Below, in pieces: positions 1-64,000 of a stretch of DNA of 64,000 bases. This stretch comes from Larimichthys crocea (lineage: Eukaryota > Chordata > Actinopteri > Sciaenidae). The position numbers and the translations under genes are program-made. The stretch covers positions 18,777,507 through 18,841,506 of the forward strand of contig NC_040028.1 in NCBI RefSeq assembly GCF_000972845.2. The letters run 5' to 3'. How positions within the stretch are numbered: the first letter of the stretch is position 1; the number at the start of each line of letters is the position of its first letter. The notes under the pieces are model-generated. The model ran no database searches. It was not told the DNA's origin and saw nothing but the letters and a program-made list of their open reading frames with translations.

Positions 1-432
1 GATTATATGAATGTTTACATCACTTTAATGATGCAGCTGAAGATTTTAATTACTTTATACACCGCTGGGTAGACTGTGAGATCAATGCAATACATCTTAA
101 CTTAGAATAATAGATTATATTAGAAATATATTTTGTATTAGAAATCTGAAATCGATAAATGCAGAAAGGTACAATATTTCCCTCTGAGCTGTAGTGGAGT
201 ATTATAAAATTATATAAAGTGAAATCTTTATACTCCGAAATTGTACTGAGGAACCTATGTGCAACATAGACCAGCACTTATGGTCTGCATCTGGTTTTTA
301 AATATCAAAATCACAACCATCAGGACTGCTGTCGATTCATGAACATCTCCGCAACATCAAACCAGGAGGCTATAAAACTTTTTTTTTTTGCACCAGTGAA
401 AATAAATCCAGTCCAGCCTGTTGTGCATCCAC

Positions 433-505
433 GTCCCAGTGATGTCCCCGTGATGTCCCAGTGATGTCCCCATGATGTCCCAGTGATGTCCCCGTGATGT
501 CCCCC
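433..505. repeat. 11-bp minisatellite, unit about GATGTCCCAGT
   Basis: Six to seven head-to-tail copies of an 11-bp unit alternate between GATGTCCCAGT and GATGTCCCCGT or GATGTCCCCAT, so a 22-bp dimer is also visible. The tract lies just beyond the second exon of the MGC-type gene (transcript orientation), in intron or 3' sequence. Confidence 0.85.
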
Positions 506-513
506 TGTGTCTG

Positions 514-916
514 AGTTAAGCAGTGCCGCAGCTCTCACTGTCACCGTGCAGGTCCGGGGTCTGGCTGCCTGGAGCGATGCTGCCCACTGAGCTCCAGGAC
601 TCGGGGCAGGAGGACTGGCTCACAGACCGCCCGTGGACGTCTCGGCAGGGAACTGAGAAGGAGAAAAAAAAAGTATTCATTTCTATTTATACAATCAATC
701 ATCAATTATTTTCTGCGCACAAGATGATGAAGTGTCCGTGAACTCACCACTGAGGAAAGTTTGCCTCCCGCTGCTGCTCTCCACGCACAGCCGAGGCTTC
801 TCTGGCGTGGACACGGAGCTCTTCAGGCTGGGGACATACGTGGAGCAGGTGTCCAGGTCCCGGCACACCTTGTCCTGGCTGTAAATCACGGCCGACTTAG
901 ACGGAGTACAGCCCAT
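514..916 (-). CDS. 5' part of an unrecognised gene; MGC N-terminus (two exons)
   Basis: Exon 1 runs from the ATG at 916 to 748. It encodes 56 aa starting MGCTPSKSAVIYSQ, rich in Ser, Thr and Cys, and ends at a GTGAGT donor. Exon 2 starts at 652 after a strong pyrimidine tract plus CAG. The phase fits (G|TT) and it continues with a Ser-rich stretch (...SQSSCPESWSSVGS...). Exon 2 either splices near 544 (CAC G|GTGACA) or reads to a TAA at 514-516. Met-Gly-Cys is the classical signal for N-myristoylation plus palmitoylation, so membrane anchoring is inferred. The start resembles the MGC-type N-termini of PDE8 and PCARE, but not enough to assign a family. It lies in the same orientation as cdc16, 1.1 kb downstream of its stop. 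If exon 2 is spliced, the rest of the gene lies left of the window. Confidence 0.5.
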
Positions 917-2039
917 GTCTCCTGGAAGTCAGTGCAGCCGCTCTCCATTGGAAATAAGATCCAGGAGGAACAAACAAGGAAACACCGGAGGGGTGGAGGA
1001 GAAGAGGGTCGGAGACCTCCTCACTCCTCCCCTGAGCCGGATCATGACATCTGAGATGTGATGGCCTGAGCTCCAGACTGTTTCACACCTCTGCAAGGGT
1101 TACAGTTAAGACTTATAAACGTGTTACCACTTTAAATCATAATTAATATATATTTTCCACAATATATTTGGTGTAATATTCCTTTTTTTTACATATAACT
1201 ACCAATAACTTTCAGGTTAATTATCACAAAATGTCTTTTATTAAAAGTCACAAACATGTTAGATTTTTAGTATGCATGGTTTCATGCTGCAGGTCTTAAA
1301 TTAAAAAAAAGGACTCATCAGAGTTATGAGGATCACGTCACAACAGTGAGTAGAAAATAGGCGAGCAGGTAGAAATTTAATATTAAAAAACATTCCCAGC
1401 CCTATCGCCATGACGACGTGTGTTCTTCCAAATCAAACACTTTATTTTTGATCGACACAAAACACAGATCTGCTAAAAAAAAAAAAAAAAAAATTATTTT
1501 TATTGAATTCACCCAAACTGCTTGTGTTTAGCTGGCTCTTTATTCAAGGTGTAAATCCACAGGTTAAGCAACACAGAGTGTCCTGCCATAGGCAGCAATA
1601 AGTGACGACAGTCTTTTTTTTTTTTAGATCGGACGTGAGGTGCGTGGCTGCGTTCGCTCTGTTCAGTCAAGTGTCAAGAGGACCACATGTTCCCGGTGTC
1701 TTCAGATTCAATGCTAAACCAAGTACTCAACCCCTTACCCAAGGCACATGTCAATTCCCCTTTTTAAAGTGCATTCTTGCAAAGATTACTATGATGTACA
1801 GCGGGTGCTGTATAGAAATTCACTCTTACTCATGTTCATAATGTTCACTATGGCGTGTTCTATGTTTTGTCACTTACACAAACAACCATATCTAATGCAC
1901 GAGAGGGAGAATCCACAAGAAACCTTTGGCGGAGGACAAGGTGCCAAAGTTTTGGTTTGGCAGTCGTCCTTGGGCTTAGATGTGTGTACCTATGACAACC
2001 TGTTGCTATGACAGTTCCACCTCCTTCTGCAGGACGACA
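917..2039. other. Intergenic spacer and probable cdc16 3' UTR
   Basis: No exon-like sequence was recognised. Read on the minus strand, this is the downstream flank of cdc16. Poly(A) signals AATAAA (TTTATT on the plus strand) occur near 1499-1504 and 1441-1446, which would give a 3' UTR of about 0.5 kb. The flank also contains poly-A/T runs at 1476-1493 and 1613-1625. It should hold the promoter of the MGC-type gene, but no clear core element is seen. Confidence 0.4.
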
Positions 2040-5000
2040 TCACGTGCTGGTGTCTGACAACGTGTCTAACATCACATCGCTCTCGTACATGTCGCACTCC
2101 AGGGTTAATGATAGTCGCAGAGGGGTCTCGAGCATCATCTTGTCCTGGTTTGACATGGGCGTTTCCAAGGACATGATGCTGGTGTCTTCCAATCTTGGAG
2201 TGGCTAGAAGGTCACCGGGCTCCGACGTGTTCAGCATCTTCATCAGCGCTGGAGTGTTCAAGCTGCCTCGCACCTTGTCGTTGATGTCCGTGCCTTGGTG
2301 GAAACAAACGACAGCACATCTTTGAATATTCACTGCTATGTGAGAACAGAAGAGGAAAATGTTTGGCCGCCACATCAAACATCTCGTTTGACTGTTGTGG
2401 TATTTGTCTAGCTGCCGCAGAGAATTCAGCTGTCAGTATATCTGTATCCTACCGATATAGGCATCCGTGTCACCGATGTACATCTCGATACAGTGGCCGA
2501 GCATCGTCACCGAGAAAGTGTCGTCCCTTTTCAGTCCGAGGGCCTGCACGGAAAGAAAGCAAACCGACGTCAAGCATCTCTTAAAAAAACACATTCACTG
2601 TCGAATCAACCAATCACAGTTGAGACTCCCTTTGACTACCCCACCAACTGAGTTTTTTCAAATATAGACCTCGACCAAATGGTTGACCAGGCAGTTAAAA
2701 TCATTTTGATGCTACACTGAAAGACGGCATCCGTTTGTTTCTTTTTCAGACTGAAAGAAAAGGCACGATACCGTATGAAAGTAGTCGATGGCGCTCTCAA
2801 AGTCGCCCATGAGGCTGTGTACGTATCCTATGGCAGCGTAGGTGGAGGCATGCTGGGGGATTAACACCAGCGCCTGACGGTGGTACTCCAGGGCCTGGTC
2901 ATACTTCCTAAAGAAACAAGCATTGTGATACACAAAGACATCAGATCTCGATGGAGTCAGCGAAATGTCGTCATTAGACGTCTGCAGAACTGTGATAAAA
3001 TACAGCGTATCATACTGTACATTTCCATGACTGTCCAGGCTCAGCCAATACCTTCAATCTGCAGACAAGGAACGCAAAACCATGTGCACGTTGACGAAGT
3101 CTACCATTTTAAATTCAGCAAGTTTAGCTTATTTTCTGCTCAGTCCATCGCTCCACTCTGGTACTGCGACACTAACTGCCTTTAGGTGGCATCATCGACG
3201 CGTCTACAGCAGCAAATTGTTGCTGTCATTATATTGACAGAGGTCGGGCAGGTGTGCTGATCTACTCTGACCGACAGGTTTCCTCGTGGACAGCTGCCTG
3301 CTGACGGCGAGTTTGTGAGCAGAGTATCTGCCAATTTCACGTAAAGGATGAAAGAAATAAAAAGGACAACGCTCGAAAGAGCCCACAACTCCTCCGCACA
3401 TGATTATTGCGAAATATACATTTGTAATGGCATGCGGTGCAGAAATCATTGTTCTCTTTTGGCAGAGATCGAGAAACACAGACAAAAGAAGACTCAGAGA
3501 CTCCAAACAACAATATAATAGATGGATGTCACCAAACCATGTTTGAGTGGTTACTGTAGGCTCAGAAAAACACTGACGACGTATCGATGACGCACCAACG
3601 ACCTACGAGGCGTTCACTTTGCGTGGATGAAACAAAAAAGAAAGAAAAGCAACAACCTTTGAATACAGCTCCACTCAGCCTCCACTCGTGTGGCACACAT
3701 TCTGCAAGCCTCTTATATCTGTTGAGTGGTGGCTATGCATAATTCATTAAAGGGTTTTTTCATGAATTCTCAATTAACGCTCTACCTATGCTGAACCACT
3801 GCGACACAACAAGTTGTTAAGCACGCCTCTGAAAACAGCAAAAAGAAAAAAGAAAAAGGAACAAATTAGAGGAGTATGCGCTCCAGCCAGTCTTCTTTAA
3901 TTATCACTCAGGCTAAATTTAGAAGATGCCAATTAGAAAAACTGGACGCACAGGAAGTTTGGCTCCATACTTACTTCAGTTTCCGACACACGTGGCCCAA
4001 ATTGTTTAACAGAGGCTCCCATTTGTCCACAGTGACCTGTGACAAAAAAAACATAGATTATAGACATGTGGTTCATCATTCACACGTAATATTTATGCAG
4101 TTAAATAAATCATTGCGTACCTCGTTGCCGATGGCTTTGATCTTCTCCATTGCATCGAGAAACAACCTCTCTGCTGTCTTCCAGCTGAAAGAGTGAACAT
4201 GATAAACGTTCTTACATCTTCACTTTCAATAAAACAATATCAATGTACGTATAATCTGAGTACCCTGTGTGTGTGGCTGCTGTTCATTATGAGTTACTTA
4301 AAGCTGTGTGTATACACAGGGAGCAGGATTTGGGTCAGTTTCCTGTTTTGCTGGTCCTGTCCGATCGTCACGTTTAAACGCTCTGATTTTGTACGAGCCG
4401 ACAGAACCGGTGTTTGTCAGTACGAGCTGATCTGAAGAAGCAGCAGCTCGGTGCAGACAGAGTCTTCATGGTGATACATTGCTGTAAAGTTAATAAACGA
4501 CCTGATCATTTTGACTTTTTAATATAACTCTAACACAGCCATGTCACTCATGTTTATCACGTTTGCTGTGTTGGACATCAAACCTCTATTTCTTAAAGTT
4601 TTGTATCACCTGGTGGTTTGAATAGCCCAGTCAACATCATCTGCTACACATCTACCACTGCTGTGTGTCAATAACACTTAGGCTAGTGTTAAACTAGAGG
4701 AGTTGGTGTTGTTGTGTGTGTGTTTGTGGCTGTATGACTCACTCTCCGTTTTGAAAGGCGACCACCGCCACCTCGTGTATGACAAACGGGTCCTCTGGAG
4801 CGATACTAAGAGCCTGGCTGAAGAAACGCTCGGCCAGCTTGGAGTTGTTGGTCAGGCCGTACTCCAGGCCGATGTAGAGCATCGGTAAGTGACACCTGGA
4901 TGAGAGAGACCAAATGTATCTCTGGCTTGTATTTGAATTCAATCTGAGTTTAGGAGCCTCCGCCTACCCTTTCATCAGCTGAGCAGCAGTGAAGTAGGCA

Positions 5001-8000
5001 GCCATGGCTTGGTCATGCTCGCTCTCCACCGCAAACGAATGGCCATATGCAATCCATGCAGGACCATATGTCCTCTCCAGCGTGGTGGCTTTACTACAGG
5101 AGACACACAGTAAGCAATATGAAACTGAACATAAGAAAAACAAGCTGTAATGTGGTCTCAAACAGGATGTATAGGATGTGAAAAGGAAGCACATCCTGTG
5201 TGTGTAGACACGTACCTCAAGTATCGCCGAGCATGTTCGTTTTTGTGGCCAACCATGAGATAGTAGCATCCAACAGCGAACCAGGATACCTGATGACAAG
5301 GTTTTTATTTAGTTATCGAATACTGGAAATGATGTAAAAGGGAAACAGATAGTTCAAACACTTACTGGGTTGTTGGGATACAAGTCTACAAGTTTGTGCG
5401 AGAGGTAAAACAACTCTGCAGAGGGAAAAAAAAGCAAAAAATACTGATGTGTAGGACGAGCAGTGAAATGAAACAATCTTTAAGCATGATTCATGGTTTC
5501 TATGTATTTTACCATTTGCTTTGCCGAGCTCCACCAAAGTTCCTATGTGGACCGGTAAACAGTTGGCGTGGAAGGGATCTTTAACCATCACCCTGAGAGA
5601 AACAAACAAAGCTGCATTCAACGCTCTGACATTTTTACAGTCAAATCTGTATTAACCGTTCATTATTATAAACTAAAATCCATCAAAATTCACACACACA
5701 GAAAAGAAAGCAACATCTGCAACAGCTGGCTTAGAAATGATTTTAAAAGATGAAGAAGTGATCTGAATGTTTATGTCACTATTATTTACAGTGATTGGGC
5801 ACAATTCAACACACAAACATGAAACCTGAAGACACCTACATCGACGTGAGTTTGTGGCACATCTTGAAATCACAGTTATAATAATGCCTCTCGGCAAGAG
5901 ACACCACGACGTCCAAGTTGTCCTGCAGACCGTTGACCATCTCTGGTACCACCAGATCACTGGGCTTGTTATACTGCAGTGGGAAAGGGGGAGAGACAGA
6001 GTGTGTGTGTGTGTGTGTGAGTGTGCGTGTGTGTGTGAGAAAGGTGGGTGTACGGTAGAAAAAAAAAAGAAGACAAGGAGACAGATGAAGAGGGGTTAGA
6101 ACAAAAACAGGACAGAATATTCATAATAGGCATTTGCATTTCAGTGAATATTGTATACAAATGAAGCTCTGATACAAATGAAGCTCTGCAACAGTGGTGT
6201 GTGTGCATGTGTATGTGCATGTGTGTGTTTGTGTGTGTGAGAGCTCTCTTAAAGCTCGAATTAAAAAAAGGACAAGGCAGGACGGCGTATCTAAGTTAGA
6301 GTCAAAATGAACTGGTTTGTTTTGCGTATTATCCTGTGCAACAATTATGTTATTTTAATCATTTCTGGAAAACATTAGAACAATGATGTGTCTGTGGCCC
6401 AGAGGAATAAGCTCTCATCATTGGTCTTTGTCTTTTCATGGGATTAGTTGTTACCTTCTTTAACTTATTCTCAAATAGGAAGTGTAACAGCTCCTCTTCG
6501 TCCTCGGTGCACTGCTGACTCAGAGGAAGTGAGTCCAGGAAGTCTTTCTCTGTTGGAAAATAAAACAACACCTTTCACATATTTCATACATTTTTACAAG
6601 TTATTGACATGATAATAAATATCTAAAGATCAGTGCACATCATGGCTGTAGGGCGGTCTCACCTTCCTGTGCGGTCAACATGTGGTGGGACGTTAAAAGG
6701 TCGAAGGCTTCAAAGCAGTACACGTCCAGTTTCAAGGCCTCTTTGTAGCTGGAGGTGGCCAGTGGTCTGTTGTCCATGGCATCATAGATTTTACCCCGCA
6801 GGAGGCAGATGGAGCTGCTGACCTGAAATATATCACAGAGGGAGAAGAAGGGAGAGTCTAGTAAAGCTCCACAATATTTTATACAGCGTTAAAGTTCTGC
6901 CCACAACAATAACAAGACTGGACTTAGTCGCTGGATATGACACATTGAACCCAGTGTTGACGAGATTAATTTGTGTTATTCGTCTGATTTGTGTGCACTT
7001 GTTTCATTTCAGTTACTCTGTTTCGCTGCTGCCCCCGTGTCTCCTTTCTCTGCCCTTTCTCTGTCTTTGTTGTGCGTTTTGCTGAGGGTGAGGACACACA
7101 GAGCAGTCCAGAGGAGACACAGGCGACTGTACCGATCGTCAAACGGCACACTAAATAAACAGATTTAAAAATGATGGATTGTATTTTTAATTAATGTGTG
7201 AGATGGATCTAATTTATGCGTGGTTCGAGTGTGTTGATTAATTTTCAACCACAACTACACAGGGCTGAGAGGTCAGGACACTTTCTACATTTGTTGGCAG
7301 CTGCATATTTCCAGCAAGAGCCCTCAACAAGAACGATTATTTAAACAAAGTGTGGAGGTGATGTGGACGGTTTTGAGTCGTACGCTGCACAGTGCAGTAT
7401 TTCAGCAGCAGCCCAAACTTACAGCGGCAGGGGACATGTCCCAATCCTTAGTCGACTCTGGTGTCCCGTTGTCCTCTTTCCCACTCATGTCCAGCAGCTT
7501 CTTACTAGCTGGCTCCTCTGCATCCAGGATATCCAAGGCCTGCTGGAACTCTTTGGCAGCATACTAAAAACAAAAACAGACAGAACATTGTGAATCTAAA
7601 GCATAAAAAGGACAGACTCAGGAACACCTTCAGCCAGAGACTGCTGGCACCAAGATGCTCCACAGAGAGACACAAGAAGTCTTTCCTGTGGGGATTAATA
7701 AAGTATTTCTGATTCTGATTTTAGAGCCGATACAGGATGGATTTCTTTCCCAGGTACTTACATGACACCTAGCAGCAAGATACTGACAGGCTCCGTACAG
7801 CTGTGTGTGAGAAGAGAAGAGTGACGTAAATAATTATAATAATAATAATAATAATACATTTTATTTCATAGGCGCCTTTCTGTCACCCAAGGACACCGTA
7901 CAATAAATGAGAGTAGACAGCAAATAACAGAAACAAACAAAAATAAGTATCAAATTACAAGAATACAACATTAACCCTAACTGTTATGCATCATGGACAA

Positions 8001-8606
8001 TGAGCAGCACCCTCTCCATCACACAGTGGACAGACAGCGGAGCAGCTTCTCCACCCTCTGCCATCACACTGTATAACACCTGATAAACACTCAGCTCTCC
8101 TCTGTGGCTCTTTCACCTTTTTTCCCTGTTAAAAGTTTTTCCTCACTCGAACTCGAGGGTCTAAGGACAGAGGGTGTCACTCCCTGTACAGATTGTAAAA
8201 GCCCTCTGAGGCAAATGTACTTTGTGACTTTGGGCTATACAAATAAAATGATTTGATTTGATAATTCACAGTCTCTACACATTTCTCTTTTCTTACTTTG
8301 CAACAAATCTACACTGCCAAATTGCTGTATATACTTTTGTACAATATATTTTATTTACCATTTTGATATTTTATTCTTTATATTCTTATATTGTCTATCG
8401 TCACTGTGTGTAATGCTGCTGCACTGTAATTTCCCAGCTTGTGATAAATAAAGTCTATCTATCTATTTGTGTATCTATCTTAAAACAGGTTAAAATAGGA
8501 CAGTGTAATTGAATCAGATGGAAAAGGCGATTACAAACAGGTGGGTTTTTAAGTGCAGACTTGAATTGTGAGAGTGAGATGAACCCAATCACTAACACAT
8601 CGGATC

Positions 8607-8643
<37 letters not shown>

Positions 8644-8831
8644 TGCAGACTTACCTTGTCAAGTTTTCGTGAGCGGAGGGCATGGGAGGCTCTGTGGTAC
8701 TGTGAGGTCAGATAAAGGCACTGAGCGAGCCAGTAGATGTCCTGGGGATCCTCTGCATGATACAAAGATACAAAGATACAAAGATACAAAGATACATAGA
8801 TACAAAGATACATTAATACATGGATAGATAC

Positions 8832-8866
<35 letters not shown>

Positions 8867-9172
8867 CATAGATACAAAGATACAAAGATACATAGATAGA
8901 TAGATCATAAAATATCAAAACACACCAAACAAAAGAGTCAACACTGCAGCTGTGATGGTACGTAACACACACACATACACACACCTCTGTAGCTTTAGCT
9001 GACAGACTCACTGCTATCACCACAAACAGTTACAGTTACAGTTAGTTACAGTTACAGTTACAGTAACGACACAACCCGTTACAGTTACAGTTACAGTAAC
9101 GACACAAACTCACCGTGAGACAGAGACGCGATCTTGTCGGCCCAGAACAGAGCGCTCTGATACTGCTGCTGT

Positions 9173-9217
<45 letters not shown>

Positions 9218-9384
9218 GTTAGTTTCTCTTGTTGTTTGTTTGTTTGTCTGTCTGTTTGTTTGTTTGTTTGTTTGTTGCAGCAGCCTCTTCTCTCCGGCGT
9301 TAGCATTGTAGCATTAGCCGCTAAGTTAGCAGTTACCTGGTCGATGTACTGTCGGACCCGCTTCCGGAGTCTGTCCAGGTTCAT
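2040..9384 (-). CDS. cdc16: cdc16 / APC6, anaphase-promoting complex TPR subunit (18 coding exons)
   Basis: CDC16 is a TPR scaffold subunit of the APC/C, the nuclear E3 ubiquitin ligase that drives anaphase and mitotic exit. Coding exons (minus strand, 5' to 3'): 9337-9384, 9114-9168, 8655-8752, 7762-7800, 7423-7563, 6663-6822, 6455-6549, 5840-5973, 5513-5592, 5366-5415, 5216-5289, 4968-5093, 4743-4895, 4121-4184, 3975-4036, 2772-2907, 2453-2543, 2040-2293. All introns are GT-AG, all phases close, and the sum is 1860 nt (619 aa plus TGA); human CDC16 is 620 aa. Diagnostic segments are the start MNLDRLRKRVRQYIDQ, KDPFHANCLPVHIGTLVEL in exon 9, YGPAWIAYGHSFAVESEHDQ in exon 12, CHLPMLYIGLEYGLTNNSKL in exon 13 and ASTYAAIGYVHSLMGDFESA in exon 16. 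The TPR array fills most of the protein. The last ~80 residues are diverged and end DTLSDTST. No frameshift or stop was found in any exon. Confidence 0.97.
6001..6040. repeat. (GT)n microsatellite in cdc16 intron
   Basis: An interrupted GT tract (GTGTGT...GAGTGTGCGTGTG) lies about 28 bp from the 5974 splice acceptor of cdc16 exon 8, on the intron side. Confidence 0.9.
7621..7724 (+). mobile_element. LINE relic (reverse-transcriptase ORF C-terminal end and tail) in cdc16 intron
   Basis: The plus strand reads NTFSQRLLAPRCSTERHKKS then FLWGLIKYF and a stop, followed by an AATAAAGTATTTCTGATT-type tail. This is the typical C-terminal end of fish Rex1/L2-like non-LTR retrotransposons (RLL.PRC.TERH.KSF). 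It is heavily 5' truncated. It lies antisense to cdc16 in the intron between the exons at 7423-7563 and 7762-7800. Confidence 0.6.
7823..7985. repeat. (AAT)n tract joined to an interspersed-repeat end
   Basis: AAT repeats at about 7827-7853 are followed by CATTTTATTTCATAGGCGCC and a CACCCAAGGACAC segment, a common teleost retroelement terminus. A related copy lies at 19700-19835, directly after the N gap (TTTTATTTGAAAGCGC...). Confidence 0.55.
7989..8263 (+). mobile_element. 5'-truncated LINE relic, ORF end plus 3' UTR
   Basis: The plus strand encodes IMDNEQHPLHHTVDRQRSSF, a fish LINE C-terminal motif, up to a stop at about 8074. This is followed by the familiar teleost LINE 3' UTR containing GGTCTAAGGACAGAGGGTGT, then GGGCTATACAAATAAAATG and short TGATT repeats. 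It sits antisense in a cdc16 intron. Confidence 0.65.
8390..8478 (+). mobile_element. LINE-type 3' tail ending in (TCTA)n
   Basis: A tail with GCTGCTGCACTGTAATTTCC, then GATAAATAAAG and a short (TCTA)n run, is characteristic of fish LINE 3' ends. Only the terminal part is recognisable. Confidence 0.5.
8608..8642. repeat. (AC)n microsatellite abutting the donor of cdc16 exon 3
   Basis: About 17 AC units start roughly 12 bases beyond the GTAAGT donor at 8654. On the transcribed strand this is a UG repeat inside the intron, next to exon 3 (8655-8752). Confidence 0.9.
8757..8906. repeat. Compound (AAAGATAC)n / (GATA)n microsatellite at the cdc16 exon 3 acceptor
   Basis: Repeated ACAAAGAT and GATA units run for about 150 bp and stop within 5 bases of the CAG acceptor of exon 3. 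On the minus strand the tract reads TATCTTTG / TATC, so it supplies the pyrimidine-rich region of the splice site. Confidence 0.9.
9019..9109. repeat. (CAGTTA)n minisatellite in cdc16 intron
   Basis: Hexamer CAGTTA repeats are arranged in two larger blocks that each end in CAGTAACGACACAA (about 9060-9075 and 9093-9107). The second block stops a few bases from the donor of cdc16 exon 2. Confidence 0.85.
9171..9214. repeat. (AC)n microsatellite at the cdc16 exon 2 acceptor
   Basis: About 20 AC units end in CCACAG, directly at the exon 2 boundary (exon starts at 9168). On the minus strand the acceptor context is (GT)n-CCACAG. Confidence 0.9.
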
Positions 9385-9560
9385 GTTGATGTTTGTCCTG
9401 TTGGCCGGTCAGAACTTTGTCATCCTCAGAGACAGAGGCGGGAAAACAATCAGTGTTTGACCTGAAACAGGACGAGCTGACCTGTTAGCCTGTTAGCCTG
9501 TTAGCCTGTTAGCTGCAAATCAAACCCGCGGCTTCTTCTGCAGCGGGGGCGCAGCGAACA
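9385..9560 (-). promoter_or_regulatory. cdc16: Putative cdc16 promoter / 5' UTR region
   Basis: This is the sequence immediately upstream of the cdc16 start codon. It is locally GC-richer (CCGCGG and GGGGGCGCAG around 9527-9552) and has no TATA box, as expected for a housekeeping cell-cycle gene. It contains four copies of the 8-mer CCTGTTAG at about 9481-9512. It is called from position and composition only. Confidence 0.35.
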
Positions 9561-10149
9561 TGTGCCGTGTGGAAACTACACACTGTGAACAGATGGTTCC
9601 ACATCGGTTCTCTACAAGAAATATATATTATATTATATTATACAGCTGTAAAAAGATAGATATTTTATTTTATTATAATAGAGTAGAGTTTAGTAGAATT
9701 AGATTAGATAATTAGATTGATTAGATATCTTCTATCTCCGACGCCACAGGGGAAGTGTACTTGTTACAGCAGCGATGAAAAGTGTAGCATACCTACAGAT
9801 TAGAAAAAAAGTAGAAAAGGCTAAAAAAAAAAAACAAAAACAAATAAACAGACAGAAATACTATACCCTACAATAACATGAAAACAATCAACAGTACGAG
9901 GATAAAGGTGGCATGATATATAATTAATTTATAATAATTATATAAAAAGGTATTGTAATGTAAAGTGACCCATAGTGTAAGTAAAATATTGCAAGAAATA
10001 AAATAATATAATGTTAAGACATATACATCTTTTAATAACAAGCCGTTATTATATATTTATTTATTTATTGTTTTTATCGTGTTTTTGTATTTTTGTTTTA
10101 TTTATTTTATTTACTTCGTTTCCTTCCATTCTTTGCTCATTGTGTTAGG

Positions 10150-10220
10150 TCTGCAGTTGTGTTATAGATAGATAGAGAGAGATAGATAGATATAGATAGA
10201 TAGATAGATAGATAGATCAG
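10150..10220. repeat. (GATA)n microsatellite, copy 1
   Basis: An interrupted GATA tract. The equivalent tract in copy 2 (20324-20363) is a cleaner (GATA)10 run. Confidence 0.85.
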
Positions 10221-10502
10221 AATCGCTAGAACGCTAGATCGATCAGCTAGTAGTAGATACAATAGGGCTATAATCGATACATACACGGGATTTTAATATA
10301 AATTACCTTCGAACTAACTCCTGCAGGTACGCCCACCTAATCTATTCTGTTTTTGGTCTTATCATATTACCTGAGTCAAAAAGTCCTCATTGCTCATTAA
10401 AACCTCCATACATACATCATACATACATACATATACATACATACATCATACGGCGTAATGTGAAGTAACAGAGACCTTTTTTTGCAGAAAAACACAAGCA
10501 TT

Positions 10503-12130
10503 TTATTCCTCTGCAGGACTTGCAGTGTCGTGCTTGATGTATTAGTTTCAGATTCATCAGAAGTGAGAAACGTTTCTCGGTGTTGGAAGTTTTATATCGG
10601 TGCAGGATTCTCATGCACCTGGTGAGATGGGTTTCTCAGGAAATCTGGTTCAGGGGCGGCGGATGTCGCTGCCTCCTGCTGTATCCTGTCCCGGTGCCTT
10701 CTTTCTCGCTGGGTCTTTGCTCTCTTCACTTGCCTCAGTATCTTCTTTGCCCTTGGCCTCGATGCTTGCAGGTTTGTGTGTGGTTGCATCAGTGCTGATC
10801 TTTTGGTCGTCAATGCATCTTTCTGTCTTTTCTGCACTTTTTTTTGTTGGTCACTGTCCTTTTCTGTCTGTTGCATCAGTGCTGATCTTTTTGGTCTGGT
10901 CAATGCACTTTTTCTGTCTTCTGTCTTTCTGCACTTTTTTCTGTTTTGCTGTCACTTTTCTGCTTTTCTTTTTTGACTGGTCTGTGGTCATGCACTTTTT
11001 CTGTCTTTCTGTCTTTTTCTGCATTTTTCTTTTGCACTGCACTTTTCTGTCTGTCTTGTCGACTTCTGTCACTGTCTTTTCTTGTCCTGGTATTGAAACA
11101 TAAAATAAATTCGCATAAGATCACATGATGCAGGGACGTCATGTTACTTTATCTAAAAAAGGAAGAAAAAAAAGTGTAACCTTTTGCTATGTGCTGTTCC
11201 TCGTGGGTAACGTGCAATGCTGTCCATCACCTTGAGAGTTTTAGCCAGTCCTGGCCAGCTCCTCACATTTAGTTGAGCCGCACTGCTCAGACGGCCCTGG
11301 ATCATTTGATTCTCCTTGGTATACGCAGCCAACTCAAGCTGTGCGCTCTCTGCCAAGGCTACAATGCGAAGTAAACACATGCTTTACAACCGGGGTTTTT
11401 AGTTCACGGTCACCCTTATTTCTTGGCTGTAACAACTTGTTGCCTCACTTAAATTCACTCCGATTCTGCCACAACTAACCTTTTCTTCTCATAACATTCC
11501 TGTTGTCGACTCCTCCAGTCGTCCTCTGAGATGTGTATTTTTTCCCTTAGCATGTCGTTTTCCTTTGAAGATCCCGTCGCCCATTCCTCTTCAAGCTTAT
11601 ACAATGACATGATTGGAAATAAGAGCACAGTATTTACACTACAACATTTCGATTTTCAAACTGAGGTTTTTAAAAAAAAACATCTCTTGTTACTGAGCTG
11701 TTCATTCTCCAAGACTTCACTCAACATCTGCGCCACCCAATGGACTGATGTGAGGTGAAAACATGAGAGAGATAAACAGCAAACCTTTAGTTTCTTAGCT
11801 TGAGAGTCAGGTGACGGTAGAGGTCTTCGGTGGAGTTGTGTTTATTGTTGGTTTGCTGACTTGACCCTAAGGAGAAAACATTAAATCAGTGCAAGCCAGA
11901 AAGGTGAAATGCGGTGGAAAAAAAAAAGGTTATTGTTGGTTGTTTTGACTACAACAGACCTTGAACGTTGTTCTTACCCAGGTGTACAAGTTGGCAGATT
12001 TCTAATCACTTCAAGATACGACCTCCACCCATTTCCCCGGTGTACCGCATATGAAGCTGGTGTCCCATTTCGTCGCAGATAGTTTTTTTCCAGTGGGATA
12101 GCGCAGGGTGTGAATATGCCAGGCTTGCAT
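10503..12130 (-). pseudogene. cfap97d2: Frameshifted duplicate of cfap97d2 (assembly artefact or pseudogene)
   Basis: All five exons of the intact gene at 20612-22308 have recognisable counterparts. These are the tail exon at about 10503-11085, the CFAP97 C-terminal exon at about 11180-11365, a coiled-coil exon at about 11480-11600, the exon with KPTINTT-type coding at about 11785-11870 and the first exon at about 12020-12130. Each carries single-base insertions or deletions. For example, two extra bases near 11819-11822 break exon 2, and exon 1 loses its frame after the ATG. The repetitive tail also has fewer 54-bp units. Given the adjacent gap, sequencing or assembly error is more likely than biological decay. 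Confidence 0.8.
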
Positions 12131-15100
12131 GTGCCCTGTCAAACAACACCCATTAAAAACCAACTAGAAGGCTTAATATTGCACACTCCCCTCTCGCGGA
12201 CTGCCTACCAAGTCCACAACATGCTTTTTACTGGATACTCTTTTGCATCTGGTCCTGCATGAATCCCCTCAAATCACTCAGCATTGCTGGCGATCCAGCC
12301 GCTCAGGGCCTCCTGACGCACCTCGACGGTGTGCTCTCGGGCTCCTACTCCTCCCATCCTTCGCTCCCCATCGTGTGCGTTTCATGCGCTGCGCCGTGCA
12401 GGTCGACTGGAGCGTCAGCGCCTGCAGGCTGTGGTTGTCTGCCGATCATACCGGGTTGCCATCAGCAGCGAGGGAGGAATGTAACCTGTGTTTCCACGAC
12501 GCGCATGAGCTTGTTTGCGATTCCACACACGGGCATACGGATAGGCATCCTTAGTGGGAGACTGTGAGAATGGGCTGTTATAAAATAGCTGCTTGGAAGA
12601 ACGCTGTTTCGAACTGTTCGTTAGTTGATTTAAAAAAAAAAAACAGCTCGTTGCTAGTATCAACGTCACAAATCAGGCCGAAGGGGACGATAAAAAAATC
12701 TAACACTGATCAACTTTCTGCTCGAGTGCAACAGATGTGTTGAGACACGCACGGTGAGTTAAATTAATCACAGTGAGATCCAGCGCATACAGGATTCACT
12801 CAATGAGGTCAGGGCATGCAGTCTCATGTAGTGTACTGCAACCGTTGGTAAGTGTTACTTGGGGAAACTTATAGCATCAGAGTCAACTGAATGTAACAGT
12901 AGTCAAACACTGTTTATGGCCAAAGACACCCACGACACGAAGAATTTAATATAACCAGACACGTGGTTGATGGATCATGAGAAAAACATTGTTTTGAACA
13001 TTGAAAAGTGTGTTTAAAGTTGAAATTAAATTAAATACATACACCAACGACAGCACTGTATACAAATGCATGTTTATTATGTATATCCGTTTAAATACCC
13101 TATACGTTTGGGAGGCACAACACCAATAAGCTATGGGTGAAACGATTTGTGATAGAATCCAACCGAGGGCCGACCAGTTACTTCATGAATGAACATCATC
13201 TCATTACAACCCACTCCCCACGACTGACCTAAAGTGGCCATGACGATTTTTTGCTGCAACTCGGTTACTAATTCAAAGCCCATGCCAGTAATGAACAAGC
13301 AAAGCACGCAGAAATCCTTAAGAGATCAAAGTGAAAATGGACATTTAAATGTCACCCTTTAAGCGCCTGATAAACTCGGAGGTACGGTTTTAGGACTTAA
13401 TATTAATATGTAACACCTAACTGGAGCTTAGTTGACAACCCAAGCTATCAATATGTTCTCAAAGATCGCACGTGTATAATTTTATAGTGTAATTGAGTAT
13501 ATTACAGAATAAATGCAGCTGTTTACTGTGGGGATTGTTGTAAAGCTGTCATGGCGAAGGGCGATTCTTCATTCTGACATCTCCCCAAGAGGCCTTCACA
13601 GCAATTAAGTCTTTCTCCCCCAGTGCAGTCACATCTCGGTGCATTGGAAGAGCCCTCATGAATAATTTGGAATAAGAGAAAAACGTTTCCAGACCAATTG
13701 TTACTTTGGTCGTATAAGAGAGAGGAATGTGTTGATGGGACAGATGCAGATACGGGGTGATAAAAACAGGGAATGGGAGTTGGTGCCTGTCAATCGCGCA
13801 AAGTCTGTCGTCAAAAAACATAACTTCCTTGTAAATGTATGCAGCTGAGTCACAAATTGCAAAATCATATGCACGCCTGCTTTTCGATTTAGTGCGTCCA
13901 TTAACGTTTGCAAATCGGAAGAATCATAAGGCTGCTCTGTAAACTCCTGCGTACAGAGTGCGATTTTTCTAGCAGTGCATGTGCAGCAGTTAGATTGGTT
14001 TGACACTTTCATCGTAAAAATGATATATCTCTAAGAGCTGCCCAAATAAATCACAAATATAAAACGGGCTACAAAAGTATTCACCCCCTTCCAAGTTTTA
14101 ATATAAGTGGAGGCAGCTGTGGCGTCAGATCTATGTTTGTAGGGGTCCTGCTTCTCGGTACCAAAAGCACATCTGACCTGCGTATTCAACTAATTCTGTG
14201 TGAAACTGTTGGGAGGCACTTTGTTTTGGATGTGCTTGTGCAAACAATTGTCAGTATGACTAAATATTCAACAAACTTCATCTCATAAGACCATTTTCAA
14301 GAGGTCCCAGGTGGAATCTGGCAAAACGTCAGCACAGATCTCATCCATTAGTAATACATAATTGAGTCTGTAGCAAGAGGAGGACAACACAGTCACAGCT
14401 GTGGGAAATACAGAGTAGCTAACTGGTGGTTCACGCTAGCCTGTATCTTTGTATCTGCAAAACTGATGCACCTGGAGAAAAAATGCACAGAACAATGAGA
14501 ACGTGCAACTCCCCACAGAAACAAGCATGGACCGGAGAGAGGAGAGGTCTCCTGGGGGCGTCACCGTTGCCTTGACTCACAAACACTTTCGAAGCGTAAG
14601 CTGCTCTCACAGATTTTACAGCTGTGGCCGAGTGTTTTCCTTTCATGACTGACCTTACTTGACTTTGAGGGCTTAGTCCACTGCGTCAGAATGTTCTATC
14701 CCACTGTCATTGTAAAACGGCCGGTAGTCATGCGATTTGGGGTTTATTTTCTGTTGCATATCTGTTAATAGATTTTGGGCTCATGTGAGAAATTAGTTTT
14801 GTTGTTGAGGATCAACTGTCGAGACTTCCAAATGACTTCCAATGTGATTGAAATGAGTGAAAGTTAATACGTCTTCTTTTTGTAACTGTGTTAAGTGATT
14901 GACCATCAATTAAGACGAGAGATAACTGTATTTAAGATAAGGGAAGCTTGTTTTCAACGTCCTCTTCAGGATGGCCGGGGGATGCTAGCATTTCAGGGGA
15001 AGTCTCACTTGTGGGTCTTCCATGCCACGTTGTGGGAATAAGTACTTAGAACGATGGTCTCTTTGGGACTAGGGAAGAAAGAGGACTGATACACAGCTCA

Positions 15101-18100
15101 GCATAACAGAAACGGCGAGTTGTGTGTGTGTTGGTGTGTGTGTAATGTTTTTCAGATGACACCGTTTTTAAATAATAAAGTTTGTCAAGCGGTGTAGTGT
15201 GGATTGCGGCCCCCTCTCCACTCACCCTCCCAACTACAGTTTTTGTCTGGAGCCAGTGTCTTATTTGTAGTGATTAATAACACTAATAAAACACAATTCT
15301 GCATATTGGATTCCATTTCGCCCAAAATTTTCAATAGAGGCCCCTAAAAGCTCCACCCATGGGACCTTTAAAGCCAAGATGCACAACACTCTCGCCCTCC
15401 CCTGTTTTGGCCACTGGTCTCCGCTGGAATGCGAGACAAATATCAGAGTTCCCTCAGAGCTCATATTTTCTACTCTATGGCTGTGTCCAGAGTCCCACAG
15501 ACATCAGCATGAGCAGCTTGTGCATTTCCCGAGGTCCCTGGATCGAGGATTTTTTTTTTTTTTTTTAAATCTGTGTGATGGAAAGTGACGACGGTACAGA
15601 CCATGAGGAGATCCTGTTTTAGAGGCGACCTACTTTGTTTAAATGACTACAATCAAAGAGTGTCTAGTGCGGTCATCATCTATACAGAATCTGGCTTATG
15701 CGGAGCAAGCCAACCTTCCTCATTATTTTTTTTATCCCACCAACCCCAACTCTAGCAGCTAGTTGAGCTCGAATAGTAACGCTGCATTCACATAAGCGTT
15801 TCAGATCAACCTCAAGAGTGGAACGCACTTGTGAATGAACACAGGAAGACTATTGAAGCAGCGATCCATCAGCGTCAACCTGAACGTTATTTCCTCACGC
15901 ATCAAAGAGATCATACTACAAAAAAGATCGTTGTTTCGACATGAAAGCTTGCTACCGCTGTTTTGACGCTTAATTTAAAAAATAGAAACAGACATTAGAG
16001 ACATTAGAGTTTGACCTTGTTTCTGCTTATTATCTGACGTATAGACAGAAACATCATTTCATATTTCATGTTTGACATTAATGCACAAGTGTGTTATCTC
16101 AGCCCCTCACAATGCTCAGTTCTTTGTGGAAGGAAAAAACCTAAAACAAATAGTAACAGTTTTCCTTGGATGAACCCGTATGACAACACCGTGAATCGAC
16201 ACAAAAATCTGAAAAGCTGTCTCACTTTACGTTTTAAACAAACTAGTTATTAAAAGATCAACACATATTGTCAGCATAATGGATGGTAGAATAGTCTCTG
16301 AAAGTACTCTGAAGAGCACAACTCCGCAGCCCTGCGCTCCATTATGGAGAGCAGGGATGCGTTGAACTGGACATAGGTTTTATACCCAATCTAAAATTAG
16401 CTCATTTTGATGACGTTAGGGCGACACAACATGCTGTGAAACTTCCTTCCTAAAAGCAGGAAGAGATACGCACCCATTTTAAATACGAAAAAAACCCATC
16501 ACAGCCTGTAATCCCGGATAGATCAGCGCGCTATGAAAGCGTATAAATAAATAAAGGTTCAGTCTTTACAATCAAACAAGACCCAACGTGCTGTTTTACA
16601 ATAACATAAGAGACAGAAATGAGGTTATGAGGAGAACAAATTAAGGCGAAGTAAAAGCCGAGTGCACAACATGCCCCGGAACTAATCAGACTGCCAGGAA
16701 GCTAAACAACAAATGCGATTTACTGATCGCATAATTAGCGCTTCTCCTTAAATGTAACCTCGCTATTTGCTCACAACGATAAAAAATGTTTATCTCCTGA
16801 TTTCCCTTCGCACAATATCACCTCTTACTGAAACATCTCAGAATTCTTAGGTTACGAGGCCACAGGATCCCATTGTACTTGGCGTACTTGGTTAAAAACC
16901 TGCTAAAAAACAAACAAATATTCAGCACAATCATTTGATACATGAAAGGATATGCGCATCCTTTTGATTGCTCAGTGGATGAGAACTCGATTATAACTAA
17001 AGAATACAAAATCGAGTTTAATCATTGTGAGTTGATGAAGTCCTACAGGACCATAGGTTCAAACTGGGTTGTTTATTACAAAATTACTTGGTCATGGAAG
17101 CATATGGTAATAAAAGAGATACAGAAGTGTAATCACAAAAATATTACTTAATACATAACACATGCCCTACAATTTAAATTACAAGAAGGCGCCATCATAA
17201 CCAAATCAGACATTTGAATGTGCAAAAAAATGAACTATAAAATTCACTTTTTCACGATCGGAAACTTGACAAACTACTTGAGGATGCAGGTCGTTCTGTT
17301 AGATTTGCTGTGTGCAAGAAATTTAAGGTTTGCGTGTTACTGGGAAAGTGGCTGAAATTGGTGATTCATAAGATGTTTTTCGTGGCAACGCTCGGGAAGC
17401 GTCTTGGGGAGTTGGCTGCTGTCCGCGGAAGAACGATGGAAATTTAAGAGAAAAACATTTGTGATTAGGCACTATTACTGTGCGTATAAAAGTTTGGTCG
17501 GGCATGGCCCTCACCTTCGACAGCATGATAACAAAATCTATTTATTATCCAACGACGGAGGCTATTGAAGGCAAACTGTACGACAGCAGTTCAAATCATA
17601 ACAAGAATAGAGTCTGCAAGGCGTTGTGGAACTGCCAAATCTCAAGTTACAAAGGATGTCAAAAGTGAACAAGTTTCCACTGAACCCTGTATGGTCAAGG
17701 AACAAGCGAACGCACCCTCCGCACACAGTAAAGTAGTTCATGAGGAGACATCCTCCTCGTGCAGGACACTCAAATAACCGGATAGTATCCAGAATTTTAT
17801 TTGTCCACCTACTTGTGTTTTTTTCTGGTAACAATCCTCACAGTGACTTCCTACTGGTCCTACAAGACGTACAGGATAAAGAATGAACAGAAGAGGACAG
17901 AAACGGTGTCAACTACATGGCAAGATCAGCAGCTAAAGAGGGAGTGAAAGAGCTGAAATATTGATTATCTTATTGGCAACTTACTGCAGGAACTAATCAA
18001 TCACATTACTGCAACATGTCGGTATGTTCGGGTAAACCTTCCGGCTTCATGAGCCTCGACTATGTGGACCGCAAGTATAGAGTAGAGTAGTGAATGCAAT

Positions 18101-18975
18101 CTCACTGCCGTTAAGAAACACTTTACCAAGAGAGTCCTTCAAGAACAAATACAAAATCAACGAAGTGCTCAACTAAACTGTAAAGAAAAGTAGACGAGAG
18201 GCTACAAATGTAAATGTGTTTTCACATAAGGAATGAATATAAGAGTTGATCAGACAATTCTCACCGACCGGATACTCACAGAGAGAATGAGTAGAAAAGG
18301 CGTGATTTGAGAGTGGGCTTTATTTTAGGCCTTGCGCATCATTAAGATATGATGTGTGTGTGTGGTGTGGTGTGTTGTGTGTGTGTGTGTGGTGTGTGGT
18401 GTGGGTGTGTGTGGTGTGTGGAACGACTCCTGGGGTAAAGTGTAAGATGAGGGATGGGCAGAAAAGGCCAGCGGAAAGGCAGCGACGGTGCCGAACGATC
18501 TTGGCATGAGTGAACCGCTGTAGATTCTTCCAATATCGCTCGGCTTGTTCACTGCGCCATTTGAACTGCGGGCCCTTCCTCATGCTTCGGGTGACGAAAC
18601 AGTGAAGGCACGTCTGGCCTCGCCCTGAAGAAAAGATGAGAACAACTCTCTCCAGCTGTCGCTCAACGCACGCCTTTGGTGACAAGGTTTCTCCATATAG
18701 ACTGAAGCGTGCCATGAAAACACAGATGGATCTTAAGGTTTTTGGGGGTTTTAACAAGGGAAAAACGAACTAATTCATGTTCGTTAAACACTTGAAATCA
18801 AGTGAGTACATCTCCACTGGTCCGGAAATTGCTGAAATTTGTTTTAATTAGTTAAACTCATATAAATAACACCCCCAATTAAATATGTATTAATATAATT
18901 ATTATTATCTGGGACAATAGCCGGTTAAGTTTTGTCAAGACCATACATTTCCTGTCTTTAAAAGTTGTTGCTTGT
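12131..18975. other. Non-coding part of copy 1
   Basis: No conserved coding exon was recognised. Open frames here are not preserved in copy 2 and vice versa, which argues against coding. One exception to note is a short frame at 17504-17668 whose central part matches 27398-27547. A truncated MITE relic lies at about 15188-15372. A GT-rich low-complexity tract lies at about 18353-18420. Confidence 0.5.
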
Positions 18976-19316
18976 TTAAAAGAGCAGTGTGTAGGATTTG
19001 GTGGCATCTAGGCGGTGTAGCTGCTGATTGCAACCTTATCATCAGCCCCTCACCCTCCTCCTTTCTAGAATGAAGAGAAACTACGGTGGCTGCAAAAGGT
19101 GTGAAAGATTGACAGGCCTGTGTAGATCCCGGTGTTAGGTTTTGTCTTTTCTGGGCTAACTGTAGATAAATGACAAACTCCGTGACATCTGTAGATATAA
19201 AAGACTCCTTCTAAGGTGATTAAACACTGATGGAAACGATAGCTATGAGTAATATATTTAGTTTGTGGCCGTATTCTGTAATAGAGCTTAAATCTTACAA
19301 CACTGCACCCTTTAAA
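18976..19316. mobile_element. MITE (TTAAAGGnnCAGTGTGTAG family), copy-1 counterpart
   Basis: It starts TTTAAAAGAGCAGTGTGTAG and ends with CACTGCACCCTTTAA, the inverted complement. It is the counterpart of the cleaner element at 28826-29154. The interior (GGTGGCTGCAAAAGGTGTGA, TCTGTAGATATAAAAGACTC) matches a family common in teleost genomes. Confidence 0.65.
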
Positions 19317-19669
19317 AGTTTTCTATACCGTCCTACCATTGTTAAATTGTACACCATGAAACTCACATCAAGACACATGAAAGGGGAAATTTAGACTGTA
19401 AGAAAAGACAGAGGTCCTCGATCATCATTATGTGGGCTGTGAACCAGTGCTGTAATATCCTGCATACGAGCACTCGATATTCACTGAATGTTGGCTGCCT
19501 TGCCATACAAGAGCAGGTGTCTGAATCCTCAGCAGGGGCAGTGGTCACTGCGCTTAATCTCTCGTAATAATGAATAGCATTGGTACAATGGATTTTAAAG
19601 AGAGTTGGTTATTATGTGTGGGTGGGATTCTCAATTTGTGCCGATTGGTCGTTTGCCCTAGTAGTCCAA

Positions 19670-19699
19670 NNNNNNNNNNNNNNNNNNNNNNNNNNNNNN
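19670..19699. other. Assembly gap (30 N)
   Basis: Thirty ambiguous bases separate the end of copy 1 from the contig carrying copy 2. The length is likely a placeholder. Confidence 0.99.
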
Positions 19700-19835
19700 A
19701 TAATAATAAATAATAATAATACATTTTATTTGAAAGCGCTTTTCAGGGTACTCAAAGACACTTTACAGAGAAGAACATTAAATCATCAAAACAATATAAG
19801 ACAGTGCACTAAAAACACATTAGACATTAAACATT
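19700..19835. mobile_element. Retroelement 3'-end fragment at the start of the second contig
   Basis: (AAT)n is followed by ACATTTTATTTGAAAGCGCT and AAAGACACTTTACAGAGAAG, a common teleost interspersed-repeat terminus related to 7823-7985. It has no counterpart to the left of copy 1. The second contig therefore begins in repetitive DNA, a typical reason for assembly failure. Confidence 0.5.
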
Positions 19836-20322
19836 AAAAGCAATTTTAAAAAGGTGTATTATATTATATTATATTTATATTATATTTTATTAGATTAGAT
19901 TTACTTTAGTCATCCCACCACAGGGGAATGTACTTGTTACAGCAGCAGAGGAAAGTGTAGCATACACTACAGAATTAGAAAAAAGTAGAAAAGGCAAAAA
20001 AAATAAATAATAAACAGACAGAAATATCTATAACCTACAATAAGCACAAAAAACAATCAACCTTCAAACAGACAAGTACTGAGGATAAAAGTGGCATGAT
20101 ATATAAAAAGAGTATTGTAATGTAAAGTGACCATAGTGTAAGAAAATATTGCAAAGAAATACAATAATAATAATGTTAAGACATGTAAAAACATCTTTTA
20201 ATAACAGGCCATTATTTATGTATTTATCTGTTTTATCGTGTTTTTGTATTTGTTTATTTATTTTATGTATTACTTTGTTCCTTTCCATTCTTTCTCATTG
20301 TGTTATGTCTCAGTCTTTGTTT

Positions 20323-20323
<1 letters not shown>

Positions 20324-20363
<40 letters not shown>
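20324..20363. repeat. (GATA)10 microsatellite with LINE-like tail
   Basis: Ten GATA units are followed by CTTTAATAATCCCCAAAGGG, the typical junction of fish LINE 3' tails ending in GATA/TATC repeats. Confidence 0.85.
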
Positions 20364-20365
<2 letters not shown>

Positions 20366-20610
20366 CTTTAATAATCCCCAAAGGGATATTTGAATACAAT
20401 AAAAATACAATAGAATCAAATACTGAGGTAGAAAAAAACAAATAATATATTCTGTTTTTGAGTATTACATATTATACTGAAGTCAAAAAGTCCTATTGCT
20501 CTATTTAAACTCCTCCATACATACATACATACATACATATATACATACATACATAGGGCTTAATGTGGAAGTAACAGAGACTCTTTATTTTGCAGAAAAA
20601 CACAAAGCAT

Positions 20611-20616
20611 TTTATT
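20611..20616 (-). terminator. cfap97d2: Poly(A) signal overlapping the cfap97d2 stop codon
   Basis: On the minus strand the end of the gene reads GAA GAA TAA AATGC, so an AATAAA hexamer overlaps the TAA. A second AATAAA (TTTATT on plus, 20584-20589) follows about 25 bases downstream and may be the one used. Confidence 0.45.
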
Positions 20617-22308
20617 CCTCTGCAGGACTTGCAGTGTCGTCCTTGATTGTATTAGTTTCAGATTCATCAGCAGAGGTGAGAAACGTTTCATCAGTGTTGG
20701 AGGTTTTATCGGCTGCAGGATTCTCATTTGCACCTGGTGAGATGGGTTTCTCAGGTACATCTGGTTCAGGGGCGGTGGATGTCGCTGCCTCCTGCTGTAT
20801 CTCTGTCCCTGTGCCTTCTTTCTCGCTGGGCTCTTTGCTCTCTTCACTTGCCTCAGTATCTTCTTTGCCCTTGGCCTCGATGCTTGCAGGTTTGTGTGTG
20901 GTTGCATCAGTGCTGATCTTTTGGTCTTGGTCAATGCACTCTTTTCTGTCTTTTTCTGCACTTTTTTCTGTTTGGTCACTGTCTTTTTCTTGTCTGGTTG
21001 CATCAGTGCTGATCTTTTGGTCTTGGTCAATACACTCTTTTCTGTCTTTTCTGTCTTTTTCTGCACTTTTTTCTGTTTGGCCAATGCACTTTTTTCTGTC
21101 TTTTCTGTCTTTTTCTGCACTTTTTTCTGTTTTGCCAATGCACTTTTTTCTGTCTTTTCTGTCTTTTTCGGCACTTTTTTCTGTTTGGCCAATGCACTTT
21201 TTTCTGTCTTTTCTGTCTTTTTCTGCACTTTTTTCTGTTTGGTCACTGTCTTTTTCTTGTCCCTGGTATTGAAACATAAAATAAAATTCTCATAAAGATC
21301 ACATGATGCAGCAGTCATGTTACTTTATCTAAAAAAGGAAGAAAAAAAAAGTGTAACCTTTTGCTGATTTGCTGTTCCTCGTGGGTAACGTGCAATGCTG
21401 TCCATCACCTTGAGAGTTTTGAGCCAGTCCTCGTGCCAGCTCCTCACATTATAGTTAGGCCTGCACTGGCTCAGACGGCCCTGGATCATTTGATTCTCCT
21501 TGGTAATACGCAGCAACTCCAGCTGTCGCTTCTCCTTGCCAAGGCTACAATGCGAAGTAAACACATGCTTTACAACCAGGGTTTTTAGTTTCACGGGCCA
21601 CCTTGGCTGTACAACTTGTTGCCTCACTTAAATTCACTCACGATTCTGCCACAACTAACCTTTTCTTCTCATAATCATTCCTGTTGTCAACTCCTCCAGT
21701 CGTCCTCATGATATGTGATATTTTCCCCTTAAGCATGTCGTTTTCCCTTTGAATCTTCGTCGCCCATTCCTCTTCAAGCTTTATACAATGACATGATTGG
21801 AAAAAAGAGCACAGTATTTACCCTACAATATTTCTATTTCAAACTGAGGTTTAAAAAAAAACATTCTTCTTGTTACTGAGCTGTTAATTTCTCCAAGACT
21901 TCACTCAAACATCTGCTGCCACCCAATGGACGTGATGTGAGGTGAAAACATGAGAGATAAAACAGCAAACCTTTAGTTTCTTCAGCTTGAGAGTCAGGTG
22001 ACGGTAGGTCTTCGGTGGAGTCGTGTTTATTGTTGGTTTGGCTGACTTGACCTAAGGAGAAAACATTAAATCAGTGCAAGGCCATGAAAGGTGATGCTTG
22101 GAAAAAAAAAGGTTACTTTGGTTGGTTTGTGACTACAACATAAGCTTGAAGTGTGTCTTCCCAGGTGTACAGTGATGGCAGATTATTAAGTCACTTCACA
22201 AAGCCTCCAAACCTTTCCCCGGTGTAACGCATATGAAGCTGTGTCCCATTTCTGCTGCAGATATTTATTTCCAGTGGGAAGCAGGGGTTGATATGCCAGA
22301 TGTGTCAT
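20612..22308 (-). CDS. cfap97d2: CFAP97-domain protein, cfap97d2-like (5 exons, long repeat tail)
   Basis: CFAP97/KIAA1430 (Hemingway) family proteins are linked to cilia, flagella and sperm development. Exons (minus strand): 22213-22308, 21971-22051, 21660-21778, 21358-21544, 20612-21262. Phases close, giving 1134 nt (377 aa). Exon 1 reads MTHLAYQPLLPTGNKYLQQK. Exon 2 contains AKPTINTTPPKTYRHLTLKL. Exon 3 is a coiled coil ending GGVDNRNDYEKK. Exon 4 contains ELLRITKENQMIQGRLSQ and a YNVRSWHEDW segment. This order and these motifs are those of CFAP97D1/D2. Residues 1-161 form the family domain. Residues 162-377 are an extra charged tail with five TEKSAEKDRK units, then an acidic Pro/Thr/Ser-rich end (...DDTASPAEE). 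Known D1/D2 proteins are about the length of the domain alone. D2 rather than D1 is inferred from the cdc16 neighbour. Splice donors are GTTTGG, GTTTGC, GTTAGT and GTTACA, all weak after position 2. Confidence 0.8.
20900..21255 (-). repeat. cfap97d2: 54-bp coding minisatellite in the cfap97d2 last exon
   Basis: Head-to-tail units encode TEKSAEKDRKDRKKCIGQ (18 aa, 54 bp). Three are near-identical, followed by two diverged units in which KCIG becomes ECIDQDQKISTDAT. Because the unit length is a multiple of three and the sequence lacks stops, a second minus-strand frame (Lys-rich, KKTEKTEK) and a plus-strand frame are also open across it. The reading frame given here is fixed by the phase of exon 4. 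Confidence 0.85.
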
Positions 22309-25300
22309 GGCCCTGTCAAGACAAAACATTAAAAACAAAGATGTAATATTGCAAACCTCTCTACTCCTACCATGAAGAAACATGCATTTTATGAATATTT
22401 TTGCATTCTGGTCCAGAATGAATCACCTAAAAGTCAACAGCATTGCTGGCTAATCCAGCCCCTCAGGCCTCCCTGACTCACCTCGCAGCGTGTGGCTGCC
22501 TCGGCGTCTTCCTATCACAACTCTTCATCTGCCCATACGAGTGTGTGTTCATGCTCTGAAGCGTGCAGGTCGACTGGAGCTCAGAGACTGCAGTCTGTTG
22601 TCTGCCAGTCATACGCGGTTGCCATGACAGCAGCTGGAGGGATGAATGAATGGTTTCAAACGATGTGCTTGTTTAGCAAGTTCCACACACGGGCATAGAG
22701 ATAGGCTAATTAGTGAGGAGACTGTGGAGAGAGGGGCTGTAAAATGAGCTGCCGTGTGAAGACGCTGTTTCAGAACTGTTTTTTGTTGTTTTAAAGAAAA
22801 ACATGCTCGTGCTAATTCCAACCATTCATACCTGCAAGGACATATAATAAATAATCTGAACACTGATCAGACTTTCTGCTCGAGTCAACAGATGTGTTGA
22901 ACACGCTAACGGTGAATTAATTCAATCAAATGTAGAATTCAGCATACAGGATTCAATCAATGAGGTCAAGGGCATGCATGCTCAAGTATACTGCAACCTT
23001 GGTAACAGTTACTTGGAAACTTGCATCCGAGCAACTGAATGTAACAGAGTCAAACACTGTTTATGCAGAAGACACCCACAGACACGGAAAATTTTAATAA
23101 AGCAGACACTAGGTTGATGCATGATCATGAAAAAACATTGTTTTGACATTAAAAAAAAGTGTGTTTAAAGTTGAATTAAATTAAATACACACACCATACA
23201 GCACTGTATACAATGCTGTCTTATTATGTTATCATTTAACGTACCCTATACGTTTGGGAAGGCACAACACAATAGAGCATATGGTGAAAGATTTGTTGAA
23301 TGAATCCCACCGAGGGCGACGTGACTTCATGAATGAACATCTCTATTACAACACTCCCCCCTACTGACTACAGCTGGCCATGACGATTTTTTGCTGCAAC
23401 TGTTAATAATTCAAATCCCATGCCAGTATGAACAAGCAAAGCACGCATGCATCTTTAATAGATCAAAGTGCAATGGATCATTATGTCACTCCTTTTAATG
23501 CGCCATGATAAACTCGGAGGTACTTTTTTAGGACTTAATATTAATATGTAACACCTACCTGAGCATTACGTGCACACCCAGCTATCAATATGTTCTCAAA
23601 TGATCGCACGTGTATAATTTTATAGTGTATATTGAGTATATTACAGAATAATGCAGCTGTGTACTGTGGGGATTGTTGTAAAGCTGTCATGGCGAAGGGC
23701 GATTCTTCATGTCTGACATCTCCCCACAGATGCCTTCACAAGCCAATTAATTCTTTCTCCCCCTAGTGCAGTCACATCTCGGTGCATTGGAAGAGCCCTC
23801 ATGAATGAATTATGGGCAATAAAACGTTTCCAGACCAATTTGTTACTTTGTCGTATAAGAGAGAGGATGTGTTGATGGGACAGATGGCAGATACCGGGGT
23901 GATAAAAACAGGGACTGGGGAGTTAGGTGCCTTTCAATCTTTCTCATTCTGTCTTTCAAAAAACAGAACTTCCTTTGTAATGTATGCAGCTGAGTCACAA
24001 ATTGGGACATTGCAAAAATCATATGCACCCTGCTTTCGATTTAGTGCTTCCATTACGTTGCATAATCGGAAGAATCATAAGGCTGCTCTGTAAACTCTGA
24101 GTGCTATTTTTCTACAGTGCATGTGCAGCAGTTAGGATTTGTTTGACACTTTCATCTTAAAAATGAATATGAATCTCTAAGAGCTGACCCAAATAAATCA
24201 CAAATATAAAACTGGCTACAAAAGTATTCACCCCCTTCCAAGTTAATATAAAGTGGAGGCAGCTGTGGCAGCAGTCTATGTTTGTAGGTCTGCGTCTCGG
24301 TGGCACATCTGGACGCTGCGTATTCCACTAATTCTTTGTGAAATTGTTGGAGTGGCACTTTGTTTTGATGTGCTTGTGCCAAACAATTTCAGTGTGACTA
24401 AATAGTTCAACTTCAGTCTCATAAGACCATTTTCAGAGTGTCCCATGTGGAATCTGGCAAACGTCAGCACAGATCTCATCCATTAGTCATACATACTTGA
24501 GTCTGTAGGCAAGAGGCAGGACAGACACATTCACAGCTGTGGGAAATACAGAGTCTCTACTGTAGTTCACCTAGCCTGTATGCTTTGTAGTCTGCAAGAA
24601 CTGATGCACCTGGAGGAAAAAAACGCACAAAGAAATGGAGAACGTGCAAACTCCACACAGAACAAGCATGGACCGGAGAGAGGTCTCCTGGTGGCGTCAC
24701 TCGTGGCTTTGACTCACAAACACTTTCGAGCGTAAGCTGCTCTCAACAGATTTACAGCTGTGCCAGAGTGTTTTCCCTTTCATGACTGACCTTACTTGAC
24801 TTTGAGGGCTATTCACTGCTTCAGAAATGTTCTATCCCACATGTCATTTTAAAAACGGCCCGGTAGTCATGCAATCGGTTCTATTCTGTTGCATATCTGT
24901 AATCGATTTTGGCTCATGTGTAGAAATTTGTTTTTGTTGTTGATGATCACTGTCAAGACTCCAAATGACTTCCATGTGATTGAATGAGTTGAAAAGTTAA
25001 ATACTTTCTTTTTGTAAGCCGTGTTAAGTATTGCCATCAATTAAGACGAGAGATAACGATGTATTTAAGATAATGAAGCTTGTTTTCACGTCCTCTTCAG
25101 AATGGCAGGGGATGCTACCAGTTTCCAGGGAAGTCTCACTGGTGGGTCTTCCATGGCCCCGTTGTGGGAATAAGTACTTAGAACGATGGTCTCTTTGGGA
25201 CGAGGGAAGAACAGGAAGGACCTGATACACATCTCAGCATAACAGAAACGGCGAGTGCATGTGTGTGTGTAATGTTTTTCAGATGACACCGTTTTTAATA

Positions 25301-28300
25301 ATAAAGGTTTTTCAAGCGGTGTAGCTGTGGATTGCGGCCCCCCTCTCCACTCACCCTCCCAAACTACAGTTTGTCTAGAGCCAGTTCTTATTTGTAGGTG
25401 ATTACACACTAATAAAAACACAATTCTGCATATTGGATTCCATTTCTGCCAAACTCTTTCAACAGAGGCCCCTAAAATCTCACCCATTGGACCTTTAAAG
25501 CCAAGATGCACAAACACTGCCTCCCCTGTTGGCCACTGCGTCTCCGCTGATCGAGACAAATATCAAGAGTTCCCTCAGAGCTCATATTTTCTACTCTATG
25601 GCTGTGTCCAGAGTCACAGTGACATCAGCATGAGCAGCTTGTGCATTTCCCCGAGGTCTGGATCGAGGATTTTTTTTTTTTTTTTAAACCTGTGTGATGG
25701 AAAGTGACTACGGTAACAGGACCCATGAGGAGATCCTGTTTAGAGGCGACCTACTTGTTAGAATGACTACAATCAAAGAGTTATCTAGTGCGGTCCGTCT
25801 ATGCAGAATATGGCTTTGCTGGAGCAGCCAAACCTTCCTCTTCTCTGCGGCTAGTTGGCTCGAATGTAACGCTGTATTCATGCTTTTCAGATCAACCTCA
25901 AGAGTGATGCACTGTGAATGAACCAGGAAGCTCTTGCCAGCGGATCTCTCGCGTACCCTGAAACGTTCTTTTCTCCACGCCCAGCGATCATCTATCAGAT
26001 CGGTGTTGATGAAGCATTGCTAACGCTGTTTTGACCTTTTTAAAAATAGAAACAGACATTAGAGACATTAGAGTTGACCTTGTTCTGCTATTATCTGGTA
26101 TGACAGAGAACATATTTCATATTTCATGTTTGACTTTATGCACAAGTTGTTATCAGCCCTTCACTTGCTCCTTTCTTTGTGGAAAAAAACCCTAAAACAA
26201 ATATGTACAGTTTCCTTGGTTAACAGTGACAACACCTTGAGTCTAACCAAATCTGAAAAGCTGTCTCACTTGGTTTATAAAAACTAGTTTTAAAGTCAAC
26301 ACAATTTTCAGCTAATGGATGGTAGAATAGGTCTCTGAGCGACTCTGAGGCACTATACTTTCAGCCCTGCTGCTCCATTAATGGAGGCATGGATGCTTTG
26401 ACTTGGAAATAGGTTTTATCCCTCTAAAAGTAGCTCTTTTGATGACAGTTTGGCGCACACATGCTGCACTTCCTTCCTAAATGCAGGAAGTCAGCCCCAT
26501 TTTAATACTCAAACCCATACAGGCCTGTATCCCGGATAGATCTGCGCTATGAAAGCGTATAAATAATGAAAGGTGCAGTCTTTACAAGTCAGAAAAGACC
26601 CACAGTGCTGTTACATAAGAGCAGAATGAGTTATGAGGATAACAAATTAGGCGAAGTGAGGCCGAGTACAGCAACATGCCGGACTAATCGACTGCAGGAA
26701 GCTGACACAAATGCAGATTTCTGCTCTCATTCGTCTTCTCTTAAATGTAACCTCAGCTTTGCTCACAACTATAAATGTTCTCCTGTTTCCCTTGGCAACT
26801 TCACCTCTTCTGAACATCTCAGCTTCTTGGTTACTGGCAAGGTCCCTTGTCCTTGCGTCTTGGTTAAAAACCTGCTAAAAAACAAAACATTAATTTCTCT
26901 CATTAATTTGTATCTGAACGAATGATGCTCGTTGTTTTATTGCTCAGTGGTGAGAACTCGATTTTCTAAATGATACAAATCGATTTAATCTTGTTGTGAA
27001 TGTCTAAAGTCATAGGTTCAAATGGGTTTTTTACAAATGACTTGGTCATGGAAGCTTGGTATAGAGAGCAGAGTGTATCACATATACTTTACATGACAAC
27101 ATGCCTACATAGTAGGCCACATCATCATCAGACTTTGAATGTGCGAAAATGAACTTCTTTTTCAAGTCTGAAACTTGAAACTAACTTGAGGTGAGGTCGT
27201 CTGTTATTTTGCTGGTGCATAAATCTTACGGTTTGCGTGTTACTGGTGAAAGTGCTGAATTGTGTTCAGGTGTTTTCGGGAAGCTCGGGAATCGTCTTGG
27301 GAGTTGGCTGCTGTCGCGGAAAGAACGATGGAAATTTAAGAGAAAAACATTTGTGATTATGCAACTATTACTGTGCGTAATAAAAGTTTGTCGGGCCATG
27401 GCCTCACCTTCAGACAGCATGATAACAAAATCTATTTATTATCCAACTACGGATGCTATTGAAGGCAAACTGTACGACAGCAGTTCAAATCATAACAGAA
27501 GAATAAGTCTGCAAAGGCGTTGTGTGAACTGCCAAATCTCAAGTTAACAAAGGATGTCAAAGTGAACAAGTTTCCACTGAACCTGTCTGGTCAAGGAACA
27601 AGCGAACGCACCCTCCAGCACACAGTAAAGTAGTTCATGAGGAGACATCCTCCTCGTGCCGGACACTCAAAATAACCTGATAGTATCACATTTATTGTCC
27701 ACCTACTTGTGTTTTTTTTCTGGTACAAATCCTCACAGTGACTTCTACTGTCCCTACAAGACGTACAGGATAAAGACAGTGAACAGAGCAGCACAGAACG
27801 GTTCACTACATGGCAGATCAGCGGCTAAAGAGGGAGTGAAATAGCTGAAATATTGATTATCTTATTGGCACTGCAGGAACTAATCAATCACATGACTGCA
27901 CATGTCTGTATGTTCGGGTAAACTCCGGCTTCATGAGCTCCACTATGTGACCGCAGTATAGAGTAGAGTAGTGCGATGCATCTCACTGCCGTTAAAGAAA
28001 CACATTACAAAGAGAGTCACTTCAAGAACAAATACAAAATCAACGAAGGCTCAAACTGTAAAAGAAAAGTAGAAGAGAGGCTAAAAATGGAAAGTGTTTT
28101 CACAATAAGGAAGTGAATATAAATATGTTGATCATGACAATTCTCACCGGACAGGATACTCCCAGAGAGATGATTATAAAAGGGCGTGATTTGAGAGTGG
28201 GCTTTATTTTAGGCCTTGCGCATCATTAAGATATGAATGTGTGTGTGTGTGTGTGTGTGTGTGTGATCGCTCCTGGGTAAAGTTTAGATGAGGGAGTGGG

Positions 28301-28825
28301 CAGAAAGGCCAGCGGAAGGGCAGCGACGGTGCCGAACGATGCTTGGCATGAGTGACCGCTGTAGCATTCATTACTAATATCCGCTCCGCTTGTTCACTGC
28401 TCCATTTGACTGCGGGCCCTTCCTCATGCTTCGGGTGACTAAACAGTGAAGGCACTTCTTGCCTCGCCCTGAAGAAAAGCTGAGAACACCTCTCTCCATC
28501 TGTCTCTCAACTGCACGCCTTTGTGACAGGTGTCTCCAAATATAGACTGTAAGCGTGCCATGAAAACACGGATGATCTTAGAGGTTTTGGGGGGTTTTAA
28601 CAGAGGGAAAAACTGACTAATTCATTCGTTAAACACTTGAAATCAAGTTGATTACATCTCCAACTGGTCCTGAAATTGCTGAAAATTTAGTTTAATTATT
28701 AAACTTCTATAATAACACCACCCAATTAAAGATGTATTAATATAATTATTGTTATCTGGGGACAGTAGCTGATTAAGTTTTCGTCAAAGACCATACATTT
28801 CCTGTCTTTAAAAGTTGTTGCTTGT
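22309..28825. other. Non-coding part of copy 2
   Basis: No recognised gene. Truncated MITE relic at about 25314-25500 (GTGTAGCTGTGGATTGCGGC to GGACCTTTAAAG). A (GT)n tract lies at about 28238-28264. A short plus-strand frame at 27398-27547 is listed separately. An AATAAAG on the minus strand near 28203-28209 follows a weak acceptor-like site, but the open frame there differs between the two copies. Confidence 0.45.
27398..27547 (+). CDS. Possible small ORF, 49 aa (unrecognised)
   Basis: The frame starts with a good initiation context (GGCCATGGCC) and reads MASPSDSMITKSIYYPTTDA, ending CQISS. The counterpart at 17504-17668 keeps the central 27 or so residues (DSMITKSIYYPTT-AIEGKLYDSSSNHN) and then diverges through indels. 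It may be a first exon or a chance frame. No domain or homologue is recognised. If the two copies are one locus read twice, their agreement is not evidence of selection. Confidence 0.15.
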   Translation: MASPSDSMITKSIYYPTTDAIEGKLYDSSSNHNRRISLQRRCVNCQISS

Positions 28826-29154
28826 TTAAAGGAGCAGTGTGTAGGATTTGGTGGCATTTAGCAGCGTAGCTGCTGATTGCAACCTTATCGCCTCACCCTC
28901 TCCTTTCTAGAATGAAGGAGAAACTACGGTGGCTGCAAAATGTGTGAAAGATGTGACAGGCCCCGTGTAGATCCAGTGTTAGGTTTGTCTTTTCTGGGCA
29001 ACTGTAGATACATGACAGACTCCGTGACATCTGTAGATATAAAAGACTCCTTCTAAGGTGATTAAACACTGATGGAAACATAGCTATGAGTAATATATTT
29101 AGTTTTTGCCGTATTCTGTAAATAGAGCTTAAATCTTACACACTGCACCTTTAA
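28826..29154. mobile_element. MITE with ~24-bp terminal inverted repeats, TTAA-flanked
   Basis: The left end is TTAAAGGAGCAGTGTGTAGG. The right end, reverse complemented, is TTAAAGGTGCAGTGTGTAAG. The element is about 330 bp with no coding capacity. TTAA at both ends would suit a piggyBac-type TTAA target, although it may be part of the inverted repeat. Confidence 0.75.
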
Positions 29155-32100
29155 AAGTTTCTATACCGTCCTACCTTGTTAAATTGTACACCATGAAACT
29201 CACATGCAAGACACATGAAAGGGGAAATTAGACTGTATAAAGACATAGGCCTCGGATCACCATTATGTGGCTGTGACACAGTGCTGTATATCCTGCATAA
29301 CGAGCACTCTATATTCACTGAATGTGGGCTGCCTTGCCATACAATAGCAGGTGTCTGAATCCTCACAGGGCCAGTGTCACTGCCCTTATCTCTCCGTAAT
29401 AATGAATACCATTGGTCACAATGGATTTTAAAGAGGAGTTGGTTATTATGTGTGTGGGATTCCTCAATTTGTGCTATTGGTCTTTTGCCCTATTAGTCAC
29501 AATGTGGGTGCGCTGGAGAGGTTTGAGAGCCCGTTGTCTAAACATCACATACGGCGTTGCTTTTTTAGCCAAGTATCGCCGAGCGGTAACTGACAGTGAA
29601 TCAAAGCTGGAGTCTAATGTGTGTTAAACATATAACTGTCCAGGAGGCCCACGTTCTGCAGTATGAAGTACATCTATTCAGATATTTGTTAATATTAGTG
29701 TTAACCAGAAAGTTGCCTAATATAGTGGAATCAGTGCTTCCATGTGAAGCACAGCAACCACGTCTGGCAACTTTGTTAGTGTCAACTTTGTCCCTGGACA
29801 CCAGCAGCTGTGTTGTGTGCACAACTTTGAAGGAGAGCGTTCAGCGAGTGGGAATGAACAGAAGCTCGCTACAATTTGTTAACAACAGAAGAACTATGTG
29901 TGTGTGTGTGTGTGTTTGAATGAAGTCTTTAGTCATGACTTGGTTTCACAGCAGCTGTTCGTTTGCTCGCGAACACTTGCTCTAAGCGGTGCCAAAACAA
30001 AGCTCACTCTCCCTCTGTGATTGGTAGACATCTTGGCTAAGGGCACGCCGGGTGAAGGGGAGCGGATGGTTTCGACTACTGCGACTGAACATGGATATAC
30101 AGTACATGCACTTCCAATCTTCAAATCCCTGAAAGCATTGGCTGTGACTCGGGCCAATGCACAAGTTTCTAAATTAAAGTACAACAAGCTGACAATAAAA
30201 CTTTAATGCTTTTTACAATAATGACAGAACGGCCTCACTTTGAGCACATTAAACTGTTGAGGTTTCATTATGTTACACAACTATTATTTACGCAGCAGTG
30301 CACTGACTTATTTGATGTCCATGCACAGTTTGTCATACTCCCTTGTTAACAACACTGCTTCAAATCAATAGAAGGAATAGCTTCATTGTCTTGTCATAGT
30401 ATTGTGCAACAAACTATTTCAAATTGCACCCAGTGTGCTTTTTTTTAAACTAATAAAATCACAATCCTGTTATTATTATTCAAGATTACATGATGCACAC
30501 TAGTGTACTGTGGAAACTGTAGTATTTTTCAGGCTTATTTATTTATGCTCCCTTCAATCATTCATTTAATTTGGAGGAAACACAGTGTGATTAGAATATC
30601 CGCTCCTTTAAGAAGAGCACGTGGGGGTACTGTCAGCATTTCCACTTTAAATTAATAATGATCAAACACCTTAAGAAATTTTCAGCATGCTTGCCACCTT
30701 TCAGCTTATTAAATGTATTCGAATATCTTCAGTCTCATCCAAAAACAGCACATATTCATAATTATGTGGCTCATTCATATTAGATTGTGTGCACTAGTTC
30801 AAGCAGCTCTTTACAAATTTGCTATATGTGCGTGCAGATTTTTACTAAGAAGTCCAAAAATAGTTAAAGTACCCTGTGTTATTATTAAATACTTTTTAAT
30901 CATTGTTATATTTTTCGCATTAGATTCAGATATGCATGCCTCCACATACACCGATCGCCAAACGATAACACTCGTGCAATTCATGCGATCTTCACACTCC
31001 CCCGTGTGTGAGCCTTTTAAATGTGTACAGTAAAAACCTGAGAGAGCACGAGTAAAACTGAAACCAGTCCATTTATCTCTGTGCATCTTAAATCAAGTTA
31101 TTTTTCCACACCAGGGAAAAAAAAAAACAGGCTGTTAAGAACTCACAAGGGAGCCACTTCCTGCCGGCCGCAGCCCGGGCAATCAAAACGAAGTATTCTA
31201 ATGATCCCTGACAAAATCGTCAGACGATATCCTCCAGGGTGCAATGATACTTTACATTACAGTAGACGGATCGATAGGGAGGATGACATGAGAGGCCTCT
31301 GCAGAGGGAGAAAGCTGGAGAGCCTGCGGTGCACTGCTCTGACTTGTGATGATTCCACAATGAGTCCGTTTGACCTCGCAGGACACGTGCGGGTCTGCGG
31401 CACATGTGTGTTAAAATAACTGAATTCACCTCGTGTCTGAGGCAGTGTGCTAGAGATACAGTAGGCCTGTGTGTGTGTGTGTGTACCTGCATGTACAGTA
31501 AATGAGTTAGCAGGTACACAACATGTGCAGTAATTGAACAATTGACAGCTACCCAAATCGATAAGAAAATCTGTACCCTGCGGCCTTTAAACAGTGACAC
31601 AGCAAAAAATATAATGCAGTGCTAACAAAGTCAATCAGGAAACAAATTGTTTCAAAGTGGCCCACATCCCTGTGGAACCAGTTATCACAGACAACTGACA
31701 AGACCTGGGCACCACAAAACTAGGTCATTAAAGTGGATTAATGCTGTAATTCAGAGATGAACACACAACACAACCCCACTAATGAACCCCTCCAGTCTCT
31801 CATCAAGCTTCCCGTGCTGTCGTTAATACTGTTTACACAAACCTCGCCTCTGGCTCGCTCGGCGTTGTGTCGGACAGCGACTGGAACTCTTTCAGGCCGA
31901 GTTTAACCGTCCAGAAGGCACAACTTCTGATTGGTTGTCCATACAAGGACGTCATTTTCATAGTGATTTTCCCTGTCTATGAAAATTTAGCAACTAATAC
32001 TGATCGATTAATTCAACAGGATCTTATTTACACACGCTTGAAACTGAAGTGTAGTATGAATTTATCGTTTTTAGTAGTTGTAACATAATCTGTAAAAAGC

Positions 32101-33379
32101 AAAACGTTCGTTATAATAAAAACGTGTGTTCAGTAAAGTCAAAACAAGAAAGACGTTACTGGAACTCAGATAACTTCAACAAATTTTAAGTTGTCATTAC
32201 TTATTACAATGAATTAATTTGAACATGTGTGTTTATATGTAGATTATGTCCACAGGTTGGGTGATACATGTCACATGCATGCTGGTTTTGGACATAATTT
32301 GGAAGTTGGAAGGATCAAAGTGATCTCATGCAACCGTTTCCTGATGAATATGGGTCAGTCTTTTTCCTTAAGCATAGATTCACATCATACAAGCGAGAAT
32401 TCAATACTCACCCCTGACTAATACCTTCAATTTTTCAGGAAAGAAGAAAAAAAAAAGTTTTTAAATAGGTCATCTGTTATTGCTGGGGCCATAATGCTGG
32501 TCATTTGTATCTGTTTGCAACGCAGCCTAACGAAGATGGCTTACTGGCAAACAGCATCCAGCACCTGTGAGTGCGGTCAACACTATATTCAGCAACTAAT
32601 GGCTCCACTTCCAAAAACACTGGCAGACAAACTGACTTCTGCCATTTGTGCTGGGAGGGGAGTCACGCTGACAGATCTGAGAGCGATTAAATCCTTGATC
32701 TGAAGTATGAAACACGCTGTCAGACGGCAGAAGCACAGCTGGTTCCAAATCAAATTCAAAATGTTTGAGTGTCTGGAAGCAAAGTTCAGGTTTTTCCACT
32801 TATCACAAATGCTCGCTCTGTCTTTCTCTCTCTCTCTCTCCACACAACCCCCACCTGGCAGGGCAGGCATAATCAGGGGGAAACAATGTCTTCTTCTGCC
32901 TTCGTCTGTGATGGAAAAACCTTTAAATCCTTAGAGAAAAGTAAGTCACACAGTGGAAACAGTCGTCATGAGCAACACTAACGGGCCTCTAGTCCTCAGG
33001 GATGAAGGAACAAAACAGAGCTAGTAAACGTAAACATAGAATATTACATCTGAACTCATCCTGAATCATTTTAACATCACTGATCTATATTCTGCAGAAG
33101 ATCAGATGTTTAAAGTTGCTCTTTTGTAACTTTCATTATTGCAGATACAGTTGGATTCACTCAGCTCACCACAGTAACAGTGATCTGTTGCAGCATCGCA
33201 CAGACTCTGCAGCCCTGCTTTCAGCAGATGACTTGACACAAACCTCACCAACATATCACAGGTGTAGTCGTGTAACACCTGTGACTTTGGTGGGCTTTTT
33301 TTGTGTGTGTGTGTGTGCACAATATCTCGGTTAACAGCCACCTGAATGCACAGAAAGCTGCAACAACAACTTATGGAAG
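29155..33379. other. Intergenic region between cfap97d2 and fgf14
   Basis: The sequence is AT-rich and single-copy within the window from 29503. No exon with convincing homology was seen. Short GT tracts lie at about 29897-29916 and 31469-31484. Open frames (for example 33102-33581 minus) show no recognisable domain. Confidence 0.5.
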
Positions 33380-34436
33380 CGTGGGGAGTAAAAAAAACGG
33401 CGTACAAAGACGTACATGTTGTGGAGGGAGGGGGGGGGCTGCAAAATGTAGACCCTTTAACGCGCGGTGCACGCGTGCATCCGTGCAGAAAAGACGCTGT
33501 CTCGTTCCCAGAATACAAGCCTGAAAAACGGGCTTGGGACAATAGTCTCAGTCGGATCATAAAAATTTCCAAGAGCATCACCGAAATGACGGCGCAGAAA
33601 CCACGTGTTTACGTAATGGAAAGCCAATCTTTCAATTTAACCCCTCCTCCCTGTCTATTTCTAACAGAGGTCCGACGCTGAGAGGAAATTCGTGCAAATG
33701 TTTTTATAGGCGCAGCGTACTTTTTTTTTTTTTTTTTTCTGGGGAGGAGGAGATGCAAGAAGTGGCGTGGAGCTGAAGAGGCGTGAGGAAAATACACCAC
33801 AAAGAGGGAAGAGACGCACACTTCAGGAATCACGGAGAGAGACACACACACATATGCGCACCACGCTCACATACACACGCACACACACACACACAAGCCC
33901 AAAGCCCTGGCTTTAACAGAAACGTTGCAGCAGTGTGGGACTGTTAAGAAATGAAAACTGAGGTTGGCGTTATCTGACCTCGCCTCAGCAAGCAAGGTTT
34001 TTTTTTTTTTTTTTTTTTTTTTTGGACACAGGAGAGACGAATTGGGACTTGGATCAACCCGGCAATGTGGTGTTTTGTTGGGGCTATCATTGCAGCAGCA
34101 GTCTGTGCATAGGATGCATCCTCCCTTGGCTTTTGATGCTGTGCAGATCCACCCTCCTCTCCTCAGAGTGATGAACTAATAGGCAATGATTTTCTCCTCG
34201 GAAATCCACCGTGTTTTACTGTTTTCACGTTAGTTGTGTTTGTTTACTGGCGGCCCCGTCTCCTCCCGGTGCGACACATGCAATTTACAGAGTATATTTT
34301 CTATTATCGACTAGTTGAGGAGGCATCCTTTATACGCCAGAAGAAGAAAACACACCATTATTACGAAGTCTGACAGATACTGAATATTTTGCCACGTGAA
34401 TGAAAGCGCACAGGACTTGGATGTATCTGTTTTTCT
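33380..34436 (+). promoter_or_regulatory. fgf14: Putative promoter and 5' UTR of fgf14 transcript 1B
   Basis: This stretch precedes the fgf14 1B coding exon. CpG density rises at 33450-33720 (ACGCGCGGTGCACGCG around 33459-33475). A TATA-like TTTTTATAGGCGC lies at about 33701-33713. Poly-T runs lie at about 33720-33738 and 33998-34023, and a CA-rich tract at 33841-33895. Several upstream ATGs precede the coding start. The transcription start is not determined. Confidence 0.35.
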
Positions 34437-34644
34437 ATGATACAATTGGCAGCCTTGTCCTGGAGAACTGATCCAATTGTGTTATTATGCAACCGCAAGG
34501 ATCTCATCTATATCTGGGTGTTTAAGCCACTGGATTGCTCTTCGCCCAAATCAATGTGGTTTCTTTGGAACATTTTCAGCAAAGGAACGCATATGCTGCA
34601 GTGTCTTTGTGGCAAGAGTCTTAAGAAAAACAAGAATCCAAGTG
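34437..34644 (+). CDS. fgf14: fgf14 first coding exon, isoform 1B (5' partial gene)
   Basis: FGF14 is an intracellular FGF homologous factor (FHF4) that binds the C-terminal tails of voltage-gated sodium channels and tunes neuronal excitability; it is not secreted. The exon encodes 69 codons plus one base. It has LLCNRKDL, then SPKSMWFLWNIFSKGTHMLQ and CLCGKSLKKNKNP, matching the vertebrate FGF14 1B N-terminus almost exactly over its last 30 residues. The first 39 residues (MIQLAALSWRTDP...) are more diverged but align without gaps to the human start. The donor is G|GTAAGC at 34645, in the phase expected for the Asp codon that opens exon 2 (S-D-P...). The remaining exons must lie beyond 64000. 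Confidence 0.95.
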
Positions 34645-34900
34645 GTAAGCTTCATCACCATTATGCCTACTCCTCCGTTTCGCTGTTAACCGGCGTTGTG
34701 CGTGCGTGAGAGTGTGAGACAGTATGCGTGTGTGTGTGTGTGGATCTGCGTTATTCGTTTGTTTGTTGTAACGGTGATAGATCTGCAATCATATTTATGC
34801 AGCGAGTGGATCATGCAGAGGCGCCGGGGAGGGGGAACAACTTATTCTGTGCGGCTACTATACCGCCGAGCCCAGGTTTTTGGGGACGCGCAGCGCACAG

Positions 34901-35024
34901 ACACACACACACACACACACACACACAAAGCCCCCCCTGCATCACCACGGCACCATGATCTCCTAACTTTTTAAATAGCGCTCTCACACACTCACTCTCT
35001 CACCACACACACACACACACACAC
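34901..35024. repeat. Two (CA)n microsatellites just inside fgf14 intron 1
   Basis: (AC)n at about 34901-34926 and again at about 35005-35023, separated by AT-rich sequence. Confidence 0.85.
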
Positions 35025-35632
35025 GGGTTAGATGTTTTTGTTTTTTTTCCTCCAGTGGATCAGATCCACGCACAGTTATTTTGTCCAGCGTGATTCCTCC
35101 TAACCAGATTATTCCATCCTCGGGTTTACTGCAGCAGCATTCCCCCCTCTGCAACACCACTTCTCGATTAAACGGGCTACTCACTGTGTTTTCAGCAAGC
35201 CAGCCTGGAGGAGACTGACTATTCTTTCATGTCTACCTCTCGGCTGTGACAGGCCAAATATTCATTAATGCAGGCCTGGAGAAATATGATGTTTCCCCTC
35301 CTTTTATATATATGAGTACTTGAGTTGATTCTGTGTTAGATGAAGCCAGGGCAGCTTGTAGAAAGGGAACTGGGCTCCACTGCACTGATGCACAATCTGC
35401 ACTTGAGCAGTCGACATTTCGATTCAGACTCTTCCACAAAAAACAAACTGTGCACAAGCCCTGCATCCACTGTCACCACAAAAAATAGTTAATAAATGAA
35501 ACATAACAATGCAGAGCTGCAGTGAGCAAAGGCTGTTTATTCCAACAGGCTGTTGGAAGGTATGCAAGAAAAGCCCCAGGTGGACAGCATGTAGTGCGGA
35601 CTACTTGTTGTGGGGTTTGAAGATGATGTGCT

Positions 35633-35662
<30 letters not shown>
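35633..35662. repeat. fgf14: (CAG)10 tract in fgf14 intron 1
   Basis: Ten uninterrupted CAG units are followed by CACAG, about 1 kb downstream of exon 1B. In the plus (transcript) orientation this is CAG; the antisense strand is CTG. Confidence 0.95.
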
Positions 35663-35664
<2 letters not shown>

Positions 35665-37477
35665 CAGTTCCTCGACACTGCAACTGCAGCATAGTAGATC
35701 ATCATCATACTGTAGCGGGACTATTTTGCCTTGCTGACAGTGCAGGAGCCATGACACACAAACACAGACTTACTATTAAACACAAGCAGTGTTTATTTTT
35801 ACGGCGTCATCTTCCCCAGCAGTGTCAGCCTCAAATCTGTGCCTTTCAACATCTTTCCAGTTAGCTAGAGTTAGGTAACATCAAGCAGCTGTTTTTCCCT
35901 CAGGCTCAACTTTTGGAAAAGGAAAAAAACATTTTCATGACTTTAAAACATTTAACGCTCATTTGTAGACATTTGTAGATTCTTCAAGACTCTCCTGAAC
36001 ATCAGGGGGCGAATATATTCAGAGGGCAACATGATAAACACGCTTCAAACTCCTCACTGGCCTTGTAGAAACGCCACCAAAAAGGAAGAATTTATGTACT
36101 GTGGTTCATTTATATTACAGATTTAAAAGTTTATATCACTTTTAGTTATATTATTTTAGAATTTCAGCAAAGAGCCATTCCGGCTGCCACGTTTGTCTCG
36201 TTTAAGGAGCAGCGTCGTAACTTGGAAAGAGTTGAAAATGGACCGGTTTCACGGCAGACATTTTGATATGTCCTAGAAGAAAATTCACATCTGTATTAAT
36301 GACGGTTGCATTTCACTTATTGGAGGTCTTGCTATTGCGCATGCTGGTTCACTGGCAGTTAATTGAACAGAGCTGCCGTTATTGTTATTAAGTCCACCTG
36401 TGTTTTTCTGGCTTTGACGAGTCAAAATGTCTGCTGTGCAACCAGTCCGTCTCCTCCTGGGAATATCTTTTTTTTTTGTTCCAGGTGTTTAAAGGACTCC
36501 GACTCTGAAGTGTTGTCAAATAACCTGTGAGTCTGGCTTTGTATTAATCTCAGCAAAAACCTGATAGCATAGCAACACAAGTGTATCTGTGCAAAAGGTT
36601 TGAAATGCAAAAATGCTGATTACGTGAAAGGCACAATCTCAGGCTCGGCAGGCTCTGGGGTGATAAGTGACTGATTGCTGCTCAGTGGAAAAGCCGCAGT
36701 AAGACACTTACTTCCCTAACTGGTGCTCAACACCATGCACCCGATCGATCAAAGCTGAGACTCACTGTCAGGTGTCTGAGATTTGAAGCCATGTGCCTTT
36801 TTTTTTTTCAAAGTGAGAGTAGCCCACATTTACCTTGTGGGGATTCACTATTGAATTATCATAAACCGATGGTGTGGGCACAATCGTCAGGGTTTGTGCT
36901 GAAGCAGCAGATAGAGCCAGTAGTTTGCTGGGAAATGAAGTAGGCCAAGATGCAGACTGTGTCAGTGGGGTGCAGTGCTTTTTTTTTTTCTGCTTACGAC
37001 TAAAAACTGCTAACTCACTGAATATACACTGTCAAACAATTATCACAACAGATTAGTTTCAGCTACAGAGGTGCCTCAAACAACCTTAGAGGATTTTCTT
37101 GTCGTAGTAGGACAGAGAATCCTCTGTGTGGCCCTCTGTCAGCAGAGGCAGGTGTTTCCAGTATAGTGCTCACTAGGCCTGAGCTGCAAAGGCCTAGATA
37201 TAGCGCTCCAGCTCTTTGGCTGTATTTTTAGTAACACAACATAACTGAGAGAACACGGAGAGATTAAGCCAACCGGGCTGTATGAATAAGACCGTCGGCA
37301 TAGAAACATCTGTCTTGCATTTGTTACCTGTGTCTTTTTCCAAACACAAAATAACTGAAAGTAAACTTGGGCTTCCTTGCAGTGCATCACCAGGGCATCT
37401 CAAGAGGTTAAAAGTGGAGTGTTGATTCTTAAAGTGGCTTCTGCTCCAGCACTTTTACCTGTCAGGTGCAAAAAGAG

Positions 37478-37492
37478 AGAGAGAGAGAGAGG
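37478..37492. repeat. Short (GA)n tract
   Basis: AGAGAGAGAGAGAGAG in intronic sequence. A similar tract lies at about 39688-39706. Confidence 0.85.
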
Positions 37493-40239
37493 GGTGTGTT
37501 ACTAATATGAGGTCATATGTGTGGAAAGAGTTTGTCTATAGGAGCTTGTGATTTTCTATTTTGAGCAGCTGAGAGTGGAAGGTACGCACAGCTGTTAATT
37601 CATAAAGAAATCGAGACTTCTTAACAGAGAGCTGAAGTATGAGCTGCATCGGAGCCTCTACACATCGGAAAGTTAAGCGTCACATTATCAGATTTAAAGT
37701 GATGCATCATAGCTGAATGATTAGGTGATTTCAGGATCTGGATGTCAACAAAGCAAAAAGCATTTAACTCACATTGGAGCTGCTTACTTTCTGACTGTGC
37801 ATATGGAAATTTGCCATCACATAAAGACGACATGTCCATTTATTGCTCTCATAGCGAGGTTAACCAGTTGATACTCTTTTAGTCATGTCACTGTTTTCCA
37901 GCTAAATTCTTGTGTTATCCATGGTAGCTTGTTGTAAGGTTTGGTGGTCTGGTACAACTGGCCTTTACTTGGCCGACCCTAAATCCTCGTGTCCCAGCAT
38001 GGGCACGTGTCTGAGTGAACATAACTTCATTAAGTCAATTAAGTAAGAAACTAGCTGAGTGGAAGACATGGAGATATGCCCTGGAGTCTGTGTAGCATTG
38101 ATGATAATGTCATCCTAAAACCTTTAGAGAACGTCACTGAATGGATCGTATAGCTACGATGGAAGGCAGTCGACTAATGAGGGAGCGTTTGAGTAAGAAG
38201 TTATGTCACGAACTGCCATATGTAGTCATTTCTCTGGCTTTGTAGTTTCGTAAAGCGTCGAATGTGGAAGAAGTTCTACGTATTCAGCAGAAATTGCAGT
38301 GGGTGTGTGAAGTCAGTAGGTGGCTTCCTAAAGAGTAGCACAGCGGCGAGCCATTGACGACAGAGTGACAGTACAGGTCACAGAACACCCAGGCATCCAT
38401 GTGAGGACGGTTCATAGCATATCACGTTTAACTGGACTGTACTGTGCTCAAGCCTGACCTCGGACTTATGAAGCTGTGACCCAAGATAATACATTTAAGT
38501 CTCTGGCTTGGCCAGTGACTATCGTAAAACCATGTATTGGTGCTTAAAATGGAGAAATGTTTTTTTTATTTAGGGCACATAAACTACTCTGTCTCATAAA
38601 ATCATACAAACAGAGAATAAGAGACACTTGTTTGGACAACGGCAACAATTGTCTTTTAAAGACTCGGTCTGCGGATACGGCTGTAAACTATAGCTGACAG
38701 TTTCATGACTCGGCTGTTAATACCTTTTTAAAGAATGCCTGCGTCAGCATATCGAGTGGCCTCTTGATAAGGTGCATGTTCATGTGTCTAGTTGGTGTTT
38801 TCTGTCCTATCGAGTATATGGATTCTTTTTTTTTTCACCGTTCTTTGCTGAGCCGAGACTTCCACAGTGTAATCTGAAATGACATATGCATTTTAATAAC
38901 TCCGATTATGCTGCCGGTGTCTTTTTCTCCATCTAATTCTCACCTCAGAGAAAAAGAGCAATATATATCTCAGCTTCTGCTTTTTCCCCCCCCAAAAACT
39001 CTGCGAGTTTGAAAGGGGGATTTTTGTACCATTAAAAGACGCTTGATTCGTTTGTGTTGCATACCCACGCTGGTTTAGTTTGTGGTAACAAAGAGACAGC
39101 AGTGTAATTAAAGGGGATGGGTGAGATTCAAACAAGAACTCCTACAATTAGAATAACAGCAGGGTTGGCTAAAAATATCCTCCTCCAACCACCATGGCAT
39201 GTTGCTAGGTTTCATACAAAAACATTGCAGCAAGTTTGTAAATGACTGAGCTGCAGCAGCTTTTCTGATCATACTTGATAATATGACCTGGTATATCACA
39301 GCTAAGATAAGGTTAATTCATAGTAAATACTCGCACATATACAAACAACAAACAAGCTCCGAGTTCTCTCAGAAATGCCGCGATTCCTGTCGTGCTTTTG
39401 ACATAATCATTTGGAAAGAGAGGTGAAGTCGTGTGTGGGGGGATGTCGCAGGTCAACAAGAAAACATCGGTTCACGCTCATCTTTTAATGGCAGCGGCAT
39501 CATCGGTTTCCACAGTGAATTAATTTGGGCTCTCTCTCTGTCCTGCTCTTGAGAAACAGGGGTGAAAATAGATGCAGGGGTGATAAGATTCAAGTCCCTG
39601 GCTGCCATTCTGCCTCCCTCTGAGAGACAATTAAGTTTACATACAAATCAGCTCAGATGAGAGGGCAAACGTATGTGTGCGTCCGTAGAGAGAGAGAGAG
39701 AGAGAGAAAGAAAAAGTAAGCAAGAAGAGAAAGTGGGCTATGGAAGGGTAGGATTAATGAAGCATCTCCCAGGATGCTCTGGGTACTTTCCAGATGCCCC
39801 TGTTTGCAGAGGTTGAAAGGAATGATGGGACATGTGGTCCTGGCTGTGCGCCTCCTTTCGCTGCTCTCTGTTCACTCAAGGTTAGACCTGAGGGGAGTGT
39901 TATTGTAGGGCGGGATCGGTTCTCTCTTACATTTGGGGATGGATTACATCTTTTTGTTTGTCTGATACTCTGGTCTCACCCAAACATGATTGGCCCATAT
40001 TACTCTGAACAGACACATAATTAGTTTGAGGTTTATTAGGGTTGGTATTCGTGGAAAAAACTGAAAAATGCAGACATCACTGAGTCACACCATCAAAGCA
40101 GTGCCATTACTGTATGTTCTGTCTTTTTTTTCAGCACTGGACTGTGCACAACTGCTCACTGTCATTTCCAGTCGCAGCTGGCAGCTGTTCTCACTGAAGA
40201 TGTTCCTAAAAACACACTGTACGTTACTCGCTCAGCACT

Positions 40240-40490
40240 AAAATATTAGCAACTAGCTGGTGGAGCATTGAACAGCCACATATTATCCCTCAAGGAGTTG
40301 GTGGAAACCAAACTGGAGCTAAAGTGCGAGAGAACATTGGACGTAAATTTCTCAAGTGGCCAGAAATGGATGCTATCATTGCTGGAAGTGTTGATGATGA
40401 TTGCTAACGAGTTTAATATGGCGGTGTTGTGTTTACGGCTCATTTCTGCTGCTTCCCACAAGTGTCAGAAAATGCAGGTTTAAAGGTCCG
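40240..40490. mobile_element. Possible degraded interspersed repeat
   Basis: Phrases such as GCAACTAGCTGGTGGAGCAT, AAGGAGTTGGTGGAAACCAA and GCAGGTTTAAAGGTCC resemble a mid-repetitive element I associate with percomorph genomes. No terminal repeats or target duplication were found. Confidence 0.35.
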
Positions 40491-43400
40491 GGAGTTTGTT
40501 TGAGAGCAAAGGCTGAAGATGACCTGAGCTGTCTGCTCTTCAAAGCCAACGTGACTGACGTGATCAGTTTTGTGTCAGCTCATGGGATCAGTGGTACACG
40601 CCTGTATCCAATAACAGCAGTTAAATTGTCGGGTCTTTCCAAATGGAGGCAAAACACAGAGGATGAATGAATTTGTGTTTTTTATCTAATGGTGCAAGGA
40701 GGATACCTTTACTGTTAACTTGCACTTAGTAGATTGAGGACATTAGTGATAATATTGCCAATTTGAATAAACTGTGGTAGCCCTGGTAACAGTTCTGAAA
40801 GGTTATATCTTTCTTGGGTCTAATGCGTCTTTCATTTACTCCTTCAAAAAAAGCTTTTAAAGATAAAATGCTGACATTTGTTTTGCTCAAAATGTCGTTT
40901 ATGTAAGTAGGTGCAGTTTGAATGCCTGACATATTTGTTGCAACCTCGTTAAAGGCCAAACAAATATCTTAAGAAGGAACCACAGGTAGACTGCGAGTGA
41001 GAAGCGACAATTACTTGATTGCTTTGTGATTTGAGACATAGATACAGTTTGCTACCTGTGGTGTGAAAGGTTGCTGTGAGGAACATCATGCGGCTGAATG
41101 AGAATTACAATGTGATTACAGTGAATGACGCCGTTTTCCCCAAATCAGACAGCTTTGTGTTTTAATATGTATTTTTTTTTCATTAAGCTTTCTACATGCC
41201 ATACGCAAAACATAATCAAAACACTCAGACTGGATAACGCCCGCTAAGAAAAGCTCAAAAGCTCGGACACCTTTTTCATTCCACAGTTTCCGACGGCAGC
41301 TTTGTTTGACACAGAGGGATGAAATTGGCCATTTGTGGATGTCTGGCATGGTCTTGTCAGGTTTGAAGGAATAACTTCAAATAGTTTAATAAATTGTCTC
41401 TCAATTGTCACTTTTATGAACTTTCACGAGTCTTCAGGTCAGTGAAGTTGCTGCTTAGGCCATGAGTGATGACCATAGTTCTTTATAACCTCAAGACACC
41501 AGAACGTCGCAGTACAAAGACTTTTTTAGGTCACTACTACGTATATAAGCAGGCGTTCAGGCTGGGTTAAAACAATACATGAGGCCAACGCGTTGGTGGG
41601 ACTGTGCTACTTCAGGCACCAGCTAGACAATGAAATCCAGTAAGTCCAGTTTGAGTGACCGGTCCATAAATTTGAAGCTTTCTTGTACAAATATGGCGTC
41701 CACTTTATTAATCAGCCAGGAATGTGTTACTTGATTGGCCACACGGCCCTCATAGTTGTACTAATATTTGTGAACATTCAGTACTCAAAACCTTAACCCT
41801 AACAATAAATGTTTCAACTTTTTTAAAAATGATGTCATAATATTAATTTCAAGGACTTCCTGATGTCGTTCGACCTCACTAGTTTATGGCCTTACCGAGG
41901 ACACGCATGATTCTGAAAGCTCTATTTTGAGACGCACCTCCAATTTCTCCAGTGTTCCTGGAAGAGAATAGTCATCACAGTGGGATATAGCCGGTGCTTT
42001 TCCCCACTTGGTTTTCTGCCCTGTGTCTTATGGAGACCTCATAAATCATGTTGTAATTTGGCTCATCCTCTGCCCTTAATAGTAGGAGCCGTGTGACGTA
42101 TCCCCCCCGCTTCAGTGAGTGAAGGCACGACGTTCGCGCGAGGAAGCAGGCAAGCAGGTTCTCTCTCTCAAGGCATGACACATCCTAACGTTCGCTATAC
42201 TTCCAAGTCTCCCAGAGGATTGGACACATGATAGCTGCTGTGGAGCTGCTGTGTTTTTCTTTTTTCTTTTTCCCGGAGCCGCTGAGCTCCTGTGCAGGGC
42301 TGATGCACTGCGCTCTCACAATAAAGTGACAGAGTGATGAGAGAGAGAGATGAAGAGCAAGAGAGAATATTGCAGTTTGACTATGAGATTATTGATTTAC
42401 TGGACCAGAAGTTGTACACACAGTTGTACAGCAGATGCCTGCATGCGCCTCGTGAAGTTCAACATCATTACCAAAAGAAATGCCTGTGCATGTATCCGAT
42501 GTTAGCATTGTGAGAGCGGATGAGAGCATTTGAATGTGTGTGAGAGCTTTTGTCTTAAGGTTGTGGAGTATGAGCGATTGCTGTGACGGTAAAATAATGT
42601 GAAATACAGGTAATATGTTTATGATCTAATCTGAACCAGTCTGCCATGTTATGGAGACATAATATGGAGCATTGTTGGAACTTGGAGTCAGTTTTGTCTT
42701 TCCCCGTTGAATGCAACAACCATTAATTCATTCTAGAGGCAAATATTGTGACATGAGCAGATCGATGTCTGTTGTAACCATAGAGAGACAAAGTGAAACC
42801 AAGTTAAAAAACCTTTTGATATTTGTAACAAGGCTAACAACTAAGAGCTTTGGCTCTTGGCTGGATCAGAAACGTCGGATCAGACTTTCAAAGATGACGC
42901 AAGTCTGTGTTTGACTGCAGGTTTCCACTTGTATTAGCTTGTGCTGTAGTCCATGATTATGGAAAGTAAACCCAGGAACAGGCTTCTTTTTTTCTTTTTG
43001 AAACACATGATATCATCAGACAGTCAAAGACATGACTCCTGGAAACTCTGTCTTAACAGAGCATCAACAAAAGTTGGTGCAATGTTGTACTTAAAAATGA
43101 AATACGCATGATTTTATGTCCAGGAGACAAAGTCTGCTTAAAGCAGCCAAACAACCAGAATTCTGCGATAAGTGTAAGATAATAATAATCATTATCTGTA
43201 AGTAGTAATGCACATGTACTGACAGTGAATGTTGACATATATCCAACCATTTTCCATAACCTCTTGATTCTGATCAGGGGGGCTGGGGTTGATCTCAGCT
43301 GACACTGGGCGAACACCTTGGACAAATCAGTTTGAATCCGAAGGCATGAAGGCTGTTCATCGGTTCTGTATACGGAAAGTAAATTTTCAGAATGCACTTG

Positions 43401-43528
43401 TACTTCTTGGTAGTGTGTTGTTATTTATAGTTTATAACACAATGCTTTTACCGGCCCGACCGCACTTGAGATAAAATTGGCCTGTATGTGGCCCTTGAAC
43501 TAAAATGACGAACACCCTTGGCTTAAAG

Positions 43529-44048
43529 CAGGGGTCTCCAAACTACGGCCCGCGGGCCACATCCGGCCTGCCTAAACAATTGGAGTGGCCCACTTACCGA
43601 TCCCAAACAATCCCTCTAAACATGACCTATTTTTCCTATTATAAAATATCCACACTTAATGATTAAGCTTGGCATTCTAATTAAAATCTACCTTATTTAC
43701 GAACTATTTACAGTACCAGCTAATTTTCCGGCCGCAAGCTTTACAGCGCCCTCCTGCCCGGACCTCGTCGCTTCCTGGAGCCGTGGGCGCTCGCTGCACC
43801 CTCCCCACGACTGTCGAATCGCAATTTATCGCAACTTTCACTTCCTCCCGCAACAAAATCGCAACAAAAATGTAAAAAGCACCGCAATTTTTAAAAAAAA
43901 TCAGGCATTTAGGCTCCAACTATTTCAAAAAAGGCCAGTGAAATCCTGGTGGGACTGATATCATTTCTGGTTATAGACTGACCCTGGACCCCCATCACAG
44001 AAAGGCAAGTTGATGTGGCCCGCACCGAAAAAAGTTTGGGGACCCCTG
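43529..44048. mobile_element. hAT-type MITE with perfect 8-bp target-site duplication
   Basis: The left end is CAGGGGTCTCCAAACTACGG and the right end, reverse complemented, is CAGGGGTCCCCAAACT. The inverted repeats continue into GGCCCGCGGGCCAC versus GGCCCGCACC. The 8-bp direct duplication GCTTAAAG is at 43521-43528 and 44049-44056. An 8-bp duplication and CAGGGGTC ends are hallmarks of hAT (Charlie/ZBED-like) elements. At 520 bp it has no transposase and is non-autonomous. Confidence 0.93.
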
Positions 44049-45872
44049 GCTTAAAGTGTTTTTTTTTGTTTTAACATCGAGCAGGTACAGCACATTAATA
44101 AAATGTGCAAAGTGTAAAATTTGTTCTTTCTGTAATAATTTCCCATTTCCCATTAACCGTGGCAGTTTTACATTTCCTATAAAAAGACAAACCTCGGAAA
44201 CTTAACACAGCAGGTGGCAAGCTTTCCTCTGTGACCAGTGATTCAGCTACAAGAGTGCAGCTGTTCCAGACATTAATATTTGAGCATTGCACATATTTCT
44301 GTTGTTGTGTTAAAGTTTTACTCCAAACACGGTTATAACACTATGGAACTGTAACGCTATAACATCTGTGGAGAGCTTTAAATTATTCAGCCATAGTCAA
44401 CATAACACAATGGGAGAAGCTACAAAGGTATCACAGTAGTCAACCCAGCCCACCAGGTGTGAACAAAATACTATATATTAGATATTTTCTTTTCAAGGGC
44501 AGATTTGTATCGAGTAACTTCACCCAGGTTTCATGTCCTTGCCATATCACCATTAGTTTGAGCAGATGCTGTTCACCAGTCAACCCTAAACTACTTGCCA
44601 TGCTTGCTGTATAGTGTAGTTTCTGTGTAGTTCCTCATGAGTGATGCACATCACCCCTCACTCGTCCATCCCTAAATGTTGCTGTTTCCTTATAGCAGCG
44701 AGTGATGCAGCGACGAACTGATTAAACTCTTATCCACGGTTTAAAACATCGTGGATCTGTAACCGTCAAGGCTCAGCTACAGCGAGAGTGTTTCTGTCAC
44801 TTAAAACCAACAAAGTAGCATCAAGTTAAGAGCTGATCTTCCACTGCAACCTGAATTAACATCAACATCTGTAGTGTTGTGTTGTTAAATGAGTAAATTC
44901 GACTTGTAAAATCTATAATCTGATTCTGACACTCGTGCTACAAAACATTTTTAAGTATATTCGGCTTCCTGTAGACGATGAAAATGATGTTCGTGCTGAT
45001 AAAAATCTTGAGGATGAATGTACAGATGATTGTAACCATAAATCAAGATAATCCTGGTTATGAACGAGGACAGAATCATAGGCAGACAGCCGCGATGCAC
45101 AGCCGGCACACAGGACGGGAACAGTCATCAGACTTGCTTCATGCTTGATGGAGTTTGATGGAAATACAAAGTAAGAAATACAGATGCTGATCAGCCGACG
45201 AGACGAAAATGAATCCGAGAATCTGACAAACCGCCGAAGTGGAATATGGAAACAGGTGCGCCGGTAAAACAAGGAATCAACGTTCATGGGAATGATTAGT
45301 TTCCAATATTGTCATGTTGATATAGACAAAAAGATTCACTTTATTTCCAGCGTGCTAACAGAGCCTGTTCATATTCCACCTGATGAACTGGGAGGTTTAC
45401 CGGCTGACAGAGTGTGCTGAGCCGGTATCGTCACTAATATTGTTTCCAGGCCGTCACCTAGGAGCAGAATTTGATGCAGTCACATCGGCATGTCGTTGGG
45501 TTGTGTTTCCTGTGGCTCTGATAAACAGGAATGTAGAGTCTTTTAACCTTTATCACACACACGAGACTGAATATACTGGGGTGTGTGTGTGTTTGTGTTA
45601 TTGAACCACAGTACGTGTTACTACAAATCCTACAGCCAGAGGCACACTGCTGAAGTGATGGCTGGCTTACTGTTTTGGAGCAGTGAGGACCGGTGGAGGA
45701 GGGAAACACAGAGCCAGGTCAGCTGGGTGTGCTTCTTTTTTCCTGAGCTGGAAGTACATTTAAATGATTCGATTATGATCGATTGCTGATATGATTTCAT
45801 GACTCACTGTAGGCCTGTAGCTCATTTATTACTGTTGTCCATCATCTTCACGGGATAAGCAGAACAGGATGC

Positions 45873-45895
45873 TGCCCCTCTCTCTCTCTCTCTCT
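45873..45895. repeat. (TC)n microsatellite
   Basis: CTCTCTCTCTCTCTCTC tract in fgf14 intron 1. Confidence 0.85.
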
Positions 45896-46790
45896 ATGTG
45901 TCACATATGATTTACCTGTTGAACGTGAAGGTAAAGGTGAGCGCTGTGCAAGAAAAGAGAGATATAAAAAAATAAAACGAGGAGTCAGAATCTGAAGGAG
46001 CGTGCTTTGGTGTGTTGCTCTGCTGGTTTTCCCTCAGGCTGTGACCTGCACTGACATACTGTTTTTTTTTGCTGCTTCCATGGCAATGTCAGTATTTTTT
46101 CCCCAAGTAAATATTGAACCGATTCAGTTTTGCTCTGTTCTTATTTCTATTCTACAGGCTGCAGCGTTGCTCTTGTGTCACTTGAGTCTTTCAGTATCTC
46201 TGTTTGTCTGTTCAGTGCTGAATCGTTTTTGAATTTCACGTTGAGTTTTTGTGATACATGTCCACTGGTTGATGTTGCCTTTTCTTTTTTGTTTTCTTTG
46301 ACCATAATTGGTTTGGTCCAGATATCTCAAGTCTCTGCTGAGGCCCTCACAGAGTCTAGTTCATGGATGCAGCAGGAGTGCAGAAAGAGTCAAACATCAT
46401 CATCTAGCAAGTTGCTGCGCTGGCCAATCAAAAATGTAAAAGCACGTACTCCTGTTAGATTTACACCATATTTCCTCTGTTTACATTGCAATCATTGTAA
46501 TGAAAAGTAAAATGATTGATAACTTCCCAGCGCTTGTTGTTGTGTTTTGGCGTCTGATACGCTCTCAAATGCGTAAATGTGTCACTGAAACTGGATGATG
46601 TTGTTTTCAGCCCAGACTTAGAGGAGCTGTACCTAAATGACCAGGGACTCACTGCCTGTCTTTCCTGCCCGTTGTCACGGAACACATGCATCGCTCTTGG
46701 TTTTTAATTGACGCGATTGAGTCATATTAATTGTTGAATGTCTTAGACCAAAAAAAAAAAGCACAACAAAGATCTCTTTTGTCTTGTGTT

Positions 46791-46793
<3 letters not shown>

Positions 46794-46842
<49 letters not shown>
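46794..46842. repeat. (CA)n microsatellite
   Basis: About 24 uninterrupted CA units. An open frame across it is an artefact of the repeat. Confidence 0.95.
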
Positions 46843-46843
<1 letters not shown>

Positions 46844-46982
46844 CACGTCACTCCTCTCCCTCCATACAGCGGCCTGCTCTGTGCAGTGCTGGAGGTTGTG
46901 TGGCGGCTACGATATGCTGTGTAGATTTTTGCTGCAGTGCAGCAGGCAGTATTGTGCTGCTGCTGCCTCTGTCTTCCCCCCT

Positions 46983-47026
<44 letters not shown>
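46983..47026. repeat. (TC)n microsatellite
   Basis: About 21 CT units lie 140 bp from the (CA)24 tract. The two share one long spurious open frame. Confidence 0.95.
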
Positions 47027-47031
<5 letters not shown>

Positions 47032-47842
47032 GCATTCATTTCTGTGTACATTGTTTTGGAGCAGTGGAACACTTCCAAACAGTTTTGCTTGAAAAAAATG
47101 GCATTAGCCCCAGAGCTTCCGTCTCATTCATCACACCCAGCGAGCCCAACACTTTGTTGACTTTTTTTTTTCTTGTCCTGGGCACACACATAGCTTTGTC
47201 AACATTTTTTATAATGACCTTTTGGAAGTTCTTATTTCCGTCTCTTGCACATCCTCGTCTTGAAGTTCAATTCCCACCGATTTAAGCCCCCCCCCCACCT
47301 TTCCCCGTGGCTGTTGTCCTTTATTCAGAGAGAGGAGAGAGATGATGGGGTGGGCAGTGACTAAGTAACCTGTTTGTGGTGGTGAGTGCTCAGTTATACA
47401 CACTAGGCCAGAGACGGTGAAGCACTCAGGTACAGTGTCAGACCAGACAGATGCAGCACGTCTGTACAAACAACATGTAGCTAATCCGGCCGCACAACAT
47501 TCAACCTTTGAGTTATTTGTGGACTCGGTGCATGGTCTCACTTGCTGCTGCGTGCCATACGGGCATTGTATAAGTTGCCGTTTCACCAACACCATTTAGC
47601 CATGACATGCACTTGACATTTCTGGTAGATTACCTCCAGCCAGCTGAGTAAAGTGTCAGCGCTATCTGCGGGGACATGGTTATCTCCGTGGTGGAAAGGT
47701 TCTGGTCGGGAGATGGTTGGCAGGGTTTTTCACAAGCTGGGTGACAGACAGGGTACGTGTTTGTGTTACACGTGCGAGGTAAGGTGGCCGCCACTCGTGA
47801 CTGGGTTAAAAAGGTTTTAAAAAGCCAGGGGTGCGAAGACCT

Positions 47843-47845
<3 letters not shown>

Positions 47846-47875
<30 letters not shown>
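47846..47875. repeat. fgf14: Second (CAG)10 tract in fgf14 intron 1
   Basis: Ten uninterrupted CAG units, flanked by CCTGAG and GGCGAAGG. It is the same length and orientation as the tract at 35633 but with unrelated flanks. Confidence 0.95.
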
Positions 47876-47876
<1 letters not shown>

Positions 47877-50271
47877 GCGAAGGATGTGTTTCTTCGAAAT
47901 TCTATTAAAGCGCGTCGTGCAGTCAGATCCGGAGGCGACATCTTTTGCTAAGATTGTGGAGCGGCATGTACGCAAGGCATTAAAGGCTGAAGGAGAGCGT
48001 GGTGAGTCCCAGCAGAGAGCTACCGGATAAGAGTCTTGACATAATTACACAATTAAACACTTGTTGCCCTTTTTAAAAGTGATCCAGTTTTGTGGCAGTC
48101 ATGACAGAAGACAGGTTTAAACAAGAACCTGAGAGTATATTACTACTGTTATCAGATCATTTCAATTGATCGACAGCGTGTGTTTGATTGACACGAATAT
48201 AAAAGCTCAGACGACGTGAACTCCACAGAGCAGAGGAAAGACTTATCAATGCAGTCCGCTTCCACACCAATAAAACTAATCACTGCATTGCAGATGATCA
48301 AACCTGAAGGTCACACTTCGCAGTGTGCGTGTGTGAGAGAGTATGTTCGCATGTCTATGTGTGTGCGGTTCACTCTCCCAATTATATTTTATGCAGCAGC
48401 ATGCCAAACAGGATGAGGTAATTCCATTATGTATGGGATGCTTCTGAAGTTTATATTGTGTTGTTTGTCCTGCATAAAATATGAACTTTTTTTTGAGGCT
48501 GTAGGAGATTGATGGGTGGCTGTGGGTCTACGGCAAAACACCAAACTCTCCTCTCCTCTTCTCTGAGGAATGATCCTGTGATACAGGCTGAGGAACGTGT
48601 GCTCTGTCAGCTCTGTTCTCACATGTTTGATGTGCAGAGATTGACACGAAAACATGCACACAAGACACCCAGAGCAAAAAAACCTGACAGACAAACACAG
48701 CTCACGTTAAGTTTGCCTCAACAAGAGTTGCTCTTTGATAATGGCTCATTAAGCAGTCACTTTGACGGACCTGCTCCTACAGCAACACAGTCACGATCCG
48801 CGGATCCCAAGGCCAAACATCACGGCCGCCTTTTGTGTCGCTCTCAGTAGAGCGTCTCTTCTCAGACTTCTCTTTATGCTCACTGGTAAGGGGGAGTTGT
48901 ATAACAGCTCAAAGGCAGCGTTGGAACCCCGCCAATGTATTAACAAATAAAAGTGCACTGTATTTAGAAGAGCGACAGATCGCCAGATGTGATGTGAAGA
49001 CAAACGAACGCCTCGGCCGCTTGTAGTCAAGTGGGAAGCTTCTCGCCCAAATCGTCCCAACCTTTTTCCATCTAATATACGGCAGCGTTGTTATATCTGA
49101 ACACTCGTGACAACATGTACTCCACAAGCGTTAGATAAGCTGAAAGAAATGGAAGAACTCGGGTTAGATAGACAAGATGTTTGAGCACCTGTAGGTTGGC
49201 ATGACTCTGCTTCAGTCTGCCAGGTGCAAATAACAGGTGATGTGTTCATGGAGGTTGTGTATTCTGCTGGATTTACTAAGGTCATTGCAATTTGTGATGG
49301 TCAGTTTTGCGTGCGCCTTTTAAAGATCGGGTCTAAAAATAATTCAGATTTAAGGGAGATGTCCTTTTCTTCCACAGGAGGCTCGACGGTGGCAGAATAA
49401 TGATGTACGGAGAAAATATCTCTGGTACGAGAATGACTTGTTGTCCTTCTTGAGAGGTTCATGAGTTTGATCCTGACACATTTTGCTCTGCGCCATTTTC
49501 CCAGTAAACCTTGTCCAGAAAGCTTTTGTGTGAAATTCCTCAGTGTAATGGATGTTTTTTTTTTCTCGCCCCTCTGCTGCATCATTAAGGGTTTGCGTGG
49601 TGCTTTAATGATGGTCCCTGAGCCTGTAGCAACATCCCTACACGAGGATTGTTTGGCAGTGTGAATGTGGGAGTGTAGAGGCAGAGAGAAGGCCTGGTCA
49701 AGGTGTTTGACTGGCAATAACCAAAACTTTGGGCTGAAGCTGTGAAAATAGAATCATTACAGAAATGAATTTACTTCTTCTTTCCCGGTCCATCGATTCC
49801 ATAACACAGTATTGTTACATTGTGTTCATGACGAGGAAATGATTCATGCGTGCTCGTCTTTAGATCCGCTGAAAGAAAGCAGGTAACATGATGAGAATGA
49901 TGCATGCAGTTATCTTTTCTTTGGGTTTTGTCCTCGTTCTCTCACACGAGAAGCATTTTACAAGATTTGTTTTGCCACAGATGACCATGTGTGTAGTTTA
50001 AACTGCAGTAAACAGAGTCTCTATGCTGCAGGAAACATAATTTAGGAGTTAAGTGGACAACAAATCCATGTGAAAATCAATTTAAACCAATTTGCTAATT
50101 TCTTACAAATTCCTCGTAAGAAAAAAAAAATGTTTGTATCTCCCTTGCCCTGAGCTAAGCTTCTCAGGCAGCGCTTTCATTCCACTTCAGGCAGTGTGTG
50201 ATCAAGCTCCACCGAGCAAATGTGTATATACTCTGCTGAGAGGGTGTTTGGCTGAAACCTTCCGTCTCTTC

Positions 50272-50415
50272 AGGACCTGTACTCCTCCAGGAGCTTAAGG
50301 CGTGCAGGAAAGATTGTGGTTGACCCCTGCCACCCCGGACACAAACTCTTTGAGACGCTCCCCTCAGGCAGGAGGCCGCGGTCCATCAGGACCAAAACCT
50401 CACGGGCCCTCTGAC
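50272..50415 (+). mobile_element. LINE relic: reverse-transcriptase ORF C-terminal fragment
   Basis: The plus strand reads DLYSSRSLRRAGKIVVDPCH then PGHKLFETLPSGRRPRSIRT and KTSRAL before a stop. The core P.HPGH.LF..LPSGRR.RSIRT.TSR is the conserved C-terminal end of fish non-LTR (Rex1/L2-like) retrotransposons. It is short and 5' truncated. Confidence 0.7.
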
Positions 50416-52701
50416 ACTAACTCACACCCTCAACCCGAGAACCAACACATTTTTTATCTTCCTTATGTGTTTATTATAGACCAAGATAAAATGATCCAGG
50501 ATTATAGATGGTTACTGTTTGGGGGGAAAAATTAGATGAAGCATGACCTCGAAAAACCCCGACACAAGTTCTAAACTTTCTTCGGGATGTGCCATAGCTC
50601 TGCATGCGAATAACAACATGTTAGTTCGGTTATGCCAGCCTAGATGGGAGACACTCTCGGCTTCAGCTGAGCTCAGCATGCAGACGCAAGAAACATCTGC
50701 CGAGTCTGAATAAGTAGGAATACATGGAACTCTTCAACCACCGTGGTTATCGGTAGGTAATATATTTGCCAATTTAAATTCCATTGAGTATGTGTGTGTG
50801 TACGCAGGTGTCGTATTGTAGTGCACCAAAGACACACAGATAAAAATCAAATCAATCCCGTTTAGTATTTCTCCTTATACACACTGTAATTGAAACTTTG
50901 TGGTTTGTCTCAGAATATAACGTTACAGAGCTGACCCAATTACCTGACCTTCCCCATGCTATTTGTCTTCATGATGTAACCTCCTCACTGTTTTTCATGG
51001 AAATCAATAGAGAAGCAACCATTCAAGCACTCTCAGTGGGGAAATACTATAATATTCCACACTACAGTTGGATAAAGTTACCGCATATTGAATGCTTCAT
51101 TCATGGATTCATGTATAATCGACTGAGAGAGTAAAACGAGATGAAAAGAATCATGAAATGTAAGACAACTGTTGCTTTAAGTGTAAAATGGAGTGAGTAC
51201 AATATCCTCACCGTGTGCATTAAGAGCGTTAAATTTAGAAAAAGGGCAGTGGAGGGGGTAAGGGATAGGTGTTAAGTTTTCCCCAGTGGAGAGCGCCGAG
51301 GCAAATGAGAGAAGAAAGGTGGAGTGACTTTCTCCGGCTGCTGCTGCTGTTGAGAATCACATGACAGGTTGACAGAAAGAGGAGTCTTTGTTAACGATCA
51401 ATGAAGCAACGAGTCAGATTCTTGTCAGAGGTCGTTGCCTCGGCGGTGGCGTGAAGAGAGATCCGTGCTTCAACCCTGCTATCGATACAGTCGTGGGTAA
51501 AACGTGGCTATCACCTGCACGCTGTTCAGACCTTCTCATAATAAAGTGGAGAGTCCTCGGCGTACAAACAGTGATGGATACACTGTGGAGGGAAGCGATC
51601 ACTTGTGAAATGTCACAGAATATGAATGACTCCGCAGGTAAATTAACGTCGTCGCGGAGTTCTCTGAGCTGACTAATCTCCGCGCTCAAGATAATAATTG
51701 CTCGGTCGAGCTCTTTGGCCTTGCATCGCGTCACACTGCGTAGGTCACGTGATCCTTTTAGATCGCAATGATGTGGATTTGAATTAGGGATGCCGCGCTG
51801 AGTAAACTTTCCCGACCGGTTAATAAACTCGTGACAACACCAGTGTTACCCAAGATCTTCACTGATGATGCTCCGTGTCTTTAGAGCTCATCTTTTTGGC
51901 AGCCTCACTCTTGTGATGCACTTGTGTGTAGATCTCGAGTGTTGCCACCTTCATCGGACAAAGATTTCCTCATTAAGGTTATCAGGTTCCCTCTTAGCAC
52001 TATTTTTGCTCTTTGCTTTGACACCAAATCCTCTCTATTGTCTTGTCGGTCAACCCTCCTTACTCTCGTCACGTGATAAGTGAAATCTCTCTCTGAAACT
52101 AAAACTATGTAATGCAGTCCGGTTTAAATCTGTGGTTTAGAATCGAAGCATATGATCTGCAGTTGGATCACAGTCAGGCTGGATTTGTTGAGCCATACGT
52201 TGTGATTTCGGCACCATGAATTTGATTGACTTTGACTTGAGTTTATTCTTTGGCTTTAATGCAGTTTGCACTTGTTTTTATGTACTGGTACCTTTTTTTA
52301 TTGGCATCTCGTTTTCTCTAACCAACTCCTGTGATTGACTGATCTGATTGCTGCATCTGTCTCCCCGGGGCATTCGGCGTGTTCACTGTTCACTTGTCTT
52401 TCTGTCGCTATGAAACTTTAAGGAGCGTGGCTCTTGGCTGTCTACATGCTTGCTGTAAACTACATATTACCAGAGCAAATGTCAGCAGACACAGGCGCAG
52501 CGTAGATGAAGTCAACCGTCGAACTTTTCCTTGGTTTCCTGTCCATGTGTGTGTAAGCTTTGATATTGTGTGTATGCATTGGGTATTTGACTGCTACGTT
52601 GAGTTGCCTTTTTAAAACCACCAGTCTAATCCCCTGCAGCCTCCGCGGTGGGCTTATCTCCCTCTTATCTGTTTGCGGTGCACTTTATTTTCTTTTTTTC
52701 A

Positions 52702-53010
52702 GCCTCTGCTGTATCACTTTTCCCTACAAGGGCAACATCAGCTCCCCTAGACCTGCTCCAAAATGACCTGTCAGTAAAATCTGATCCTTTCAGACTGAGC
52801 AGGACTGATCTTTTGCATGCCAAAGTCTTGTTGATGGGGGCCAAATGTCCTCCTAGTGCCCTCCAACTCACCACAGCAGCAAGAAAAAGGTCTCCTAATA
52901 TCTCCACAGTAACTCTAGATTCTGTTGACACCGACAAAGAAGGTCGCGACGGCAGACGGTTGCGGGCATTTCTTGCTCACAAGATCAGCAGTCTTTTTGA
53001 GTTGGAATAA
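52702..53010 (+). CDS. Candidate orphan exon / small ORF inside fgf14 intron 1
   Basis: A good 3' splice site (TATTTTCTTTTTTTCAG) ends at about 52701. It is followed by an open frame to a TAA at 53008-53010 that encodes about 102 residues with no low-complexity bias (...LLMGAKCPPSALQLTTAARK...RAFLAHKISSLFELE). Read instead from the ATG at 52648, the frame gives 120 aa with a hydrophobic, signal-like start (MGLSPSYLFAVHFIFFFSAS). No family is recognised. Frames of this size occur by chance several times in the intron, so it is only a candidate. Confidence 0.2.
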   Translation, partial: ASAVSLFPTRATSAPLDLLQNDLSVKSDPFRLSRTDLLHAKVLLMGAKCPPSALQLTTAARKRSPNISTVTLDSVDTDKEGRDGRRLRAFLAHKISSLFELE

Positions 53011-55448
53011 AGGAGACGTGCGACGATCATGGATCAATGCGAGCGAGAGCAAAATATGTCAGACGTGAGACTTTATAACAGAATGAGCATCGACAGGAAA
53101 GCTGATACCCGCGCCCGTTGTTGGACCTCCTCGATCGAGGAAAAAAATGGGAAGTCATCGCGTTTTGTCCGAGACAGACAGAGTGTTGGGGAAAAAGGAG
53201 AAGTTCTACACTAAGCAAATAATCTGTGCTTTGTTTTTCTGTGCAGTGCAGGAAAGAATTGTTTCTGTTGAACATGATGAAATTAGACCGTCCAGCAGCT
53301 TGAGCGGTGCATGGTCTTAAAATGACAAACGAACATGGCGGTTCGTCGGATGCACCGTGTCCCTGCTCCATCACAATTAATCCAATTTAATCTAATTTTG
53401 TTGGAATCATGTGGACCAATACTTTTCACCATTGTGTTTTCCACTCTGAGCAGTCTTTATCTTTCCTTGACCACAATAGCTGAAGCAAAACATCTTGACA
53501 GTGACGATGTAAAACGAGCGCTGAGTCGAGTGCAATTTTCCCGCTAATGACATTAAATGTTTGAATTTTTCATGAATACCTTCACGGCATAGATGACGTG
53601 CAGGGTGCTCGTCATTTAATGTCAACAGTCTTAGGTTCAAACATAAAGCCGTGTCGTTGTGTTTGTGACACACTCGTCCACGCGTCTAAAATCCAGTTGT
53701 CAGATTTACTGATTCACACCAGTCTTTATTTGATTACCCCATTGATGTGAGATGTTGGCAGCAGCGTTGATGGCGAGGAAAGGTAAGAGTAACTGACAAG
53801 GACACTCCGCGACGCACCAAGGTCCTTGTGTCATACACACCCTGCACCACCACGCCACCACTCCTTGTTGCTGAGCTCTTCAGAAAACTGCCTTCTCAGA
53901 CTTTCGATATGTGTTTTGAGTTGATCTTATTAGAAGGGCTGGGATAAAAATAGATTGAGGAATAGACCACTGAACACTATAGAGAGAGTATATTAATGAA
54001 GGAGAAAGTGGGTGACAGGACACTTGAGGGTTAATGGTATTGTAGTAAAAGTACAACATAAGCAAAAAAGCCAGTGATGCAGTGAGGTGCCAGATAGGCG
54101 TGTATTGGCTCCCAAATGGAGACCATCTAAAATGCATGGTGATGTGAATGTTTGAGGGTCTATCATGTCATAAATATGTCAGCCGCTGTAGTATTAGCTC
54201 ACAAACACTAAAGCTGACTCATTATTTAATTCAATGACACGACACAAGTTTAAATATGAACCTGATAAATGTCACCTGGACGGTCTGGAAACTCCAGGCT
54301 CGCCTGTTTATCTACATTATGTCACGGTGAGAGAAGGATCATTGCACTTTTTTATAGTTCAGTATATCACACGAAAGATAGAGGGGCCGTATGTCCGGGT
54401 CCATTCTTATTGCCCCCGTGGCTCAACATGATGTATAGCGCAAGACAACAAGGCAAGGCAATAGCTATCATGTGCTTCATACAGCCATTCCTCTTAGCTT
54501 CATTACATCAACGTTTCCACAGGCTCCTCTGAAGGTGGGAACATGACGGGAAGATTTGTGGTCTTCTTGCCGTTCTTCATCCCCTCGGACGGTGAACGTT
54601 TACTTTCAATTACTGTCATAGTTAAATAAAGTTGACCCTGCTGGAAAGAGGTGTCATCGAAGCAACTTTGAGTGGCTCCGCGAGAAAACCTGCTGGTGGT
54701 ACTAAGTGAAAAGTCAGGGGATCACCAGAGACAGTAGGATCCATTCGTGCATGTCTGTACTTGGCTATTCGTTCAATCGATGAGATATTTCAATTTGGAC
54801 CGATGTGGTGGAGACCAAAATTGCCGCGCTGCAAGGCTATAAATCACACTGAAGAGTCTCGCTACTACTACTATCATCACTAATAAAGTCAAGACATTTA
54901 TTTTTAATGCCAAGTTGGCATTCCTCTTTGTGTTCATTTAAGAAAACAGTGCAGTAAAAGGTAGCGCATCAACAAGAAGGAAAACGCTTGCCAGCATAAA
55001 TATTACTGGAGGTACCGCTGCCTGTACCTGCTTTATGTGTTGGTGCGGTAGGAACTTTTACCCATGTGTGCACCTCTGATATGTGGGCAAACCTGGCCTG
55101 ATCCTGATCACAGATCTGAATCCCTGCCCTCTCTCTGTCAGTTCCACTAACTTCTTCTTGAGCTTTTCTTTCATTAATCTTTCTGCGGATGCTTATTACT
55201 CACGTTAAAAACATCTTTCAGAAAAGACCAGCCTAAAAAAAAAAGCCTGAATTACAGGTGTGTGTGAACTCGAGGCCTAGCAAGCAAAAGAGGAGATAGA
55301 TTAATCACACCATTAGGTGTCTATTGTGAGATCAGCCGATCAAGTAAGCGCTGATGACTTCATGTTCCTGCCCGACCTTACACTAAGTGCTCTATTTAGG
55401 GCAGCGTTTATGTTATTACACGTGCACAAAAGAGCACACAAACAGGAC

Positions 55449-55465
55449 ACACACACACACACACA
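55449..55465. repeat. Short (CA)n tract
   Basis: About eight CA units in fgf14 intron 1. Confidence 0.85.
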
Positions 55466-57522
55466 AAGAAATAACATTAAATTACTATGATGGTTCTGCC
55501 CTGAAAGTAGGCTGACAGGGACATCAAATTTCAGTTCTCAGTTTTTACTTAAAACAAGGTCGTAGGTCCCAGGAGCGAAAAGAGGAGCAGCGGTTGCATA
55601 AAGATTATAGAACAAACAGCACATACTTCATGTGAACTTGTGTTGAGATCCAAGTGAGATCTAAGATCTTACTCGTCACTTTAATCTCCGCTCTGCACGT
55701 TGTTTGGATGTATAAATGGATTTTTCTTTTTTCCAGGCTTTGGTTTATGGCTAGAAAAAAAAAAAAAAGAACTATTCAGCAGTGTGTAATGTTTTAAAAA
55801 AAACAATACAGTGAAATATTCATAATGGAATTGTCGTGGCTCTGTTACTTATTGATGCAGTGCATGTGATGGAAATTGGTTCTGTGTGGACAAACATGCT
55901 TCTGCGAGAGGCTGCTGTTCGACCTATGGAGCTTTTTAGCTGCCCTGGCCTTGTTTCACGCCGCCCTCCCATGTCCTACATTCTCTTTACAGTAGGCAGG
56001 ACAGTGCTCCTGTTTGATAGCTTTTATTCCTCTTTTTTTTTTTGCTATTAGCGTTGTTAAATTTTTTAAAAGCAGTTTGTAGTCCGCCTCGGGTGACATG
56101 ACCCGACTTGGAAGTCCCACCTGCTCTCACACACCGACACGAGCAGTGAGGTTGCACTTTGATGACATGATGAGTTCACTTTTCTCTTTTAGGAGACACT
56201 ATTTCTCCCCCCCTCCTCAACCAGCAGAGTCAATTCCCTGTATGGTTATCTCAATGAATAAATCCACTACTGCTGTCACACCGAAAAGGCCAGCTACAGG
56301 TACAGCAGGTGTTGTGTGCGTGCACCTGTGTGTATGCAACTGGAGAAATGCTGACAAGCAGGAAGTCAAACTGCTCGGGGTTGTTTCACTGAATCCTGTG
56401 AAATATGTTTGCTTTACGGCACAGTACAGTGGCTGTGCATGCTGCGTTCACCTGGGATTCATTCAACACCTCCATGCCTTTGTCGAGCCCAGCCTCACCC
56501 GGGGTGGCCTGCACGGGAACAAAAGACCTTTCCCACGACATGTTATTCGCACACACTCGCACGTGTTCGTGCATGCACGCACACAAACCCGTCACCTCTG
56601 CTTTTGCACCTCTAATTGGAGCGTCATCGTTTCCCTCCTGGAGTCAAGTCTAGACTTGTGCGTACTTGGGAAATAATAGAAGGTGTAAATAGGTGTGGGT
56701 CAATAATTATGTATGTACAGTTTATATGTTTATTTCATGCCCTCTCCTCCCACCTGTGCTGCCACGGAGCTCTGTGCTGTCGCCTGATGTTTCTCTGCTG
56801 TCTGTTATTGCACATACGATACAGCAGGTCTGTTAATCTGTTCTGTCAATCTCTGCAGGTTTGTTAAAGAGTGAGCGTATGTGTGTACGTTATGGTTGTC
56901 CTGGCCTGGTACAGTTGAATACAGTACAGCAGCTGTTGCTTGCACTCTGTCCTGTTAAATTTATAATGGTTTTAACCCCACCCTCCTTTTTTAGAACACG
57001 GAGCAGGAAGCACTTCTGCTGCCTGTTGTGGGTACCGACACATGGCAGAGCAAGGCTCTTAAGTAACAGTAAGGAAGCGATGGGCCTCCTTTTTAAACGA
57101 GATGCCGTGTGCATGAAGTGTTTCGTGGTGTTCCAGTCAAACTGTTATTAAATATAATGACTTTACAGCACAATAGCAAGCAAAGCGGCGGCTAGTCTGT
57201 ATGTGTGATGTTTGTGTGTGTCAGAAACTCTCCTCCAAATTTTTGCAGAGTTGCATCTTAGATTCTTTTCTCAGTGGAAAAGTTGCAAGTCAAGCCACGT
57301 GCTCGTTTGTGATGTTTTCATATTCATTCGAACATGCAGAGAAGGATGGAATTGCTTCTACTTATTCAGTCATTTAATCATGAAATGTAAGTTGGATGTG
57401 GGGCTTTTAACAGAGTAGACCAAGACACACCCATGTGTGTGTATAAACATAAATATATATAATATTTCACTGATACTTGGTTGGGTAATTGGCCAGGAAG
57501 GTTGTCTATGTCTATTCAAAAA

Positions 57523-57750
57523 GTCCAGTGAGGCTGCAGATTGCAACCAACAGAATACCCCTCGCCTCACCGGTGGCCACGAATCTCACAAGAAATGGTG
57601 GTCAGCGTTTGGTTTGTCCGTTAAGGGCTACTGTAAGAGATGTGACAGTTCATTCTAAGGTAACGAAAAACACAATGATTCATATTTTCACATGCATATG
57701 AATAATATATCCCATTTCTGTCATTGGATCCGCCTAAATCTCTTTAAAGG
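57523..57750. mobile_element. Degraded MITE, same family as 28826-29154
   Basis: It contains CAGTGAGGCTGCAGATTGCA, GGTTTGTCCGTTAAGGGCTA, CATTCTAAGGTAACGAAAAA and CCGCCTAAATCTCTTTAAAG, all diagnostic interior phrases of the family in order. The left inverted repeat is eroded. Confidence 0.7.
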
Positions 57751-60700
57751 CTACAATAGTAACAACAGAGCATTTTAAAACCTGATGCAATGATGCAGGG
57801 AGCGAACCTCAAATTAGGTGGTGCTGCTACTGTAATTAAAGTGCATTTGATCAGGTTAAACTGACATTTAACGGGAATGGATTTAACCCCATAGACTCCA
57901 TACATTTGTCAGTAATATGTGGCTTTCGAATTGTAAAAGGAAATCCCACAAAGTAATAAGGTTGAATTGACCATGTGGTGTTTAAGTCCTGATCCTGCTG
58001 GGTTTAAGTCCCACCTTTTGATCGTGAGCTTAAATAAAAACCCATTAGGGATTTCTGGTGGCCAATTAAGCTTCAGAGAGTCAAACACCAAAATCTATGA
58101 GAAATTACCACATAATAGAAAAAATAGGCGTCAGACTTTTCAGTCTTACACTCTCACACAAAGAGTTAGTATGCCTCATTCATCCAGCTCGAGCATCATG
58201 CATATCAATCTGATTATACTTTTCCTAATATATTCTCTTATTGTCTTGATAGAACCAGTGAACACTCGCTGTGTTCACGCACTGAGTGGTTACAGCAGCA
58301 TGAAGACACACAGAGCACAGAGGAGTGAAACACAGCAACAGTGACTTTTATCAGTGTTTATGCTCCTGTATATAGATACATAGATAAAGATATGCAGGAT
58401 AGTAACCAGTGGAGCTGTGAGAAATATGATAATAAGAGGTACAATCACTGATTAAGACAAAATGCATTACTGCAAGCATCAGTATGTCATCAACAAACTT
58501 CAGTTTTGTTGAGGACCGGTGGAGCCAGCAGGGGAGAAAATGTTGGCAGTGCAGACTGAAACAGAAATTCTGGCTTTCGAGGATACAGAAATTATGATGA
58601 AATTATTTAAATATTGATTTTTTATTTCTGGCATACTTGTACAGTAGCAGTAAACTATTCCTGTATGGACACCAAATTTCTCTGAACCCTTTATGTTATT
58701 TGCAACCTCTTTTTATCGTGGCCCCTTTACGTTTTTATTTTAGTTGGGGGGGAAAAATACTGAATTAATTATAGTTAATTGTTTTTTTATGGCCCATTTG
58801 TCTTGAACTCAAATCAACTTGGTCTCCCCGTCATCCATCACAGCAGAAGAAGGGTTTGGCTCAGACATCTGATTTATCGCCACTGACTGTTGGCAACTAG
58901 AAAATGTACTGAGGCAGGCAGCCACTCCCAGCAGTGGAGCTGCACAGCAAAGAAGAATCAGAGAATATGTTCGAATACAGTGATATACACCAGGATAGCA
59001 AGTGAGTGTCACACGTTTTGCAAGTAGATTTGATTTCCTGGCAACTAATGGAGTATTTTGCACTTTTCTCTCTCCTCTCCTGCTCTTGCATTGAATACCG
59101 TGCACCGTATTTTTAATAGATTTTAATAGAAAGCATGCAAACTTGCTTGAAATTTACATTTGTGTTCTCAGTTTTGTTTTGCTCTGGACAACTTGCAGTG
59201 CTTCTATATGTTTGTGTTGTCAAACTGGTCAATATCTTTCTTAACTTACTTAAGTTTGAAGCCAACATGCACAAGGCCTGTTGACTGTTGCAAAGCAGCA
59301 TTTTGTGGAGTTGTGTGGCTGTGCACAGTTTGCATTTCTCATTGTGGATGTTGCCTTTACATTTTCAAGTCAAATATTTGTAGTAAAGCGTGCCCGTGTG
59401 CTTATTTTAGTATGAAATTAGTGCCTTCTACCAATAACAAAATACTACAAGGGGCACCAGCATGTGCGAGCAAAGGTGGAGCACTCTCACAGCAGGGTGG
59501 GACTCTTCTATGTGCTACCGCTGTATATGCATGTTTCAGAGACCACGAACGAGAGTGAGAGAGAGAGAAAGGGAAAGTGTTTTTCCATTAAAGTTTCCTG
59601 CGTGTCAGTCGGCATGCGTACATTCATGTGTACGTACTTTATGTAACTTGTGCATTGTTGAGCAAAGCCGCCCGGCTTGTTCGCTCGTGTCCTACATCAA
59701 AGTGTAGTAGCCATGCAGTTTGTCTGAGGAGGCACGTTTCATTTCAGTATTTATGTGAGTGCATGCGCGCTCTCTGAGTTATAGTAGTGGGGAGGCTCTG
59801 CCTTTCAGATACAAATGGCATCCGTCCAGACTGGAGCACTGTAGCTCTGATGAATCTGTTTCAGTGCAGATTCTCCCCACAGCAAATCCACTACAGCATG
59901 GTCTAATGGAGCACGTTACATTAACCCCCCTCTCTCTTACTCTGTCTCTGTGTTTTTTTTCTGAATGCATGTGCTTGTACGTGTTTCTACGTGTGCTTAG
60001 ATGGCATGGCCAACTTTTTGTGCAACGGTTGTAACCAGCCAAAACGATCAAGATCATTTCATAATATGATATTAATGTTTCCTAGAGATTCTTCCTAATG
60101 CACTTTTGAATGTACAGAAAGATATCTTGGTGACCACTGTTCGTTATTGGTCTAATTTATGGTTGTGCATTGATTACTCACGGTTGCTGATCAGGTTTAT
60201 TATCATTCAGTTTCTAGCAGCAGCATGCAGTAAAAGTTTTTAAACTACTTGTAGAAATATGTTCATCTTTGCGGTGCAAGGTTTGTTACAGTCTAAGACA
60301 GATGACCGTTCATGTAACATTAGTCTTTAGAACACCTATAAAGCGACGTGATACATGTAGTTAAACATTCCAGAGCTGTTGTGCTCTGTGTCAGCTCTGT
60401 CCAGTTAAATGGACTCTGTATGCTGATGCAGTTTTTGCTCGTTGTAAACATTCCCTCATTTCTGGACTGGCCCGTGAATCAGAACAGATTAAAAAAAAAA
60501 AAAGAATTTTATAGCGTATGAGCGTGAGCAATGGATCACATCATGACCAGTTAGAACAGGATGAATTATTAGGGCACCCAGTATCTCTTTAAAAAAACAT
60601 TTGGCGTATAAGAATTGTAATAGATAGACCTGAACCTCCCCTTTAATTCAGCGTTTTAACAGAACTCGGTGCATTCCGATCACTTTCATCTCTGTCACTC

Positions 60701-60943
60701 ACTTTCACACACAAACACACTCATCCCTCGTTCTCTTTTCCCTCTCCAGCCCCCTCTCCTCTATCTCCCATCCCCCCTATTCTTCCCCTCTTGTCTTTGG
60801 TGCATATGGAAACTCTAAGAATAGCCCTGTCACCTGATGGGCCTGATAATACCGTATTGATGCCAGCAGCCCTACGACTGCCCTGCGCTACCCTGTGTGG
60901 GAGTGTATGCTGCAAAGTGAGTGACTGCTCGAGTGCCTGCGCA

Positions 60944-60948
<5 letters not shown>

Positions 60949-60982
<34 letters not shown>
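60949..60982. repeat. (GT)n microsatellite
   Basis: About 17 GT units in fgf14 intron 1. Confidence 0.95.
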
Positions 60983-60984
<2 letters not shown>

Positions 60985-63233
60985 CTCACCAGGAAGCAGG
61001 GGATCAGTGGGTTGTTGACATCCAGAGTCCTGTTCTGCAGGAGCTTAAGTCACCCAAGGGGACGCTATGTTGCTGATTAGTGCAGCTAGTCCCAGGGGGA
61101 CGGGGGACACAGAACCGTACCCCTCTCTCTCTTTGTCCATTGAACCCTCTTTTGTCTCTCTACCTACTCGCTCCCTCTCCTCTCTTTTTTCAGTCTTTCC
61201 TGCCTCTCTCCGTTTAGTCATGCCTCACTGTCCGACAGCTTTCCGCTCCTCTTTCTTCTCTCTGAGTCACACGTCAATATCTTTGTGTACACTTAACCTT
61301 TCCACGTTTTTTTTTTCTCTTTCCTGTGCCTCTCACCTCCCTCCGCTGATCACACACTGGGTCTTGTGTGATGACACATGTGGTTTATTCAGTGGAAAAC
61401 ACTGTGTACTCTAGCCTGCGTGCTATTCTATTAGGGAGAAATTGAGAGGATGGGGGGAGGCAGAGGGGGGGAGAAAGAGATGCTGGTAATACAGCCCAAA
61501 ATTTTTTTTCAAAAGATTGCATTTGAGTCATAGTTCATCTCAAGCTTTCCTGGAAGGAAGAGACTCAGACCTGGGTTAATATAATAATTCCTGTGCCTGC
61601 GCCTTCTCACAGAAAGAAGCATGATCTCATCCAGCTGTGCCGTTTACAGGGTAAAGCAGAGTTTCAGTCCAAAGTGAGACATCCATGATTGATGGTGACG
61701 CAGGATCATGGTGACTTGCACAAGATGATGACGTGCAGAAAAAACCCCGTGTGTTTATGGTATATCATATCACCATGACACTCTTCTCTCTCAGTTCACA
61801 CTTTACTGTCTGCTTTAAAATAAAGGCAAGACTACAATGTGCCAATAAAATAAAGACTTAGATAAACTAGAACTAGCACCATCACAAAGCTGTAATGTTC
61901 CATGTTTGTTGCTGTTTGCTATTGTACCGAAAGGTGTTTCTAATATTGAGTCTACCCTCGCTGAGGTGTTGCCCCTGTTGGATCAGTGTATTTATAATAT
62001 TCGTGTTGTTGCTGAGACCCTCCTCTGCATGCTGTGCTATAAATGGTTCGGTTCGGGTGTGTACATGTTCATGTCGCATATCTCAGACCTCTGACGTATA
62101 TCCGTCTATCTGGTGAAACTTTCTGGATGAGGTGTTGCCGTTGTAGCTTATCTAAACCCTATCATTACCGGGGGTCGCTATCCACTTTCCCTTCCCCCTG
62201 TAGAAAGCCTCGGCCACAGCTGGGGATTTAGAAATCTGCCGGCGTGAGCCAAAGTTGTGTCCTGTATACGGGCCAAAACAGCCACACCGTGTATGACATG
62301 GCATGAATGTGACACGACATGAAACACGCAGATCCAAGTGATGAAACACTGTGTTCATTTCCGAGTCAGTCAGTGAAAGATAAATATGATTTACGGAGAC
62401 AAAAATGCAAATGTTTGCTGCTTTTCTCTTTTGATATCGTCGGCCTGTTGCTAAGACAAAAGGTTTTTAAGACGTCACTTTGGGCTTTGCATTTTCAGCA
62501 TTGTCTGGCATTATGTAAACGGTGGTGTATGATATAGACGGTCATTTGATTAACTGAAAAAACAATAAAACAAATTTATGATGCAGTTAATTGCAGACTG
62601 CAGAGGACAATGTCCCGTCCCTCCTCCGGTGTCTAGTCAGGAAACTTGTTCGTGCACTCTAGAAACACACAGGACTCAGAACAAACTCATGAAACAACTG
62701 TTTCTGTTTTTAGCAAACACTGTGCTGTAGCACAGAGTCCTTTATGCTGTTGCAGTAGCACAGAGCAGTGCTTGTGTTTCACCCTGTGGTAGAAACTTGT
62801 CATGTGTGTGTTATTCCTCCAGATTCCAAGTGAAGTGAGTGTTGTCTAATTATGACACAGTGCAGTTAGTGCGTGTCACTCTCCCTAATGATAAGTGACT
62901 GAACACAGAGGATAGGCCTTGTCGTACACCTCGCATGCTTTATTCATGTGGACCGTACAAGGAAACTGCATCGGGGCTTTGGACGAGCATGACTCGGCCC
63001 GGATGTGAGGGGAGAGATGCTTCATTTTGGGGAGAAGGGGGCGGAATGGGAGTCCATTTTCCTCCAACATTTAATAATGCAGCACATGTTGTTTCTAAAA
63101 TATTTAAATAGGAAGTATTGCACCCTCATATGGCTTACATAATCTCACCAAGTTACTTTGGCAGATACAAATGTTTGCTGGCCGGCAGTATGAAGCCAGT
63201 TTCCGTTCCCTCTTTTAGTTATTAGTCATCTGT

Positions 63234-63235
<2 letters not shown>

Positions 63236-63283
<48 letters not shown>

Positions 63284-63330
63284 TATATATATATATTATA
63301 CTAATATTATTATTATATATCATATATGGA
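63236..63330. repeat. (AT)n microsatellite with TATTA interruptions
   Basis: An almost pure AT alternation runs over about 60 bp and then becomes AT-rich and self-complementary. It could form a cruciform and is prone to sequencing error. Confidence 0.9.
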
Positions 63331-63682
63331 CGACAGATGATAGAAAAACATGTCAGCTTATTATTAAGAGCTTATTGCATTTTAAATGTGAGTCCGTTTT
63401 TGGTGAGTGACGTCAGAGCATCCATAAGAAAGAGAACAGCTGGTTTCAATATTTCTAATCAAACCAAACCAAACCAATAAGTTTTGACATCCATCTTCCA
63501 CTACTGAGCACTACACACCCACATACACCAAACATGCAGTATCCTGGAGGTATTCCTCCCTGCACTGTGTTTCCCTAACTAGTGTTGAGTGACGTGTTGA
63601 TGTACTATGCACCGTTAGGTGACAGAGTTTTGTCAGTTGATAGAGATTCTGCTTGTCCCTTCAGTCACCTTTAGTTCTCCCT

Positions 63683-63835
63683 TTAAAGGTCCAGTGTGAT
63701 CAAGTATGTTTTCATTCTGTAGTGTAATCACCTGAAAACAAGAAGCTTTATGTTTTTGCCTTTTTACATCTGTAGATTCTGCAGGTCCTCTTCCGAGTCC
63801 ACCATGTTCAACCGCCACGTTTCTACAGTTGTGTG
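63683..63835 (-). mobile_element. Partial MITE, same family, inverted orientation
   Basis: It starts TTAAAGGTCCAGTGTG, then GTAGTGTAATCACCTGAAAA, CATCTGTAGATTCTGCAGGT, GAGTCCACCATGTTCAACCG and CACGTTTCTACAG. This is the reverse complement of the family consensus interior. The distal part is missing. Confidence 0.65.
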
Positions 63836-64000
63836 TTACCTAGACTACGTTATGTAAATCAGAACCGCCTGACGTCTGTGCAGCTTGGTGTGTCACACAG
63901 TTTACTTGTATTTTTTGTTAAGGTGTTCATTGCTGCACTGCTAAATTTAGTTTATTTTACTGATTTGCACACACCTAGAGATTTTTTTTGTTAGAAGCAC

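Follow-up and report, generated by a model that had tools for sequence, protein, structure and literature searches.

The region analysed is a window of 64,000 nucleotides of Larimichthys crocea DNA (C18:18777507-18841506; unprefixed positions below count from its first base) in an assembly of 657.85 Mb comprising 9907 sequences. It carries the genes cdc16, cfap97d2 and fgf14 and a single run of N within the window, and it had been described as containing a duplication around that run with cdc16 and fgf14 as the flanking genes. Both flanking genes are present. The start codon of cdc16 lies at 9382-9384 on the minus strand and the minus-strand open reading frame 9094-9408 contains MNLDRLRKRVRQYIDQ. 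Eleven pieces of ten cdc16 open reading frames match the CDC16 chain of PDB 5g04_J (580 bits) up to this start codon. The match leaves out chain residues 90-118, 421-458 and 505-620; over the rest of the chain the cdc16 frame shows no break. On the other side the plus-strand segment 34437..34646 is presumably the first exon of an fgf14 isoform, having been found by tblastn with an isoform-1b N-terminus as the query (71% identity, E 1.2e-29). The features between the two genes are as follows.

9384..9650, end approximate, no strand assigned: stretch of the left contig upstream of cdc16 and preceding the repeated part, with AT-rich simple sequence at its end
9671..19669, plus: left copy, apparent raw-read-quality duplicate of about 10.0 kb running up to the gap (BLAST, global alignment, noise profile, reading frames and simulation)
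10503..12130, minus: left-copy cfap97d2, with frame-changing indels in all five coding exons (comparison with the right-copy exons)
19670..19699, no strand: assembly gap of 30 N (count of N runs in the window)
19700..19860, plus: dispersed high-copy repeat at the start of the right contig, 157-161 bases (search of the assembly)
19857..29502, plus: right copy, the clean version of the duplicated stretch (BLAST, global alignment and intact frame)
20612..22308, minus: intact right-copy cfap97d2 of 377 aa in five coding exons (open frame, GT donors and AG acceptors at the four introns)
22213-22308, 21971-22051, 21660-21778, 21358-21544 and 20612-21262, minus: coding exons of the right-copy cfap97d2, with exon ends picked by us

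BLAST aligns 9671-19669 with 19857-29502 on the same strand and in a single piece, head to tail around the 30-N gap, over 10385 columns at 84.4% identity with gaps counted (495 mismatches and 761 gap openings). The left copy terminates at the final base before the gap and the right copy continues past 29502 into new sequence, which confirms the head-to-tail, same-orientation alignment ending at the gap that had been proposed. Its proposed start at 9640 is possible; however, in a comparison of 60-base tiles with the right contig a clear match is seen only from 9700-9759 onward (0 of 100 shuffles as good). The four tiles from 9500 to 9619 were no better than shuffles when compared with 19700-20100, and those between 9619 and 9700 are ambiguous, with tile 9600-9659 beating 100 of 100 shuffles. 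As ATATT-like simple sequence is found at both places the left boundary cannot be fixed exactly. Given that the covered parts of cdc16, up to 9384, show no frame break and that noisy homology is clear from about 9700, the noise begins between these two points and ends at the gap.

The protein predicted from the right-copy cfap97d2 matches the Pfam family PF13879 Hmw_CFAP97 with an E value of 4.5e-21. Compared with this intact frame the left copy carries 85 frame-changing indels over 1134 coding bases, distributed as 14, 4, 8, 14 and 45 across exons 1 to 5, and the earlier observation that open reading frames are broken in the left copy therefore holds. The alignment of exon 5, which contains a tandem repeat, is the least sure, and exons 1-4 by themselves hold 40 frame-changing indels in 483 bases. 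Coding exons have 77 indel events per kb (87 in 1134 bases), compared with 89 per kb overall (860 in 9657 bases). The tandem repeat in the final coding exon of the right copy, at 20891-21255, has a unit of 54 bases or 18 codons and is KKCIGQTEKSAEKDRKDR-like; its counterpart in the left copy is eroded by indels.

In order to characterise the differences between the copies we used a global alignment started from 9660/19846, which gave 8825 matches and 369 mismatches together with 379 gap events in which the left copy lacks 463 bases and 481 in which it has 816 extra bases. Indel events thus outnumber substitutions by 860 to 369, a ratio of 2.33, and with 780 of the 860 indels being of 1-2 bases the preliminary description was right that the differences are mostly scattered short indels. 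Transitions and transversions stand at 96:273, a ratio of 0.35. Expressed per 9657 right-copy bases, the left copy has 3.8% mismatched, 4.8% missing and 8.4% extra bases; English et al. 2012 (PMC3504050) set 2% for mismatches, 4% for deletions and 9% for insertions when simulating PacBio RS reads. Among isolated mismatches there is an asymmetry between strands, with T>G at 54 and A>C at 15 (p 5e-6), and the asymmetry is retained with stricter flanks (34 vs 8 and 13 vs 3). No asymmetry was found in the remaining five of the six complementary mismatch pairs tested (p 0.1-1). Such a pattern could fit one strand of one molecule. The noise is uneven along the left copy, ranging from 8 to 36 events per 200 columns and lying partly in low-complexity stretches, and 9650 of its 9969 31-mers are without a match in the right copy. 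The observed to expected CpG ratio is 0.67 in the left copy and 0.48 in the right, which we do not take as proof of noise because values for individual kilobases in other parts of the window go up to 0.89. The indel excess, the transition to transversion ratio, the strand asymmetry and the broken frames are those of copies that differ by sequencing errors and not as alleles do, and they support the earlier reading of the left copy as having the pattern of unpolished long reads. Judged by its letters, it looks like raw single-strand long-read sequence.

This profile was compared with six simulated runs of raw reads and six of evolutionary divergence, the rates and the transition to transversion ratios being chosen by us. 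The ratio of indel to substitution events was 2.65-3.86 in the simulated raw reads and 0.16-0.36 under simulated divergence, compared with the observed 2.33. Observed identity is 0.843, as against 0.866-0.879 for the raw-read simulations and 0.829-0.834 for those of 13% divergence. Deletion events (379) exceed the 262-363 of the raw-read simulations, and the 481 insertions, with a mean of 1.7 bases, are fewer and longer than the 557-666 of about 1.2 bases that were simulated. A left-copy G stands for a right-copy T 98 times, compared with 25-33 in the raw-read simulations, an excess that the model does not contain. The simulations thus match the left-copy profile in kind and not in every number.

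At the junction the right contig opens with the dispersed repeat. When the assembly was searched with 19700-19860 the best 40 of 459 candidates were all 94-100% identical, one being the query itself and the 39 others 94-99%, and for 28 of these 39 scored places the match stops at query base 161, only a few bases from the point (19857) at which BLAST homology between the copies starts. A more diverged copy of the repeat, present at 7836-7974, is probably located within an intron of cdc16. High-copy repeats are places where contigs tend to break, and the one at the start of the right contig may explain why the contig breaks there. No counterpart of the first 157-161 bases of the right contig was found at the left flank, 9200-9700. 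As a candidate noisy match to that flank these bases scored 25.5 against a shuffle mean of 29.0, with 147 of 200 shuffles as good, and the candidate was rejected. The overlap is therefore not a clean or simple dovetail. We favour a right contig that stopped in the repeat, with the left side read from an allele without it, over a repeat that marks a real junction.

Repeat pairs of at least 600 bp were sought by BLAST on both strands in 314 kb of C18, a contiguous stretch made up of the window and a further 250 kb. Three N runs occur in this stretch, of 30, 10 and 5000 N. Only two such repeat pairs were found and each abuts one of the short gaps, the 30-N and the 10-N gap respectively. The second pair, C18:18887204-18890699 and C18:18890710-18894324, lies 94 kb away and is likewise head to tail, with copies of 3.5 kb and 3.6 kb around the 10 N at 90.4% identity and 121 gap openings. 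It forms a dovetail exact to one base, the left copy extending to the last base before the gap and the right copy from the first base after it. Here 139 indel events stand against 59 substitutions and transitions to transversions are 29:30. Because of this ratio and the lower noise the second pair is not identical in kind to that of cfap97d2, and it may include allelic differences. At the 5000-N gap (C18:18933210), which belongs to a different gap class, no flanking duplicate was found in what was compared.

The rest of the assembly was searched for further copies, in searches that pass over simple repeats and give scores just to the top candidates. For 15000-16000 there were eight matches, two of them full-length and corresponding to the two copies and six of 71-101 bases, and no third copy or haplotig was found. 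The left flank 9100-9660 gave eleven matches, one of them full-length and ten covering 33-45 query bases, nearly all of these short ones in the simple-sequence parts of the query, and no second place for the flank was found. A query of residues 1-161 of the cfap97d2 protein has seven matches in the assembly. Four are in the right copy at 81-100%, two of which run past the exon end into a stop, and one is in the left copy at 70% and covers exon 4 only. Two weaker matches, of 37% and 55%, are located at C12:2961718-2964436 and perhaps represent the paralogue cfap97d1.

These observations bear on three alternatives to a single stretch written twice. The first is a real, near-identical tandem duplication of 10 kb carrying cfap97d2, in which accurate reads were collapsed into the right copy, copy one is represented by one raw read and the young repeat at 19700-19860 marks the point where the copies meet. 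Upstream, the flanks of the two do differ, as they would at a true tandem junction, and from sequence alone two identical copies viewed once through a raw read are indistinguishable from one. The differences are not dominated by substitutions and the copies as assembled are not near-identical, but both facts are compatible with identical copies of which one is seen as a raw read. Against this, the duplication would have to coincide with a gap, while the other pair of at least 600 bp in the 314 kb also abuts a short gap and has dovetail ends; and besides the two copies the assembly search yielded only the weaker relative on C12 and no second intact cfap97d2. We consider a real tandem duplication very unlikely.

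Extremely unlikely, in our estimation, is a heterotype false duplication in which the copies are the two parental haplotypes. The repeat at one copy only, from a family as young as its 94-99% identity indicates, is what a polymorphic insertion would give, and two alleles may indeed differ at the repeat site. The 860 indel events, the low transition to transversion ratio and frame breaks in five of five exons, for a gene whose other copy is intact, are not expected of haplotypes, and a heterotype component would at most add to the explanation given below. An ancient tandem duplication, with the left copy now decayed to a pseudogene, merits next to no credence in spite of the broken frames and of an identity nearer to that of the 13% divergence simulations than to that of the raw-read ones. 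It is contradicted by the difference profile: indels exceed substitutions 2.3 to 1 with ts:tv of 0.35 (in vertebrate divergence substitutions normally far outnumber indels and transitions are in excess), strand asymmetry affects one type of mismatch, and coding exons carry indels at nearly the overall density. At the rates that we chose it is also rejected by the simulations, which were built with vertebrate-like rates and gave indel to substitution ratios far from that observed.

The explanation that we prefer, on the evidence of the sequence, is that one genomic copy has almost certainly been written twice, with the left copy consisting of uncorrected-looking long-read sequence, and that the duplication is an artefact of assembly, of a kind already described. 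A clean contig with cdc16 on it would have ended in the AT-rich repeat cluster between cdc16 and cfap97d2, and a clean contig carrying cfap97d2 and fgf14 would have begun at the same spot inside the high-copy dispersed repeat. An essentially raw stretch of long-read sequence about 10 kb in length, presumably a single read and probably from one strand of PacBio continuous long reads, would then have been attached to the left contig end. This extension would have crossed the real junction and covered the opening 9.65 kb of the right contig a second time. Noise, together with the unmatched repeat of 157-161 bases, which the allele represented on the left presumably lacks, may have hidden the overlap from the software, so that both versions were kept with a 30-N gap between them. 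The preliminary description had proposed two unmerged contig ends. An unmerged overlap is supported by the noise, the frames, the placement at the gap and the second pair; a clean dovetail is not. The raw-read quality of the left copy likewise stands, and taken with the unbroken parts of cdc16 examined, the extension of a clean contig end by a raw read fits at least as well as two independent contig ends. We infer gap extension, or overfilling, rather than two independently built contigs. The unmatched 157-161 bases, the departures from the raw-read simulations, the uneven noise and the less noisy second pair do not fit simply.

Because the repeat would be one stretch written twice by assembly software, the second cfap97d2 gene is very probably not real. 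The artefact would add this false gene and about 10 kb between cdc16 and fgf14, and the earlier statement that their distance is overstated by about that amount agrees with our measurement: from the start codon to the fgf14 exon the assembled distance is 25.05 kb, and it would be about 15 kb if the copies were collapsed. Two of the three N runs in 314 kb carry such a pair, a sample of three gaps on one chromosome being too few for a rate, and gene-family or duplication counts drawn from this assembly would therefore need every short gap to be checked. The case matters chiefly as a correction and as a caution regarding the short gaps of the assembly.

Several known kinds of assembly error resemble this locus. 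Homotype false duplications are described at contig boundaries, where copies of about a read length lie in tandem on either side of a gap (Rhie et al. 2021, PMC8081667), and their mark is very low depth, that of heterotype duplications being half depth (Ko et al. 2022, PMC9516828). By analogy, depth here would be expected to be very low on the left copy and normal on the right and not half on each. In agreement with the homotype kind (PMC8081667, PMC9516828) the two tandem copies lie in one scaffold with an assembly gap between, the differences are those of sequencing errors and a gene is very probably gained falsely, and the left copy, at 10.0 kb, may be about as long as a single long read; unlike it, one copy here opens with a high-copy repeat missing at the other flank. 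The heterotype kind (PMC8081667, PMC9516828) also places two copies within a single haploid assembly and commonly has a gap separating them, but the noise profile here is one of errors and not of alleles. Overfilled gaps, as produced for example by PBJelly (PMC3504050, PMC9635638), would be similar in that an unjoined long-read extension into a gap enlarges the scaffold, and differ in that the gap lengths of 30 and 10 N here were not traced to any program. In a cichlid paper (PMC4580222) a 20-bp gap was overfilled with 779 bases, for which its authors blame structural variation. In the Trematomus borchgrevinki study (PMC9635638) 28,377 gaps were overfilled by PBJelly and duplicated BUSCO genes rose from 95 to 105, a gain of duplicated genes like the one seen here; the reads used for filling there had been error-corrected, which the sequence of the left copy here does not look to have been.
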